A DNA stretch of 64,000 nt from Brooklawnia propionicigenes (GCF_030297015.1 NZ_AP028056.1:878939-942938), one strand, 5' to 3'. Counted from the first letter of the stretch, positions 1 through 64,000 are shown. Translations and numbers: made by a program. The notes: generated by a model not told the origin, from the sequence alone.

Positions 1-399
1 GACATTCGGCTCGGCGATGGCGCGAGGCTTCTGCAGCGCGAGGTTCTCGCGTTCGGACGCTCCGGTCAGCACGGCGGCGACCTGGTGAGCTGCCTGCACG
101 CCCGGTCCGCCGATGGCTTGCCACTGCTGATCGAGGACCTCGATCTGGCCCGTGGCAAGCGTGAACGCCTGGGGGTACTCGGGGACGACCGCGTCCTCGA
201 CTCGATCATCGCGCTGGGCTGGCGTCCCGAGGGTGACATCCCTGCCGGGCCCGCTGCCTTCGAGTTGGCCGAGCCAGGCGTCCTGCTGCGACAGCTGGGA
301 CGCGAGCACGCCCACCAGCCCATGGATGCCTGCTGGCAGGCGTGGCGCGGTCAGGACGCTCTCAGCGGGCGGTCGCCGGGCCCGGCGACCGCATCGTAG
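1..399 (+). CDS. ureD: Urease accessory protein UreD, C-terminal part (5' truncated by window)
   Basis: The reading frame is open from base 1 to the TAG at 397-399, so only the last 132 residues are present. The stretch DGARLLQREVLAFGRSGQHG resembles the UreD/UreH core (GA.L.W.E....GR.G..GG), followed by a partly conserved L..ED.DL segment and a C-terminal PG.LL..LG segment like the end of the UreD family. UreD is a scaffold for nickel insertion into urease together with UreF and UreG. Other urease genes would lie left of the window and cannot be seen. It converges on serB with a 24-bp gap. The assignment rests on motif resemblance in a fragment, so it is moderate. Confidence 0.55.
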   Translation, partial: DIRLGDGARLLQREVLAFGRSGQHGGDLVSCLHARSADGLPLLIEDLDLARGKRERLGVLGDDRVLDSIIALGWRPEGDIPAGPAAFELAEPGVLLRQLGREHAHQPMDACWQAWRGQDALSGRSPGPATAS

Positions 400-423
400 C
401 GAACTCCACCCGCGTTCGCCGCG

Positions 424-1668
424 TCACCCTTGCGCGGTCTTGTGGTGCGCCTTCAGCTCGGGCAACTGGCTCAGCAGCGGCCCCAGCTCGCGGGCGGCGG
501 CTGCGTCCACGACCTCTTCGCGGCTGAAACCGAGCAGGAAGAGCACGGCGTCCAGATAGGGCAGATTCAGCGACGTGTCCGCCGAGGCCCGGACCGCGGG
601 CTTGGCATTGAACGCCACCCCCAGACCGGCCGCAGCGAGCATGTCGAGATCGTTGGCACCGTCACCGATCGCGACCGTGCGTGACAGCGGCAGCCCCTCG
701 GCCGCGGCGAACTCGCGCAGCTTCTGCGCCTTGGCAGCTCTGTCGACCACCGGGCCGCTGACGCGTCCGGTCAGCACGCCATCGATCACTTCGAGTGAAT
801 TCGCATAGACATGTTCGATGCCCAGCTCGGCTGCCAGCGGTCCGACGACCTCGATGAAACCGCCGGATACCAGCCCGACGGCGAAACCGAGATCTTGCAG
901 GGTGCCGACCAGCGTCCGCGCCCCGGGCGTCAGCCGAACCGCCTGGCGCACCTCGTCGAAGATGGACGCAGGCAGTCCGGCAAGCTTCGAGACCCGCTGA
1001 TGCAGGCTGGTCGCGAAATCGATCTCGCCGCGCATCGCGGCGGCCGTCACTTCGGCCACCTCGGCTTCGCGTCCGGCGTGCGCGGCCAGCAACTCGATCA
1101 CCTCATCGCGGATGAGAGTGGAATCCACATCCATGACGACCAGGCGGCGGCCCTGCCGGGCCAGGCCGGCGGGCGAGACGGCGACATCGAATCCTGCTTG
1201 CGCCGAGGCCTGAGCCAGCGCCGGACGCAGATCGGCGACCTCGGCATGCGAGACCCAGAACTCGATGCTGGTCATCGGCTGGCGCGACAGCCGGCGGCTG
1301 CGGTCGATGTTGCCGCCATGCTCGCTGATCACCCGGGCGGCCGCAGCGACGTGCTCGGCCAGTAAAGGGCGCCCGAGCAGCGTCACCACAACGCGTTTCG
1401 GACGCGGTGGATTGTCGCCGACACCCTCCCGGATATGCAGCGTCACCCCAAGCCGAGCGCATGTCCCGGCCAGCTTGTCGGTCAACCCGGTGACATCTTC
1501 GGGCAGCGAACCGAGCAGCAGCGCCAAGATCAGCTGCTCACGCACCACCACCTGCTCGAAGTCGAGGATCTCCGCCCCGGCGGAGGCTATCGCGTCCATC
1601 AGCTGAACCGCCATGCCAGGGGCATCGGTGCCGGTGATGGTCGCAGCCAGCGTCTGCCGCTCGTTCAT
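424..1668 (-). CDS. serB: Phosphoserine phosphatase SerB with N-terminal ACT domains
   Basis: 414 residues. It catalyses the last step of serine synthesis, hydrolysing O-phosphoserine. The N-terminal ~170 residues look like the tandem ACT-type regulatory region of actinobacterial SerB2. The C-terminal HAD domain carries motif I DVDSTL (nucleophile and acid/base aspartates), motif II in LVSGGF, and motif IV GDGANDLDML. Length matches the long actinobacterial SerB form (about 400) rather than the short enterobacterial one. It lies 15 bp downstream of purA on the same strand and is probably cotranscribed with it. Confidence 0.95.
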   Translation of the reverse strand: MNERQTLAATITGTDAPGMAVQLMDAIASAGAEILDFEQVVVREQLILALLLGSLPEDVTGLTDKLAGTCARLGVTLHIREGVGDNPPRPKRVVVTLLGRPLLAEHVAAAARVISEHGGNIDRSRRLSRQPMTSIEFWVSHAEVADLRPALAQASAQAGFDVAVSPAGLARQGRRLVVMDVDSTLIRDEVIELLAAHAGREAEVAEVTAAAMRGEIDFATSLHQRVSKLAGLPASIFDEVRQAVRLTPGARTLVGTLQDLGFAVGLVSGGFIEVVGPLAAELGIEHVYANSLEVIDGVLTGRVSGPVVDRAAKAQKLREFAAAEGLPLSRTVAIGDGANDLDMLAAAGLGVAFNAKPAVRASADTSLNLPYLDAVLFLLGFSREEVVDAAAARELGPLLSQLPELKAHHKTAQG

Positions 1669-1683
1669 GTCGCCCGGGACCGC

Positions 1684-3057
<1,374 letters not shown>

Positions 3058-3113
3058 CCTCACTCTAGCTGCACCCCTCGGCACCAGCCAACGCGGCTCA
3101 CCGTGTGGCCTTG

Positions 3114-3788
3114 TCATGCAGCGGGTTCATGCTGCCAGTAGCTCGGCTCTTTCTTCTTCACCCACCCGATCACATGGCCGGTGATCGGCATCAAGGCGAA
3201 CTGCACGAGGATCTTCCACAGGTAGCCGAAGAATGTATAGCTCAGCCACTGGTTGACCGTGGTGATGCCGATCACCGGGGCGGCGATCGTGCAGAACAAG
3301 ATGGTGTCGACAGCCTCCCCGGCACCGGTGGACGAGGCGAGTCGCTGGTAGAGCCGCTTCTCGGAGTGTCTCCGCTTGCCGGTCCACATGATCAGCGAAT
3401 TGGTCGTTTGCCCGCCCGCGTAGCCGACCATGCTGGCCAGCACGATCTGCCAGACCGGCCCCAGGGCCAGTTCGAGGGCCTGCTGATGGGCCGTGCCGTA
3501 GTCGTCGGTGAAGCCGGGCAGCGCAATCACGACCGCGTAGATCAGCACCGATGCGATGCTGGCGACGAAGCCGGTGATGATCGCCCGCTTCGCGGCACGC
3601 GGCCCGTAGATCTCGGTGATCATGTCGCCGAGAATGTAGGCGAGCGGGAAGAGGAAAAACGCCCCGTCCGTGATCACCGGTCCGAAGACCACACCCTTCG
3701 AGGCGCCGATGCTCGACAAGATGACGACCACCGCCATCATGGCGACCATGGTGGCGTAGTTTCCCGATCCGATGCTGGCGTATCTCAC
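3114..3788 (-). CDS. Queuosine precursor (preQ0/preQ1) transporter, YhhQ/VUT family
   Basis: 224 residues with about six hydrophobic helices. The block SKGVVFGPVITDGAFFLFP followed by LGDMITEIYGPRAAKRAI is the signature region of the YhhQ/DUF165 (ECF-like VUT) family, which imports queuosine precursors. I chose the GTG at 3788: it lies 8 bp after TAGACT (3797-3802 in minus-strand terms), matching the leaderless promoter pattern used throughout this window, and gives the usual family length. An upstream ATG at 3836 would add 16 residues and would start inside the 97-bp repeat. Its first 660 bases overlap the read-through tail of the DUF559 reading frame in another frame. Confidence 0.85.
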   Translation of the reverse strand: MRYASIGSGNYATMVAMMAVVVILSSIGASKGVVFGPVITDGAFFLFPLAYILGDMITEIYGPRAAKRAIITGFVASIASVLIYAVVIALPGFTDDYGTAHQQALELALGPVWQIVLASMVGYAGGQTTNSLIMWTGKRRHSEKRLYQRLASSTGAGEAVDTILFCTIAAPVIGITTVNQWLSYTFFGYLWKILVQFALMPITGHVIGWVKKKEPSYWQHEPAA

Positions 3789-4770
3789 GATGGGCCAGTC
3801 TAGGTGCTCGGGGCACACCGCCCCCGCGTGCCTCATCTTCTTCAGTTGACCGCTTGGATCGATCCAAATCGCCGATTTCCGGCTCATCGGCCCCAAGTGA
3901 AGAAGACCAGTCACGCCGGGAGCATGCAAGGGTCGCCCACGTCTGCTGCAGGACTGTCTCGGGCTCATTCCAGATCGTCGACGGTGTGAATCGCAGTATC
4001 CGCCAGCCGTCGGCGGTGAGCCAGTTGCTGTGCGCCCGATCCGATTCGAAACTCGCAACCTGCGTGTGGTACTTGCGTCCATCGACCTCGACGATGAGCT
4101 TGGGGACATCGAAAGCGATGTCAGGAATCACGAGGTGTCCGCACGCGATGATCTGCCGGTTGCCTACCCACCCGTCGATGCCTGCCTTGCGGTAGAGCAT
4201 CTGCAGGTTCATCTCCGGCACGGACCACGGATTGCCCGCTGCTCGCGCCAGGCATTCTCTCCGGATTCCGGGCTTCAACCGCCGCGCGACGAGGTCGCCG
4301 GCCCGGGCCAAGGACTCGGCGCTCACGGCGCCTCGCCGCAGGCCCTCGCACAAAGCCGCCCACTTCCCCATCGTTGCCATATCGAGCACGGTCAGTTCGG
4401 CCCTGGTGATGATCGCGGTACCCCAGTTCGCTCGTAGCTCCACCGGCACCTTCACCTGGTGCAGTCGCACGATCTTCGGAACGACATCCGTCTGGGGACC
4501 CGCCAGGTCGATCATGGTGTCGGGGCACTCCGGCCAGAAGGAGGCCCGAGCTGCCGCGGGGCCCATCAGAATGTGCCCGGGCCGCCAGGTGTGCGCTGCC
4601 CGGGCTCGGATCACCGGGTCGTCAACGAGATCCGCGGCAACCAGCACGCCCGGACAAAGCCGCACCAGCGTGCCTGCCGCGATAGCGCGGGTGAACTGAT
4701 TGCGTAGTGGCCGGTAATCCGCGGCAGCAATGACGCCACCGCCAGCTCTCAGGGCATCCTCGAGGTTCAT
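3127..4770 (-). CDS. AbiEi-type winged helix + DUF559 (Vsr-like nuclease fold) protein, reading frame lacking its proper stop
   Basis: The frame is 547 codons, but only the first ~285 look like protein. Residues 1-60 resemble the N-terminal helix-turn-helix of type IV AbiEi-like antitoxin proteins; residues ~170-285 form a DUF559 domain (PDIAFDVPKLIVEVDGRKYH, then WRILRFT at the end), related to very-short-patch-repair type endonucleases. Function is unknown; such genes are often multicopy in actinobacteria. After the domain the frame enters repeat copy 1. There it reads TGG at 3907-3909 where copy 2 has TGA, and so continues through the whole of the transporter gene in the wrong frame. The likely ancestral product was ~287 residues. 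The tail after 3907 is probably not selected protein. Confidence 0.5.
   Translation of the reverse strand: MNLEDALRAGGGVIAAADYRPLRNQFTRAIAAGTLVRLCPGVLVAADLVDDPVIRARAAHTWRPGHILMGPAAARASFWPECPDTMIDLAGPQTDVVPKIVRLHQVKVPVELRANWGTAIITRAELTVLDMATMGKWAALCEGLRRGAVSAESLARAGDLVARRLKPGIRRECLARAAGNPWSVPEMNLQMLYRKAGIDGWVGNRQIIACGHLVIPDIAFDVPKLIVEVDGRKYHTQVASFESDRAHSNWLTADGWRILRFTPSTIWNEPETVLQQTWATLACSRRDWSSSLGADEPEIGDLDRSKRSTEEDEARGGGVPRAPRLAHREIRQHRIGKLRHHGRHDGGGRHLVEHRRLEGCGLRTGDHGRGVFPLPARLHSRRHDHRDLRAACREAGDHHRLRRQHRIGADLRGRDCAARLHRRLRHGPSAGPRTGPGAGLADRAGQHGRLRGRANDQFADHVDRQAETLREAALPATRLVHRCRGGCRHHLVLHDRRPGDRHHHGQPVAELYILRLPVEDPRAVRLDADHRPCDRVGEEERAELLAA
3797..3802 (-). promoter_or_regulatory. Leaderless -10 hexamer of the yhhQ-like gene
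   Basis: TAGACT on the minus strand, 8 bp before the GTG at 3788. It supports the shorter start. Confidence 0.4.
3827..3923. repeat. 97-bp direct repeat, copy 1
   Basis: Gap-free match to 4837-4933 with 5 substitutions (95% identity), exactly 1010 bp apart. It holds a perfect 14-bp palindrome (TTGGATCGATCCAA) and outer inverted arms CTTCTTCA / TGAAGAAG. It lies at the 3' end of the DUF559 gene and abuts the transporter start. Confidence 0.9.
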
Positions 4771-4836
4771 GCCTAGAGGATTGGCGAGTGCCCCCGCGAA
4801 TCGGTCATCTTTCTTCGAGGCTGTGGATAAGTCTGT

Positions 4837-4933
4837 CGTGCCTCATCTTCTTCAGTTCACCGCTTGGATCGATCCAAATCGCCGATTTCCGGCTTATCGG
4901 CCTCAGGTGAAGAAGATCAGTCACGCCGGGAGC
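4837..4933. repeat. 97-bp direct repeat, copy 2
   Basis: Second copy, between the DUF559 start and the FHA gene stop. Here the outer arms are a perfect 10-bp inverted pair (ATCTTCTTCA / TGAAGAAGAT). The rest of 4771-4978 holds nothing else I can identify beyond a possible promoter for the DUF559 gene. Confidence 0.9.
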
Positions 4934-4978
4934 GTTCGAACTGGCGTGGCTGCATTGGCGCCACCACAGGTAGCCATC

Positions 4979-6172
4979 TCACAGCTCGGTTTCCTGCGCC
5001 AGAGCAGGACGAACCACGATCCGAGTCCACGAGCCGACATAGATGCGGTCGTGGTAGCCGAGTTCGGTGCGCCGCGCGATGGGCTCGATCGGCAGCGGCT
5101 GATCGACCCGGCCGACGTAGGTTCCGTTGGACGAGCCCAAGTCCTCGACGAACCAGCGGATGCCGTCGGTCGTCAGCGCCGCCTGCTGACGGCTCACCCC
5201 GGTGTCGGTCAGGCAGTCGAGGTCGGGATGGGTCTTCCCGGAGGTCCGTCCGATCACCATTCGCGGCTTGCGCAAGCCAGTGATGATCGGCTGGCCCGGG
5301 GAAGGGAGCTGTTCGGGTGCCTGTTGCAGGCGGTACCACTCGGGATCGATCCAGATCTCCGCCACCCAGCGGGCGGGGCCGGTTTGGGTAGGCGGCACAC
5401 TACTGGACGCAGGAGCCGCCACGGGCTGGGCCGGTGGTGGTGCAGGCTGCGTGGACGCCGGGGGCTGCGGCGCCGGCGACGGCGAGGCGGCCGGCTGATA
5501 GGTGCCCTGCGGTGGCCGAGGGTCTACCGAGATCGGACGCAACGACTCGGGGCTGGGTACATCCGCGCCCGGATCCCCCAGATCGAGAGCCTCACCGATC
5601 GCCGGATCGGGGGCTTGCTGGACGGGCGCGGCAGGGGCAGCCGATTCCACCACCAGCGGGTTGTCCAGATCTGCATGGCTGGGGGCATCACCGAGATCGA
5701 AATAGCCCGGCACGGGCGGCGCGGGCGGTTCCTCGGGCTCTGCGGAAGACATCGTGTCGCCGGCCGACTCTGCGGAAGCCGCCGTGTTGCCGGCCGGCTC
5801 TGCGGAAGCCGTGTTGCCGGCCGGCTCTGCGGAAGCCGTGTTGCCGACCGGCTCCGGGGAAACCGCCGTGTTGTCGGCCGGCTCGGCGGCGGCTTGCCCG
5901 GAAGGCCGATCAAGCCCGCGCGGCAGCGCCCCCGTCAGGAAGTCATAGCCGCAGGTTTCGCAGAAGAAGGCGTCCGCGGCCGCCACCGTATGGCACACCG
6001 GGCAGGTCTGCGTCGCAGGTCTCGGCGCCGCAGCGACGCCCGGCGCCTGCGGACCCGCCTCACCAGCCGCCGGTGATGGTGGCCGAACCTCAGCCGAAGC
6101 CTCGATCCGCGCCCCGCACACCGAGCAGTAATCGTCTGTCAGGCTTTCATGACCGACAGGACAACGTGTCAT
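4979..6172 (-). CDS. FHA-domain protein with two zinc ribbons and a Pro/Ala-rich repeat linker
   Basis: 397 residues, last gene of the signalling operon. Residues ~4-21 (CPVGHE..DDYCSVCG) and ~56-74 (CPVCHT...FCETCG) are zinc ribbons. Residues ~95-140 are a degenerate tandem repeat (PAGNTASAE), and a long low-complexity linker follows. Residues ~305-385 form an FHA domain with GRTSG, SRQQA and the diagnostic DLGSSNGTYV, which binds phosphothreonine peptides. The likely role is to read phosphorylation by the PknG kinase encoded upstream in the operon; this is inferred from context. It starts 2 bp after the vWA stop. Confidence 0.9.
   Translation of the reverse strand: MTRCPVGHESLTDDYCSVCGARIEASAEVRPPSPAAGEAGPQAPGVAAAPRPATQTCPVCHTVAAADAFFCETCGYDFLTGALPRGLDRPSGQAAAEPADNTAVSPEPVGNTASAEPAGNTASAEPAGNTAASAESAGDTMSSAEPEEPPAPPVPGYFDLGDAPSHADLDNPLVVESAAPAAPVQQAPDPAIGEALDLGDPGADVPSPESLRPISVDPRPPQGTYQPAASPSPAPQPPASTQPAPPPAQPVAAPASSSVPPTQTGPARWVAEIWIDPEWYRLQQAPEQLPSPGQPIITGLRKPRMVIGRTSGKTHPDLDCLTDTGVSRQQAALTTDGIRWFVEDLGSSNGTYVGRVDQPLPIEPIARRTELGYHDRIYVGSWTRIVVRPALAQETEL
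5736..5880. repeat. In-frame 27-30 bp tandem repeat inside the FHA gene
   Basis: About five units built on GGCTCTGCGGAAGCC...TTGCCGGCC, two of them near-identical 27-mers. They encode repeats of PAGNTASAE on the minus strand. All units keep frame, so this is a linker of variable length. Confidence 0.8.
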
Positions 6173-6174
6173 CG

Positions 6175-7494
6175 CTACTCCGCCTGTCCATTCGACTGCC
6201 CGGCGTTCTCACCGTTCGACTGGCGAGTCCGCGTCGTCTTGGTGGACGAGGTGTCGAGCGCCATCTCGTCCGCTTTCTCGATCCTGCTCTTCAGCCGTAC
6301 CGTGCCGGTTCCCGGATCGACGACGTCGACGACCTTCCGCAGCTTGGTGGTCGCCTCGTGATTGCCGGTCTGCTGGGCCAGTTGCACCGCACGTCCGAGT
6401 TTGCTGGTCGCGGTCGACAGGTCCCCGGCCTTGCGCGCGGCCAGGCCCTCCTGGATCGCCGCGGCCAACTCGGTCTGGCCGGTGTAGTGGGCAACCTCGT
6501 CGTTGATCTGCGCGGTCAGCGAATCGTCGCTCGACCACATCGCCTTGACCAGGCCCTGCGTCCGGGGCTGCTCGCCGACCACCAGCTGTACCCGGGCCGC
6601 CAGCTGTTCTTGACCGACCGCCTTTGCGGGTAGCCGCACCGCGACGTGGTAGTCGCGCTCCTCATCGCCCCACGCGCCGGTCGGGAAGTCCACCGTCAGC
6701 GGGTTCACCGGCTCGCCCTGATAGGTCAGGTCCTCCACCGTCGGCGAGACCTGCCGGACGAAAAGCAGCTGGGCGCCCTGCGGCGTCCACACCCGCAGGT
6801 TCGCCGACGACACCCCGCGGCTCATCGAGGTCTGCATGATCTTGGCGAACTCGGCGGCCATCATCGACGGATCGGGAATGATGTCCAACGTGCCCATCAG
6901 GGCTCGAGCGATCTTGCGGACCTCGGAAACCACCCAGTAGGTGCCGATGCCACGGCAGTCGCACTGAAAATGCCCGACACAGGCCCGGATGGCCGCGTCC
7001 AGCTGCTCGGGCGTCTCATGCTCATCGGCACCGTCGGTCAGCAGCAGCGCGTGCCGCTGGGTGACCTTGCCGCCCATCGAGTTGAACAGTGCCAGCGTCA
7101 GGTTCAGCCAGCGCCCGATCGCGGTGCCGCCGTCGGCCACCAACCGGCTGATGGCGTCCTTGGCCTCGCGACGCGTGCGCGGGCTCATCTGCACCATGCC
7201 CGGCCCCGACTGGACGACCGGGTATGCCAGATACGCCTCATGAGTGCCCGAGACGACCGCGAAATAGGTGCCGTCCAGAATGTTGTCGAGCGCCACCATC
7301 GCTGCCTGCCGCGCGGCCAGCATGCTGCGCTGACCCATCGATCCGGAACAGTCGATGATGATGATTTCGCCCGCGCCACCGTCCGATCCGGCGCTCCCGG
7401 CATCGCTGACCCCGATCCGCACGATCGCGTTGACATCGGTGCCACCATCGGGCAGGTATTCGTTCTGGTAGACCGTGGAGTTGAACAGGGCCAC
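6175..7494 (-). CDS. vWA-domain protein (TerY-like)
   Basis: 439 residues. A von Willebrand A domain occupies about residues 40-235. It has the MIDAS motif DCSGSMG, a conserved Thr/Asp pair (TDGADEH), and a GTHEAYL strand; the C-terminal ~200 residues form a beta-rich segment followed by helical charged repeats. vWA proteins bind divalent metal and partner proteins. Next to a kinase and a PP2C phosphatase, this is the layout of the TerY-P triad described for tellurite-type stress systems. The GTG at 7494 has GAAAGGAC eight bases upstream; the frame is open further upstream but that part does not look like protein. Confidence 0.88.
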   Translation of the reverse strand: MALFNSTVYQNEYLPDGGTDVNAIVRIGVSDAGSAGSDGGAGEIIIIDCSGSMGQRSMLAARQAAMVALDNILDGTYFAVVSGTHEAYLAYPVVQSGPGMVQMSPRTRREAKDAISRLVADGGTAIGRWLNLTLALFNSMGGKVTQRHALLLTDGADEHETPEQLDAAIRACVGHFQCDCRGIGTYWVVSEVRKIARALMGTLDIIPDPSMMAAEFAKIMQTSMSRGVSSANLRVWTPQGAQLLFVRQVSPTVEDLTYQGEPVNPLTVDFPTGAWGDEERDYHVAVRLPAKAVGQEQLAARVQLVVGEQPRTQGLVKAMWSSDDSLTAQINDEVAHYTGQTELAAAIQEGLAARKAGDLSTATSKLGRAVQLAQQTGNHEATTKLRKVVDVVDPGTGTVRLKSRIEKADEMALDTSSTKTTRTRQSNGENAGQSNGQAE

Positions 7495-7540
7495 GGATCG
7501 TCCTTTCGTTGGCAGACCGGCTTGCGCACCCGCAGCCAGA

Positions 7541-8833
7541 TTAGCTTGCACCAGTCGGGGCGACCGGACGGGTGCGGGTCGTCGGAGCATCCAACTCGGC
7601 CTCTTCGCTCGCGGCCGCAGCCGACTCAGTGCCCACAGCCGAGTCAGTGCCCACAGCCGGCTCGATGCGGGCCAGGGCCACCGTGATGTTGTCCTCGCCG
7701 CCCTGCTCGTTCGCCCAGGCCACCAGGCCTTGAGCCAGGTCGAGCGGGCCCTGGGTACGCCTGGCGGCTACGGCCCGCACCAGGTGGGCGATCGCCGCCG
7801 GATCGGACGCGTAGTTCCACAGCCCATCGGAGCAGACCAGCAGCCAGCCCGCGCCGGTCGCCACGACGCCCGCCAGGGTGGGCCGCACGTCCGGGGCATC
7901 ACGGCCCAGCCAGCGGGTGATGACGTGGCTGTGCATGCCGGATTCGGCGATCCCGCGCTCGACCCCGGCCGCGATCTGTTCTTGGGCCATCGAGTCGTCG
8001 GTGCTCAGCAGCAGCGCCTCGCCCTGGTCGGGAAGCCAGTAGACCCGGGAGTCCCCCAGCGTCGCCGACAACAGTTGTGTCCCGCTCACCAAGCCGATGG
8101 CGAGTGTGCAGGACGCTGGGCTGGCCTCGTTCAGGTCGGAGTTGGCCAGCACCGCCTGATTGGCCACCTGCGCGGTCTCGTCCAGCACCATCCGGGTCGC
8201 CGACTCGGGGGCCAGATCGGTGAGGTTCCAGTCCCAGTCGGTGCGCCCGGCCAGATGGCCCAGCACCGCCCTGGCCGCGGCCAGGGACGCCCGGTCGGAA
8301 TCGGTGGACATCGACACGCCGTCGCAAACCGTCAGCACCGCCCGCACACCCGGCTCGGCACTCGCCTCGAGCGCCATGGCGTCCTCGTTGCGTGGATGCC
8401 GCAGTCCGCGGTCGCAAACCCCGGCGACCCAGGATGCCGGCCACTCCTCCAGATGATCGCGGCCACTGGGGGCTTTCGCGCCGCACTGCACGCAGTAGCC
8501 GTCCCAATCGATGGCGCCCCCGCACTTCGGGCAGCTGCGCAACTCCGGGGTGAATACCCGGCCCATGACCGCGCTCGCAGCCCGGCGCGGCCCGGCAGCC
8601 GGTGGCGGTGCGGTTTCGGCAACCGCCGCGTCCGCGGCAGCCTCGGCCGCGGCCCGGGCCGCCAGGTCGGTGTCAGGCTGCCAGTGCTGCGACTCGGTCG
8701 AGCCATAGAGCCGGCGGGGTTGGCCGGCGGGCGGCTGCGACCAGCCGTGCGGAGCCGCCGAGGCCTCCGGCGGTTGCGCCCAGCGCCCCGCCGACCCTGC
8801 AGCCTCGGGATCAGGAATGTGGTCTTCAGTCAC
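7541..8833 (-). CDS. PP2C-family serine/threonine phosphatase with zinc ribbon
   Basis: 430 residues. A low-complexity N-terminus leads to a zinc ribbon (SCPKCGG...DGYCVQCG, ~residues 101-118), then a PPM/PP2C domain with RNED, VCDGVS, GDSRVYW, SDGLWNY and GGEDNIT, covering the metal-binding aspartates. It should reverse the action of the kinase encoded immediately upstream. The GTG at 8833 is preferred over the ATG 12 bases upstream because GGAG lies six bases before it and it overlaps the kinase TGA (GTGA), giving translational coupling. Confidence 0.92.
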   Translation of the reverse strand: MTEDHIPDPEAAGSAGRWAQPPEASAAPHGWSQPPAGQPRRLYGSTESQHWQPDTDLAARAAAEAAADAAVAETAPPPAAGPRRAASAVMGRVFTPELRSCPKCGGAIDWDGYCVQCGAKAPSGRDHLEEWPASWVAGVCDRGLRHPRNEDAMALEASAEPGVRAVLTVCDGVSMSTDSDRASLAAARAVLGHLAGRTDWDWNLTDLAPESATRMVLDETAQVANQAVLANSDLNEASPASCTLAIGLVSGTQLLSATLGDSRVYWLPDQGEALLLSTDDSMAQEQIAAGVERGIAESGMHSHVITRWLGRDAPDVRPTLAGVVATGAGWLLVCSDGLWNYASDPAAIAHLVRAVAARRTQGPLDLAQGLVAWANEQGGEDNITVALARIEPAVGTDSAVGTESAAAASEEAELDAPTTRTRPVAPTGAS

Positions 8834-11319
8834 AGCAAGCTCCATCTACGGGTCGAGTCGGCTTGGGTGATGAGGCGTCGGCGTTCGTCGTCGTCGCGGG
8901 TCCAGATCGCCAGATCACGGTAGACGCGTTCGAGTTTCGGACGCAGATTGCGCTCGGTGGCCGGTTGCCCGTCGAACATGCCCACCGCCCGGCCGCGGTT
9001 GTCATGCAACTGCGCCAGCGCCTTCTCGAGCACCTCGGCCTCGAGTCTGGTGGTGGTGATCTGATCGAGTCTGGCGGCGTGGATGGCCTGCCAGGCCTGG
9101 TCCAGCTCGGCCAGCGTGCCCTCGCGCTGCAAGACCAGCTGCGCTTGGGCGGTGCGGGCGTCCGAATAGCCCCGGCTGGTCGGCGGAATGAGGCCGAGCG
9201 CATCCAGCGCGCCCTCCCGATCGTCGCGAGCCAACCGGATCCGGGTCATCGCGAACGCTGACGGGGTCACATAGGCGGCGTCGGTGCTGGCGCAGATCGC
9301 GAACAATTCCTCGGCCAGCGCGAGCTGCTCGCCGTGCTCGCAGGCCACCGCGAGGGCAAACTTGGGCGCGAGTTCACCGGGCACCTGCGCGTAGACGGTA
9401 TTGAACGGCGCCTGTGCCTCATGCCAGGCGTGGGTCTGGAAGGCGAGCAGGCCCTGCATCCAGATCGCCCGCCAATCCCACGGGTCGGACTTGAGCAGTT
9501 CGCGGACGATCCGGGAGACCGTCTGGCGATCGCCCAGCCCCAGAGCGATCTCGATCTGGGTGAGCATCACCTGCGCGGTGCGTTGCGGGGCACGTTCCAG
9601 CGCACCCATCCGCTGCCGCGGATCCTCCAGGGTGATCGACGCGATCCAGCTCGTCATCGGGTCGGCCGGGTCGGGCAGCAGCCTGGGCAGCTGCCGCCAG
9701 TCGAAACCTTCGCCGGCGGTCATCGGCGTGCTGAACAGCGTGGACGGCGCCGAGGTCGTCGCAGCGCCCGGGGAACGCCGCGCCACCACCTCGCGCAGCA
9801 CCCCCATCGCCTGAACCCGCAGGTCTTCGGCGGACTGGAAACGGTCCGCGGGCAGCGGCGCGCAAGCCCGCTGTACCAGCCGGTAGAACGAGTCGTGCTC
9901 GGCGAACAGCGGCATCTTGCTGAGCGGCGGCAACGTGTCGACGTATTCGCTCTGATAGCCGCGGAACTCCGAACTCATCACCAGCAGCGCGCGGCCGAGT
10001 GTGTAGATGTCGCTGGCCACCGACGGACCGGTCTCGGCGACCTCGGGGGCCTGGTAGCCGACCGTGCCGAAGATCGGGGACGTCTCGTCCGCGATCCGGC
10101 GCACCGCGCCCAGATCGATCAACTTGACCGAGTCGCCCACCTGCATGAGGTTGTCGGGTTTGAAATCGCAGTACAGCAGGCCGTCCTCGTGGAGGTAGGT
10201 GAATGCCGGCAGGATCTCGATCAGATAGGCGAGCGCCCAGTCGACCGGCAGCGGATCGTAGCTTCCCTTGTTGGCCGCCTTCCGCTCCTTCAACAAGTCG
10301 GTGATGGAGCGGCCCGGCACGTACTCCATGACGATGTAGCGGGCGTCGGCGTGCTGGACGAAGTTGTAGATCTCGACGATCAGTGGGTGCTCGACCGCCG
10401 CCAGGAACTCCTTCTCCGACTTCGCCGCGGCCGACGCGTCGTCGTCGGATGCGTTCAGTAGTCCCTTCAGCACCACCCAGCGATCGGAGACATTGCGGTC
10501 GCGCGCCAGATAGATCCAGCCCATCCCGCCGTAGGCGATGGCGCCGGCCACCTCGTACTGCTGAGCGATCAGCTCGCCGGGTTTGATCACCGGGTAGAAG
10601 CTGAACGCGGTGCCGCACTTCTCGCAGGTTCCGACAGCCTTACCGGGCTGACCATCATGGCCGCGCCCGACCGGAGCCCCGCACTTGGGGCAGTTCCGGC
10701 GGGCCTCCGGGACGACCGGATCCTTCAGCACGGCCTTGGCGGGATCGATGGACGGGGCGGGTGGAACCGTGGTGACGCCGGCCCCGATCCGGGTGCGGGC
10801 GCGGTGGGCGTCGGCCCGCACCGAGGTGCGGACCGCCCCCGGCCCCGCCAGGGCCGAGCCCATCAGCACGGTGCCGAGTTCTGCCGCGGTGGCGGTGGTC
10901 GACAAGGTGGTGCCGAGCAGTTTCGGCGTGGCGCTCGGTGGTTTTGCGTCCGGCGGGTTGCCGCAGACATTGCAGTAGCCGTCCACGATCGTGCCGCGGC
11001 AGCCGGGCTGGGGACACGGTCCGCCGCGCTGGCCGAGCCGGCCGCTGGAGCCGCTGGACGCCGGAGGCGGCTGCTGCGCCGGCTCATGCGCGGCCGGCTC
11101 GGCGTCGGCGGGGCCGGGTGGCTCGGTGCGGATCTGGCCGGGTTGGCTGCCGGCCGCGAACTGCCGCCGGGGGGTGTGGGAGCCGGCCGCAGGCGCCGCC
11201 GCGGACGCGGACCCGTTGACACGTGAGGGGGCAGCCGCGCCGGCAGCAGGAGGCATTCCGCAGACGTCGCAGTAACCGTCCACGATCGTCCCGGTGCAGC
11301 CGGGCTGACGGCACTTCAT
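8830..11319 (-). CDS. pknG: PknG-type serine/threonine protein kinase
   Basis: 829 residues. Two extra N-terminal zinc ribbons of the form C..PGC.GTI.DGYC.VCG sit at ~3-20 and ~102-119. A rubredoxin-like CPKCG...CEKCG unit (~210-240) precedes the kinase domain (~255-505). The kinase has YGGMGWIYLARD, VVLKG (catalytic Lys), YCDFKPDN (catalytic Asp), LIDLGAV in place of DFG as in known PknG, and GTVGYQAPE. Helical TPR-like repeats fill the C-terminus. Mycobacterial and corynebacterial PknG control 2-oxoglutarate metabolism through OdhI/GarA. The upstream gene overlaps by one base (TGATG). Unusual points are the two added zinc ribbons and the stress-type operon. Confidence 0.95.
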   Translation of the reverse strand: MKCRQPGCTGTIVDGYCDVCGMPPAAGAAAPSRVNGSASAAAPAAGSHTPRRQFAAGSQPGQIRTEPPGPADAEPAAHEPAQQPPPASSGSSGRLGQRGGPCPQPGCRGTIVDGYCNVCGNPPDAKPPSATPKLLGTTLSTTATAAELGTVLMGSALAGPGAVRTSVRADAHRARTRIGAGVTTVPPAPSIDPAKAVLKDPVVPEARRNCPKCGAPVGRGHDGQPGKAVGTCEKCGTAFSFYPVIKPGELIAQQYEVAGAIAYGGMGWIYLARDRNVSDRWVVLKGLLNASDDDASAAAKSEKEFLAAVEHPLIVEIYNFVQHADARYIVMEYVPGRSITDLLKERKAANKGSYDPLPVDWALAYLIEILPAFTYLHEDGLLYCDFKPDNLMQVGDSVKLIDLGAVRRIADETSPIFGTVGYQAPEVAETGPSVASDIYTLGRALLVMSSEFRGYQSEYVDTLPPLSKMPLFAEHDSFYRLVQRACAPLPADRFQSAEDLRVQAMGVLREVVARRSPGAATTSAPSTLFSTPMTAGEGFDWRQLPRLLPDPADPMTSWIASITLEDPRQRMGALERAPQRTAQVMLTQIEIALGLGDRQTVSRIVRELLKSDPWDWRAIWMQGLLAFQTHAWHEAQAPFNTVYAQVPGELAPKFALAVACEHGEQLALAEELFAICASTDAAYVTPSAFAMTRIRLARDDREGALDALGLIPPTSRGYSDARTAQAQLVLQREGTLAELDQAWQAIHAARLDQITTTRLEAEVLEKALAQLHDNRGRAVGMFDGQPATERNLRPKLERVYRDLAIWTRDDDERRRLITQADSTRRWSLL

Positions 11320-12482
11320 CAGTCCACCGTACCGCAGGCGCCGGGCTGACCGGCCAGCCAGCTGAGGTAATAGCGACAGGCGTCCAGCAGCGCGGTGAGG
11401 GTCTCGGTGGGCCGCGGCGAACGCTGCATCAGCTGATCGGCGACGGCGAACAGCGCACTCAGCTGTTGATCGGTCAGCTGATGCTGATCGGCCTCCGAGC
11501 GCAGCATGATCAACTCGTTCGCGAGCTTCTGCGATCCGCGCAGCGCGTCCGAATAGGCGCGAGAGACGAACTCCATCGCCTGCCCGACCTTCTCGAGCCG
11601 CGCGATGTAGGCCTCCAGCTCACCCGGATTCCCGGCCGGAACCGGGCCCAGCGCCGTGACATCGGGCACCGCATATTTGGGCGGGCTGCTGACCGTGGCG
11701 ACCACCTGGGCGACCAGCTCGTCCAACTGCTGGCTGCGGGCCAGCAGGTCGGCGCGCAACCGTTGCGCGTAGTCGGCGCGCTGGGCGGTCTGTTGCTGGG
11801 CCTGGGCATTGGCGCGGCGCTGCACGCCGCCGACGATGAGGTCGCGCTCGAACGTCGCCGCCTCGGCCTCGAGCGGACCGAGCAGCCCGCCGATGTCTCC
11901 GCCGCGCCCGGCCTTCTCATTGATCATCGTCAGACGACCTTCGAGTTGGGCCAGCCGGGCCTGGGCGGCGGCGATGGTCTGTGGCGGTTCCAGGCCGACC
12001 TGGTCGCGCAGCCGTTCCATGGTGGCCCGAAGATCACGCAGCCGGGCGACGGCCTGAGTGCCCGCCGGATCGAGTTGCAGCCGGCTGCGCAGCTGCCCGC
12101 ACAGCGCATCCGACATCCGGCAGGCCTCGGGCAACGACAGTCCGCTGGCCGCGGTGCCGCTCCAGGTGTCGTCGTCGAGACGACCCCAGACCAGCGACGA
12201 CAGTTGCTCGCGTTCCCTGATCGACACACGGCCGCGATCCCAGACCTGCAGCAGCCGGCGGTAACGCGTCTGGATCGACTGCCACAGTTGCAGGCTGAGC
12301 GCGATGTCGCGGGTGAGCTCGTCGGCGTGCTCGCTCTCCTGCACGGCGACATCGAGGGCTTCCAGTTCCGATCGGCGGGCCTCCAGCCACTTGTCGAGCG
12401 CAATCAGGTACGACCTCAACTGCAGCGGATCGACCGCCTCACCGAGGCGTCCGGGCGCATCGGGCGCGTTGACGGGACTCAT
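11319..12482 (-). CDS. Coiled-coil protein of the PknG operon, unknown function
   Basis: 387 residues, almost wholly helical and charged, with no signal peptide, membrane segment or cysteine clusters. Residues ~30-90 and ~150-270 look like coiled coils (many L/A/E/R/Q heptads, QAQQQTAQR). I do not recognise a named family. It starts in a 4-bp ATGA overlap with the membrane protein upstream and ends one base into pknG. Such tight coupling suggests it links the membrane protein to the kinase, but that is only inference. Confidence 0.75.
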   Translation of the reverse strand: MSPVNAPDAPGRLGEAVDPLQLRSYLIALDKWLEARRSELEALDVAVQESEHADELTRDIALSLQLWQSIQTRYRRLLQVWDRGRVSIREREQLSSLVWGRLDDDTWSGTAASGLSLPEACRMSDALCGQLRSRLQLDPAGTQAVARLRDLRATMERLRDQVGLEPPQTIAAAQARLAQLEGRLTMINEKAGRGGDIGGLLGPLEAEAATFERDLIVGGVQRRANAQAQQQTAQRADYAQRLRADLLARSQQLDELVAQVVATVSSPPKYAVPDVTALGPVPAGNPGELEAYIARLEKVGQAMEFVSRAYSDALRGSQKLANELIMLRSEADQHQLTDQQLSALFAVADQLMQRSPRPTETLTALLDACRYYLSWLAGQPGACGTVD

Positions 12483-13753
12483 CGGTACCTCCGCAGTGAT
12501 CCGCTCAGGCCGACGGCCGAACTCACGGCCGCGAAGACCATGATCCCGGCGACCAGCACGGCCAGGTTCTCGACCGTCTCGGCGTGCCCGGACAGGTCTG
12601 CGTCCACCTCTTGGCCGATGCTCGACGATTGCTCGGTGAGCCAGTCGATCAACCAGTCATAGGGAGCCTGGGCCGAGGCGACCAACTCGGAGCTGGGCGG
12701 CTCGGGCGCGGCCATCAGCTGCTCATGGGTGGAGATCATCTGGGTCAGCTGGTCGGCGGCCTGGCTGTCGCCCAACACGCTGAGTGCCTGGTCGGCCCGG
12801 CCGGTGGCATCGGAGTAGGTCTGGGCCCCGCTCGCCGGATCCGTGATGCCCAGCAGGATGCGTCCCTCGGCCGCCTTGGCCTCGGTGACGGCGCCGTACG
12901 CCTGGGCGACCGCGGTTGCCCGGCTGACTCCGCTGGTCTGCACCGCGCTGATGCTCGCGGCGCTGGTGGTGACGAGCTGCGTGACGATCACACCCGATGC
13001 CACCGCGCCCGCAAACGCAAGCACCAGGCCCAGGTTGAAGACGCGCCGGGTGCGCCTGGCAATCACGATACTTGCTGCCGCCAGCAGCAGCAGCGGAACG
13101 GCCAACAAGGCGATCAGCCACTGCTGGTTGCCGCCCGAGGATTCCAGGATCGAGGTCTGCTGGGCGATCTGTGCGTCCAGCAGCGGCAGCACATCGTCGG
13201 CCAGCTGTTGACTGGCCACCAGCATGTCCGGCTGGCCGCCGGTGTGCATCGCGACAGCCAGTTGAGCGACATAGCGACTCATCGCCGTGTTGATGTCCTG
13301 GAGGGACGCCGAGTCGGCGGGACTGGCGGCGGCAGCGGCTATCAGCTCCGCGGCGGCAGAATCGACGAGACCGAGATAACCGGCGTTCGGGCTCTGCCCG
13401 TCGGTGGTCATCAGCAGCGCCTGGGTGGACGCCGCCTCGGCGCCGAGCAGATCGCTGCGGACCGTCTCCAGCCTCAGCATCTGCTGGGTGGCCGCATTGA
13501 CCCGTTCCACCGACTGCCGGTTCTGATCGAGCATCAGCGGCGTGATCACGGCGGCTGCCAGGCACACGATCACCAGGACGACGCGCCACCACGCGATCAC
13601 CGAGGACGTGGGCATGTTCGTGCCGCTCTTGGCTGGAGCCGGTGCCTGCTGAGTCGGGCTCAGTTGCGCGCCGCGGCGGGCTTTCGGGGCCGCCGGGGCT
13701 GCGAAGCCGGTGGTGCCCGGGCGGTTCCACGCGGACGCCGGGGAGTTCGTCAT
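12479..13753 (-). CDS. Four-TM membrane protein with extracytoplasmic helical domains, GlnX-like
   Basis: 424 residues. Transmembrane helices are visible near 55-75 (VLVIVCLAAAVITPLML), ~205-225 (WLIALLAVPLLLLAAA), ~235-255 and ~395-415. The two segments between pairs of helices are Ala/Gln-rich and helical, like four-helix-bundle sensor domains. In mycobacteria and corynebacteria PknG is encoded with a membrane protein, GlnX, and the binding protein GlnH, which pass amino-acid signals to PknG. This protein has the right position and topology to play the GlnX part, but no GlnH is present. The start at 13753 has GGAGG upstream and overlaps the AAA+ stop as ATGA. Confidence 0.75.
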   Translation of the reverse strand: MTNSPASAWNRPGTTGFAAPAAPKARRGAQLSPTQQAPAPAKSGTNMPTSSVIAWWRVVLVIVCLAAAVITPLMLDQNRQSVERVNAATQQMLRLETVRSDLLGAEAASTQALLMTTDGQSPNAGYLGLVDSAAAELIAAAAASPADSASLQDINTAMSRYVAQLAVAMHTGGQPDMLVASQQLADDVLPLLDAQIAQQTSILESSGGNQQWLIALLAVPLLLLAAASIVIARRTRRVFNLGLVLAFAGAVASGVIVTQLVTTSAASISAVQTSGVSRATAVAQAYGAVTEAKAAEGRILLGITDPASGAQTYSDATGRADQALSVLGDSQAADQLTQMISTHEQLMAAPEPPSSELVASAQAPYDWLIDWLTEQSSSIGQEVDADLSGHAETVENLAVLVAGIMVFAAVSSAVGLSGSLRRYR

Positions 13754-15420
13754 TCGGTCTCCTCCCCCGTCAGGTCGCGCTGATCGGTCTCGGGCTGGAC
13801 GATCAGTTCGTCGCCCGGCGCCATGACACCGTCTCCGACAACATCCTCGCGCGTCAGCAGTCGAAGCTGCTCCACGGTGGGCTGGGGAATGTCGCGCAAC
13901 CGCCATGCCTGATGACCGATCGCGGCCTCCAGCACATTGCGGCAGTACCGTCCGTTGCCGAACGTCTCATTGCGAACCTGCTGCGACAGGTCGAAGGTGA
14001 AGGCGTCCAGCGCGCCATCGGCCAGATCGTAGTCGGACTTGTCGACCATCTGCACGAAGATCTCGATCAGTTCGTCGTCGGTATAGTTCGCGAACCTGAT
14101 CTCGGTTCGGAAACGACTTGCCAGGCCGGGGTTCTCGGCAATGAAGGTGGCCATCGGGCCGGGATATCCGGCCACGATCACGACCAGGTCGTTGCGGTTG
14201 TCCTCCATCTCCTTGACCAAGGTGTTGATCGATTCCTCGCCGTACTGGTCGCCCGACAGTGCGTAGGCCTCGTCGATGAACAGCACCCCGCCCAGCGCGG
14301 AGGCGACCACGTCCGCGGTCTTGGTGGCGGTCTGCCCGAGGTAGCCGGCCACCAGTTCGGAACGGTCGACTTCGACCAGCTGCCCCTTGCTGAGCAGTCC
14401 GACCGCCTTGTAGATGCCGGCCACCAGCCGGGCTACCGTCGTCTTGCCGGTGCCCGGGTTGCCGACGAAGACCAAGTGCCGGGTGATGGTGGGAACCTTC
14501 AAACCGGCTTCAGCGCGCAACGCCTGCACGTGCAGTATCGCCGCCTGCCGTTTGATCTCGGCCTTGACTTCCTTGAGCCCGATCAGTTCATCGAGTTCGG
14601 CGATCAGTTCGTCGACGGTGCGTTCGGGTTCGGCGGGTGTCTCGACGACCGGCTGCGGCCCGGCCGGCAGCGTGGGATCAGGTGCGGTCGCTTCCGGACG
14701 ACCGTCTGCTGTTCGGGTTTGCGGGTCGGCGCCGGGCAGCCCGCCCGGTGCCGGCAAGCCCGGGATGCCCGCCGGCGCAGGACCGACGCCGGGGCCCTGG
14801 TCCAGCAACGGTGACGTCCGCATCTGTTCGATCCTGGCCTGGTTGACCCGCATCTGCTCCAGCACTGATTCGAAGGCCTGATTACCGACCCGGGTGAACT
14901 CGTCCATCGCCTTGAGCCGGTCCTGCGAGGTCTGCAGTTTGGCGAGCAGATCGGGATTGAGGCCGCCACCGGCGGCAGCCGGCGTCGCATCCAGCGAATC
15001 GAGGGTCACGGGCAGGCTGCCGCCGGGCAGCGCCCGTTGCTGGGCGGCGGAGGCCGACGCGGCCAGACCGGCCACCTGAGGGGTCGGCTGACCGAGTGTG
15101 CAGGCGACGGCGATGACCGAGCCGAGCGCAGCAAGGTACTGCTGGGCGGCGGCGACCGAGGTGTTACCCAGTTGGCTCATCAGTGGGGTGGGGCCGGCGC
15201 GCCAGCGGCGCCCTCTCGATGCGGCCGCGAAGAACTCCTGGGAGTCGGGTTCTCGTCCGAGTTCAGTAGCCCAATCCAGGTAGGCGCCCACCGAGGGCTC
15301 GCAGACCGCAGCAGCCAACTGTTCGCCTTCGGCCAGGGCCTGCTCGGGGTCCAAGCCTGCGGTCTCGGCGACTGCGACCAACTGATCAAGGGCACTGCGC
15401 AGCGTCTTGCTCGTCATCAT
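13750..15420 (-). CDS. CbxX/CfxQ-type AAA+ ATPase
   Basis: 556 residues. The N-terminal ~270 residues are helical and end in a Pro/Gly-rich linker. The AAA+ domain begins near LDELIGLKEVKAEIKR. It has Walker A GNPGTGKTT (~320), Walker B GVLFIDEAYAL, and the sensor/arginine region ENPGLASRFRTEIRF, the pattern of CbbX rubisco activases and EccA-type ATPases. It probably remodels a protein complex; the substrate is unknown. Two adjacent ATGs (15420 and 15417) are possible, with GGAG just upstream. The 279 bases up to the next gene hold no convincing gene. Confidence 0.88.
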   Translation of the reverse strand: MMTSKTLRSALDQLVAVAETAGLDPEQALAEGEQLAAAVCEPSVGAYLDWATELGREPDSQEFFAAASRGRRWRAGPTPLMSQLGNTSVAAAQQYLAALGSVIAVACTLGQPTPQVAGLAASASAAQQRALPGGSLPVTLDSLDATPAAAGGGLNPDLLAKLQTSQDRLKAMDEFTRVGNQAFESVLEQMRVNQARIEQMRTSPLLDQGPGVGPAPAGIPGLPAPGGLPGADPQTRTADGRPEATAPDPTLPAGPQPVVETPAEPERTVDELIAELDELIGLKEVKAEIKRQAAILHVQALRAEAGLKVPTITRHLVFVGNPGTGKTTVARLVAGIYKAVGLLSKGQLVEVDRSELVAGYLGQTATKTADVVASALGGVLFIDEAYALSGDQYGEESINTLVKEMEDNRNDLVVIVAGYPGPMATFIAENPGLASRFRTEIRFANYTDDELIEIFVQMVDKSDYDLADGALDAFTFDLSQQVRNETFGNGRYCRNVLEAAIGHQAWRLRDIPQPTVEQLRLLTREDVVGDGVMAPGDELIVQPETDQRDLTGEETE

Positions 15421-15699
15421 CGCTCCATCGAAGTTCCAGCAGCTCAGCGCGTAGCCTCGCGGTGTCATTCAACCTAGCAGCACCGTGGCAAGGCGCCACC
15501 GAGATAGCAGGCCGAGATCATCGGTCAAGCGCTCTGGCTCGGCGCCATCGGTGCTGTTGGTGCCGGGCCGATGCTCTCGCGGGCTATGAACGTCGAGTGC
15601 CGTACGACCGGGGCCACGTCTCGATCCGACACATGCAGGATGCGTCCGATCAGCTTTTGTCCGCCGCGATGCGGCCCATTTCTTCGCGGGGCATGAAGA

Positions 15700-16233
15700 T
15701 CACAAATCCAGCGGGTTGGTCGACGGCTGGGTCGGCGCATCCAGCCGGGCCGGCCTCATTCGTCCACCGAACTTCGAATCGAGGAAGGCGCCTTGAGCCA
15801 CCAGCGCGGCCGCGTCCATCCGGTTCGTGGCGTCATACATCCGCGAGATGGTCAGGCTGAGCAGATCGAGCTGGTCGACCAGCAGCAGCAGCGACGACTT
15901 CCCGTTGGCGACCGGACGAGTGTCCGCCCAGTCCCGCGGCAGCGCAAGATAGCCGGCCACCGATTCGGGAAGATAGTCGGTGGCCGTCGCGACGACCGTG
16001 TAGGCGTCCTGGGAATCAAGACCCAGATTGCCCAGCCGGGGCACAATCGCGCGCACCACGGTGATGATGCGCAGCACTCGCGCGAGCACCGGGGTGGGCG
16101 CATGCCCCTCTATCGCCATCCGTTCCGCCTTGACCAGCGCCGCCTCGATGTCCTGAGAGGTCGGGGCCGGCGAGGCCAGCGTTTCGGGGTCGGCAGGTTT
16201 CTGTTCCCCCCGAAGCCAGCCGAAGATTCCCAT
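15700..16233 (-). CDS. Small helical protein between TelA and AAA+ genes, unknown function
   Basis: 177 residues, no membrane segment, no cysteines. The central region has regularly spaced Leu/Val residues (VLRIITVVRAIVPRLGNL, LLLLVDQLDLLSLTISRMYD) suggesting a helical bundle. It starts 25 bp after telA with GAAAGAAG upstream. I cannot place it in a family. Its position between telA and the ATPase suggests it belongs to the TelA-associated part of the operon, like the XpaC-type partners of TelA elsewhere, though similarity to XpaC is not evident by eye. Confidence 0.7.
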   Translation of the reverse strand: MGIFGWLRGEQKPADPETLASPAPTSQDIEAALVKAERMAIEGHAPTPVLARVLRIITVVRAIVPRLGNLGLDSQDAYTVVATATDYLPESVAGYLALPRDWADTRPVANGKSSLLLLVDQLDLLSLTISRMYDATNRMDAAALVAQGAFLDSKFGGRMRPARLDAPTQPSTNPLDL

Positions 16234-16258
16234 CGTTGCTTCTTTCAGGTCGAGCAGC

Positions 16259-17533
16259 TCAGCCCAGGTTGTAGTCGGGCACCGACAGCGAGTTGGTGAT
16301 GGCCGCCCGGTCCTCCGACTGGCGGGCCCGTTCCAGATAGGCGCGCGACTTGGAGACCTCGGTCTCCAGCGTCCCGATCGTCTGGCTCATGGTGTTGAGC
16401 GCCTCGATCTTGAAGCTGTCGATCGAATCCATCGTCTGGTAGATGTTCGCGAACGCCTTCTGCAGCGACTCAATGGAGATCGTCGAGCTGGCCGCCTGCT
16501 GCTGGATGGTGACCGAGTTCGACTTGAGCATCTCGCTGGTCCGTTCGATCAGCCCCGAGGTGGTGGCATTCAGCGCGGTGATCTGGTCGAGCACCAGCTT
16601 CTGGTTGCCGAGTGCCTGCGCGGTGATGACGGCGGTGCGCAACGCGGAGACGGTCGTCGTGGACGCCCGGTCGACGCCCTTGATCAGCTCCATGTTGTTC
16701 TTGATGATCACGTCGATGGCCAGGTACCCCTGGATCGACACCGCCAACTGGGTGAGCAGATCCTGGTGCTTCTGGCGGACGTAGAAGAGCACGTCCTTGT
16801 TGAGGGCGTCCGCCTTCATCGGGTCGGTGACCTGCAATTCGGCGATGGACGCCGACAGTTGGGTGTCGAGCCGCTCGGCCAGGTAGATGTACTGGTTGAG
16901 CCGGTTCATGGTGTCCCACAGCTGCTGCTTTTCCATGTTGAGGCTGACATTGTCCTTGGTCAGCTCATCCTGGCCGGAGCGCAACGCATGCAGAATCGCA
17001 TTCAGGTGCTGCTGGCTGGACTGGTACTTGCGGAAGTAATCCTGGATCTTGTCGCCGAACGGGATCACGCCGAGGAACTTCTTCTGCTTGCTCACCTCCG
17101 ACGGGTCCAGGCCCTCCACCGTCTTGCGGAGCTCGATCAACGTGGCGGAGACCTTGGAGACGTCGCTGAGCCCGCCGGTCTTCATCTCGTTGATCGGTGT
17201 GTCGAGCAGCCGGTTGCTCATCTCGGCGGCACGCCGGATGTCGGCGTCACCCATGCTGCGCACGGCGTCGGCCTGGGCACTGAACTCGGGGCTGCTGGCC
17301 TGCTCCGCCATGATCGCACCCATGAACTGGTTGACCTTGGCATCCAGCACGGGACGCTGCTCGGCGGTCACCGGCGGGGCCATCTGCGGGGCCTGGGTGG
17401 CCTGCACCACTGGCGGCGGCGCCGGAGCTTCGAGCGTCAGCGCGGCTGCCGATGGGGGCGGTGACAGAGGCTGTACCGCTGCATGCTGGTTCTGCGGTGC
17501 TGGGCCCTGCGGATACGCCGGGGTCTGGCTCAT
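16259..17533 (-). CDS. TelA-family toxic-anion-resistance protein
   Basis: 424 residues; the first ~65 are a Pro/Ala/Gln-rich tail, the rest a long helical domain. Family marks include GVIPFGDKIQDYFRKYQSSQ, LNAILHALRSGQDEL, the YIYLAERLD block, and the C-terminal IYQTMDSIDSFKIEALNTM. TelA proteins are linked to tellurite and antimicrobial-peptide resistance, but their mechanism is unknown. It is the first gene of the minus-strand operon and has a clear GGAGAGGA ribosome site, so this gene is not leaderless. Confidence 0.92.
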   Translation of the reverse strand: MSQTPAYPQGPAPQNQHAAVQPLSPPPSAAALTLEAPAPPPVVQATQAPQMAPPVTAEQRPVLDAKVNQFMGAIMAEQASSPEFSAQADAVRSMGDADIRRAAEMSNRLLDTPINEMKTGGLSDVSKVSATLIELRKTVEGLDPSEVSKQKKFLGVIPFGDKIQDYFRKYQSSQQHLNAILHALRSGQDELTKDNVSLNMEKQQLWDTMNRLNQYIYLAERLDTQLSASIAELQVTDPMKADALNKDVLFYVRQKHQDLLTQLAVSIQGYLAIDVIIKNNMELIKGVDRASTTTVSALRTAVITAQALGNQKLVLDQITALNATTSGLIERTSEMLKSNSVTIQQQAASSTISIESLQKAFANIYQTMDSIDSFKIEALNTMSQTIGTLETEVSKSRAYLERARQSEDRAAITNSLSVPDYNLG

Positions 17534-17593
17534 CTGGATTCCTCTCCGGTGCGGCTGACTCTGCAGTCGAGGTTACCCGGGTTCGGGCCGCTG

Positions 17594-18658
17594 TCAGTCG
17601 ATCGGGTAACCCTCGACCGGGCCTTTGGTGGCCGGGATCCAGCCGAGTGCAGGGGCCACGTACTCGGCGAAGTTGCGCAGAATCGCCAGATTCGGCTCGA
17701 CTCCCAGCGTGTTCGGGATGGTCAGCATCAAGGTATCGGCTGCCTCGATCGCCGGGTCGGCCTTCAGCTGCTCGATCAACACATCGGGTTCGGCGGCGTA
17801 GCTGCGTCCGAAGGTGGCATTGCCGCCATCGAGATAACCGACCTCATCCGACGAGGTGGCCTGCAGTCCGAAGAGCTGCCGGTCGCGGTCACTGACCAGC
17901 GGGAAAATCGATCGGGAAACCGAAACGCGGGGCGTCCAGTCGTGGCCGGCCTGTTTCCACGCGGCGCGATAGCGGGCGATCTGGTCGGCCTGCAATTCAC
18001 CCAGTGACGACCCATCCGACTCCGAGACCAGGGTCGAACTCATCAGATTGACACCGTCACGGGCTGCCTGTTCGGCGGTCTTCCTGGTGCCCGAGCCCCA
18101 CCAGATGCGCTTGCGCAAGCCCGGCGACTGCGGGAAGACCGGCAGTGCGATGCCCGGCTGATACATCCGGGGGTACTGCTCGTCCAACGCGGCGGCGCGG
18201 GCAACACCCCGGCCCTCGACCGCCGCCAGCAAGATCTCGAACTTGCTGCGCGCCATATCGGCACCGTTGGGCGCCTCCGATTGATATCCGAACGCTTTCC
18301 AGCCCTGCTCCGCCGGTTCGGGAGATCCTCTCGAGACGCCGAGTGCGACGCGGCCATTGGCGAGCAGATCCAGCGCCGCAGCCTCTTCGGCCAGGTAGAG
18401 CGGATTCTCGTAGCGCAGATCAATGACCCCGGTGCCCACCTCGATGTGTTTGGTCACCGCGGCGATCGCACCAAGCAGCGGCATCGGCGAAGCACCCTGA
18501 GGGGCGAAGTGATGGACGCGGAAGTAGGCACCATTGACACCGAACTCGTCGGCGAACCGGGCCAGTTCGAGCGCTTGACGCAACACGGTGCGAGCGTCGG
18601 GCCCTTGCTGACCGGGAATTGCGTAGTGGCCGAAACTGAGGAATCCAAAGGCCTTCAT
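17594..18658 (-). CDS. LLM-class flavin-dependent monooxygenase/oxidoreductase
   Basis: 354 residues of luciferase-like TIM barrel: N-terminal MKAFGFLSFGHY, FRVHHFAPQGASPMPLLGAIA (the HHF active region), IEVGTGVIDLRYENPLYLAEEAAALD, NGRVALGVSRGSPE, and WWGSGTRKTAEQAARDGVNL. It should use FMNH2 or F420 to oxidise a small molecule; the substrate is not evident. The ATG at 18658 follows TATGCT by 6 bp, matching the leaderless pattern; 70 further upstream codons in the same frame look non-coding. Confidence 0.88.
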   Translation of the reverse strand: MKAFGFLSFGHYAIPGQQGPDARTVLRQALELARFADEFGVNGAYFRVHHFAPQGASPMPLLGAIAAVTKHIEVGTGVIDLRYENPLYLAEEAAALDLLANGRVALGVSRGSPEPAEQGWKAFGYQSEAPNGADMARSKFEILLAAVEGRGVARAAALDEQYPRMYQPGIALPVFPQSPGLRKRIWWGSGTRKTAEQAARDGVNLMSSTLVSESDGSSLGELQADQIARYRAAWKQAGHDWTPRVSVSRSIFPLVSDRDRQLFGLQATSSDEVGYLDGGNATFGRSYAAEPDVLIEQLKADPAIEAADTLMLTIPNTLGVEPNLAILRNFAEYVAPALGWIPATKGPVEGYPID

Positions 18659-18664
18659 GTTTGC

Positions 18665-18670
18665 AGCATA
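18665..18670 (-). promoter_or_regulatory. Leaderless -10 hexamer of the LLM oxidoreductase
   Basis: TATGCT on the minus strand, 6 bp before the ATG at 18658. Confidence 0.5.
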
Positions 18671-18833
18671 GAAGTGCGCGCCAATGCGCGAGGGCCGCTG
18701 ATGGCAACCGGGCAGCCCGTGAGCACAAGATATTGTGGTCTCCGGCGTAAACTGGCCGATGCGCGGTGTGGCCGGACCCCCGATGGGTTCGGCTTTTTCA
18801 TGTGCCGCCGGTCGTGCACCATTCAGGAGCCCC

Positions 18834-20708
18834 ATGCCAAGTCGTTCAGATCTGCGCAATGTCGCCATCGTCGCCCACGTCGATCACGGAAAGACCACCC
18901 TTGTGGATGCCATGCTGTGGCAGTCCGGGGCCTTCCGGGAGGGCGCCGATGTCGAGAAGCGGGTAATGGACTCGATGGATCTTGAGCGCGAAAAAGGCAT
19001 CACGATCCTCGCCAAGAACACCGCAGTCCGCCACGTCATGGAAGACGACGGCTCCTCGTTGCTCATCAACATCATCGACACTCCCGGCCACGCCGACTTC
19101 GGCGGCGAGGTCGAGCGGGGTCTCGAGATGGTCGACGGAGTGGTGTTGCTGGTGGACGCGTCGGAGGGCCCGCTGCCGCAGACCCGTTTCGTGCTCCGCA
19201 AGGCGCTGGCCAAGAAGCTGCCGATCATCTTGGTGATCAACAAGGTGGATCGTCCGGACGCCCGGATCGCCGAAGTGGTGGAGGAGACCTACGATCTATT
19301 CCTCGACCTGCTGGAGGACGACGAGGCCGAGGTTCTCGACTTCCCGATCATCTACGCGTCCGCGAAAGCCGGACGAGCATCGCTGACGCCTCCGGCGGAC
19401 GGCGAGCTGCCCGAGGACAAGACGCTGGAGAAGTTGTTCGAGACGATCCGCGACTACATCCCGGCCCCCACCTATACCGAGGGCGCCCCGCTGCAGGCGC
19501 ATGTCACGAACCTCGACTCGTCCCCCTATCTCGGACGACTGGCGCTGTGCCGGATCGTCGAGGGCACCATCAAGCGTGGCCAGACCGTGGCCTGGTGCCG
19601 CCGCGACGGGTCGATCTCCAATGTGAAACTGTCCGAACTGCTGATGACCCGGGCGCTGGACCGTGAACCGGTCGATCAGGCAGGCCCCGGCGACATCATC
19701 GCCGTCGCCGGCATCCCCGAGATCACCATCGGCGAGACGCTCACCGATCCCGATGATCCGCGGCCGCTGCCGCTGATTCATGTGGACGAGCCGTCGATCT
19801 CGATGACCATCGGTATCAATACCTCGCCGCTGGCGGGCCGGTCGGGCAAGAACGTGACCGCGCGACTGCTGAAGAACCGCCTCGATCAGGAGCTGATCGG
19901 CAATGTGTCGATCAAGCTGCTGCCCACCGAGCGCCCCGACACCTGGGAGGTCCAGGGCCGCGGCGAGTTGCAGCTGGCCGTGCTGGTCGAGATGATGCGC
20001 CGCGAGAGTTTCGAGTTGACCGTCGGCAAGCCCGAGGTGGTCACCCGCGAGATCGACGGCAAGGTGCAGGAGCCGACCGAACGGCTCACGGTGGATGTGC
20101 CCGAGGAGCACCTGGGTACGGTCACCGAGCTGATGGGCACCCGCAAGGGCATGCTCGAGCAGATGACCAACCACGGCACCGGCTGGGTGCGGATGGAGTA
20201 CGTGGTGCCCTCCCGCGGACTGCTGGGTTTCCGCACCGAGTTCCTGACCGCAACCCGCGGCACCGGCATCATGAACCACGTCTTCGAGGGCTACATGCCC
20301 TGGGCGGGCACGATGCGCATCCGGCCGACTGGATCGCTGGTCTCCGACCGCGCCGGTGTCGTGTCGAGCTACGCGCTGTTCAACCTGCAAGAACGCGGGA
20401 CATTGTTCGTCTCACCGGGTGATGAGACCTACGAGGGCATGGTCGTCGGCGAGAACGCGCGTCCCGACGACATGGATGTCAACCCCACCAAGGAGAAGCA
20501 CCTCACCAATGTGCGCTCCTCGACAGGCGACGAACTGGAACGGCTGATCCCACCGCGCAAGATGAGCCTGGAACAGTCGCTGGAGTACTGCGCGCCCGAC
20601 GAGTGCCTGGAGGTCACCCCGGCGATCGTCCGGATCCGCAAGGTCGAGCTCGCCGCGCACGCCCGGGCCAAGGCGCGTACCCGCGCGAAGACCGCGGCGA
20701 ACAACTGA
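18834..20708 (+). CDS. typA: Ribosome-associated GTPase TypA/BipA
   Basis: 624 residues, near the usual ~610. Translational GTPase with G1 AHVDHGKTT, G2/switch I REKGITI, G3 DTPGHADFGGE, G4 NKVDRPDAR, followed by domains II, III, V and the BipA-specific C-terminus (NVRSSTGDELERL). It acts on the ribosome in stress and cold adaptation and in 50S assembly. The ATG at 18834 has AGGAG four bases upstream and gives the family N-terminus. A basic Ala/Lys/Arg tail ends the protein. Confidence 0.97.
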   Translation: MPSRSDLRNVAIVAHVDHGKTTLVDAMLWQSGAFREGADVEKRVMDSMDLEREKGITILAKNTAVRHVMEDDGSSLLINIIDTPGHADFGGEVERGLEMVDGVVLLVDASEGPLPQTRFVLRKALAKKLPIILVINKVDRPDARIAEVVEETYDLFLDLLEDDEAEVLDFPIIYASAKAGRASLTPPADGELPEDKTLEKLFETIRDYIPAPTYTEGAPLQAHVTNLDSSPYLGRLALCRIVEGTIKRGQTVAWCRRDGSISNVKLSELLMTRALDREPVDQAGPGDIIAVAGIPEITIGETLTDPDDPRPLPLIHVDEPSISMTIGINTSPLAGRSGKNVTARLLKNRLDQELIGNVSIKLLPTERPDTWEVQGRGELQLAVLVEMMRRESFELTVGKPEVVTREIDGKVQEPTERLTVDVPEEHLGTVTELMGTRKGMLEQMTNHGTGWVRMEYVVPSRGLLGFRTEFLTATRGTGIMNHVFEGYMPWAGTMRIRPTGSLVSDRAGVVSSYALFNLQERGTLFVSPGDETYEGMVVGENARPDDMDVNPTKEKHLTNVRSSTGDELERLIPPRKMSLEQSLEYCAPDECLEVTPAIVRIRKVELAAHARAKARTRAKTAANN

Positions 20709-20730
20709 CGCACAGCGCGCCGCGCCCGGC

Positions 20731-20774
20731 CGATCCGGGTGCGGCGCCGGGTCTGCTGCCGGCTACCGGATCGG
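20731..20774. terminator. Bidirectional terminator between typA and the ygfZ-like gene
   Basis: Outer 9-bp perfect stem CCGATCCGG / CCGGATCGG with an inner GCCGG / CCGGC stem, placed between two convergent genes. No T tract, as is common in high-GC actinobacteria. Confidence 0.65.
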
Positions 20775-20818
20775 GGCGATGCCCGGTCCGCGGGCAGAAC
20801 TGAACACGCGAACCGGGC

Positions 20819-21751
20819 TCACAGCTTCGGACGGAAATGCTCCCCCACCTCGGGGTCGACCAGCGCTTCTTGGGCCGCCGCGATGCCGCCGACGTCCAGG
20901 GTTGCGTCCACCGGAACCGAACGCTTCACCAGCCCAAGCCCCAGCGGGCCCAGTTCATGGTGCTGAGCCACCGTGCCGACGCGACCAACAACGCGATCGC
21001 CCAGACTGATCGGGGCTCCCGGCTGCGGCAGGTCGCCGTCGAAGAGCAGTCGGATCAGACGGCGCGGCGGGCGGCCCAGGGTGTGCACCCGTGCCACCGT
21101 CTCCTGGCCCGGATAGCATCCCTTGTCAAGAGCTGTTCCGTAGAGACCGAGCTCGTTCGGCAGGGTCTTCTCATCGGTATCCAGACCGATCCGCGGCACA
21201 CCTTCGGCGATCCGCGTGGCCTCATGGGCCCACTGCCCCACCTCGGCCGTCGCGCCGACCTCGACACCGGCAGGCAGCAGCACCTGGACGCCACCGGCCA
21301 CGGCACCCGGACGAGCGACCACGACCTCATCGGGCAGCGCGACGTCGCGTCCGAGCCACCACAGGCGCAGGTCGTCGCGGACCGCCAGATCGACCGGCGT
21401 CCAGAACTTCATCGACTCCAGCCAGGCGAGCAACGCATCGCGACCTCCGGGTTCGGTCCAGCACCAGGCCACCGAACCGTCGTCGACCAACCCGAACCCG
21501 TGGATGATCTGGCCGGTCGGCGAAAGCACCAGGGCATCGGCGCCCTCGCCCGGCTGCAGCGAGCCGAGCGCCTGGGAAGTCAAGGAGTGCAGCCAGCTCA
21601 GCCGTTCGTCGCCGGTCACCGAGAAGACCTCCCGGCTCGCCAGCTGGACCGCGCCCTGCCCGGCGATCATCGAGCGCTGTTCGCTCAGGGGCTGGCCGAA
21701 ATGCCAGGCCATCCCCGCATCCGGTCCCTCGTCGAGTTCGATGCCAGTCAT
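20819..21751 (-). CDS. ygfZ: YgfZ/GcvT-fold folate-binding protein (Fe-S cluster assembly)
   Basis: 310 residues. The signature KGCYPGQE is present, preceded by E.G.PRIG.D..... LPNE and followed by RVHTLGRPPRRL. YgfZ proteins bind tetrahydrofolate and help assemble or repair [4Fe-4S] enzymes. The start at 21751 gives MTGIELDE; its ATGA overlaps the stop of the nitrobindin-like gene, so the two are translationally coupled, as in many actinobacteria. Confidence 0.93.
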   Translation of the reverse strand: MTGIELDEGPDAGMAWHFGQPLSEQRSMIAGQGAVQLASREVFSVTGDERLSWLHSLTSQALGSLQPGEGADALVLSPTGQIIHGFGLVDDGSVAWCWTEPGGRDALLAWLESMKFWTPVDLAVRDDLRLWWLGRDVALPDEVVVARPGAVAGGVQVLLPAGVEVGATAEVGQWAHEATRIAEGVPRIGLDTDEKTLPNELGLYGTALDKGCYPGQETVARVHTLGRPPRRLIRLLFDGDLPQPGAPISLGDRVVGRVGTVAQHHELGPLGLGLVKRSVPVDATLDVGGIAAAQEALVDPEVGEHFRPKL

Positions 21752-22245
21752 GCGCGGGTCAGCCTTGCCCACATGTACGGCTGCAGGTCGACCTCGGTGG
21801 TGGCCCGATCGAGGGTCCACAGCAGGTCGCCCTCGACGTTGCCGTAGAGTCTGCGGCCGCCGGTGTAGTTGAGCTCGGACGTCGTGGTGCGTGCCACGAC
21901 ATCAGTAGTCAGCTCGATCTTCGCACCCTGCACAGTGCCGGCCCAGACCTCGGCCCAGCCCTCCGGATTGGCCAGCACGACCTCCACTTCGCCGATCCCG
22001 GCCGGACGCCAGAACCCGCCCTCCATCGTCAGCGGCTCATCGGGTTGTCCGTCGGCATCCAGCGTCCAGGTCTGCGAGAGGTAATGCAGATACGGCCCGC
22101 GATTGGTGGCGAAGTCGATCTGCTGGCCGAACTCGAAATCGCCCATGCCGGGCCAGCTGCCATGCCCGTTGCCCTGCCAGCGGCCGATCATCCATGCCAG
22201 CGGCATCAATGCCTGATTGAGGTCGGGATCAACTTCGAAGGCCAC
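21748..22245 (-). CDS. Nitrobindin-like heme-binding beta-barrel protein (FABP/DUF1794 family)
   Basis: 165 residues, typical for the family. The N-terminal GRWQGNGHG matches the GxWxGxG motif of nitrobindins; the C-terminal half consists of short beta strands. Mycobacterial and human relatives bind ferric heme and act on nitric oxide or peroxynitrite. The GTG start at 22245 has AGGAG five bases upstream. It is followed by the coupled ygfZ-like gene. Confidence 0.85.
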   Translation of the reverse strand: MAFEVDPDLNQALMPLAWMIGRWQGNGHGSWPGMGDFEFGQQIDFATNRGPYLHYLSQTWTLDADGQPDEPLTMEGGFWRPAGIGEVEVVLANPEGWAEVWAGTVQGAKIELTTDVVARTTTSELNYTGGRRLYGNVEGDLLWTLDRATTEVDLQPYMWARLTRA

Positions 22246-22378
22246 GTCTGCTCCTGACTCTGGTTCCGGGCCCCGGCAGAAGACCGGCTGCCCGCAGCGC
22301 CTGCCACAGCCCGACGAGCGCTCCCAGTCCGATGAGGACGGTCACGACGACGAGCACGATCAAGGTGAACAGGGCCAC
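22229..22378 (-). CDS. Possible 49-residue single-pass membrane protein
   Basis: A GTG-started frame encoding one hydrophobic helix (LFTLIVLVVVTVLIGLGALV, residues 3-22) followed by a Pro/Gly and basic tail, ending 17 bp inside the start of the nitrobindin-like gene. The upstream ribosome site is weak. The hydrophobic helix on the same strand as the next gene supports reality, but length is near the noise limit. Confidence 0.35.
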   Translation of the reverse strand: MALFTLIVLVVVTVLIGLGALVGLWQALRAAGLLPGPGTRVRSRRGLRS

Positions 22379-22444
22379 CCCGCAAGTCTAGTTGGCCGCC
22401 GGACGCCCGTTTGGGCACAGTTTCGGCCGGCCCGGGTTCCCTGC

Positions 22445-22450
22445 TATTCC
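22445..22450 (+). promoter_or_regulatory. Leaderless -10 hexamer of dtd
   Basis: TATTCC, 6 bp before the GTG at 22457, with no ribosome site in between. Confidence 0.5.
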
Positions 22451-22456
22451 TGAGAC

Positions 22457-22903
22457 GTGCGTGTCCTACTGCAACGAGCGAGTTCGGCAAGAGTCCTGGT
22501 GGACGGTCAGGTGACCGGCGAGTTGACCCGTCCGGGTCTGCTGGCCCTGGTCGGCATCACCCACGACGACAACGAGCAGATCGCGAACAAGATGGCCGAC
22601 AAGACCTGGCAGTTGCGCATCCTCGCCGACGAACAGTCGGCCAGCGATCTGAACGCCCCGATTCTCGTGGTCAGCCAGTTCACGCTCTACGCCAACACCC
22701 GCAAGGGTAGGCGCCCGTCGTGGAACCGTGCGGCTCCCGGCCCGGTCAGCGAACCCCTCGTCGACGCCTACTGCGCCGCGCTACGTGCCTGCGGCGCCGA
22801 AGTTGCCACCGGCATCTTCGGTGCTTATATGAGGGTAGAACTTGTCAATGAAGGTCCAGTAACGATCCTGCTCGACTCGGCGGATTGGGGATCGGTATCC
22901 TAA
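22457..22903 (+). CDS. dtd: D-aminoacyl-tRNA deacylase
   Basis: 148 residues, the standard length. It removes D-amino acids (and glycine from tRNA-Ala) from mischarged tRNAs. Characteristic motifs are VLLQRAS.A.V..DGQVTG at the N-terminus, the [17 protein letters not shown] region, and a C-terminal [15 protein letters not shown] block (the variant Gly-cis-Pro region usually reads MxVxxxNDGPVT). The GTG start is leaderless. Confidence 0.95.
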
Positions 22904-22977
22904 GAGGAGTTTCAGAGATCTCGTGGTCGGACGGGTCGCCACGGAATCTCCCGGGCAAGCAGAGGGAGAGGATTCGC

Positions 22978-23646
22978 GTGGCCGAGATCGTCTTCGTCAC
23001 GCCTGCCAGTGGTCAGGCGAGCGTGACGCCTGCTCCCAGTGCTCTGGGACTACTCAACCACAACGTGCATCCGGTGGTTGGAGGCGACCAGGCGATCGCA
23101 TTTCCTGCGAGTTCGGCCATTCTCATCGTGGATGCGCGCAGCGACCTCGCGGCCGCCCGCGCCACCTGTCAGCTGCTGGTCAACAGCACCGCGGGCTGGC
23201 CGCTGCTGCTGCTGATTCCCGCCAGCGGATTGTCCGTGGTCGCGCCCGACTGGCACATCCAAGATTTCATCCTCGACGACGCCGGACCCGCCGAGTTCGA
23301 TGCCCGCATCAAGCTGCTGATGGCCACCGCGTCGTCCGGCAATGTACTCAGTGCCGGACCCGTCATCATCGATGAGGACGCCTACGTCGCCACGGTGGGC
23401 GGCCAGCAGCTCGACCTGACCTACACCGAGTTCGAACTACTGAAGTATCTGGTCGCCCATCCGGGCCGGGTGCTGACCCGCGAGCAACTGCTCAGCGAGG
23501 TCTGGGGCTATGACTATTTCGGCGGCACCCGAACCGTCGATGTGCACATCCGGCGGCTGCGCGCCAAACTCGGGCCCGAATTCGATTCCTGTATCGGCAC
23601 GGTGCGCAACGTTGGCTACAGATTCGCGGTAGACAGACAGTCATGA
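22978..23646 (+). CDS. glnR: GlnR-type orphan response regulator of nitrogen metabolism
   Basis: 222 residues. The N-terminal half is an atypical receiver with IVDARSDL (conserved pocket Asp) and SVVAPDWHIQDFIL..AGPAEFDARI, which parallels the known GlnR receiver. The C-terminal winged-helix DNA-binding domain contains LDLTYTEFELLKYL and EVWGYDYFGGTRTVDVHIRRLR. GlnR controls ammonium assimilation, and in several actinobacteria also carbon and phosphate genes. The GTG at 22978 has GGAG upstream. It overlaps mshD as ATGA, the same glnR-mshD order as in mycobacteria. The basic C-terminal tail of mycobacterial GlnR is absent. Confidence 0.9.
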   Translation: MAEIVFVTPASGQASVTPAPSALGLLNHNVHPVVGGDQAIAFPASSAILIVDARSDLAAARATCQLLVNSTAGWPLLLLIPASGLSVVAPDWHIQDFILDDAGPAEFDARIKLLMATASSGNVLSAGPVIIDEDAYVATVGGQQLDLTYTEFELLKYLVAHPGRVLTREQLLSEVWGYDYFGGTRTVDVHIRRLRAKLGPEFDSCIGTVRNVGYRFAVDRQS

Positions 23647-24535
23647 GCCTCATCAGCCGCCACCATGATCTGCGGGACGCGGACAAAGCCGCAGTCACGG
23701 CGCTGGCGACCAGAGCCCAACAAGCAGACCGGACCCCTCCCCTCAACGAGGCCGCGCAGTTGGCGCTGGCCGGACGCGGCAGCGCCCACGTCGTCCATTG
23801 GCTGGATACCTCCTCGGATCCGGCCATCGGGCTGATCGGCTACGCACAGCTCGACCCACGCGATGGCAGCGTTCAGCTGGTGGTCGATCCCGATCACCGC
23901 AGACAGGGCATCGGCCGCGCGCTCGCCGAGCAGATCATCGCCACCGACCACCCGACCAGCTGGTGGGCATTCGGGAACCTGCCCGGCGCCCAGGCCCTGG
24001 CGTCCGCACTGGGGCTGACGGTGATCCGCGGGCTGCTGATCATGCGCCTCGATCTGGCCACGTCCCCGCTCACCGAAGCGACCGCGATGCCCGAGGGCTT
24101 CGTCCTCGATCACTACGTGCCGGCCGATCTCGATCAACTGGTGGCCGTCAACGCCGCCGCATTCGCCCATCACCCCGAACAAGGCGCCCTGACCGCCGCC
24201 GATTTCCTGGCCCGCATGGACGAGCCCTGGCATCGCGACGAGGATTTGCTGGTGGCCCGCGACGCCCGATCCGGGCAGCTGGTCGGCTACCACTGGACCA
24301 AGGTCGAGGGCCCCGACGGCGAGGTCTATGTGATCGGCGTGCATCCCGACGTGGGCGGTCACGGGCTTGGCAGGGCGCTGCTGGAGACCGGTATCATTCT
24401 CATGCGTAATCGGGGGGCATCGACCATCGACCTGTACGTCGAAGCGGCCAATCAACGGGTCGTCGAGATGTACCGGGCGGCCGGATTCGAGGTCACCCAT
24501 ACTGATGTCTCCTATGACTATGGCAAGGAGGATTG

Positions 24536-24536
<1 letters not shown>
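23643..24536 (+). CDS. mshD: Mycothiol synthase (acetyltransferase)
   Basis: 297 residues with two tandem GNAT domains. It acetylates Cys-GlcN-Ins with acetyl-CoA, the last step of mycothiol synthesis. The acetyl-CoA loops are visible: [14 protein letters not shown] (~residues 80-93) in the first domain and [15 protein letters not shown] in the second; the [17 protein letters not shown] block is typical. It pairs functionally with mycothione reductase at 36.9 kb. It overlaps ppk by one base (TGATG). Confidence 0.95.
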
Positions 24537-26632
<2,096 letters not shown>

Positions 26633-26634
26633 CC

Positions 26635-27513
26635 ATGACGCGAATCATCAATGCCAGCGGCGCGGTCGTGCTGCGCGGGCACGCCGACCACCGTGAGGTG
26701 CTCGTGGTGCATCGTCCGGCCTACGGCGATTGGAGCCTGCCCAAGGGCAAGATGCTTCCGGACGAGTACCTCGCGGTAACCGCAGTTCGCGAGGTCGGCG
26801 AGGAAACCGGTCACCAGATCCGGCTTCTGCGTCCGCTCTCGACCGCAAGCTACCCGGTCAATTCGCACATCAAAGTCATTCAGTGGTGGCTGGGAGAGCT
26901 GGCAACCGACGAGGTCGGCACCCGCGACAACGAGGCTGACAAGGTCGAATGGTGGCCTACGAGCAAGGCGGCCCGCGATCTCAGCTATGACGACGACGTG
27001 CAGACGCTGGTCAAGGCACTGCGCGAGCCGGTCACCAAACCCCTGTTCATCGTCCGCCATGCCAAAGCGATGAACCGCAAACAGTGGCAGGGACGCGACG
27101 CCGACCGCCGGCTGACCGAACGCGGTCGACGTCAGGCCATCGCGCTGGCCGGGCTCTTCGACGCTTTCGGGGTCGGCGAGCTGGCGAGTTCGAGTTCCAC
27201 CCGCTGCATGAAAACGCTGACGCCGTATGCGAGCCAGTCCGGACTCGAGATTCGCGCCTTCGACGCGTTGAGCGAGGAATCCGCCGAAGCCAACCCCAAG
27301 GGCGTGCGGAAGGCGATGGCCGAGCTGGCCGAACTGGCGCGTTCTGCCGAGCGCCCGATGGCGATTTGTGGTCATCGGCCGGTCCTGCCGGCAATGTTCA
27401 ACTTCTTCGGGATGGATACCGATCACCCGTTGCGACCGGGCGAGGTTGCGATTCTGTACCCCGATCAGGTGAATCACTCGGCTCAGACGCTTTACATCGC
27501 ACCCCGGCTATGA
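26635..27513 (+). CDS. mutT1: MutT1-like NUDIX hydrolase fused to histidine phosphatase
   Basis: 292 residues. Residues ~1-140 form a NUDIX domain with the box G-x5-E-x7-REVGEETG (KMLPDEYLAVTAVREVGEETG spans it). Residues ~142-290 form a histidine phosphatase domain starting FIVRHAKAMNR with a later CGHRPVLP. Mycobacterial MutT1 has the same architecture and acts on 8-oxo-dGTP and diadenosine polyphosphates. It lies two bases after ppk, the same neighbourhood as in mycobacteria. Confidence 0.92.
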   Translation: MTRIINASGAVVLRGHADHREVLVVHRPAYGDWSLPKGKMLPDEYLAVTAVREVGEETGHQIRLLRPLSTASYPVNSHIKVIQWWLGELATDEVGTRDNEADKVEWWPTSKAARDLSYDDDVQTLVKALREPVTKPLFIVRHAKAMNRKQWQGRDADRRLTERGRRQAIALAGLFDAFGVGELASSSSTRCMKTLTPYASQSGLEIRAFDALSEESAEANPKGVRKAMAELAELARSAERPMAICGHRPVLPAMFNFFGMDTDHPLRPGEVAILYPDQVNHSAQTLYIAPRL

Positions 27514-27554
27514 CGATGCCTGCCGCCATCCGAATCCATGAAGGTACACGTGTT

Positions 27555-27576
27555 GTTAACCTTCTGTTCATCCTGG
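27555..27576 (+). promoter_or_regulatory. PHO box upstream of pstS (two 11-bp direct repeat units)
   Basis: GTTAACCTTCT followed directly by GTTCATCCTGG, two adjacent units close to the actinobacterial PhoP consensus (GTTCACC-type, 11-bp period). A weaker third unit, GTACACGTGTT, lies just upstream at 27544-27554. It lies 90 bp before the pstS start, so phosphate-starvation control by PhoP is likely. Confidence 0.65.
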
Positions 27577-27665
27577 CCTAGGCATCTCGTCATTGATCGG
27601 ATCTACCTTCGGTACTGAAGGCCACTCAAGGCCTGCTCTAACAACGAACCCCGAAGGGAATCATT

Positions 27666-28760
27666 GTGAAGACTGTGCGTGCGGGCGCCGCCCTGGCTGC
27701 TGCTGTCGCGCTGGCGTTGTCGGCTTGCGCCACCAACGAATCCGGCACCGCTACTTCTGCTGAAGGAAGCGCTGCCAGCAGCCTGTCCGGCACCCTGCAG
27801 GGCACCGGGGCCAGCTCTGCGAAGGCCGCCCAGGAGGTCTGGCGAGCCAACTTCCAGACCGCCAATCCGAAGGTCACCGTCAACTACTCCCCCGATGGCT
27901 CGGGCGCCGGACGTACCGCGTTCGCCGACGGTGGTGCTGCATTCGCCGGCTCCGACCGGGCGCTCAAGGACGACGAGATGACCGGCTCCTTCGCGAGCTG
28001 CGCCGCCGACACCCTCCCCCTGAACCTGCCCATCTATGTCTCACCGATCGCCATTGTCTTCAATGTCGACGGTGTCTCCGATCTTCATCTGACCGCCGAC
28101 GTGATCGCCAAGATCTTCCGCGGTGAGATCACCAACTGGAACGACCCGGCCATCGCCGAACTGAACTCGGGCGTCACCTTGCCCGACCTGGCCATCACGC
28201 CGGTTCACCGCTCCGACAACTCGGGCACCACCGAGAACTTCACCGCCACCTTGGCCCAGGTCGCTCCCAGCGTGTGGACCGATGCCGCTTCGGGTGACTG
28301 GCCGGCATCGCTGGCCGGCGAGGCCGCGCAGGGCACCTCCGGTGTCATCGCTGCCGTGCAGAACGGCTCGGGCACCATCGGCTACGCCGATGAGTCGGGC
28401 GTGCCGGACGGCATGTCGATGGCCCTGTACAGCCAGGACGGTTCCGCCGCGTACACCGGCCCCGAAGCCGACGCCGCTGGCGCGATCGTCGAAGCGTCCT
28501 CGCGCGTCGCCGGACGTGAGGACAACGACTGGGCACTCGATCTCGATCGCACCGCGGCGGGCTACCCGTTCGTCCTGGTCTCCTACGCGATCGTCTGCCA
28601 GCAGTACAGCGATGCTTCGGTCGGCGAGCTCGTGAACGCCTACATCAGCTACATCGTTTCGGATGAAGGCCAGGAGGCCGCTGTCCCGCAGGCCGGCAAC
28701 GCGCCGCTGTCCGGAACGCTGGCCACCGGCGTGCAGGCGGCTGCCGCCTCCATCAAGTGA
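27666..28760 (+). CDS. pstS: Phosphate ABC transporter, substrate-binding lipoprotein PstS
   Basis: 364 residues. A lipoprotein signal ends in LSAC (Cys ~20). The mature protein has the phosphate-binding pattern of PstS: GTGASS near the N-terminus, YSPDGSGAGR, GSDRALKDDEM, HRSDNSGTTENF, and GTIGYADES. It delivers phosphate to PstCA-B. The GTG start has GGGA upstream. It is separated from pstC by a strong hairpin, so it is probably made in excess over the membrane subunits. Confidence 0.95.
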   Translation: MKTVRAGAALAAAVALALSACATNESGTATSAEGSAASSLSGTLQGTGASSAKAAQEVWRANFQTANPKVTVNYSPDGSGAGRTAFADGGAAFAGSDRALKDDEMTGSFASCAADTLPLNLPIYVSPIAIVFNVDGVSDLHLTADVIAKIFRGEITNWNDPAIAELNSGVTLPDLAITPVHRSDNSGTTENFTATLAQVAPSVWTDAASGDWPASLAGEAAQGTSGVIAAVQNGSGTIGYADESGVPDGMSMALYSQDGSAAYTGPEADAAGAIVEASSRVAGREDNDWALDLDRTAAGYPFVLVSYAIVCQQYSDASVGELVNAYISYIVSDEGQEAAVPQAGNAPLSGTLATGVQAAAASIK

Positions 28761-28767
28761 TTGCCCG

Positions 28768-28812
28768 CAATGGTGCTCAGTTCCAGTCCTAGGCTGGGGC
28801 CGAGCACCATTG
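28768..28812 (+). terminator. Hairpin between pstS and pstC (attenuator or mRNA 3' end)
   Basis: 11-bp perfect stem CAATGGTGCTC / GAGCACCATTG with an inner CCAG / CTGG stem. It starts 8 bp after the pstS stop and ends 40 bp before pstC. No T tract. Confidence 0.65.
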
Positions 28813-28852
28813 CCCGCTACCACCGCATTTCGTTACGCGTCCGGAGACAGCC

Positions 28853-29851
28853 ATGACAGCTGAAAGCCCGCAAGTCGCTCTTGCCGACTCGGCACCTGAT
28901 CAATCCCTCACGTCCACTCGCGGTCATCTCGGAGATACCATCTTCAAAGGCATTTCCGCCGGCTCGGGTGGCCTGATTCTGGTCATCCTCGCAGCGGTGG
29001 CGCTTTTCCTCATTGTGCAGGCTATGCCCGCATTTCTGGGCGATCCCCGCTACCAGCATTACGGCAACACGTGGACATATGTCGCCCCCTATCTTTTCGG
29101 CACCGTCTGGGCGAGTTTTCTCGCTCTGCTGATCGCCGTCCCCGTCGCAGTCGGGATCGCTTTGTACATCTCCCACTACGCACCCAAGCGGCTGAGCACT
29201 CCGGTGGCCTTCGTCATCGATCTGCTCGCCGCAGTGCCGTCGGTGGTCTTCGGCCTGTGGGGCATCAACACCCTCGCCCCGATGCTGGTGCCCATCTACC
29301 AGTGGTTGAACACCCATTTCGGCTGGATCCCGCTGTTCGCCGGCACCGTCTCGGGCACCGGTCGCACCATGCTGACCGCGGCCCTCGTGCTGGCCATCAT
29401 GATCTTGCCGATCATCACCTCGCTGTCGCGTGAGGTCTTCCTGCGCACCCCCGGACTGCAGGAAGAGGCCTCGCTCGCGCTCGGCGCCACCCGCTGGGAA
29501 ATGGTCAGGCAGGTCGTCCTGCCCTTCGGGCGCTCCGGCATCGTCTCGGCGTCCATGCTCGGATTGGGCCGCGCGCTCGGCGAGACCATGGCCGTCGCCA
29601 TGGTGTTGTCCGGCGGACGCACCGTCAGCTTCCAGCTGCTGACCTCGCAGAACCCGAACACCATCGCCGCCAACATCGCACTGAGCTTCCCGGAGGCCGA
29701 CAGCTACGCGGTTCCGCAGCTGATCGCCACCGGCTTGGTGCTGTTCGTCATCACCTTCCTGGTGAACATGGCAGGGCGCGCGATCACGGGCGGCCCGAAA
29801 CCTGATCGTGCGGCTCGCGAGAAGAAGCGCGTAGGCAAGGAGTCGAAGTGA
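28853..29851 (+). CDS. pstC: Phosphate ABC transporter permease PstC
   Basis: 332 residues with six membrane helices. The permease loop EEASLALGATRWEMVRQVVLPFGRSGI contains the EAA motif that docks on PstB. SVVFGLWGIN and GRALGETMAVAMV are typical of PstC. The basic C-terminus ends at a 4-bp GTGA overlap with pstA, indicating coupled translation. Confidence 0.95.
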   Translation: MTAESPQVALADSAPDQSLTSTRGHLGDTIFKGISAGSGGLILVILAAVALFLIVQAMPAFLGDPRYQHYGNTWTYVAPYLFGTVWASFLALLIAVPVAVGIALYISHYAPKRLSTPVAFVIDLLAAVPSVVFGLWGINTLAPMLVPIYQWLNTHFGWIPLFAGTVSGTGRTMLTAALVLAIMILPIITSLSREVFLRTPGLQEEASLALGATRWEMVRQVVLPFGRSGIVSASMLGLGRALGETMAVAMVLSGGRTVSFQLLTSQNPNTIAANIALSFPEADSYAVPQLIATGLVLFVITFLVNMAGRAITGGPKPDRAAREKKRVGKESK

Positions 29852-30966
29852 GCGCCATCGATGTCAAGCCTCCGCGAGAGGCCAACAACAACTACACCTA
29901 CCGCTCGGCGCAGGTGCATCTGACCGCAGGCCAGTTGCCCAAGCGCACCGACGTCGCCTTGTTCGTGGTTGCCGTCTGCGTCAGCGCAGCACTGCTCGCG
30001 CTGATGGGGAGCTTCAACTTCGCCGGTGCCCTGGTACTGGGCGTGGTGATCTTCCTGATCACCATCTACGCGCTCTCGTTCGCCGTCGAGGGACGCCGCC
30101 GGGCGGCGAATCGGCTGGCCCGCTATGTCATCTTCGGCGCCTTCATTCTTGCGCTGATCCCGCTGGTCTCGTTGCTGGCCGAGGTCACCTCGCGCGGCCT
30201 GAGCCGCTTCGACCTGGACTTCTTCACGATGTCGAAGCGCAATATCGTGGGCGAAGGTGGCGGTGCCTCGCACGCTATCTCCGGCACGCTGATCGTCACT
30301 GGAATCGCCACCCTGGTCTCGGTCCCGATCGGCCTGCTGACCGCCATCTTCCTGGTCGAATACGGCAGGGGCTGGGTCAAGCGGACGATCACCTTCCTGG
30401 TGGATGTCATGACCGGCATTCCGTCGATCGTTGCCGGCTTGTTCGCCTACGGACTGTTCGCTGTGCTGCTGTCGCCCGGATCGAAGTCGGGTCTGGCGGG
30501 TGCAATCGCCTTGTCGGTGCTGATGATCCCCTACGTGGTGCGCAGCAGCGAGGAGATCATCCGGCTGGTGCCCGACAAGCTCCGTGAGGCGTCCTATGCG
30601 CTGGGTGTCACCCGCTGGCGGACGATCGTGAAGGTGGTGCTGCCGACGTCCATCTCGGGGATCGTCTCCGGTGTCATCCTGGCCATCGCCCGCGTCATCG
30701 GTGAGACCGCACCACTTCTGGTGACGATGGGTTACACGGATTCCCTGGTCACCAATCCGCTGCCTTCGGGCGGGGCGAACAATGTGAATCCGATGACATC
30801 GCTGCCGGTCTTCGTCTACTACGAATACACCCGGCCCGGTCAGCCGCAGGACGCATTCTTCAACCGGGCCTGGACCGGTGCGCTGGTGCTGGTGCTGATC
30901 GTTATGCTCCTGAACATCATCGGACGAATCGTGGCCAAGAAGTTCGCCCCCAAGATCAATCGTTGA
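29848..30966 (+). CDS. pstA: Phosphate ABC transporter permease PstA
   Basis: 372 residues, longer than the common ~300 because of an N-terminal extension carrying two extra hydrophobic helices (about residues 30-75). The core has LLTAIFLVEYGRG, GIPSIVAGLFAYGLF and the EAA loop LREASYALGVTRWRTIVKVVLP, then ARVIGETAPLL. It pairs with PstC in the membrane. Confidence 0.95.
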   Translation: MSAIDVKPPREANNNYTYRSAQVHLTAGQLPKRTDVALFVVAVCVSAALLALMGSFNFAGALVLGVVIFLITIYALSFAVEGRRRAANRLARYVIFGAFILALIPLVSLLAEVTSRGLSRFDLDFFTMSKRNIVGEGGGASHAISGTLIVTGIATLVSVPIGLLTAIFLVEYGRGWVKRTITFLVDVMTGIPSIVAGLFAYGLFAVLLSPGSKSGLAGAIALSVLMIPYVVRSSEEIIRLVPDKLREASYALGVTRWRTIVKVVLPTSISGIVSGVILAIARVIGETAPLLVTMGYTDSLVTNPLPSGGANNVNPMTSLPVFVYYEYTRPGQPQDAFFNRAWTGALVLVLIVMLLNIIGRIVAKKFAPKINR

Positions 30967-30999
30967 GATCCACCACCAGAAAGCAGAAAGACACAGCCA

Positions 31000-31779
31000 A
31001 TGGCCAAGCGCATGGAGTTGAAGGACCTCAACATCTACTACGGCAGTTTCCTCGCCGTCGAAGGGGTCAACATGGTGATCGAGCCGCGCTCGGTTACCGC
31101 ATTCATCGGCCCGTCGGGCTGCGGCAAATCGACCGTGCTGCGCAGTCTGGACCGAATGCTGGAACTTACCCCGGGCGGCCGGGTCGAGGGTGAGGTGCTG
31201 CTGGACGACCAGAACATCTACGCCCCCAACGTCGATCCGGTGCGGGTGCGCCAGCAGGTCGGCATGGTCTTCCAGCAGCCGAACCCGTTCCCGACGATGA
31301 GTATCCGCGACAACGTGCTGGCAGGCATCAAGCTGAACGCGCGCAAGATGCCCAAGCCGCAGCAGGACGAGGTCGTGGAGCGCTCGCTGAAGGGCGCGAA
31401 CCTGTGGAACGAGGTCAAGGATCGCCTGAATGCCCCGGGCAATGGCCTGTCGGGCGGTCAGCAGCAACGGCTGTGCATCGCGCGCGCGATCGCGATCGAG
31501 CCCGAGGTGCTGTTGATGGACGAGCCCTGCTCGGCTCTGGATCCGATCTCGACGCTGGCCATCGAGGACCTGATCCAAGAACTCAAGGAGAATTACACCG
31601 TCGTCATCGTGACCCACAACATGCAGCAGGCATCCCGGGTCTCCGACAAGACAGGCTTCTTCAACATCGAGGGCACCGGCAAGCCCGGGCATCTGATCGA
31701 GTTCGACTACACCGAGAAGATCTTCACCAACCCGGCTCAGCAGGACACCGAGCGTTACATCACCGGCCAGTTCGGCTGA
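31000..31779 (+). CDS. pstB: Phosphate ABC transporter ATP-binding protein PstB
   Basis: 259 residues. Walker [11 protein letters not shown]-loop [11 protein letters not shown], signature [14 protein letters not shown], Walker [14 protein letters not shown] and the H-loop VTHNMQQ are all intact. [12 protein letters not shown] is typical of PstB. No phoU follows; the operon ends here at a strong hairpin. Confidence 0.97.
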
Positions 31780-31789
31780 TCACGCTGAT

Positions 31790-31842
31790 CACACCGGCCC
31801 GGGCCCGAGCGGAAGATGAGCGTCAGGCCCCGGGTCGGTGTG
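31790..31842. terminator. Bidirectional terminator between pstB and the aminotransferase gene
   Basis: Stem CACACCGGCCCGGGCC (31790-31805) pairs with GGCCCCGGGTCGGTGTG (31826-31842) with one mismatch and one bulge, loop 20 nt, between convergent genes. Confidence 0.7.
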
Positions 31843-31864
31843 CGTCCTGGCGGCGCAGCCGCAC

Positions 31865-33238
31865 TCACCGGGTCGCCTCCTCGTTCAGCACATCGGTCAG
31901 AATCTGCATGCCTCGGGCCGCCTCGTCGGTCGTGATCACGCACGGGGGGACCACGTGGACGCGGTTGTCGGCGATCGACGCGATGAGCCCCTTGGCCAGG
32001 CAGGCCGACTTGATGGCGGCCATTCGCGATGCCGGCAGCGGCTCCTTGGTCTGCTTGTCCGAGACCAGCTCTGCCGCCCAGAACACGCCCGTGCCCCGCA
32101 CGTCGCCCACCAGCGGGTTGGTGTCGGCGAGGCGGGCCAATGCCGGCCCGATCACGGTTGCGCCGACGGCGGCGGCATTCTCGACGATCTGCTCGTCCTC
32201 CATCGCGGTGATCGTCGCGATAATCGCGGCCATTGCCAGCGGGTGGCCGGAGTAGGTGAGCCCGCCGGGGAAGACCCGCTCGTCGAAGGCATGGGCGATC
32301 GGTGAGCTGATCAGCACACCGCCGGCGGGGACATACCCGGAGTTGACGCCCTTGGCGAAGGTGATGAGGTCGGGCACCACGTCATGCTGCTCGAAGGCGA
32401 ACCAGCTGCCGGTGCGCCCGAAGCCGGCCATCACCTCGTCGCAGATCAGGACGATGCCGTAGCGGTCGGCGATCTGCCGCATGCCGGCGAGGTAGCCCGG
32501 CGGTGGCACCATGATCCCAGCGGTCCCGGGCACCGTCTCGAGCAGGATGCCCGCGATCGTCTCCGCCCCCTCCGCCTGGATGACCCGCTCCAAGTGATGC
32601 AGCGCCCGGGCGCACTCCTGCTCGGGAGTGGTCGCCCAGAATTCCGAGCGATATAGGTAGGGGCCGAAGACGTGCACATGCCCACGCGCATACTCGTTCG
32701 GGACCCGCCGCCAGTCGCCGCTGGCCACCACTGCCGCTCCCGTGTTGCCGTGGTATGAGCGATAGCGCGAGATGATCTTGTCGCGTCCGGTGTACAGCCG
32801 CGCCAGGCGCATCGCGTTCTCATTGGCGTCCGCGCCGGCGTTGGTGAAGAAGACCTTCTCGAAGCAAGCCGGGGCGTGCGACAAGATCTTGCCCGCCGCC
32901 TCCGCCCGGGTCAGGTTGGCCGTGGAGGGCGCGATCGTGGTGAGGACGCCGGCCTGTTCCTGGATCGCCGCGACGACCTTGGGGTGCTGGTAGCCGATGT
33001 TCACGTTGACGAGCTGGCTGGAGAAGTCCAGCCAGCTTTCGCCCGCATGGTTCCACAGCGTGACGCCCTGGCCTCCGGCCACGCTGAACATGGGCAGGTG
33101 CGCCTGCGCCGACCATGAGTGGAATATCCGGGCGTGATCTGCGGCGATGACCGCGGCGTCCAACTCAGCGCCGGTCAACCCGGCGCTCACCGGGGCCGTC
33201 AGATTCTCGGCCGTGATCACCTGCGCTGTCAAGGACAT
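31865..33238 (-). CDS. Class III PLP-dependent aminotransferase, substrate unknown
   Basis: 457 residues. It has the class III omega-aminotransferase pattern: FFTNAGADANENAMRLAR, SRYRSYHGNTGAA, LICDEVMAGFGRTG and the PLP lysine in TFAKGVNSGYVPAGG. It would move an amino group between a terminal amine (such as taurine, beta-alanine or GABA) and an oxo acid; the exact substrate is not decidable. It is divergent from a MocR regulator, which usually controls such a gene. The ATG at 33238 has AGGAAGG upstream. Confidence 0.9.
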   Translation of the reverse strand: MSLTAQVITAENLTAPVSAGLTGAELDAAVIAADHARIFHSWSAQAHLPMFSVAGGQGVTLWNHAGESWLDFSSQLVNVNIGYQHPKVVAAIQEQAGVLTTIAPSTANLTRAEAAGKILSHAPACFEKVFFTNAGADANENAMRLARLYTGRDKIISRYRSYHGNTGAAVVASGDWRRVPNEYARGHVHVFGPYLYRSEFWATTPEQECARALHHLERVIQAEGAETIAGILLETVPGTAGIMVPPPGYLAGMRQIADRYGIVLICDEVMAGFGRTGSWFAFEQHDVVPDLITFAKGVNSGYVPAGGVLISSPIAHAFDERVFPGGLTYSGHPLAMAAIIATITAMEDEQIVENAAAVGATVIGPALARLADTNPLVGDVRGTGVFWAAELVSDKQTKEPLPASRMAAIKSACLAKGLIASIADNRVHVVPPCVITTDEAARGMQILTDVLNEEATR

Positions 33239-33418
33239 ACGTACCTTCCTCAGTCCGTCACAGGCCGGCGAGCACGTCCGTCGACACCCACCGGCTGCAT
33301 CTGTTGTTTGTATTACTGTCAGCATTGAATATTTCTGCGGCGTAACCGCTGATCTACGTGTCTGTAAATGCTCACCGCGCGAGCGACCGCGCCCAGATCG
33401 ACAAGCGAGGAGGTACCG
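33239..33418. promoter_or_regulatory. Divergent intergenic region, aminotransferase / MocR regulator
   Basis: The only AT-rich patch in the neighbourhood lies near 33299-33342, between divergent genes, and is the expected place for both promoters and the MocR operator. I could not define a clear repeated operator. Confidence 0.4.
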
Positions 33419-34795
33419 GTGGCCCAGATATCCGCCACCCAGATCGCAGCAGGCCTCGAAGGACGCAGCCCCGCCCAGATCGCCGCCGGCGTCGCCCGCA
33501 TGGTCAACGAGGGCGTCGTCTCACCCGGCGACCGGCTTCCGATTGTTCACGATCTCGCGCCCCAGCTCGGGGTGAGCACGGGCACCGTTGCGGCGGCATG
33601 GAATACGTTATCGGCCCTCGGTCTGGTCGAGTCCAGGGGACGCGCAGGCACCTTCGTGCTGCCCACCCCCGCCAGCTGGCTACCACCGCGCTACCGGCCT
33701 AGCCGCAAGATCGACACCGAGGTGCATCTCGATCTGTCGACCGGCACACCCGATCCGTCATTGCTGCCCGACATTCGCGAGCCGCTGATGGCTGCCGCGG
33801 CGAATCTGGAGGTCGTTCAGGTGAGCTCCTACCTGGCACCACCAGTGTTGCCCCAGCTCGAATCGCTGCTCCAGGACACCTGGCCGTTCCGGGCTCAGCG
33901 CATCACCGTGGTCAACGGCGCGATGGATGGGCTGATCCGCACCCTCAATCAGGTGGTCCGCTTCGGCGACCGCGTCGCGGTCGAGAGCCCCGGCTATCCC
34001 CCGGTGTTCGACATCCTCGATCAGCTCGGCCTGGTCCGCGTCCCGATCGCCCTCGACCACGCCGGCGCCACCCCCGATTCGGTCGAAGCAGCGATCACCG
34101 CGGGCGCCCGGGCAATGATCCTGCAGCCTCGTGCGCAGAACCCGACCGGCGTATCGATGACGCCGACGCGAGTACGCGAGTTGGCGGCCATCATCCGGGC
34201 CCGCACCAGCGGCACCGGCAATCGCAATCGGCTCGTGATCATTGAGGACGATCACAGCGGCCGGATCGCACCGGTTCGCGACATGAGCCTGGGCGTCTAC
34301 CTGCCCGACCGCGTTGTACACGTCCGCTCGTACTCGAAGACCCATGGTCCCGATCTGCGTATCGCGGGGCTCGGCGGGCCGGCGCACGTCGTGAACGCCA
34401 TCGTTGCCCGCCGGCTGATGGGCACCGGCTGGACGAGCAGGCTGCTCCAGATGGTGCTCGTGGGCATGCTCACGAACCCCACGAGCATGGCCATCGTGGA
34501 CCAGGCCGCGCAGGAGTACGCGCACCGCCGCACCGCCATGGCAGCCGCGCTCGCTTCCCACGGGATCGTGGTGCCGCCCGGCGACGGCCTGACCATGTGG
34601 ATCCCGGTGGCGAACGAGGACGCGGCGATGACGCGACTGCTCGCGGCCGGGATCCGAGCCTCAGCGGGAACGGAGTTCCTCGCGAATCCGGAATGCGCGT
34701 CGGATGCGGGCGGGCATCTGCGCATCACGCTCGGCGGGTTGCGCTCGGACTTCGACGCCGTTGCCGCCATCATCGCGAAAGCTGCCCGGAACTGA
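33419..34795 (+). CDS. MocR-type regulator (GntR helix-turn-helix + aminotransferase-like domain)
   Basis: 458 residues. Residues ~1-75 are a GntR winged helix (SPGDRLPIVHDLAPQLGVST, NTLSALGLVESRGRAGTFV). Residues ~100-458 are a class I aminotransferase fold with the PLP-binding SYSKTHGPDLRIAG and a bound-cofactor Asp/Asn pattern (RAQNPTG). MocR proteins use PLP as a sensor. It is divergent from the class III aminotransferase across a 180-bp gap that must hold both promoters and its operator. The GTG at 33419 has GAGGAGG upstream. Confidence 0.92.
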   Translation: MAQISATQIAAGLEGRSPAQIAAGVARMVNEGVVSPGDRLPIVHDLAPQLGVSTGTVAAAWNTLSALGLVESRGRAGTFVLPTPASWLPPRYRPSRKIDTEVHLDLSTGTPDPSLLPDIREPLMAAAANLEVVQVSSYLAPPVLPQLESLLQDTWPFRAQRITVVNGAMDGLIRTLNQVVRFGDRVAVESPGYPPVFDILDQLGLVRVPIALDHAGATPDSVEAAITAGARAMILQPRAQNPTGVSMTPTRVRELAAIIRARTSGTGNRNRLVIIEDDHSGRIAPVRDMSLGVYLPDRVVHVRSYSKTHGPDLRIAGLGGPAHVVNAIVARRLMGTGWTSRLLQMVLVGMLTNPTSMAIVDQAAQEYAHRRTAMAAALASHGIVVPPGDGLTMWIPVANEDAAMTRLLAAGIRASAGTEFLANPECASDAGGHLRITLGGLRSDFDAVAAIIAKAARN

Positions 34796-34813
34796 TGCTG
34801 GGCCGAGATCCTG

Positions 34814-34866
34814 CTTCGGCCGGTGCAACCCCGGTCAAGAAGTGGCCCGGCCGGTCACAGCCGAAG
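34814..34866. terminator. Possible terminator after the MocR gene
   Basis: CTTCGGC (34814-34820) pairs with GCCGAAG (34860-34866), with further GGCCGG/CCGGCC pairing inside. It lies 19 bp after the regulator stop and before the GDPD gene. Confidence 0.3.
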
Positions 34867-34915
34867 GCCCGCACAGTAGGCTCATAACCAGACAACCCCA
34901 CCGAGGAGCAGGTCG

Positions 34916-35641
34916 ATGACTCTCATCTGGGCTCACGCCAGGTCGGAACAGATCACCGCATCCAACACGCTTGAGGCTTTCCGCGCCGCGATCGACGACG
35001 GCGCCGACGGTCTCGAGTTCGATGTTCACCAGACCAGCGACGATGTGCTGGTCTGCGCCCACAACGACGTCCTGGAGGTCCCGGGAGGCGAGAAAGTCAA
35101 CATTGCCGAGGCCACCTACGACGACCTGCAGAAGCTGGACGTGGGCGACGAGACCACGGGCGTGGCACGCGTGCCCCGTCTGGAGGAGGTTTTCGAGCTC
35201 TACGCTCCCACCGACCGGCAGCTGAACGTCGAGGTCAAGAATCTGCCGCATCGCTATCCGGGGATCGCCCAGAACGTGGTGAACCACCTCAACCGATCGG
35301 GCATGGCCGACCGCATTGTCGTCAGCAGCTTCGATCACCGGGTGCTGCACGAGATCCAGCAGATCGACCGTTCGGTCGCCGTCGCGGCGCTCTACCCCGA
35401 TGGTCTGCTGAGGCCGTGGGTCTACCTGAAGATCGTCGGCATCCCCCAGGCCCATCCGCAATACCTTCAGCTCCTGCTGCCGGGCGAGATCACGCACTAC
35501 CAGCAGGCCGGTATCCCGGTTCGCCCCTGGACGGTGGACGAACCGGAGATCTGGCAGCGTTTCATCGCTGAAGGTCTCGACGGGATCATCACGAATCTGC
35601 CGGCCTCGGCACGGGCACTGCGCGACAGTGAGTCCGCCTGA
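34916..35641 (+). CDS. Glycerophosphodiester phosphodiesterase-family protein, variant active site
   Basis: 241 residues, a GDPD TIM barrel. It would hydrolyse glycerophosphodiesters to an alcohol and glycerol-3-phosphate. Metal ligands are present in DGLEFDVHQTSDDVLVCAHND, and VEVKN, SFDHRVL and RPWTVDE follow. The usual HRG...PENT start is altered to HAR...ASNT, losing the arginine next to the first catalytic His and the Glu of PENT. It has GAGGAG upstream of its ATG. It stands alone, convergent with the GH3 gene. Confidence 0.88.
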   Translation: MTLIWAHARSEQITASNTLEAFRAAIDDGADGLEFDVHQTSDDVLVCAHNDVLEVPGGEKVNIAEATYDDLQKLDVGDETTGVARVPRLEEVFELYAPTDRQLNVEVKNLPHRYPGIAQNVVNHLNRSGMADRIVVSSFDHRVLHEIQQIDRSVAVAALYPDGLLRPWVYLKIVGIPQAHPQYLQLLLPGEITHYQQAGIPVRPWTVDEPEIWQRFIAEGLDGIITNLPASARALRDSESA

Positions 35642-35648
35642 ACCGGCA

Positions 35649-36869
35649 TCACGACGCGCAGCTCATCAACCCGAGGTCGGTCTTGAGGTCCAGCACCCGG
35701 GCCGCCTTCTCGGTCACTTCGGAGGCGAACTGCGGATCGGCCTGAGCAGCGGCCAGCGTGGCGGCAACCATCTGCTGCGCGGCCGCGCTGTCGGCCACCA
35801 CCGCCATGTCTCCCCCGGCCCGCAGGAAGGCCAGCCCACGATCGGCGACCGGGTAACCAGCGACCGCGACCGCCGCCCCCAGATCGTCCGACGTGACGAC
35901 CCCGTTGAAACCCATTCGCTCCCGCAGGATCCCGGTCACGATCGTGGACGAGAAGACCGCCGGATTGTCCGGATCGACCTGATCGTAGATCGCCGACGAA
36001 ACCATCACCGACGATGCACCCGCGTTGATCGCGGCCTGGAAGCTGGCCAGGTCGGCATCGTCCAACTGGCTCACGCGGTCATGCCCGGCCGCGAAATCGG
36101 TGTTCTCATTGACACGACCCAGCCCGGGAAAATGCTTTGCGCTGCTGGCCACCCGTGAATCGCTCAATCCACCGATGACCTCGGCGACCTTCTGGCCGAC
36201 CACCTCAGGGTCCGAGCCGTAGCCACGATCGAGTTGACCGATGGCAGCGTTGTTGGCGACCTGATCGGCCGGCACCACATCGGCCACCGGCGCCAGATTC
36301 CAGTTGACCCCCGCATTGCGCAACTCGCGCCCCCAGCGCTGCCAGCTGCCGCGCAGCTCGGTGTTGTCCAGCTGCGCCTGCTCGGTGGCCGCGGGGATGG
36401 TGGCGAAACCGGGCCCGCTGAGCTTCTGCACCAGGCCGCCCTCCTGGTCGGTGGCGATCAGCAGCGGGATCCCGCCGGGGGCGGCATCTTGCAGCTGCTG
36501 GGTCTCCGACTGAACAGCGGCCAGTCCAGATGTGCGATTACCCAGCAGGATCACCGCCCCATTGCCGCTGGCGCTGATCTGGGCGATCGCCTGATCGACA
36601 TCCGAACCGGCCATCAGCACGGTCATGTAGAGCTGGCCGACCTGCTGGGCCAGGCTCAGCCGCTGGGCGTACGCGAAGCACTGCGTCGCCGGATCGATCG
36701 TCGCCGCACTGTCGGCGGACGCGGGCAGGCTCGGAGGCGAGAAGGTGATCGTCCGGCTGGGAGTGACCGAACCGGTCTCGGTGCCACCTGAGCCATTCGG
36801 GGTGGCCGCGCAACCGGCAAGTCCGAGAGCCAGAACCAGCAATCCAGCCGTCCAACGGCTCCTGCTCAT
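35649..36869 (-). CDS. Glycoside hydrolase family 3 lipoprotein (NagZ-like beta-N-acetylhexosaminidase)
   Basis: 406 residues. A lipoprotein signal with LAGC (Cys ~20) anchors it outside the membrane. The GH3 domain has ATDQEGGLVQKLSG, the SAKHFPGLGRVNENTDFA loop with the catalytic His/Asp dyad typical of NagZ, and FNGVVTSDDLGAA with the nucleophile Asp. It likely trims N-acetylglucosamine from cell-wall fragments. Its start overlaps the mycothione reductase stop by 4 bp. Confidence 0.9.
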   Translation of the reverse strand: MSRSRWTAGLLVLALGLAGCAATPNGSGGTETGSVTPSRTITFSPPSLPASADSAATIDPATQCFAYAQRLSLAQQVGQLYMTVLMAGSDVDQAIAQISASGNGAVILLGNRTSGLAAVQSETQQLQDAAPGGIPLLIATDQEGGLVQKLSGPGFATIPAATEQAQLDNTELRGSWQRWGRELRNAGVNWNLAPVADVVPADQVANNAAIGQLDRGYGSDPEVVGQKVAEVIGGLSDSRVASSAKHFPGLGRVNENTDFAAGHDRVSQLDDADLASFQAAINAGASSVMVSSAIYDQVDPDNPAVFSSTIVTGILRERMGFNGVVTSDDLGAAVAVAGYPVADRGLAFLRAGGDMAVVADSAAAQQMVAATLAAAQADPQFASEVTEKAARVLDLKTDLGLMSCAS

Positions 36870-38329
36870 AGCGCTGCGCTCTGTTCGGCGGCTACCCGCA
36901 GCACGCCCAGCAGGGCGTTCTCGACCACTTCTGTCAGCGCCGGGTGAATCCAGTACTGGCCCTTGGCCACGTCACTGATCGTCTGATTGAGGTTCATCGC
37001 CTGCACCAGCGGCTGAATCAAGATCGTGGCGTCCGGCCCGACGATGTGGGCGCCGAGCAGATGTTCACCGGTGGGATCGGCGAGCAGCTTGACGAAGTGA
37101 TCGATATCGTTCATGGCCCAGCCGTAGGCGACCGAGGCGTACTCCTGAACGTGAACAACGTAGTCGACGCCGGATTCCTGGAGCTGCTCCTCGGTGGCCC
37201 CGACGGAGGCGACCTGCGGTTCGGTGAAGATTCCCTGCGGCACGAAACGCTCGTCACGGGCCTCCAGTGGACGCCCGGCCCGTTCGGCGAGCAGATTGCG
37301 CTTTACCAGCCGGGCCTGCGCATTCGCCAGATGCTTGAGCATCTGCGGCGAGCAGACATCCCCGAGCGCCCAGATGTGCGGCACCGAGGTGCGCAGATAC
37401 TGGTCCACGGGGATGAAGCCTTTCTCGTCGAGCGAGATACCGGCCTTGTCAACGCGCAATTGATCGCCATTGGGGATGCGCCCGACGCAGGTCAGCACCG
37501 CATCTGCTTGGTAGGTGTATTCGATGCCGTGGGCATCCTGGGTGCTGACCACCACGCCCCCGGCATCGTCCGAGTCCAGCCCGATCACGCTCTGGTTGAG
37601 CCGCAGCACCAGCCGCTGGGCGAGTTCTTCGGTGACCCGGATGGCGACCGAGCTGTCGAGGGCCCGCAGCAGCGGCTCGCTGCGGGAGATGATCGAAACC
37701 TGTGAGCCCATCGCGGCGAAGATGTGCGCGAACTCGACGGCCTCGATACCGCCGCCGAGAATGATCAGGCGCTGCGGCAGTTCCTCGACTCGCATGATCG
37801 ATTCCGACGTGTAGACGAAGGCCTGCAGATAAGGGTCGTCGAAGCCGGGCGCCCGGACCTGGCGTGGCCGCGATCCGGCGGCGATGACGATACGGTCCGC
37901 GGTGATCTGCCGGTGTCCGACACGCACGGTGTGATCGTCCACGAACGTCGCCGAACCGAACAGCACCTGCAGGTTCTCACGCCTGATCAACCCGGCCAGC
38001 CCGGACGCCGAGATGGCGTCGGTGCGGCCGAACGTGCGGGCCTGGATGGCCTTGAAGTCGATCCCCTGAACACCCAGATCGACATCGACGCGTGCCGCGT
38101 GAGTCGGCGCCAGAGCGTAGGTGGCCGGAAACGAGAACATCTTGCTGGGAATGCAGCCGGCGTTCAGGCAGGTGCCGCCGAACGCGTCGTTGGGACCGAT
38201 GCCGTTGTCGATCAGTGCGATCTGCCAGTCGTTGATGTCGTCATCGATCAACGACAGACCCGAGCCCGACCCGATGATGCACAGATCGACATGGTCCGCG
38301 GCAGCTGTGTTGTCTTGCATGCTTGTCAT
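36866..38329 (-). CDS. mtr: Mycothione (mycothiol disulfide) reductase
   Basis: 487 residues, class I pyridine nucleotide-disulfide reductase. The FAD motif GSGSGLSLI replaces the usual GxGxxG as in mycothione reductases; the redox cysteines are in GGTCLNAGCIPSKM, the NADPH motif in LGGGIEAVEF, and the C-terminal His/Glu pair in YWIHPALTEVVENAL. It keeps mycothiol reduced using NADPH and completes the pathway with mshD. ATG at 38329 has GGAGG six bases upstream. Confidence 0.93.
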   Translation of the reverse strand: MTSMQDNTAAADHVDLCIIGSGSGLSLIDDDINDWQIALIDNGIGPNDAFGGTCLNAGCIPSKMFSFPATYALAPTHAARVDVDLGVQGIDFKAIQARTFGRTDAISASGLAGLIRRENLQVLFGSATFVDDHTVRVGHRQITADRIVIAAGSRPRQVRAPGFDDPYLQAFVYTSESIMRVEELPQRLIILGGGIEAVEFAHIFAAMGSQVSIISRSEPLLRALDSSVAIRVTEELAQRLVLRLNQSVIGLDSDDAGGVVVSTQDAHGIEYTYQADAVLTCVGRIPNGDQLRVDKAGISLDEKGFIPVDQYLRTSVPHIWALGDVCSPQMLKHLANAQARLVKRNLLAERAGRPLEARDERFVPQGIFTEPQVASVGATEEQLQESGVDYVVHVQEYASVAYGWAMNDIDHFVKLLADPTGEHLLGAHIVGPDATILIQPLVQAMNLNQTISDVAKGQYWIHPALTEVVENALLGVLRVAAEQSAAL

Positions 38330-38347
38330 CCTCTCAGCCTCCGCTCC

Positions 38348-39025
38348 TCAGTGGCCGGACGAAAACGCCTTGTTACCGTTTTCTCTCAGCAGGTCGCGCG
38401 CCGGTTCGGCGTAGGTCACCCCGCTCAAGTGGCCGTCGGTGAATCGGAAGGTTGTCACGCTGGCCAGGGTGCACTGCCGCTTGCGGGGATCGTGAGCGAG
38501 CGGGCGTCCCTCAGCCGCGCGCCGCGCGATCCAGATCGGCAGTTGATGGCTGACCAGCACGGCCTGCCCGGTTGGGCTCAGCTCGCTCGCGGTGTCGGCG
38601 ATCGCATCGAGCATCCGAGCGGCAAGCACGACATAGGGTTCTCCCCACGATGGGCGCAGCGGATTGACGAAATAGCGCCAGTTGCGGGGGTCGAAGATCG
38701 CCACGTTGTGCTTCCCGAAGACCTGGCCAGCCAGTTTGTTGTCGGCCTCGATCAGCCGGTCATCGATGCGGACCGGGAGTTGGGGATGGGTCGCTGCGAT
38801 CGGTGCAAGGGTCTCCTGGGCACGTTCGAGCGGTGAGGAGCGCAACTGCTCAAGTTCGATGGGGGCGAAGTACTCGGCCAGTCGGTTCGCCATGGCCCTG
38901 CCGGTATCGGAGAGGTGATAGCCGGGCAGCAGTCCGTAAAGGATGCCGGTCGGGTTGAACACCTCGCCATGGCGCACGACGTGCACCTGGGCTGCTGGAC
39001 TGGAGTCTGTCTGGCTGGGTTGCAC
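38348..39025 (-). CDS. Histidine phosphatase family protein
   Basis: 225 residues. The VVRHGE motif (~residue 17) is the catalytic RHG box; SSPLERAQETLAPIA and VLVSHQLPIWI carry the second conserved Arg, Glu and His. Substrate is unknown; relatives include phosphoglycerate mutase-like and cobalamin-pathway phosphatases. GTG start at 39025 is leaderless, following TAGGCT by 6 bp. Confidence 0.88.
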   Translation of the reverse strand: MQPSQTDSSPAAQVHVVRHGEVFNPTGILYGLLPGYHLSDTGRAMANRLAEYFAPIELEQLRSSPLERAQETLAPIAATHPQLPVRIDDRLIEADNKLAGQVFGKHNVAIFDPRNWRYFVNPLRPSWGEPYVVLAARMLDAIADTASELSPTGQAVLVSHQLPIWIARRAAEGRPLAHDPRKRQCTLASVTTFRFTDGHLSGVTYAEPARDLLRENGNKAFSSGH

Positions 39026-39031
39026 GAATGA

Positions 39032-39037
39032 AGCCTA
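39032..39037 (-). promoter_or_regulatory. Leaderless -10 hexamer of the histidine phosphatase gene
   Basis: TAGGCT on the minus strand, 6 bp before the GTG at 39025. Confidence 0.5.
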
Positions 39038-39076
39038 CCGGCTGTGCGCCTGGGGCCATGAACTCGAAGCCGGGGA

Positions 39077-40684
39077 CTACTTGTTTCGTCTTCTGGGCCG
39101 CTGCAGGGAGGGCTTGCGGACCGGTTCACCGCGGGCGCCGAGCTGCTCGGCCCGTTTGACGGCGAATGCCGCCAGAGCGTCCACGAGATCGGCCTGGTTC
39201 GGCTGCGAGGCGACCACATCCACCCGCAGATTCGCCTCCTCGCAGGCGGCGACAGTGGCCGGGCCGATCGCCGCGATGATGGTGTCGACATGCGGTTTGC
39301 CGGCGATGCCGACCATATTCCGCACGGTCGAGGCAGAACTGAAGACCACGGCGTCGAATCGTCCGGCCTTGATGGCATCGCGGATCTCGGCGGCCGGCGG
39401 CGCGGCGCGAACCGTGCGGTAGGCGACCACATCGTCGACCTCCCAGCCCAGTTCGTTCATGCTCTGTACCAGCGAGTCGACCGAGACATCGGCACGGGGG
39501 ATGAAGATGCGGTTGATGGGGTCGAGCAGATCGTCGAAGATCGGAAATTCTGAGGCGAGTGCTTCGCTGCGCGCCTCGCCCTCGGGCACCAGATCGGGGG
39601 TGATACCCCAGCCGCGAAGCGCGGTCACGGTGTCGGCGCCGACGGCCGCGATGCGCAGACCGGAGAAGGCACGCGAATCGAGCCCGAGCCCGACCAGCCG
39701 TTCGGTGACAGCGCGCACCGCCTGCGCGGAGTTGAAAATGATCCACTGGTAGCGGCCGTCGACCAGACCCTGGATGGCGCGTTCCATCGGCTGCGGGTTG
39801 CGCGGTGGCTCCACCGAGATCGTCGGTATCTGCACCGGCACCGCACCGTGGTGCTCCAGGCGGCGTTCCATGGCCCCCGACAGCCCCTTGGTGCGCGGAA
39901 CCAGCACATGCCAGCCGAACAGGGGTTTGGATTCGAACCAGTTCAGGCTGGGATCGCGTACGGCAGCGGGACCGATGATCACGGCGGACGGGCGATCCTG
40001 GACGGCGTTCAGCACGTCGGCCAGCTCACCGAGAACCGTCGGAGTGGTCTTCTGAGCGCTGGTGGCGTAGTCGGAGACCACCAGGGCGCGGGTGTCGGCC
40101 GGCAGTCCGATCTGCTCGGCGTGAGCGATGATGTCGTCGGCCTGCTGATCGGGGAGCAACGCCACGAACGACTCACCATCGCCGGACATCGCTGCCGATC
40201 CGGACCACAGCCGGAAACCCGGTCCCGGCGTGATGCCGGTCGACGTGATCGCGAGACTGAGCCTGGACAGGCCCGGCACCATGTCGATACGACAGCCGTT
40301 GGCCCTGAGTTCGGAGGTGTAAGACGCTGCCTCGGCGTCCATCAAGGGGTCGCCGGCCAACAGCCAGACCACGCTCAGCCCGGATTGGACGAGCGTGGTG
40401 ATCTTGTCCAGGTCGGGATGATCGTCGGCGACGACCGTCACCGCCCGGTCCGGAGTGGTGATTTCGGGTTCGTCCAGCAGTCCCTCGTCCACGCCGGGAT
40501 TGAGGACGATGACATCGGCTTCCTCAATGGCCTTCAGACCGGCCAGCGTCAGCCGCAGCGGACCGCCCAGTCCAACCCCGACGAAAATCACATAGCCGGG
40601 GATGACCCGGGCCGGATGGCGGCTGGCCGTCAGGACGGCCGGATCACAATCGGCAAGCGCCAGTGTTGATCGCTGCTCACTCAC
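39077..40684 (-). CDS. hemD: Uroporphyrinogen-III synthase fused to a degenerate uroporphyrinogen methyltransferase domain
   Basis: 535 residues. Residues ~30-255 have the fold pattern of uroporphyrinogen-III C-methyltransferase, and ~260-515 are HemD (VLVPRTKGLSGAMERRLE, WIIFNSAQAVRAV, AAVGADTVTAL, VVFSSASTVRNM, AAIGPATVAACEEA). HemD cyclises hydroxymethylbilane in heme synthesis. The methyltransferase part is altered at SAM sites: GLGGPLRLT for GPGDPxLLT and GDPLMDAEAAS for GDPxxFGRGxEE. It may be inactive or structural. A Lys/Arg-rich tail ends the protein. Confidence 0.88.
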   Translation of the reverse strand: MSEQRSTLALADCDPAVLTASRHPARVIPGYVIFVGVGLGGPLRLTLAGLKAIEEADVIVLNPGVDEGLLDEPEITTPDRAVTVVADDHPDLDKITTLVQSGLSVVWLLAGDPLMDAEAASYTSELRANGCRIDMVPGLSRLSLAITSTGITPGPGFRLWSGSAAMSGDGESFVALLPDQQADDIIAHAEQIGLPADTRALVVSDYATSAQKTTPTVLGELADVLNAVQDRPSAVIIGPAAVRDPSLNWFESKPLFGWHVLVPRTKGLSGAMERRLEHHGAVPVQIPTISVEPPRNPQPMERAIQGLVDGRYQWIIFNSAQAVRAVTERLVGLGLDSRAFSGLRIAAVGADTVTALRGWGITPDLVPEGEARSEALASEFPIFDDLLDPINRIFIPRADVSVDSLVQSMNELGWEVDDVVAYRTVRAAPPAAEIRDAIKAGRFDAVVFSSASTVRNMVGIAGKPHVDTIIAAIGPATVAACEEANLRVDVVASQPNQADLVDALAAFAVKRAEQLGARGEPVRKPSLQRPRRRNK

Positions 40685-40797
40685 GGCAACTCCTCAACCC
40701 GCGGACGTGTGACGAAGTTTCTGCGCATGACCACCCGAAGAGCACGACAACCTCGAGCACATCAATGGCTGACCGCCAGGCCGAAGCCCGGCAGAGC

Positions 40798-40899
40798 TTA
40801 GCGGCCTGCCCTGCGGCGCTGGATGCGCGTCTTCTTCAGCAGCTTGCGATGCTTCTTCTTCGCCATCCTCTTGCGGCGCTTCTTGATGACCGATCCCAC
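40798..40899 (-). CDS. 33-residue basic ribosomal protein bS22 / AURKAIP1-COX24 domain
   Basis: GTG-started frame encoding a 33-residue protein that begins [18 protein letters not shown] and ends RRRAGR. It is nearly identical in pattern to the small protein bS22 found in mycobacterial 30S subunits and to the mitochondrial mS38 domain. AGAGG lies upstream of the GTG. It sits between proC and hemD, as in mycobacteria. It is below the size cutoff of most gene finders. Confidence 0.9.
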
Positions 40900-41019
40900 T
40901 GTGATCCTCTCGAGAATCTGAATGTCTTGGTGTGATGAGTTGCGACGCGCACAGACTCACCGTGTGCGGCTAACCGCAACTTGAGCAGTTTACCGCGGGG
41001 GCTTCGGAATGAACAATCG

Positions 41020-41820
41020 TCATTCCCCACGGCTGCGCCGGTAGGCGGCCCACACCGCGTCGCTGACAGCGGCCCGAGTGGCGTGCGCGTCGAGCGCGCG
41101 GATGCCCGCGGCGGTGGTGCCGCCGGGTGAGGTGACCCGCTCCCGGAGCACCGTCGGATGCTCTCCGGCAGCGAGCAGCCGAGCCGAACCAATGATCATC
41201 TGGCGAGCCAGTTTGTCGGCCTGCTGACGGGTCAGCCCGACCTGGACCCCGGCCTCGGTCAGCGCCTCGGCAAGATAGAAGACATAGGCAGGGCCGGAGC
41301 CGCTGACTGCTGTCACGGCGTCTTGCAGCGACTCGGGGACGATCATGGTCTCCCCGACCGCCTGCATCAGGCTGGTGGCCAGATCGAGCTGCTGTGGGCT
41401 GACCGTCTCGTTGGGCGACAGCGCAGACATGCCCGCCCCGACCTGCGCAGGGGTATTCGGCATGACCCGGACGACCGGGGTGCCCCCGGGCAGATGTTCG
41501 GCGAGCAGGCCGAGCGGGACGCCCGCGCACATCGACATCACCAGCGTCTGCTCACCGATCAGCGGTGCGATCTGCTGGCAGGCGGCGGCTGCGATCTTCG
41601 GCTTGACGACGACCGCGATCACCTCGGGAGTGCCGGTGATCTCAGTGGCGGAGGCCACCACCTGCAGACCGGCGACCGAGGCCAGTTCGGCGCGACGATC
41701 TGCGCTCGGCTCGACGACCCGGACTCTCGTCCAGCCGTCGGCGACCAGGCCGGAAGCGATCGCGGTGCCCATCACGCCGCCTCCGACGACAACGACATCT
41801 GCTGTCGTGCGACCCGTCAT
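41020..41820 (-). CDS. proC: Pyrroline-5-carboxylate reductase
   Basis: 266 residues, standard length. The N-terminal Rossmann motif is VVVGGGVMGTAIASGL; VRVMPNTPAQVGAGM, AVSGSGPAYVFYLAEAL and the C-terminal VTSPGGTTAAGI are the ProC signatures. It makes proline from P5C with NAD(P)H. The start at 41820 is one base from the asd stop. A proline dehydrogenase gene running the opposite reaction sequence lies 2 kb upstream. Confidence 0.96.
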   Translation of the reverse strand: MTGRTTADVVVVGGGVMGTAIASGLVADGWTRVRVVEPSADRRAELASVAGLQVVASATEITGTPEVIAVVVKPKIAAAACQQIAPLIGEQTLVMSMCAGVPLGLLAEHLPGGTPVVRVMPNTPAQVGAGMSALSPNETVSPQQLDLATSLMQAVGETMIVPESLQDAVTAVSGSGPAYVFYLAEALTEAGVQVGLTRQQADKLARQMIIGSARLLAAGEHPTVLRERVTSPGGTTAAGIRALDAHATRAAVSDAVWAAYRRSRGE

Positions 41821-41821
41821 G

Positions 41822-42925
<1,104 letters not shown>

Positions 42926-43699
42926 CTAGAGCCAGCCGACGACCCCGGCGAGCAACGAATAGCCGACGAAAGCGGTGATGTCGATCACCGTGTGGGCGAT
43001 CACCAGCGGCCACAAGCGTCTGGTCCGCTGGTACAACCAGCCGAGCAACAGGCCGAACACCAGGTTGCTGATGAATCCCCCGAAGCCCTGATAGAGGTGA
43101 TAGCTGCCGCGGATCAGCGCACTCACCACGATCGCGGCGCCCGGATGCCAGCCGGATTGCCGCCACCGGGTGGTCAGGTAGCCGATCATCACCACCTCTT
43201 CGAGGAAGCCGTTCTGGAACGCTGCCAGGCAGTACATCGGGATCGTCCACGAATCCGAACCCAGATCGGCCATCACGATGGTCGTGTTGATGCCCAACTG
43301 CCGCGCCAGCAGGTAGAAGCCCAGCGCGGGTCCCAGGATCAGCAACGCCAAGCCGACCCCCAGCGCGATGTCGCGCCCGACCCGGCGTCCGTCCAGACCG
43401 ATCGCCCGCCACGGACTCGGCCCCGGCGGCCAGATCCGCCAGAGCAGGTAGATCGCCAGGAACGGCGCGCAGAACGGCAGCAGATTATTGGCCAGCTGAT
43501 AGGCGAGGTCGAGCCAGGGCCGGTCGGGGGTGACCGCCGAGTTCATCGTCGATGTCTGCTCCGACAAGGGCACCTGGTAGGTCAGCCGGTTGATGATGTT
43601 GAGGATGGAGTAGACCGCCGACTTGCCCAGCGATATCCCGAGAATCAGCAGGGTCTCGAGCACCAGACGTGGACGCGTGCGCGCGGCAGTCGCCGCCAC
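42926..43699 (-). CDS. CPBP-family intramembrane metalloprotease
   Basis: 257 residues with about seven membrane helices. The CPBP/ABI motifs are FLEEVVMIGYL (motif 1 Glu-Glu), GSYHLYQG (motif 2 His) and AHTVID (motif 3 His). The usual Arg of EExxxR is absent (EEVVMIG). Such proteases process membrane-bound peptides or proteins. The GTG at 43699 overlaps closely with the proline dehydrogenase stop, so it is probably cotranscribed. Confidence 0.87.
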   Translation of the reverse strand: MAATAARTRPRLVLETLLILGISLGKSAVYSILNIINRLTYQVPLSEQTSTMNSAVTPDRPWLDLAYQLANNLLPFCAPFLAIYLLWRIWPPGPSPWRAIGLDGRRVGRDIALGVGLALLILGPALGFYLLARQLGINTTIVMADLGSDSWTIPMYCLAAFQNGFLEEVVMIGYLTTRWRQSGWHPGAAIVVSALIRGSYHLYQGFGGFISNLVFGLLLGWLYQRTRRLWPLVIAHTVIDITAFVGYSLLAGVVGWL

Positions 43700-43700
43700 C

Positions 43701-44630
43701 TCAGCGCTTCCCGAACAGCGAACGCGCGAACAACGCCGCATTGGCCGGCCGCTCGGCCAGCCGCTGCGTGTAGTAGTCGTACCAGCCCGGCCCGAACGGC
43801 ACCAGCACGCGCGAACGGTAACCGACGTCGGCCAGTCTGCGTTGCTCCATCGGGCGCACGCCGTGAAGCATCTGGAACTCGTAGCTCTCGGGTGGACGGC
43901 CGGTGCGCCTGATCAGCTCTTCGGCGATCGAGATCATCCGCGGATCGTGGCTGGCCACCAGTGCGATGACCTGACTGTTCATCAGCATCCGCAGGTCGCG
44001 GACGAAGGCCAGGTCGATCTCATGGCGGTTCCGGAATGCCACCTGCTTGGGCTCGCGGAAGACCCCCTTGCACAGTCTGATCCGGCGGCCAGGCATGGCC
44101 AGGTCCGACAAATCGCGCTGCGTGCGGTGCAACGCCGCCTGTACCGTCACTCCGACGGCCGGGATGTCTTGGTGCAGCTGCTCCCAGGCGCGCAGCGTCG
44201 GCTCCACCAACTCGTAGTCGCCCATGTCGACTGTCACCAGCACTCCGGCATTGCTGGCCGCGCGACAGATCGTGCGCGCTGCCCCCAACGCGAAATGCCG
44301 GCCTTCGGCCCCGAGCCGCTGGCCCAGCCGGCTCAATCGCAGCGACAGTTCCGACGACGAGCTGATGCCTTCATCACTCAGCCGCCGGACGATGGTCAGA
44401 TAGACGTCCTTGTTGGCGGCAGCCTGTTCAAGGGTGTTCACATGATCACCGAGATAGCCCACGCTGACCAGCAATCCCTTGTCGATCAGCGATATCAGCA
44501 CCGGGATCAGATCGTCCAGGTCTTGACCGGCGACGTAACGGGCCACCAGATCGCGCGCTGCCGATGTCGACATGGCAGCCTCCCGGACGCGGTCGCGCTG
44601 CGCCCACCGGGTGACCAGATCACTCATCAT
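43701..44630 (-). CDS. Proline dehydrogenase (monofunctional)
   Basis: 309 residues. A FAD-dependent TIM barrel oxidising proline to P5C. LVTVDMGDYELVEPTL, LCKGVFREPKQVAF, ALVASHDPRMI and YEFQMLHGVRPMEQRRL match PRODH motifs, with the C-terminal VPFGPGWYDYYTQRLAERPAN carrying the substrate-binding Arg residues. No P5C dehydrogenase domain is attached and none is seen nearby. It overlaps the epimerase-like gene as ATGA. Confidence 0.92.
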   Translation of the reverse strand: MMSDLVTRWAQRDRVREAAMSTSAARDLVARYVAGQDLDDLIPVLISLIDKGLLVSVGYLGDHVNTLEQAAANKDVYLTIVRRLSDEGISSSSELSLRLSRLGQRLGAEGRHFALGAARTICRAASNAGVLVTVDMGDYELVEPTLRAWEQLHQDIPAVGVTVQAALHRTQRDLSDLAMPGRRIRLCKGVFREPKQVAFRNRHEIDLAFVRDLRMLMNSQVIALVASHDPRMISIAEELIRRTGRPPESYEFQMLHGVRPMEQRRLADVGYRSRVLVPFGPGWYDYYTQRLAERPANAALFARSLFGKR

Positions 44631-45493
44631 TGCCCTTCACTCCTACCTGCCTGCACGGCCGCCGAAATGTGCCGCCTGGTCTGATCGAGGCAATCTGCCA
44701 GCAACTGTGCGCGTTCATCGGCGGTAGCAGCCCGGCGAGTGTTGACTTCGTGAATGATATGCCCCTGGTACCCGCGCCGGAGCAGAGTCTCCACTACCTC
44801 CCACGATCGCTGGTTTCCCTCGCCGGGCAGCAGATGCTCATCCAGCACCGAGCCGCTGCCGTCGGTCAGGTGGAGGTGGCGCAGCCGCGGGCCCCAATCG
44901 TCCAGATAGCTGAGCGAACGTGCCCCGGCGGTCGCCGCATGCGACAGATCGAGGGTCAGCCACTCATAGGGCTGATCGGTGGGATCCCAATCGGGCGCAT
45001 AGGCCTGAGCGATCAGCCCGGGCGCCCGCCACGGATACATGTTCTCCACCGCAATAATGATGCCGGTGCGCTCGCTGAGCTCGTAGACGGTTTCGGTGAA
45101 CGTACTCGCATAGCTGCGCTGCCAAGCGAACGGCGGATGCACGACCACCAGATCGCTGCCCAGCAGCAGGGCAGCCTCGCACGATCGGCGGAGTTTCTCT
45201 CCCGGATCGGTGCCCCACACGCGCGGGGTGAACATCAGGCACGGCGCATGAACGCTCAGCACCGGCACCTGGTACTCGTCCCGGAGTTGCCGCACCTGAT
45301 CAAGATCAGCACTCGCGGCATCGGTTCCCACCATCAGTTCGATGCCGTCGTAGCCGAGTTGCGCCGCCAGCTGGAAGGCACTGCCGGTCGAATCGGGAAA
45401 AACGGCCGACGTACTCAAGCCCACGGTGGGCGTCGCGGAGCCATCGTCGGGCAGCGCTCGCCGAGCCGGCTCCGGATGGTCAGCAGATTCCAC
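44627..45493 (-). CDS. Sugar phosphate isomerase/epimerase-like TIM barrel protein
   Basis: 288 residues, AP endonuclease 2/xylose isomerase-like fold. GYDGIELMVG near the N-terminus, VLSVHAPCL, VVVHPPF, IAVENMYPW, LTLDLSHAATAG, HLHLTDGSG and HEVNTRRA give the metal-binding His/Glu/Asp set. Substrate is unknown; a homolog sits near proC in mycobacteria too. GTG at 45493 follows TACGGT by 6 bp, deciding the start among several in-frame candidates. Confidence 0.85.
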   Translation of the reverse strand: MESADHPEPARRALPDDGSATPTVGLSTSAVFPDSTGSAFQLAAQLGYDGIELMVGTDAASADLDQVRQLRDEYQVPVLSVHAPCLMFTPRVWGTDPGEKLRRSCEAALLLGSDLVVVHPPFAWQRSYASTFTETVYELSERTGIIIAVENMYPWRAPGLIAQAYAPDWDPTDQPYEWLTLDLSHAATAGARSLSYLDDWGPRLRHLHLTDGSGSVLDEHLLPGEGNQRSWEVVETLLRRGYQGHIIHEVNTRRAATADERAQLLADCLDQTRRHISAAVQAGRSEGQ

Positions 45494-45499
45494 GAATCC

Positions 45500-45505
45500 A
45501 CCGTA
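45500..45505 (-). promoter_or_regulatory. Leaderless -10 hexamer of the TIM-barrel gene
   Basis: TACGGT on the minus strand, 6 bp before the GTG at 45493; divergent with the VOC gene promoter. Confidence 0.45.
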
Positions 45506-45567
45506 CTTGGCCAATCCATCAGTTGTGCTGCCCCGACCCCGGATTCGCAGATACCCAACCGAGTTGC

Positions 45568-45573
45568 GACAAT
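45568..45573 (+). promoter_or_regulatory. Leaderless -10 hexamer of the VOC gene
   Basis: GACAAT, 6 bp before the ATG at 45580. Confidence 0.45.
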
Positions 45574-45579
45574 GGCTGC

Positions 45580-46218
45580 ATGCATATCGACCATCTGACA
45601 TTCGTGGCTGGCCCGCAGGGACTGCAAGCAACCGTAGATGAGTTGAGCGAGGTCTTGGGACGCGAGTTCAAGGACGGGGGCTTCCACCCCCGCTTCGGCA
45701 CCCGCAACAACATCCTGCCGCTGACAGACGGCCGCTATCTCGAGGCTGTCGAGGTACTCGATCATCCGGCCGCGGACAAGGCGGTCTACGGCCAGGTCGT
45801 GCGCGCTCGCCAGGCGCTGGGCGGCGGCTGGCTGAGCTGGGTGATAGCGGTGGACGATCTGGCCCCATTCGAGAGGCGTCTGGAGCGCAGCGCGGTGCCC
45901 GGTTCGCGGCAGTTCCCCGATGGACGACGACTCGAGTGGCATCAGATTGGCGTCAAGGGATTGATGACCGATCCTCAGCTGCCCTACTTCTTGAAGTGGG
46001 AGTCCGCTCCGGAGGTGCTGCCCTCGGCTCTGCACGGTGATGTGCGGCTGGACACCATCGAGATCGCCGGGTCCCGCTCCCGCGTCGAGGAATGGGTCGG
46101 CGCTCCGATCACCGAGTTGCTGGACGACATCAAGATCAACTTCACCAGCCCAAACGGCTCTCCAGGGATCTCTTCGGTGACCTTCGAGGTTCCCGGACGC
46201 GGGCTGATCCGCGTCTGA
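45580..46218 (+). CDS. Glyoxalase-like VOC domain protein
   Basis: 212 residues. It begins MHIDHLTFVAGPQGLQATV, the start of a glyoxalase-like fold (PF13468 type), with FHPRFGTRNNILPLTDGRYLEAV and FLKWES as further strands. The biological reaction is not known. Start chosen because it opens the domain and follows a leaderless promoter. Confidence 0.8.
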   Translation: MHIDHLTFVAGPQGLQATVDELSEVLGREFKDGGFHPRFGTRNNILPLTDGRYLEAVEVLDHPAADKAVYGQVVRARQALGGGWLSWVIAVDDLAPFERRLERSAVPGSRQFPDGRRLEWHQIGVKGLMTDPQLPYFLKWESAPEVLPSALHGDVRLDTIEIAGSRSRVEEWVGAPITELLDDIKINFTSPNGSPGISSVTFEVPGRGLIRV

Positions 46219-46328
46219 GCTTGTCCGCTCGATTCGGCGAGCCCGTCGGTTACCGCGGCGCTTCGCCTTGCCCCCGCAAGATATCGCGGGACAACCGGGC
46301 GCACGACGAAAACGTCAGTGCCGCCCTC

Positions 46329-46334
46329 TAGTCT
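46329..46334 (+). promoter_or_regulatory. Leaderless -10 hexamer of radA
   Basis: TAGTCT, 6 bp before the ATG at 46341. Confidence 0.5.
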
Positions 46335-46340
46335 CTTCGC

Positions 46341-47768
46341 ATGGCTACCAAGACCGACGGATATCAGTGCACCGAATGCGGTTGGACGTCCGTGCGCTGG
46401 GTCGGCCGCTGCGGCGAATGCCAGACCTGGGGATCGGTAGCCGAACGTGGTGCACCCAAGCTCGAATCCGTCAGCGCATCGGTGCCGGCGCACGCCGCTG
46501 TACCGATCGGCGAGGTCGACATCCAGGCCGCGCAGCGCACCCTCACCGGCATCGGCGAACTGGATCGCGTGCTGGGCGGAGGACTCGTGCCGGGCGCCGT
46601 GGTCCTGCTGGCCGGCGAGCCGGGGGTCGGTAAGTCGACTCTGCTCCTCGAGGTGGCGGCCCGCTGGGCGCAGGCCGGGCAGACCACCCTGTACGTCTCG
46701 GGTGAGGAATCGGCTGCTCAGGTGCGGCTGCGCGCCGAACGCACCCATGCGGTGGCCGACAAGCTCTATCTCGCTGCGGAAACCGACCTCGGCACGGTGC
46801 TGGGCCATATCGAGCAGACCGCGCCGAGCCTGCTGGTGGTCGACTCCGTCCAGACCATCGGCACCGCCGAAGCCGACGGTTCGCCCGGCGGAGTGACCCA
46901 GGTGCGGGAGGTGACCGGGGCGCTGGTGCGCGTCGCCAAGCGGCGTGGCATGGCAGTGATCATCGTCGGCCATGTCACCAAGGACGGCCAGGTCGCCGGC
47001 CCCCGCTTCTTGGAACACCTGGTCGACGTCGTGCTGTCATTCGAAGGCGACCGGCATTCGGGTTTCCGGATGGTACGCGCCAACAAGAACCGCTTCGGGC
47101 CTGCTGACGAGGTCGGCTGCTTCGAGATGGGCGAACACGGCATCGTCGAGGTTCCCGATCCTTCGGGTCTGTTCACCTCACGCCATGAGGAGCCGGCGCC
47201 GGGCACCTGTGTCACCGTCACCAGAGAAGGCAGCCGCTGCATGCTGGCCGAGGTGCAGTCGCTGGTCGCCTCCGTCGCCGCGGACACCCCGCCCCGCCGG
47301 GTGACCCACGGGGTGGACGGGTCGCGGGTGGCGATGATCCTCGCGGTTCTGCAACGGCGCGCGAATTTCGGCCTGTCGAGGCACGATGTCTATGTCTCGA
47401 CCGTGGGCGGGGCACGTATCCTCGACCCCGCCGCCGATCTGGCACTGGCGATCGCGATCGCGTCCGCGGGGCTGGACGAAGGGTGCCATCGCAAGGTGAT
47501 CGCGCTCGGCGAGATAGGGCTGGCCGGAGACCTGCGGCGGGTTCCCGGGCTGGAGCAGCGCGTTGGCGAGGCCGCCCGGCTGGGTTTCGAACTCGCCTTG
47601 GTGCCGGCAGGAAACCGGGATCCCAACAACCGGTTGCCCCGGATGCACGGGCTCAAGGTCGTCGAGGTGGCCACGGTCGCCGAAGCCCTGGGCGCCCTCG
47701 GGCTGAGACGAAGCCGCTCCTCGGCGACTCGGGCTTCAGTAACCGAAGCCGAATACCCACCCGCCTAG
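46341..47768 (+). CDS. radA: DNA repair protein RadA/Sms
   Basis: 475 residues. Zinc finger CTECGWTSVRWVGRCGEC, Walker A AGEPGVGKST, Walker B LLVVDSVQT, the RadA-specific KNRFG motif and a Lon-like C-terminal domain with GLDEGCHRKVIALGEIGLAG (split over the end). It drives branch migration in recombination. It is followed 10 bp later by disA, the order seen across many Gram-positives, where RadA regulates DisA. Confidence 0.97.
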   Translation: MATKTDGYQCTECGWTSVRWVGRCGECQTWGSVAERGAPKLESVSASVPAHAAVPIGEVDIQAAQRTLTGIGELDRVLGGGLVPGAVVLLAGEPGVGKSTLLLEVAARWAQAGQTTLYVSGEESAAQVRLRAERTHAVADKLYLAAETDLGTVLGHIEQTAPSLLVVDSVQTIGTAEADGSPGGVTQVREVTGALVRVAKRRGMAVIIVGHVTKDGQVAGPRFLEHLVDVVLSFEGDRHSGFRMVRANKNRFGPADEVGCFEMGEHGIVEVPDPSGLFTSRHEEPAPGTCVTVTREGSRCMLAEVQSLVASVAADTPPRRVTHGVDGSRVAMILAVLQRRANFGLSRHDVYVSTVGGARILDPAADLALAIAIASAGLDEGCHRKVIALGEIGLAGDLRRVPGLEQRVGEAARLGFELALVPAGNRDPNNRLPRMHGLKVVEVATVAEALGALGLRRSRSSATRASVTEAEYPPA

Positions 47769-47771
47769 ACT
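47766..47771 (+). promoter_or_regulatory. Leaderless -10 hexamer of disA
   Basis: TAGACT overlapping the radA stop region, 7 bp before the GTG at 47779. It would allow expression of disA apart from radA. Confidence 0.5.
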
Positions 47772-47778
47772 GGTTGCC

Positions 47779-48837
47779 GTGAGCAAAGACCTGGGCCACG
47801 ACGAGGAGCGGTACCGGCGATACCGCGCGCTGCTCGCGCCCGGCACCCCACTGCGCGAGGGGCTGGAGAGGATCCGCGCCGGTCACACCGGAGCCCTGAT
47901 CGTGCTGGGCACCAACCCGGTGGTCGAGCAGGTGTCCACCGGCGGCTTCACGGTCAACACCGACTTCACGCCGACCGCGCTTCGCGAACTGGCGAAGATG
48001 GACGGCGGCATCGTCGTCGACGACGATCTGACGACCATCATCAGCGCAGGGGTCCACTTCTCCCCTTCGGCATCCCTTCCGACGGTCGAAACCGGCACCC
48101 GGCATCGGACCGCAGACCGCGTCGCACTGCAATCGAATGTGCCAGTGGTGACGGTATCGGCGGCCATGTCGGTCATCGCGCTGTTCATGGCCGGGCTGAG
48201 ATATCCGATCGAGAGTTCGGAACAGATCCTGGTGCGCGCCGAGCAGGCTGTGGCCACCCTCTCGCGCTACCGCGAACGCCTTGATTCGGTGACCCGGGAA
48301 CTGTCCGGGCTGGAGATGGACGACCTGGTCACGGTCGGCGACCTCGTCCAGGCCGTGCAGCCGCTGGCGATGGTGCGCCGGCTCGCCGAGGAACTCGAAG
48401 GCCACGTCGAGGCACTCGGCGTGGACGGCCGGCTGCTCCAGCTGCAGATGTACGAGTTGACCCAAGGCATCGACCAACTCGCCACTCTGCTCGAACTCGA
48501 CTATCGCGATGCCGGAGCCGAACGGTTCACCTTGGATGTGCTGCGCCATCTGCCGACCGGAGACCTCCTCGATCCGGTGACCGTCGCCAGCGCGATCGGC
48601 TTGACCTCCGCGGATCTGGACACGCACCTGCGCGCGCACGGATACCGGATCGTCTCGCAGTCGGCGCAGATGAGCACCACGACCGCGGGGCGCCTGCTTG
48701 AGCATTTCGGTTCGCTGCAGGCTGTTTTCGCCGCCTCCGGTTCGGAGCTGGCGGCAGTGCCCGGAGTGGGTACGGCGCGGGCGCGGGCGATCCGTGACGG
48801 CCTGGCCCGGATCTCCGACAGCGTCAGCTCACGCTGA
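47779..48837 (+). CDS. disA: DNA integrity scanning protein DisA (diadenylate cyclase)
   Basis: 352 residues. The DAC domain makes c-di-AMP from two ATP. TGALIVLG, LAKMDGGIVVDDD and TVETGTRHRTADRVA (RHR motif) mark the active site; helical linker and C-terminal HhH DNA-binding domain (GSELAAVPGVGTARARAI) follow. The usual DGA catalytic motif reads DGG here. It scans DNA for branched structures and stops making c-di-AMP when it meets damage. Confidence 0.95.
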   Translation: MSKDLGHDEERYRRYRALLAPGTPLREGLERIRAGHTGALIVLGTNPVVEQVSTGGFTVNTDFTPTALRELAKMDGGIVVDDDLTTIISAGVHFSPSASLPTVETGTRHRTADRVALQSNVPVVTVSAAMSVIALFMAGLRYPIESSEQILVRAEQAVATLSRYRERLDSVTRELSGLEMDDLVTVGDLVQAVQPLAMVRRLAEELEGHVEALGVDGRLLQLQMYELTQGIDQLATLLELDYRDAGAERFTLDVLRHLPTGDLLDPVTVASAIGLTSADLDTHLRAHGYRIVSQSAQMSTTTAGRLLEHFGSLQAVFAASGSELAAVPGVGTARARAIRDGLARISDSVSSR

Positions 48838-48873
48838 CGCGCAACCATTTCGCCGAGGACGGCTCACCGGTGC

Positions 48874-49641
48874 TCAGCTCTGCAACTGCATCACGAATCG
48901 CGCGCTCGACTGGCCGATGGAAGCAGTCGCCACATAGGTGCCCGCACCCAGCGTCTCGTCGCTCAACTCGCAGCCGTCGGCACGCTTGATCGGCCAGCTC
49001 ACGTCGAATCCGCCCTCTTGCCCCGCAGCCAGATCGAGGTTCCCGGACGGATGCCATTCCGCACAATCGTTGGTGCTCCAGATCTCGTCGGTGCCCGAAG
49101 TGATCGCCAAGGCCGCCGCGCTGGCAGCCAGATCGAGTTGGCAGGACTGTTCGGTGGTGCTCACCACGACATGAAAGCCTGCCTCAGGTTCCGCCCGGGA
49201 CAAGGGCGTGGTGCCTTCGACCCGCAGAGTGAGCTTCGCGGGCTGGCAGCCCGCCGGTGTGGGCTCACCGGCCGGGGGTGCGGCCTCGGTCGGCTGTTCG
49301 GCGGTCGGCTCGGATGCCGGCACACTGGCGACGGTTTCGGGGGCCGGGGTCGGCGTGGCCGTGGGGGTGCTCGGGCTCGGGCTCGGTGTCCGAGAGGCAC
49401 TCGCCGACACCGAAGGGCTCGGGCTGACCGGAGTTCCGGTCACCGATCTCGGGCGCCCGAACAGCCAGATGATTCCGGCGATCACGGCGACGGCCACGGC
49501 GAGGACGATGGCGCGCCGCATCCAGTAGACGCGCGGCTCCTCGGGGCCGATGGGTTCCAGCCAACCCTGCATGGCGTCATCGTAGGTGTCCGTATCATGG
49601 TTGGCCTGCTCCCACGCGGACGATCGGGCGCTTCTCGACAT
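48874..49641 (-). CDS. Membrane-anchored protein with Ser/Thr/Pro linker and extracellular Ig-like domain
   Basis: 255 residues. A cytoplasmic N-terminus of ~40 residues, one transmembrane helix (IVLAVAVAVIAGIIWLF, ~44-60), a ~70-residue Ser/Thr/Pro/Ala linker and a C-terminal beta domain with four cysteines likely forming disulfides (GCQPAKL, EQSCQLDL, NDCAEWH, DGCELSD). It resembles other actinobacterial surface proteins of unknown function. It is divergent from mutY by 17 bp. Confidence 0.78.
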   Translation of the reverse strand: MSRSARSSAWEQANHDTDTYDDAMQGWLEPIGPEEPRVYWMRRAIVLAVAVAVIAGIIWLFGRPRSVTGTPVSPSPSVSASASRTPSPSPSTPTATPTPAPETVASVPASEPTAEQPTEAAPPAGEPTPAGCQPAKLTLRVEGTTPLSRAEPEAGFHVVVSTTEQSCQLDLAASAAALAITSGTDEIWSTNDCAEWHPSGNLDLAAGQEGGFDVSWPIKRADGCELSDETLGAGTYVATASIGQSSARFVMQLQS

Positions 49642-49646
49642 CCGGC

Positions 49647-49652
49647 TACGCT
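49647..49652 (+). promoter_or_regulatory. Leaderless -10 hexamer of mutY
   Basis: TACGCT, 6 bp before the GTG at 49659. Confidence 0.5.
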
Positions 49653-49658
49653 GGCCGG

Positions 49659-50519
49659 GTGAGGGACCGGGCCGAGATCGTGCAGCAGCTGATCGCCTGG
49701 TTCGGTGTGCACGCCCGCGATCTGCCCTGGCGTCACAACGATCCCTGGGCGGTCATGGTGAGCGAGTTCATGCTGCAGCAGACCCCGGTTTCCCGGGTGC
49801 TTCCGCTCTGGCAGGCCTGGCTCGAGCGCTGGCCGACCCCAGCCGCACTGGCCGCCGAGCAAAGCTCGGAGGCGGTGCGGGCCTGGGGACGCCTCGGCTA
49901 CCCGAGACGCGCACTTCGCCTGCATGCCAGCGCCACCGCGATCACCGAACGCCACGGCGGTCAGGTTCCGGACCGTCTCGAAGAACTGTTGGCCCTGCCC
50001 GGAGTCGGCGACTACACGGCAGCCGCCATCGCGAGCTTCGCATTCGGCGCGGCCGTGCCGGTCCTGGACACCAATGTGCGCCGGGTGCTGACTCGCCTCG
50101 AGGTGGCCGAGGCCGTGCCGGCCGCGAGTCTCACCAAGGCAGAGCGTGCCCGAGCCCAGCTCTACACGGATGCTGCCGGGCAGCTGGCACCGCGCTGGGC
50201 AGCCGCGGTGATGGAGTTCGGGGCTTTGGTCTGTCTGGCGCGCCGTCCTCGCTGCGCTTCGTGTCCGGTGGCCCACGCCTGCGCGTGGCGGGCGGCAGGC
50301 CATCCGCTACCTGCCGCGGCCGCGCGTCCTCAGTCGTGGCATGGCAGCGACCGACAGTGTCGCGGAGCGTTGCTCGATGTCGTCCGTCGATCACCCGGCG
50401 GCGTCCCGACACAGGTAGTGCTCGACAGTTGGCACCTGCGGGCACAGGCCGAGGCATGCCTCGCCGCGCTGGAGGCCGACGGGCTGGTACACCGGACCGC
50501 AGACACGGTGACCCTGTGA
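49659..50519 (+). CDS. mutY: A/G-specific adenine glycosylase MutY
   Basis: 286 residues, lacking the C-terminal NUDIX-like domain of longer MutY forms. VSEFMLQQTPVSRV holds the catalytic Glu, LPGVGDYTAAAIASFAF is the HhH motif, LDTNVRRVL has the catalytic Asp, and CLARRPRCASCPVAHAC the four-cysteine [4Fe-4S] site. It removes adenine opposite 8-oxoguanine, complementing MutT1. A short winged-helix-like tail remains after residue ~220. Confidence 0.95.
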   Translation: MRDRAEIVQQLIAWFGVHARDLPWRHNDPWAVMVSEFMLQQTPVSRVLPLWQAWLERWPTPAALAAEQSSEAVRAWGRLGYPRRALRLHASATAITERHGGQVPDRLEELLALPGVGDYTAAAIASFAFGAAVPVLDTNVRRVLTRLEVAEAVPAASLTKAERARAQLYTDAAGQLAPRWAAAVMEFGALVCLARRPRCASCPVAHACAWRAAGHPLPAAAARPQSWHGSDRQCRGALLDVVRRSPGGVPTQVVLDSWHLRAQAEACLAALEADGLVHRTADTVTL

Positions 50520-50573
50520 ACCAGCAAACCTGTCGGACGACGGTGGCTCGCCCGGCAGGACGCAGCCCCGAGG

Positions 50574-53084
50574 CTAGGTGACGGCAGGGAACTCCTCGGT
50601 GTGGAACTCCACATCGGAGACCTCCGGGACCTCCGCGGTGATCAACGTACCGTCTTGTCGGCGTCCACCGATGATCGGGTGCGCGGAGGTCAGCGTCGGA
50701 AGGTACAGCCCCTGGTGAGCCAACCGGACCTCCAGAGGGGTCGTGCCCACTTCGTACTCGGTTCCCCGGACCCGGACCTTCACCGGGTCGCCGCTCAGCA
50801 GCGTGAAGGTCATGCTGCGGCGGGTGAGCTGCACCTGAATGTGGCTGCGACGGTAGGCCAGCGCGAACGTGAGATGCCCCCATCTGCGCGGCAGCCTCGG
50901 GTCGAAGCAGAGTATTTCGCCGTCGTCGCGAAGACCACCGAAACCGCACACCAGCGCCCGCCAGGTGCCTGCTGCCGAGGCGATGTGCACACCATCCGAG
51001 GTGTTCCCGTGAGTGTCGCCGATGTCGACGAACAGCCCCCGGTAGAAATAGTCCAGCGCCATGTCCTGGTGGCCCACCTCGGCCGCGACGATCGCCTGCA
51101 TGACCGCCGACAGGCTTGAGTCACCCGTGGTGATCGGGTCGTAGTACTCGAAGTCGGCCCGCTTCTCCTCGAGGCTGAACTCGTTGCTGCGCAGGAAGAG
51201 CGCCAAGACCACATCGGCCTGCTTGAGGACCTGAAAACGGTAGATCACCAGCGGGTGGTAGTGCAGCAGCAGCGGGTAGCTTTCCTCGGGCGTATTCTCC
51301 AGATCCCACAATTCCTTCGCAACGAACGCATCGTCCTGCGGATGAATACCGAGGCGCTCATCGAAGGGAATCTTCATTCCGTTTGCGCACTGCTCCCAGT
51401 TCGCGACTTCTTCCTCGCGCAGGTTCAGCGTATGCACCAGCCGCTGATAGGCCTGAGTATCCTCGGCGGCGAGCTTGCGGACCATCCGGATCGCCAGACG
51501 TAGATTCCAACGCGCCATGACATTGGTGTAGGTGTTGTTGTTGACGACGGTGGTGTACTCGTCGGGTCCGGTCACACCGTGAATCTCGAAGTTCTCCACG
51601 GCATTGACGCGCCAGAATCCCAGATCCACCCACATGCGGGCGGTTTCGACCAGCAGTTCAGCGCCCTCGTCGTAGGCAAACTCACGGTCACCGGTCATCG
51701 CCACGTAGTGCCCGATCGCATACGCGATGTCGGCGTCGATATGGTATTGCGCGGTGCCCGCCGCATAGTAAGCGGACGCTTCCTCACCATTGATGGTGCG
51801 CCATGGGAACAGCGCCCCCTTGGTGGACATCTCGCGGGCTCGTTCGCGGGCTTCCTTCAGATGAGTGAAGCGGAAACGCAGCGCATTGCGCGCCTGCTCG
51901 GGGCTGGTCAGGGTCAGGAAGGGCACCATGTACACCTCGCTGTCCCAGAAGTAGTGGCCCTCGTAACCGTCCCCGGTCAGGCCCTTCGCGGGAATGCCCG
52001 CACCATCGGCTCTGGCAGCCGCCTGTGCGAGCTGGAAGATGCACCACCGGATCGTCTGCTGAATTCGCGGGGTGGCACCCACCGAGACATCGCTGTGTTC
52101 CCAGAACGTCGCCAGCCACTGGCGCTGCGCCTCGTAGTGGCAGTCGAAGCCGCTTTCGCGGACTCGGTCAAGTGTGCGCCGCACCCGGTCGCTGAGTTCG
52201 CGCACGGGCACGCTTCGCGAGGTGTGATAGGCGACAGCCTTCGTGATCACAATCGGCTGACCCTGTTTGGCCGAGATCCGGTAGACCTTCCGGCCCTGAT
52301 CCTCGGTCGTGTCGTCCAGCTCGGTGTACATATTGCGGGTTTCGATCCGATGATCGGCGCCGACGGCCAGCGTCATTCCCGAATTCGTGACCCGATATCC
52401 CAAGATCATCCGACGCGGGCTGTGCCAGCTCATCTGCGATCGCAGCACGCGATGATCAAGCCCCGGGTTCTTGCGCGGATCCGAATCCGAACCTGCGGCC
52501 TGACGACCTGCGTAATCGTCGAAATCTTCTTTGTTGACGATCTGGGACGAAATGACGATCGGCGCATCGCCTTCCAGCAACCGAACCTCGTAGGTCATCA
52601 ACGCCAGGTGACGCTCGGTGAAGCTCACCATCCGGGTTGAACGGACCTGCACCCGTTTGCCCGCAGGTGTGCGCCAGATCAGTTCGCGGCGCAGCACCCC
52701 CTCACGGAAATCGATCCGCCGCTCATAGGCCTGCAGATCGGCGACGCTCAACAGCAGCGGCTCATCGTCCACGTAGAGGCGGATCATCAGTGAGCTCGGT
52801 GCATTGATCAGGGTCTGGCCGGTACGCGCCAAACCGTAGGCGTTCTCGGCGTGCCGGATATCCCAGGTCTCGTGGAAGCCATTGATGAACGTGCCGATGT
52901 AGTGCGAGTCGCGGCCCTCCTCGGGGTTGCCGCGCATGCCGATGTAGCCGTTCGCCGTGGAGAACAATGTCTCGGTCTGCCCGAGATCGGCCGAACTGGG
53001 ATAGTTCTCGATCAGCGCCCACTCATCGGGCGGGAAGCGGTGATCGGCCAACGGATTCAGATCGGTCTTCTTCATGCGGATCAC
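50574..53084 (-). CDS. Glycoside hydrolase family 65 disaccharide phosphorylase
   Basis: 836 residues. It cleaves an alpha-linked disaccharide (trehalose, maltose, kojibiose or similar) with phosphate to give beta-glucose-1-phosphate. EIHGVTGPDEYTTVVNNN carries the catalytic Glu; YEGHYFWDSEVYM and RYRFTHLKEARERA-like helices of the (alpha/alpha)6 barrel are clear. It is coupled to beta-phosphoglucomutase: the GTG at 53084 overlaps that gene's TGA, with GGAG eight bases before. The exact disaccharide cannot be told from sequence by eye. Confidence 0.92.
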   Translation of the reverse strand: MIRMKKTDLNPLADHRFPPDEWALIENYPSSADLGQTETLFSTANGYIGMRGNPEEGRDSHYIGTFINGFHETWDIRHAENAYGLARTGQTLINAPSSLMIRLYVDDEPLLLSVADLQAYERRIDFREGVLRRELIWRTPAGKRVQVRSTRMVSFTERHLALMTYEVRLLEGDAPIVISSQIVNKEDFDDYAGRQAAGSDSDPRKNPGLDHRVLRSQMSWHSPRRMILGYRVTNSGMTLAVGADHRIETRNMYTELDDTTEDQGRKVYRISAKQGQPIVITKAVAYHTSRSVPVRELSDRVRRTLDRVRESGFDCHYEAQRQWLATFWEHSDVSVGATPRIQQTIRWCIFQLAQAAARADGAGIPAKGLTGDGYEGHYFWDSEVYMVPFLTLTSPEQARNALRFRFTHLKEARERAREMSTKGALFPWRTINGEEASAYYAAGTAQYHIDADIAYAIGHYVAMTGDREFAYDEGAELLVETARMWVDLGFWRVNAVENFEIHGVTGPDEYTTVVNNNTYTNVMARWNLRLAIRMVRKLAAEDTQAYQRLVHTLNLREEEVANWEQCANGMKIPFDERLGIHPQDDAFVAKELWDLENTPEESYPLLLHYHPLVIYRFQVLKQADVVLALFLRSNEFSLEEKRADFEYYDPITTGDSSLSAVMQAIVAAEVGHQDMALDYFYRGLFVDIGDTHGNTSDGVHIASAAGTWRALVCGFGGLRDDGEILCFDPRLPRRWGHLTFALAYRRSHIQVQLTRRSMTFTLLSGDPVKVRVRGTEYEVGTTPLEVRLAHQGLYLPTLTSAHPIIGGRRQDGTLITAEVPEVSDVEFHTEEFPAVT

Positions 53085-53794
53085 GGCAGCAACTCCTCGC
53101 AATCGGCGACCACTATGTCAGCACCCGCCGCTTCAAGCGCATCGGCCCCAGCACCACGGTCGATGCCCACGACCAGGCCGAACCCGCCGGCGGCCCCGGC
53201 TGCCACACCCGACAGCGCATCCTCGAGCACGACGGACTCCGCCACCGGGACATCCAGCAGCTGCGCGGCACGAACGAAGACGTCGGGCGCCGGCTTGCCC
53301 GGCAGCCCCAGCTGATGGCCGAGGTTGCCGTCCATGACGACCGTGAAGTAGTCGACGAGCCCGGCCGCATCCAGCACGGCCTCAGCGTTCCGTGAGGAGC
53401 TCACGACCGCCATCGGCAACTCGACTGCCGCCAGATAGTCGAGCAGCCGCAGCGACCCCGGATACGGGGCGATGCCGTCTCGGGCGAGCACATGGTTGAA
53501 GTACTCGTTCTTGCGGTTGCCCAGCCCGCAGACGCTGTCGGTCTCGGGGATGTCGGAGGCCTGCCCGACCGGCAACTCGATACCCCGGCTGGCCAGGAAG
53601 GATGCCACGCCCTCATAGCGCGGCTTGCCATCCACGTAGGCGAAATAGTCGGCGTCGGTGTACGGCTCGTCGATGCCGCGAGCGCTCAGGAAGTCGTTGA
53701 ACATCTGTGACCAGGCACGCATGTGCAGATCTGTGGTCGGAGTAAGAACTCCATCGAGGTCGAACAATGCGGCTCGGTAGTCGTTCCAGTTCAC
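53081..53794 (-). CDS. pgmB: Beta-phosphoglucomutase
   Basis: 237 residues, HAD superfamily. Nucleophile motif FDLDGVLTPT, cap residues, VVSSSRNAEAVL (motif II), GKPAPDVFVRAA (motif III Lys) and VVLEDALSGVAAG (motif IV). It converts the beta-glucose-1-phosphate from the GH65 enzyme to glucose-6-phosphate. The GTG start at 53794 lies 7 bp after TACCCT, so it may be leaderless and the operon promoter lies here. Confidence 0.93.
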   Translation of the reverse strand: MNWNDYRAALFDLDGVLTPTTDLHMRAWSQMFNDFLSARGIDEPYTDADYFAYVDGKPRYEGVASFLASRGIELPVGQASDIPETDSVCGLGNRKNEYFNHVLARDGIAPYPGSLRLLDYLAAVELPMAVVSSSRNAEAVLDAAGLVDYFTVVMDGNLGHQLGLPGKPAPDVFVRAAQLLDVPVAESVVLEDALSGVAAGAAGGFGLVVGIDRGAGADALEAAGADIVVADCEELLP

Positions 53795-53801
53795 AGAACC
53801 T

Positions 53802-53807
53802 AGGGTA
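53802..53807 (-). promoter_or_regulatory. Leaderless -10 hexamer of the pgmB-GH65 operon
   Basis: TACCCT on the minus strand, 7 bp before the GTG at 53794. Confidence 0.4.
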
Positions 53808-53857
53808 AGCGCACCCGCGCTCCACTCCCAATGCGTTACCCGACCGTAGCTGAAACG

Positions 53858-55501
53858 TCACATCAGCGGAGAGAATGTGCGTAGCACCAACCACCCCGCA
53901 CGGCGCCACCACGGTGTGGAGCGCACCATGGCGAGGTCGATGCGGCGGCACTTGGCCAACGTCTCCTCGAAGTCGGCAGACATGTCTGCGATCGCGGAGG
54001 TCTGATACATCCACACCGCGTTCTCCTGGTGCAGATAGAAGCTGCGGAAATCGAAGTTGATCGTCCCGATGATGGCCGTGTCGTCGTCCACGATCATCTG
54101 CTTGGCGTGAATGAAACCTGGCGTGTACTCGTAGACCGCCACCCCGGCCTCGACCAGCTGGCGATAGTTCGACCGCGTCACCGAGTAGACATAGGACTTG
54201 TCGGGAATGCCGGGGGTAATGATCCGCACCTGCACCCCGGACTGGGCAAGCGCTACGAAGACTGCCGTCATCTCGCTGGTCGGCACCAGATACGGCGTGG
54301 TCAGATCGACCCGGAACTTTGCCCGGCTCATCATTCCGCGGTAGGCGGCCCAGCCCAACGAGAGATCGTCGAACGGCGTGTCGTCATAGTTCACGACCAC
54401 CCCGGGCCCACCGGGCTGCGCGTCGATCTCCTCCTCGCTGGGATGCAGCGCGGCCAGATCGGTGCGATCACCGGACACCAGATCCCAGATCGTGAAGAAC
54501 AGCGACGCCATCCCCCAGGCGCCCGGCCCGCGCAGCCGGATCGTGGTGTCCTTCCAATGGCCGAACCGCTGGATCGCATTGATGTACTCGTCGGCGATAT
54601 TGATGCCACCGGTGAACGCGACCAGCCCGTCCACCACCGTGAACTTGCGGTGATCGCGGTTGTTGTAGCGCAGCGTCAGCCCGGGGCCCAACTTGTTGAA
54701 CGACTGGACGCGCACCCCGGCGCGCTTCAGATCCTTGGCGAAGTTGTCAGGAAGGTGCCAAAGCGATCCGAGATCGTCATACATGACCCAGATCTGCACC
54801 CCTTCGCCCGCCTTGCGTGACAGCACCTCGAACAGTGCCCGCCACATCTTGCCGTCGGAGACGATGAAGTACTCCATCGCTATCCACCGCTTGGCGTTCT
54901 CGAGTGCCTCGAGCATCGCCACGAAAGCGTCTTCGCCGAGCGGATAGTAGGTTGTTTCGGTGTCCCGGTAGGCCCGGAAGGGTCCGCTCGACTCGAGATA
55001 GGCGATCTGACGGGCGGCGTCCGGATCGATGCTGACCACCGGATGCCGGCCGGTGGCGACCGGCTCCAACTCGGGCAGCTGCTCGTTGAGTTCACCGGGT
55101 AGCACCGTCAACGCGCCGGCCGCCGACTTCTGATCGATGGCCGCCAGATCCTGCGCCGCGCTGTATCGCAGCATCTGCCGCCGGCTGCCGGTGCGGGCAC
55201 CGAAGAGCAGATAGAACGTTCCCCCGAACAGCGGCATCAGCATGATGGGGATCGTCCAGGCGAGCTTGTACTCGACCTGCATGCGCGAGTTGAGGATGAA
55301 CGCCACAACACCGATGCTGATCAGGTCCGAGATGGTGCCGATCCAGGGGGACATCTCACTGGTCCGCAGCAGCAGAAGTGCGAAGACCACGATCTGCAGA
55401 ATCAGCGCAACGGCGGTGAGCGCGACCCGACCGCCGATCGCTGCGAAGCGTCGCCAGGAGTTGCGAGCCTTTCCCTTCCGCACCTCGAGATTCGCCACCA
55501 C
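53858..55501 (-). CDS. cls: Cardiolipin synthase (phospholipase D family)
   Basis: 547 residues. Two N-terminal membrane helices (~25-45 and ~53-70), then two PLD HKD motifs: DHRKFTVVDG (H-x-K-x4-D) and HAKQMIVDDDTAIIGTINFD. It makes cardiolipin from phosphatidylglycerol. In mycobacteria cardiolipin is made by a different (CDP-alcohol) enzyme, so a PLD-type enzyme fits other actinobacteria. GTG at 55501 is leaderless behind TAATAC. Confidence 0.9.
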   Translation of the reverse strand: MVANLEVRKGKARNSWRRFAAIGGRVALTAVALILQIVVFALLLLRTSEMSPWIGTISDLISIGVVAFILNSRMQVEYKLAWTIPIMLMPLFGGTFYLLFGARTGSRRQMLRYSAAQDLAAIDQKSAAGALTVLPGELNEQLPELEPVATGRHPVVSIDPDAARQIAYLESSGPFRAYRDTETTYYPLGEDAFVAMLEALENAKRWIAMEYFIVSDGKMWRALFEVLSRKAGEGVQIWVMYDDLGSLWHLPDNFAKDLKRAGVRVQSFNKLGPGLTLRYNNRDHRKFTVVDGLVAFTGGINIADEYINAIQRFGHWKDTTIRLRGPGAWGMASLFFTIWDLVSGDRTDLAALHPSEEEIDAQPGGPGVVVNYDDTPFDDLSLGWAAYRGMMSRAKFRVDLTTPYLVPTSEMTAVFVALAQSGVQVRIITPGIPDKSYVYSVTRSNYRQLVEAGVAVYEYTPGFIHAKQMIVDDDTAIIGTINFDFRSFYLHQENAVWMYQTSAIADMSADFEETLAKCRRIDLAMVRSTPWWRRAGWLVLRTFSPLM

Positions 55502-55508
55502 GCCTCAA

Positions 55509-55514
55509 GTATTA
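55509..55514 (-). promoter_or_regulatory. Leaderless -10 hexamer of cls
   Basis: TAATAC on the minus strand, 7 bp before the GTG at 55501. Confidence 0.5.
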
Positions 55515-55558
55515 CGGATTGGCACCGCGCCAAGGTTCCACGTCCGCCGTCGGACCGC

Positions 55559-55564
55559 TACCGT
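55559..55564 (+). promoter_or_regulatory. Leaderless -10 hexamer of aroD
   Basis: TACCGT, 6 bp before the ATG at 55571. Confidence 0.5.
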
Positions 55565-55570
55565 GGGCTC

Positions 55571-56344
55571 ATGAGCGCAGCCGCCAACCGACCAGTCCTT
55601 ACGATCCGGGGAGTTGAGCTGGGAGTCGGCCGCCCCAAAGTGATCGTCCCACTCACCGACGCCCACGATTCCAGCCTGATCGCCTCTGCGAAACGCATCG
55701 CCGCCAGCCGTACCGACATGGTCGAGTGGCGCGTCGACCGCTACGCCTCTCGTGACGACCACACGAAGGTCGTGGCGATGGCCGCCCGCATTCACGAGAT
55801 CATCGGTGAGCGGCCGCTGCTGTTCACCCCACGCACCAAGCATGAGGGCAGCGACTGGAATCCGCCGGGCGACAGCTATCGCGACATCATCGCCGATGCC
55901 TGCGCGTCCGGCACTGTCGACATGGTCGACGTGCAGTATTTGAATCCCGCAGTCAAGAGGTGTTTCGAGGCGGCTCGTGCGCACCGGGTGCCGATCATCG
56001 CGTCCAACCACGACTTCAATGGCACGCCGAGCGCGACCGCGATCGCCGACGGGCTGGACGCGATGGCTTCACTGGGTGCCGATATCGCGAAGATGGCCGT
56101 GATGCCCCGCAAGCCTGCCGATGTCGCTGCGCTGCTCGAGGCGACCGCGGTGGCCGCGCAAACGATCAGGGTGCCTCTGATCACCATGTCCATGGGACCG
56201 CTGGGCGTGATTTCGCGGCTGGCCGGGCAGGTTTTCGGGTCGTGCGCCACCTTCGCCACGTTGGGCGGCGAGGGTTCAGCCCCCGGCCAGCTCCCGTTGG
56301 ACGAGGTGCTTGCCGTGATGGACCTGCTCGGCCGCGATCTGTGA
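55571..56344 (+). CDS. aroD: Type I 3-dehydroquinate dehydratase
   Basis: 257 residues. Third step of the shikimate pathway by the Schiff-base mechanism: MVEWRVDRY, ASNHDFNGTP (catalytic His) and ADIAKMAVMPRK (Schiff-base Lys), then TMSMGPLGVISRLAG and a C-terminal GSAPGQLPLDEV loop. Most actinobacteria use the unrelated type II enzyme AroQ, so a type I enzyme alone in a core region is notable. It stands apart from other aro genes. Confidence 0.93.
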   Translation: MSAAANRPVLTIRGVELGVGRPKVIVPLTDAHDSSLIASAKRIAASRTDMVEWRVDRYASRDDHTKVVAMAARIHEIIGERPLLFTPRTKHEGSDWNPPGDSYRDIIADACASGTVDMVDVQYLNPAVKRCFEAARAHRVPIIASNHDFNGTPSATAIADGLDAMASLGADIAKMAVMPRKPADVAALLEATAVAAQTIRVPLITMSMGPLGVISRLAGQVFGSCATFATLGGEGSAPGQLPLDEVLAVMDLLGRDL

Positions 56345-56361
56345 GCCTCAAGCGGCACTGA

Positions 56362-56880
56362 TTGGGCAGCGACGTGGCAGCGCTCAGCGATGGCGTGATC
56401 GAGCTGGTTCCGGTCGATCCGGCTCAAGCCCAAGAACTCGCCCTCGGACGCTGCCCGCTGCCGGCGGTCGCCGACTATCCGCACGCCGACACCGCGGCGA
56501 CCGCGAGGATGCTGCGCGACAGCCTCGGGATCGACAACTGGGTACCCGGATTCGGGATCTACCTCATCGTCCGGCTGGCCGATGGGCTGGTGGTGGGCGA
56601 CGCCGGTTTCCACACCCCGCCCGATCTGCGCGGCAGCGCCGAGATCGGCTACGGCCTGGCACCCTCGGCCCGGGGCTGCGGATTCGCCGGTCGCGCGGTC
56701 CGACTATTGGTCGCGTGGGGGTTCGCGCAACCGTCGCTGTCGACGATCATCGGTGAGACTGCCGCGGACAATGCCGCGTCCATCCGGGTCCTGGAGGCCT
56801 GCGGATTCACTCGCATCGCTGCCAGCGGCGACCGCGAGCGCTACCGGCTGCAGGGCGGGGAGCGCTCGTCCCGGGGCTGA
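56362..56880 (+). CDS. GNAT family N-acetyltransferase (RimJ/RimL-like)
   Basis: About 170 residues. Acetyl-CoA binding region IGYGLAPSARGCGFAGRAVRLLVAWGF (split here across two motifs) and the TAADNAASIRVLEACGF block are typical of RimJ-like acetyltransferases acting on amino groups. The frame opens with TTG at 56362; a GTG at 56374 is an equally likely start, as neither has a strong ribosome site. It is 17 bp after aroD and probably cotranscribed. Confidence 0.8.
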   Translation: MGSDVAALSDGVIELVPVDPAQAQELALGRCPLPAVADYPHADTAATARMLRDSLGIDNWVPGFGIYLIVRLADGLVVGDAGFHTPPDLRGSAEIGYGLAPSARGCGFAGRAVRLLVAWGFAQPSLSTIIGETAADNAASIRVLEACGFTRIAASGDRERYRLQGGERSSRG

Positions 56881-56906
56881 CCAGGAGGAACTCCCGGGGG
56901 CGCAGC

Positions 56907-58850
56907 TCAGATCTCCAGCGTGCCGCCCATCACCATCGTGCGGTTCGGTGGCAGCCGGAACGCCTCGCCGCGGGGCGTGGCGTTGTGGACCAGCCAGATG
57001 TACAGCCGTTTGCGCCAGGTCGCCATCGGTGAATGCCCGCCGGTCCGCACGGTCAGGACGGACACGAAGTAGCGGATCTCGTCCGGTTTGATCCCCAACT
57101 CCGGGAACCGCTCGCCGATCGCCGCGATGGCCCGCGGCAGATCGTGGATCTCCTTGAACCCGAACGTGATGGTCAGGTGGTAGAGCCCCGAGTAGTACTC
57201 GGGGAACTCATCGATGCAGACACGTTCATCGTCGCTGACCCGGGGCACCGACGCGGTCTTCACGCGAACGACGTAGACCCGCTCGTGCAGCGCACGGTTG
57301 AACCGCACATTCTCCTTCAGCGCCAGCGGAGCCGTATTCGGGTTGGCGTGCAGATAGACGGCCTCACCGGGCACCCTGGTCGTGACCGTGGACTTGATAC
57401 GGTCCAGGAAGTCGGGCAACGGCCCTTCGATCTCGGCGCGGCGTCCGAGCACGTAGTAGTTGCCGCTCAGCCAGGTGGTCATCACGACGACGATGATCGA
57501 GGCCGCGGTCAGCGGCAGCCAGCCACCATGCACGATCTTGGTGACGTTCGCCGCCAGGAAGAGCAGTTCGAGCGCAGCGATCGGGACGATCCGCACCAGC
57601 ACACGCCACCACGGCCAGCGCCAGATCCGGGTCGCCATCAAAGTCAGCAGCCCGGTGGTCGTCACCAGCATGCCGGTGACCGACAGCCCGTAGGCACTGG
57701 CCAGCGCCGTGGAGCTACGGAACCCGAGCATCAGCGCGACGACCCCGACGAACAGCAGCCAGTTGACGGCCGGCAGATAGATCTGGCCGAATTCGCTGTT
57801 CGACGTGTGCTCCACCCGCAGGTTGGGCAGCAGGCCCAACCGCATCGCCTGATGGGCCATCGAATACGCGCCCGAAATCACCGCCTGCGAGGCGATGACC
57901 GTGGCCATGGTGGCCAGCACCACCAGCGGGGTGCGCGCCCACGCGGGCGCCAGATTGAAGAAGGGGTTGTCGATGCTGTGCGGGTCGCTCAGGATCATCG
58001 CACCCTGGCCGAGGTAATTGATCAGCAGACTGCCGAGCACCAGCCCGAACCACGCCTTGCGAATGGGCCGGGCACCGAAATGCCCCATGTCTGCGTTGAG
58101 GGCCTCGGCGCCGGTGATGGTCAACACGACCGCGGTCATGGCCACGAAGGCGATGCCCGGACGCTCCACCCAGAACTGGATCGCATACGTTGGTGACAAG
58201 GCCAGCAGGATCGTCGGCCGCTGCACGATCTGCGGAATGCCCAGCACGGCCAGGCAGATGAACCAGACGATCATGACCGGCCCGAACGCGCGGCCTACCT
58301 TGCCGGTGCCCGATCGCTGGACGGCGAACAGGATGGCGAGGACCAGCGCGGAGCCCGGCAGCACCAGCACCCGCAGGTCTCGCCTGACCACCTGCAGGCC
58401 CTCAATGGCCGACATCACGGAAATGGCGGGGGTGATCAGCGAGTCGCCGAAGAACAAAGCGGCGCCCACCATCCCGATCGCGAGAATGGTATTGCGCAAT
58501 CTGGTCCCGGTCAGCTTGCCGCGCAGCAGTGCGGTCAACGCGAGGATGCCGCCCTCGCCTTCGTTGTCGGCACGCATCACGAGGACGATGTACTTGAGCG
58601 TCACGATGATGATCAATGACCAGACCACCAGCGAGATGATGCCGTACACATTCAGTTCGGTGACCCGCACCTCGTTGTGGTTGACGCTGAACGCTGTCTG
58701 TAGGGAATAGAGCGGACTGGTCCCGATGTCGCCGAAGACGACGCCGAGCGCCCCAATGACGGGGGCTGCAGCCTGCCGGACCCGGGGGTGAGGGGTTGGA
58801 CCGGCACCGTCTATTTCGCCTACCGTGGGGCTAGCCCCAGAGATATTCAC
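56907..58850 (-). CDS. kup: Low-affinity potassium transporter Kup
   Basis: 647 residues with about 12 membrane helices and a ~190-residue cytoplasmic C-terminus. GALGVVFGDIGTSPLYSLQTAF near the N-terminus (the GDIGTSPLY signature) and NEGEGGILALTALL are Kup marks; FFGDSLITPAISVMSAIEG follows. It imports K+ with protons. The GTG start at 58850 lies 7 bp after CAACAT, a weaker version of the leaderless pattern. Divergent from apbE across 105 bp. Confidence 0.95.
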   Translation of the reverse strand: MNISGASPTVGEIDGAGPTPHPRVRQAAAPVIGALGVVFGDIGTSPLYSLQTAFSVNHNEVRVTELNVYGIISLVVWSLIIIVTLKYIVLVMRADNEGEGGILALTALLRGKLTGTRLRNTILAIGMVGAALFFGDSLITPAISVMSAIEGLQVVRRDLRVLVLPGSALVLAILFAVQRSGTGKVGRAFGPVMIVWFICLAVLGIPQIVQRPTILLALSPTYAIQFWVERPGIAFVAMTAVVLTITGAEALNADMGHFGARPIRKAWFGLVLGSLLINYLGQGAMILSDPHSIDNPFFNLAPAWARTPLVVLATMATVIASQAVISGAYSMAHQAMRLGLLPNLRVEHTSNSEFGQIYLPAVNWLLFVGVVALMLGFRSSTALASAYGLSVTGMLVTTTGLLTLMATRIWRWPWWRVLVRIVPIAALELLFLAANVTKIVHGGWLPLTAASIIVVVMTTWLSGNYYVLGRRAEIEGPLPDFLDRIKSTVTTRVPGEAVYLHANPNTAPLALKENVRFNRALHERVYVVRVKTASVPRVSDDERVCIDEFPEYYSGLYHLTITFGFKEIHDLPRAIAAIGERFPELGIKPDEIRYFVSVLTVRTGGHSPMATWRKRLYIWLVHNATPRGEAFRLPPNRTMVMGGTLEI

Positions 58851-58943
58851 GCGCGCAATGTTGCCACTGTGGAGGCGCTATGTCGAGGGGCCCCGTCCAA
58901 GAGTTCTTGCCACAGCGGATTCGGAAGCCGGCGTGCGGTTGGC

Positions 58944-58949
58944 TAACGT
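58944..58949 (+). promoter_or_regulatory. Leaderless -10 hexamer of apbE
   Basis: TAACGT, 6 bp before the GTG at 58956. Confidence 0.5.
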
Positions 58950-58955
58950 CTAGGT

Positions 58956-59915
58956 GTGACCCGAGCCACCAGGAGCTACTTCGCCTTGGGCACTCGTGTC
59001 ACTTTGACGGTTGAGCACCCCAGGCCGGAGGCGCAACTCGCCCGTGGCGCCGCTCTCATCCGCGACTACGAGAACCGGCTCAGCGCCAACCTCCCATCGT
59101 CCGAGATCGCCCGCATCAACCAGATGGCCGGCGTCCAGCCGGTGGCCGTGGATCCGGTCGTCTACCGGCTGGTCAGGGAGGCGGTGCTGGTGAGCAGGAG
59201 CCGCGCCGGCTTCAACGCGGCGATCGGCTCTCTGGTTCAGCTGTGGCGGATCGGGTTCGAAGACGCCCAGATCCCCGAACGCACCGCGATCGACAGCTGC
59301 CGTGAGCTGAGCGATCCGGATCGCATCGAACTGGACGACGCTCACAGCTCGGTCTTTCTGGGCCGGCCCGGCATGAAGCTCGACCTCGGAGCCATAGCCA
59401 AGGGCTGGATCGCGGACGCGATCAAGCAGGTCTGGCAGGCCGAAGGGGTGCCGAGCGGGGTCATCGATCTGGGTGGCAATGTCTTGACGCTCGGAACGGC
59501 ACCGCACGCCGACCGGCGCTGGCGGGTCGGCGTTCAGGCACCCTTCGCGCAACGCGGACGACCGCTCGGCGTCCTCTCACTCCCCGCCTGCTCGGTGGTG
59601 ACCTCGGGGGTCTACGAGCGATCACTGGAAGCTCGAGGACGCGCGTGGCATCACATCCTCGATCCGCGTACCGGCTATCCGCTGGAGACCGGACTGGTCG
59701 CAGTGACCGCTGTCAGCTCGCTGTCGACGACCGCTGAGATCTGGTCGACCATCGCCTTCTTCAACGGCGCGCAAGCCACCGAGCAGCTGGTCCCACCCGG
59801 ACTGAAGATCGGGTTCGTCTTCATCTCCGGGCAGCGGACCGTTCAACTGTCCTCGAATCTGGCGGACGCATTCGAACTCGTCGACGACAGCTACCGCGTG
59901 GTAACCCCCGACTGA
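58956..59915 (+). CDS. apbE: FAD:protein FMN transferase ApbE
   Basis: 319 residues. LDLGAIAKGWIADAIKQV, VIDLGGNVLTLG, the WHHILDPRTGYPLE metal site and late AEIWSTIAFFNG are ApbE motifs. It attaches FMN covalently to Ser/Thr of FMN_bind domains. No signal peptide, so it should act in the cytoplasm. It faces a gene encoding such a domain with a matching acceptor motif (at 60.5-62.9 kb), the likely substrate. Confidence 0.93.
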   Translation: MTRATRSYFALGTRVTLTVEHPRPEAQLARGAALIRDYENRLSANLPSSEIARINQMAGVQPVAVDPVVYRLVREAVLVSRSRAGFNAAIGSLVQLWRIGFEDAQIPERTAIDSCRELSDPDRIELDDAHSSVFLGRPGMKLDLGAIAKGWIADAIKQVWQAEGVPSGVIDLGGNVLTLGTAPHADRRWRVGVQAPFAQRGRPLGVLSLPACSVVTSGVYERSLEARGRAWHHILDPRTGYPLETGLVAVTAVSSLSTTAEIWSTIAFFNGAQATEQLVPPGLKIGFVFISGQRTVQLSSNLADAFELVDDSYRVVTPD

Positions 59916-59937
59916 CTCCCGCCTGTGACATGCCGAA

Positions 59938-60501
59938 TCACTGCGCCTGCGACCATCCCCTCTGCAAAGCCTGCACATAACGCACGAAGTCGGCGAAGCA
60001 GTCCTCCAGCACCGCGACAGCGGAAGGATCGACCAACTCGCCCTCACTGTCAATGGCCGTCTGCACATCGCCCAGCAGGAACTCCTTGCCCGGCAGCACG
60101 TTCGCCTGTATCTCGGGAGAGGCCAGAATCTGACGCAGATGCAGCTGAGCACGCGCCGAACCCAGCGGGCCGTAGGAACCACCGACGATCAGTACCGGCT
60201 TGTCCTTGAGCGAATCCAACTGGTACGACAGCCACTCCAAGGCGCTCTTGAGCACCGCCGGAATCGAATGGTCGTACTCGGGACAGCCAATGATCACTCC
60301 GTCGGCGGCTTCCACCCGCTGCGCGAAGGCCATCACCTCGTCCTGCTCGGCCGTAACCAGATCCTCGTTGAAGGCCGGCAGCTGCCCGATCTCCAGCACG
60401 TCGATGTCGGCGGTTCCGGCGAAATGGGTGCGCATCCACTGCAGCAGGAACCGGTTGTAGGAAAGCTCCGCATTCGTGCCGACGATGGCGACCAACTTCA
60501 T
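59938..60501 (-). CDS. NAD(P)H-dependent FMN reductase (free-standing copy)
   Basis: 187 residues, flavodoxin-like FMN_red fold. KLVAIVGTNAELSYNRFLL (phosphate loop), GVIIGCPEYDHSIPAVLKSALEWLS and VLIVGGSYGPLGSARAQLHLRQIL are the flavin-binding loops. It is closely similar to the N-terminal domain of the neighbouring fusion, so the two are recent duplicates. GGAGG precedes the ATG at 60501. It lies 17 bp after the fusion gene and is probably cotranscribed. Confidence 0.9.
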   Translation of the reverse strand: MKLVAIVGTNAELSYNRFLLQWMRTHFAGTADIDVLEIGQLPAFNEDLVTAEQDEVMAFAQRVEAADGVIIGCPEYDHSIPAVLKSALEWLSYQLDSLKDKPVLIVGGSYGPLGSARAQLHLRQILASPEIQANVLPGKEFLLGDVQTAIDSEGELVDPSAVAVLEDCFADFVRYVQALQRGWSQAQ

Positions 60502-60518
60502 GGCATCCTCCGCATTCA

Positions 60519-62927
60519 TCACTGCTGGCGAGCCGGGACCTGGCTGAGCGCGTCCTTCACAGCGTCCTTGAGCGCTCTGCTGGACACGGATGCGCCCGAG
60601 ACCGCATCCACGTCGTAGGTGTTGCGGGCGATCATCTCCTCCGGAAGTTTCTTCAGCGCCTCGCCGGCTATCTGCCCGGTCTCGGACTGACTGACGATCT
60701 CGATGTCGCGGATCGCTCCGGCATCATCGACGGTCAGCCGCACCACCATCTCGGCTCCCATGCCGGCGTTGCTGCGCCCCAGGTACTGGTTGGGGCCCAA
60801 CGGAACATCCAGCCGGCCGCCGATGTCGCTCTTGAAGGTGCTGAACACCTGCCCCGAGCCGGCCGGCGCGGCCACCGCCTGCCCGCCCTGGGCCACGGGT
60901 TGCGGCTTCGGCACCGCAGCATTCTGTCCGGCGATCTTGCCGAAGATCAGGCATTCGGCCACATTCTGGCCGCCCTGATACTGACCCGCGCACACCCCGC
61001 CGAGTTCACCGGCGCCGTAGAGATGCGGGATCGGTTGCCCCTGCGGGTCGACGATCTCGGCCCGCGAGTTGCGGCGCGGCCCGCCCTGGGTGTTGAGCAT
61101 GACCTGCAGCATGGCGATGGCGTAGTAGGGGCCATCGTCGAAGGCGCGCATGGTCGCGGGATTGCGGTGGAACTCATAGTCCTCGCCCTGCTCGGTGAAG
61201 AGGTTGAACCGCTCGACCGTCTTGGCGAGTACCTCCGGCCTGGCGCCGATGAGCTTGGCCAGACCGTCCAGGGAATCGGCTTTCACCACCCGTTCCAGAA
61301 CCTCCGGGTGCGGGCCCTGCGCCAGCTCGTCGTACTTGGCCTGGTCGAAGACCAGATGAGGGTGGGCATGGGCCGGCGGTACCCGCCACAAGCCGTGGTC
61401 ATAGATATGCCCGTGCCGGTTGGCGACGTCTTCGGCGAAGTAGCGGCTGCCGTCGTCGCCGACCGTCAGCAGGCTTCCTTCGGCCAGCGCCTCGTATCCG
61501 AACATGAGCAGCGGCCCCCGCTCGCCTTCGGGCACCGCGAACGTCAGCCCGTGTTGCAGCCCGAGCGACTCGTAGTTGGTCATGTGCCAAAGGTCAGCGC
61601 CGGCCTCGATGGCCAGGTCGATCCCGTCGCCCTTGTTGTACAAGCCGCCGACCGGCACCAGCCGCGGCGCACCGAGGAAGTCCTGGACCTTCCGCACGTT
61701 GTTCTCGAAGCCTCCGGTGGCCAACACGACACCGTTCAGCGCACGGATATTGCGCAGCACATGGTCACGCTCGATCTGGGCGCCTGCGATGGTCCGGCCA
61801 TCGGCCCTGATCAGATGACGGGCCGGCGAGCGGTACCAGACATCGATCTTCTCGTGGCGTTCGGCCACCTTCTGATGCAAGATCTTCCACAGCGCGCCGT
61901 CGAAGAATCCCTCGTGGACGAGCAGCATATCGATGGTCTCACCACCCGGCAATTCAGGGTATTCCGGCCACATTCCCAACTCGTGGTCGGGCATCAGTTT
62001 CTTGAACAGCTGCTTCGAACTGACGGGTTCCACGCCCAGGTATTCCCTGAAATACTGCTTCATATTCGCCATGCCCTCGACATAGGTGTTGACGATGTCG
62101 TCGTCGAGGTCCATCGGCGCGGTCTGGCCGTGGTAATGCACCCGCATCGCGTCCTCGTCGTCGGTAGAGCAGACGAGTTGCCCCGAGACGCGGGTATTGC
62201 CGCCCTCGTGCCCCTCGGGGGCCGAATCGACCAGGAGCACCTTGGCCCCCGCATCGGCTGCAAAACGTGCGGCGGTCGCGCCGGCGCCGCCGAAGCCCAG
62301 AACGATCACATCGTAGGTGGCGTCCCAGTGTGTGCTGTCCGTGAGTGACATCGTTGAGTCTCCTTTGATCATTGATGTGGACGCTGACTGGCTACTTTTC
62401 ACGAAGTCAGCGAAGTCTGCGAAGCACTGCTCGAGGAACGCGACGGTTGCCTGATCGGCCAGCCGGCCTTCGCCATCGAAGGCCTGCTTCACATTGCCGA
62501 GCAAGAACTCGTTTCCGGGCAGCACGCGTGCCCCGACCCCCGGGGCATCCAGTATCTGGCGGAGATGAATCTGGGCTCTGGACGAACCCTGCGGATGATA
62601 GGAGGCCCCCACGATCATCACCGGTTTGCCGTTCAGCGGATGCTGCCGGTACGAAAGCCATTCGAGGACGCTCTTGAGTGCCGACGGCACCGAGTGATTG
62701 TGCTCGGGGCAGCCGATGACGACCCCGTCGGCGTTCGATATCGCCCGGCTCAGGTAGTTCACACTGTCAGGGTCGGTATCCGGCACATTTTCGTTGAACA
62801 TGGGGATATCTCGGATTTCGCAGACCTCGATGTCCGCTTGGCCCGAAAAGTGTTCCCGCATGTAATTGAGAAGAAGCCTGTTGTAGGAAAAGCTGGCGTT
62901 CGTCCCCACAATAGCAACAATTTTCAT
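60519..62927 (-). CDS. Three-part flavin reductase: FMN_red + FAD-binding reductase + FMN_bind fusion
   Basis: 802 residues. Residues 1-186 are an FMN reductase domain. Residues ~193-690 are a fumarate-reductase-like FAD domain (VIVLGFGGAGATAARFAADAGAKVLLVD spans the dinucleotide motif, LYGAGELGGVCAGQYQGG near its end). Residues ~705-800 form an FMN_bind domain with DAVSGAS at ~774-780, an ApbE flavinylation site with Ser as acceptor. Electrons would pass from NAD(P)H via FMN to FAD and an unknown acceptor. The fumarate-type HTxGG is LNTQGGPRRN here, so fumarate is not the obvious substrate. A perfect AAAGGAG lies before an internal in-frame ATG at 62351, so a 610-residue form may also be made. 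GGAGG precedes 62927. Confidence 0.85.
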   Translation of the reverse strand: MKIVAIVGTNASFSYNRLLLNYMREHFSGQADIEVCEIRDIPMFNENVPDTDPDSVNYLSRAISNADGVVIGCPEHNHSVPSALKSVLEWLSYRQHPLNGKPVMIVGASYHPQGSSRAQIHLRQILDAPGVGARVLPGNEFLLGNVKQAFDGEGRLADQATVAFLEQCFADFADFVKSSQSASTSMIKGDSTMSLTDSTHWDATYDVIVLGFGGAGATAARFAADAGAKVLLVDSAPEGHEGGNTRVSGQLVCSTDDEDAMRVHYHGQTAPMDLDDDIVNTYVEGMANMKQYFREYLGVEPVSSKQLFKKLMPDHELGMWPEYPELPGGETIDMLLVHEGFFDGALWKILHQKVAERHEKIDVWYRSPARHLIRADGRTIAGAQIERDHVLRNIRALNGVVLATGGFENNVRKVQDFLGAPRLVPVGGLYNKGDGIDLAIEAGADLWHMTNYESLGLQHGLTFAVPEGERGPLLMFGYEALAEGSLLTVGDDGSRYFAEDVANRHGHIYDHGLWRVPPAHAHPHLVFDQAKYDELAQGPHPEVLERVVKADSLDGLAKLIGARPEVLAKTVERFNLFTEQGEDYEFHRNPATMRAFDDGPYYAIAMLQVMLNTQGGPRRNSRAEIVDPQGQPIPHLYGAGELGGVCAGQYQGGQNVAECLIFGKIAGQNAAVPKPQPVAQGGQAVAAPAGSGQVFSTFKSDIGGRLDVPLGPNQYLGRSNAGMGAEMVVRLTVDDAGAIRDIEIVSQSETGQIAGEALKKLPEEMIARNTYDVDAVSGASVSSRALKDAVKDALSQVPARQQ
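62351..62366 (-). promoter_or_regulatory. Internal ribosome binding site and start within the fusion gene
   Basis: AAAGGAG eight bases before an in-frame ATG at 62351, exactly at the junction between FMN_red and FAD domains. It suggests dual initiation or a recent fusion of two coupled genes. Confidence 0.6.
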
Positions 62928-63036
62928 TCGTTCCACCTCCAGTGGTGCAACACTCGTCAGTAGTCTATCGCCGCCGGCCGGTTGCGGTCCGGGCCCGGCC
63001 GAAGTCGGCGACCCTCTCGACATCGCCTTGAACACT

Positions 63037-63054
63037 TGTTTAGTATTATGAACA
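63037..63054. promoter_or_regulatory. Candidate TetR operator overlapping its own promoter
   Basis: TGTTTAGTATTATGAACA, an imperfect palindrome (arms TGTTTA / TGAACA) covering the TAGTAT hexamer at 63041-63046. It lies between the divergent flavin reductase and the TetR gene. Confidence 0.4.
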
Positions 63055-63725
63055 TGGATTCAACACTCCAACCCGGCGACCTGACGGCGCGGGCCCGCAT
63101 CCGGAACGCGGCCGTTGAGCTGTTCGCAGACAAGGGCTTCGAACGTGCCAGCATCCGGATGATCGCCGAGCGCGCAGGCGTCAGTCCGGCCTTGGTGGTG
63201 CACCATTTCGGCGACAAGGCCGGCCTGCGGACGGCCTGCGACGCCCACGTGATCGCGGAGTTCACCGATGACCGGTACGGCGTGGGCACCTCACCGACCA
63301 TCGAGTCGATTCAGGCGATGCTCAGCAACCTGGATTCGTACGATCCCGCGATCGACTACCTGGCGCGGATGCTCACCGACGACTCCGGCGTGGCCGATCA
63401 GCTGTTCGACGACCTGCTGCGGGCAACGCAAGCGATGCTGCAGCAGCAGGAGGCCGCGGGCCTCATTCGTCCGATGGACAATCCCGAGTCGACGGCCCTG
63501 CTGGTGACCGCCTTCGGGGTCGCCCCCCTGCTGCTGCGCCGTCAGATCGCCCGCGCCCTCGGCGAGCCCCGGCTGACCAGCAAGGCGCTGGCCCGCATCA
63601 CCATGCCGACGATGGAACTGTTCACCCGGGGCCTGTACCAAGACGAGTCGGCGCTGGAGGCCACCCGCGCGGCACTGGCCGCCGAAGCCGCCGATTCCCA
63701 TCCCGCCGACGAAGCTGAGGAGTGA
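63054..63725 (+). CDS. TetR family transcriptional regulator
   Basis: 223 residues. The N-terminal helix-turn-helix reads [41 protein letters not shown], typical of TetR. The C-terminal ligand domain is helical and not assignable. I prefer the ATG at 63054, 7 bp after TAGTAT, to the ATG at 63048. It is followed 2 bp later by an ABC exporter gene and faces the flavin reductase cluster, so it may control either or both. Confidence 0.9.
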
Positions 63726-63727
63726 GA

Positions 63728-64000
63728 ATGCCCGGAGCAATCGAATGCCGTGGGCTGACCAAGCGATTCGGTCGGCTGACCGCGGTCCGTGAACTCGACC
63801 TGTCGCTGGACGCCGGCACGGTGCTGGGCTTCGTCGGCCCCAATGGCGCCGGCAAGAGCACCACGATCCGGATGATGCTCGGCCTGTGCGCACCGACGGC
63901 CGGTTCGGTCCGGCTGTGGGGCGCCGATCCGCTGCGCGACCACCAGGTGCGAGCGCGGGTCGGCTACTGCCCCGGCGAGCTGAGGTTGGACGAACGGCTC
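63728..64000 (+). CDS. ABC transporter ATP-binding protein (N-terminal part, runs off window)
   Basis: First 91 residues. ECRGLTKRFG, Walker A VGPNGAGKSTTIRMMLGL and the Q-loop region YCPGELRLDE are those of DrrA/CcmA-type drug or lipid exporters. It is in an operon with the upstream TetR gene. The permease should lie to the right of the window. Confidence 0.92.
   Translation, partial: MPGAIECRGLTKRFGRLTAVRELDLSLDAGTVLGFVGPNGAGKSTTIRMMLGLCAPTAGSVRLWGADPLRDHQVRARVGYCPGELRLDERL

Follow-up and report, generated by a model that had tools for sequence, protein, structure and literature searches.

A gene set around PknG and GlnX with a phosphatase, adaptors, an AAA+ ATPase and TelA in Brooklawnia propionicigenes and related actinobacteria

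Among the metabolic kinases of actinobacteria, PknG is a major one, and it has been connected to the virulence of Mycobacterium tuberculosis. GlnX and PknG are functionally linked, GlnH binds aspartate and glutamate, and the stimulus documented for PknG-GlnX systems is Asp/Glu in the periplasm (PMC6069109, PMC9769921). According to the published model, GlnH signals via GlnX to the TPR domain of PknG (PMC6069109, PMC8546545), the contacts in this model not having been shown directly (PMC9769921). A second described arrangement is the TerY-P triad of adjacent kinase, PP2C and vWA genes, which is linked to tellurite systems and whose kinases carry a C-terminal zinc ribbon or OB-fold (PMC11090510).

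Here, we analysed a gene set in a window, that is, the whole stretch of 64,000 nucleotides from Brooklawnia propionicigenes (Table 1). With the PknG-GlnX-GlnH-GarA/OdhI pathway of mycobacteria and corynebacteria, it has in common a PknG with rubredoxin, kinase and TPR domains, an adjacent gene for the four-TM protein GlnX, and a GarA/OdhI ortholog in the genome (PMC6069109, PMC9769921, PMC8546545). In contrast to this pathway, the window set adds CC, PP2C, vWA, FHA, the CbxX-type ATPase, SML and TelA, GlnH has been lost in the window lineage and the periplasmic parts of GlnX have diverged. Moreover, corynebacterial PknG lacks the rubredoxin domain that the window PknG carries, and mycobacteria-like genomes harbour GlnX-GlnH-PknG only. 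Thus, the known part is the PknG-GlnX nutrient-sensing system, and the new part is a larger conserved set with a phosphatase, adaptors, an ATPase and TelA. No paper on such a unit was found in the open-access literature, which agrees with the view of the preliminary description that the unit had not been reported before.

The nine minus-strand ORFs listed in that description are indeed present at 4979-17533, with the domains it had named. It had also stated that they are coupled throughout by overlaps of 1-4 bp or short gaps. Most of the genes do overlap or almost touch, but PknG and PP2C overlap by 16 bp, and between SML and the ATPase gene there is a gap of at least 231 bp as counted to the first ATG, and of about 280 bp to the likely start at 15420. 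The likeliest start of GlnX is 13753, which gives an ATGA overlap with the CbxX-type gene, rather than 13906, which would yield an ORF of 475 aa. Scans of the set for sigma-70 promoters and terminators gave matches no better than chance level. A luciferase-like gene at 17594-18868 was considered as a further member and dismissed, its homologs being present in just four or five of the loci.

Table 1. Features of the gene set in the window (all on the minus strand)
Feature	Coordinates	Strand	Remarks
TelA (toxic anion resistance family)	16259..17533	-	424 aa; Pfam TelA, 320 bits
SML, 177-aa all-helical protein, partner of TelA	15700..16233	-	no Pfam/NCBIfam match
Seam between the TelA-SML pair and the next seven genes	15421..15699	-	insertion point in sister species
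CbxX/SpoVK-type AAA+ ATPase with ~280-aa N-terminal extension	13750..15468	-	AAA + AAA_lid_6; likely start about 15420
GlnX-type four-TM protein	12479..13753	-	NCBIfam GlnX; position in 89 loci
CC, cytoplasmic long-helix protein, likely scaffold	11319..12482	-	387 aa; no Pfam family
PknG kinase	8830..11319	-	Pfam PknG_rubred, Pkinase, PknG_TPR
PP2C phosphatase with N-terminal zinc-ribbon-like motif	7541..8845	-	PP2C_2
vWA protein with VWA_3_C domain	6175..7494	-	Pfam VWA_3 + VWA_3_C; start uncertain, 7494 or 7590
FHA protein: N-terminal zinc ribbons, long linker, C-terminal FHA domain	4979..6172	-	Pfam FHA, residues 306-380

Order and distribution of the gene set

Loci were sampled in two ways. 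Stretches of up to 20 kb around PknG were inspected at 60 places with profiles of the nine window proteins, and a scan of public genomes with SML yielded 80 named loci. The two collections overlap, and the resulting total of 89 loci counts about ten organisms twice. Across these loci, which come from Propionibacteriales, Intrasporangiaceae and Cellulomonadaceae, the gene order is essentially a single one: TelA, SML, CbxX-type AAA+ ATPase, GlnX, [GlnH], CC, PknG, PP2C, vWA, FHA. The loci from the SML scan belong to Propionibacteriaceae, Nocardioidaceae, Intrasporangiaceae, Cellulomonas and others, and their exceptions to the common order are contigs that end early, nested ORFs and a small number of rearrangements. 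In the PknG-centred sampling, collinear full sets are seen in families of the window's order as well as in a single genome from a different family (L105). Such collinearity over 89 loci and several families is more than chance. The window's flanking genes are seldom found at other loci, which places the borders of the set at TelA and FHA.

Of 57 relatives, 33 have strong matches to both TelA and PknG, 2 to TelA only, none to PknG only and 22 to neither (Fisher p=8e-14, kinship ignored). Three of the last 22 contain a distant TelA, and TelA lies outside the PknG cluster in one genome (G294) of the 33. Likewise, in a class-wide draw, TelA and PknG are both present or both absent in Nocardioides-type genomes. 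Together, collinearity and co-occurrence bear out the idea that these genes behave as a unit, and the search of homolog neighbourhoods that had been suggested with it finds the set to be widespread rather than confined to this genome. The usual form of the set has ten genes, however: the count of nine is right for the window, and it leaves out glnH, which belongs to the set elsewhere (66 of the 89 loci) and is missing here.

The PknG core

The window PknG unites two N-terminal DGYCxxC motifs, rubredoxin, kinase and C-terminal TPR domains in a single protein (PF16919, PF00069, PF16918), can be aligned over both its kinase and its TPR part with 2pzi, the PknG of M. tuberculosis (E=3e-119), and is the sole PknG in the 3.21-Mb genome. 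Its catalytic motifs VVLKG, YCDFKPDN and IDLG are conserved in 83-88 of the 89 loci. Judged by its domains and motifs, the window kinase is a true PknG. The neighbouring proteins also carry their functional motifs, that is, the metal-site motifs NED, SDG and DN in 86/86 PP2C copies, the MIDAS motif in 82/82 vWA copies and the FHA core motifs in 29-30 of 30 high-scoring copies. Zinc-ribbon-like [DE]GYCxxC motifs occur in PknG at 88/89 loci and in 62/86 PP2C proteins; the FHA protein has ribbons that are related to, but different from, these. We infer that the zinc-ribbon-like motifs of the three proteins may serve as docking parts. A GarA/OdhI ortholog with the sequence SETTRV is encoded elsewhere in the window genome, next to what we take to be gcvH and a MerR-type gene. 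Within the operon, a GarA-like ETT motif is not conserved and few proteins carry an ETT-like site; hence, no in-operon substrate of the GarA type is evident.

The preliminary description had proposed that PknG here takes the place of the kinase in a TerY-P triad; such a triad could act in stress or against phages. A kinase gene next to those for PP2C and vWA is indeed common to both, TelA is present, and TerY-P is the type of system associated with tellurite (PMC11090510). However, kinase architecture and genomic context differ: in Pfam searches, the C-terminus of the window kinase is TPR and neither a zinc ribbon nor an OB-fold, and the surroundings are those of GlnX/GlnH. Moreover, the PADLOC models gave no match for the window vWA (Pfam VWA_3 + VWA_3_C), PP2C and TelA, and PknG matches general kinase models only. 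The proposal is not supported, and we regard it as highly improbable. A reading of the locus as a defence system was likewise rejected, the PADLOC matches being restricted to general kinase (PknG) and AAA models.

PknG clusters without TelA are found in the Streptomyces-like family (f4) and in two further families (f80, f81). They share PknG-PP2C-vWA-FHA with the window set, often together with a CC-like protein, GlnX and GlnH, but the cluster lacks TelA, SML and the CbxX-type ATPase; where such a genome has a TelA gene, it is located at another place. A TelA-less PknG-PP2C-vWA-FHA cluster with GlnX also occurs in one genome outside the class. Since the core cluster exists without TelA, we view TelA, SML and the ATPase as an addition to the PknG core.

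GlnX and the loss of GlnH

The four-TM protein of the window had been called GlnX-like, and it does match NCBIfam GlnX (NF058618; E=2e-22, 79.7 bits, and 75.6 bits in the genome search), with a score far under the curated cut-off of 250 bits. It is the single GlnX match in the window genome. Hydrophobic stretches can be read from the sequence at residues 58-75, 212-232, 241-260 and 397-416, and the predicted topology comprises four TM segments, two periplasmic domains and a cytoplasmic loop with the motif RRTRRVFN. Considering also its conserved position adjacent to the PknG side, the protein is, by family match and location, a divergent GlnX.

Where GlnH, the amino-acid sensor and a solute-binding lipoprotein, is present, its gene lies between GlnX and CC. 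It is absent from the window operon and from 22 related loci among the 89, and a dedicated GlnH was not found in the window genome; there, the best match to GlnH belongs to a complete glutamate ABC operon as its binding protein. The GlnH-less state needs two changes on the PknG tree, and losses are the simplest reading because the outer groups have GlnH. When compared at matched PknG divergence, GlnX proteins show an identity of 0.36 in loci with GlnH and of 0.21 in those without. The drop is pronounced in both segments on the periplasmic side (0.45 to 0.20 and 0.30 to 0.16) and smaller in TM1, TM2 and TM4, whereas the cytoplasmic loop with RRTRRVFN remains conserved (0.49 to 0.58). CC, TelA, SML, the ATPase and vWA show no comparable drop in GlnH-less loci, and that of PP2C is slight (0.49 to 0.43). 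This pattern fits a GlnX whose periplasmic side no longer meets GlnH and whose cytoplasmic side is still in use. Through this natural loss of GlnH, it can be tested which regions of GlnX touch GlnH and which ones touch PknG.

An absent amino-acid partner leaves room for another input, and the preliminary description had suggested an envelope-stress complex, in which the membrane protein would sense envelope damage and PknG, PP2C and FHA would drive TelA and the ATPase as protection. TelA belongs to the toxic-anion/tellurite resistance family, and in Listeria, TelA influences how resistant the cells are to nisin and other antibiotics acting on the wall, which would suit such a role. Nonetheless, the unit contains no envelope-damage sensor or envelope-modifying enzyme, and GlnH has been kept beside GlnX in most members, which points to nutrients as the ancestral input. 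We judge the envelope-stress interpretation unlikely.

TelA, SML and the ATPase

TelA of the window has a full-length domain (PF05816, profile positions 2-332 of 332). The ATPase comprises AAA core and lid (PF00004, PF17866), with intact Walker A and B motifs in 87/87 copies; it scores under the equivalog cut-offs of SpoVK, EccA and CbbX and is therefore none of these. One lineage (L095/L169) lacks the ATPase, which is thus dispensable. TelA is present in 37 of the 38 genomes that have SML. Other families, and two lineages within the operon TelA clade, have both of them without PknG, so that they may work alone. Such loci resemble the window in having TelA with a small helical partner nearby, but the PknG side is absent, and in one of them (L142) a TerD gene lies beside SML. 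At the seam between SML and the ATPase gene, members of the window's genus carry nitrate reductase (nar) genes (L162) or a MacB-like ABC transporter (L078), and in another locus (L077) a transporter lies upstream of the ATPase gene. Given the long gap and these insertions in sister species, the genes of the set need not share a single transcript. The TelA-SML pair is separable from the PknG side and might be separately transcribed.

These features speak for the strongest rival explanation, namely that a TelA-SML stress module and a PknG-GlnX module lie side by side and are joined by inheritance only. It would account for TelA-SML loci without PknG, for the company of TerD and for a seam of 231-280 bp that accepts insertions. 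It is harder to reconcile with the joint presence or joint absence of both modules across the patchy genomes of the order and with an order of genes kept over several families. Moreover, operon TelA essentially forms one supported clade, with two nested non-operon members. We consider two independent units a doubtful reading, though one to be taken seriously.

On balance, we lean towards a PknG-GlnX signalling complex that has been enlarged and whose input has changed in the window lineage, with a proposed second output through TelA, SML and the ATPase. The observations behind this reading are the content and order of the genes, the families to which they belong, intact catalytic motifs, co-occurrence, absence of GlnH and relaxed GlnX periplasmic domains; from them we infer all interactions, which proteins are substrates, and that TelA and the ATPase act as an output. 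In such a complex, GlnX would hold PknG at the membrane by contacts of its own cytoplasmic loop or termini with the TPR domain of PknG. PknG would phosphorylate FHA-type partners, that is, the GarA/OdhI ortholog encoded elsewhere and possibly operon proteins, and the operon PP2C would reverse these modifications. The FHA protein may read phospho-threonines within the complex, CC may scaffold it, and the CbxX-type ATPase together with the vWA protein could remodel the assembly, TelA and SML providing a non-metabolic output. The input would be periplasmic Asp/Glu through GlnH in most lineages; after loss of GlnH in the window lineage, GlnX may receive another input or act as a constitutive anchor. 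A GlnX score under the cut-off, TelA and SML without PknG, insertions at the seam, a lineage without ATPase and the scarcity of ETT-like sites are points against the enlarged complex.

More tentatively, loss of GlnH could have led to a different input that the fast-evolving GlnX reads directly, with TelA, SML and the CbxX-type ATPase forming a phospho-controlled output complex. If true, TelA would take part in a defined signalling pathway. Already the conserved ten-gene set names a candidate dedicated phosphatase, scaffold, reader and remodelling ATPase for PknG and places TelA, a widespread protein, beside such a pathway.

CC and SML match no Pfam family, and Foldseek searches with their structure models gave no match at E <= 0.001. 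XpaC may be a relative of SML; neither SML nor its distant homologs matched the XpaC Pfam family at E up to 5, weak matches being mostly filtered out. EzrA as a relative of CC (VIA-align Z 10.5, rmsd 24, 339 aligned) and a designed protein as a relative of SML (VIA-align Z 13.2, rmsd 6.7, 141 aligned) were both discarded as reflecting a common helical arrangement. The SML model has a mean pLDDT of 79; that of CC reaches 92.7 and is all helical, and CC carries a conserved motif around GRGGDxGGLLGPLE...FERDLIVG.

The SML-ATPase junction

Comparison of the operon with its counterparts in sister species revealed that the junction between the gene for SML, the 177-aa helical partner of TelA, and that for the CbxX-type ATPase is a site that takes insertions within the genus. 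It is occupied by nar genes in one locus (L162), by a MacB-like ABC transporter in another (L078/L168) and by a different ABC transporter in a third (L077).

Loci lacking parts of the set and oddly labelled contigs

In Propionimicrobium lymphophilum (L095, L169), the set is present without the ATPase, and GlnX directly follows SML. At locus L147 (genome G139), the ATPase comes directly after TelA and the PknG side is absent. The TelA of this locus is nested inside the operon TelA clade. The pair is probably what is left of a formerly complete operon. Two contigs labelled as Spirochaetia and as a Pleomorphomonas MAG (L165, L166) encode SML residues 66-177 identical to those of the window and are most likely misbinned.

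Genes flanking the operon

Comparison with the other loci indicated conservation neither of the nuclease-like ORF downstream of the operon nor of the luciferase-like monooxygenase gene as an operon neighbour. A GlnR-type nitrogen regulator is also encoded upstream.

Features at and around the operon (window coordinates)
Feature	Position	Strand	Remark
ORF with DUF559/MTES_1575 nuclease-like domain	3127-4770		downstream of FHA
SML/ATPase junction	15421-15699		insertion point within the genus
Luciferase-like monooxygenase gene	17594-18868	same as TelA	60 bp upstream of TelA
GlnR-type nitrogen regulator gene	22885-23646	plus	~5 kb upstream of the operon
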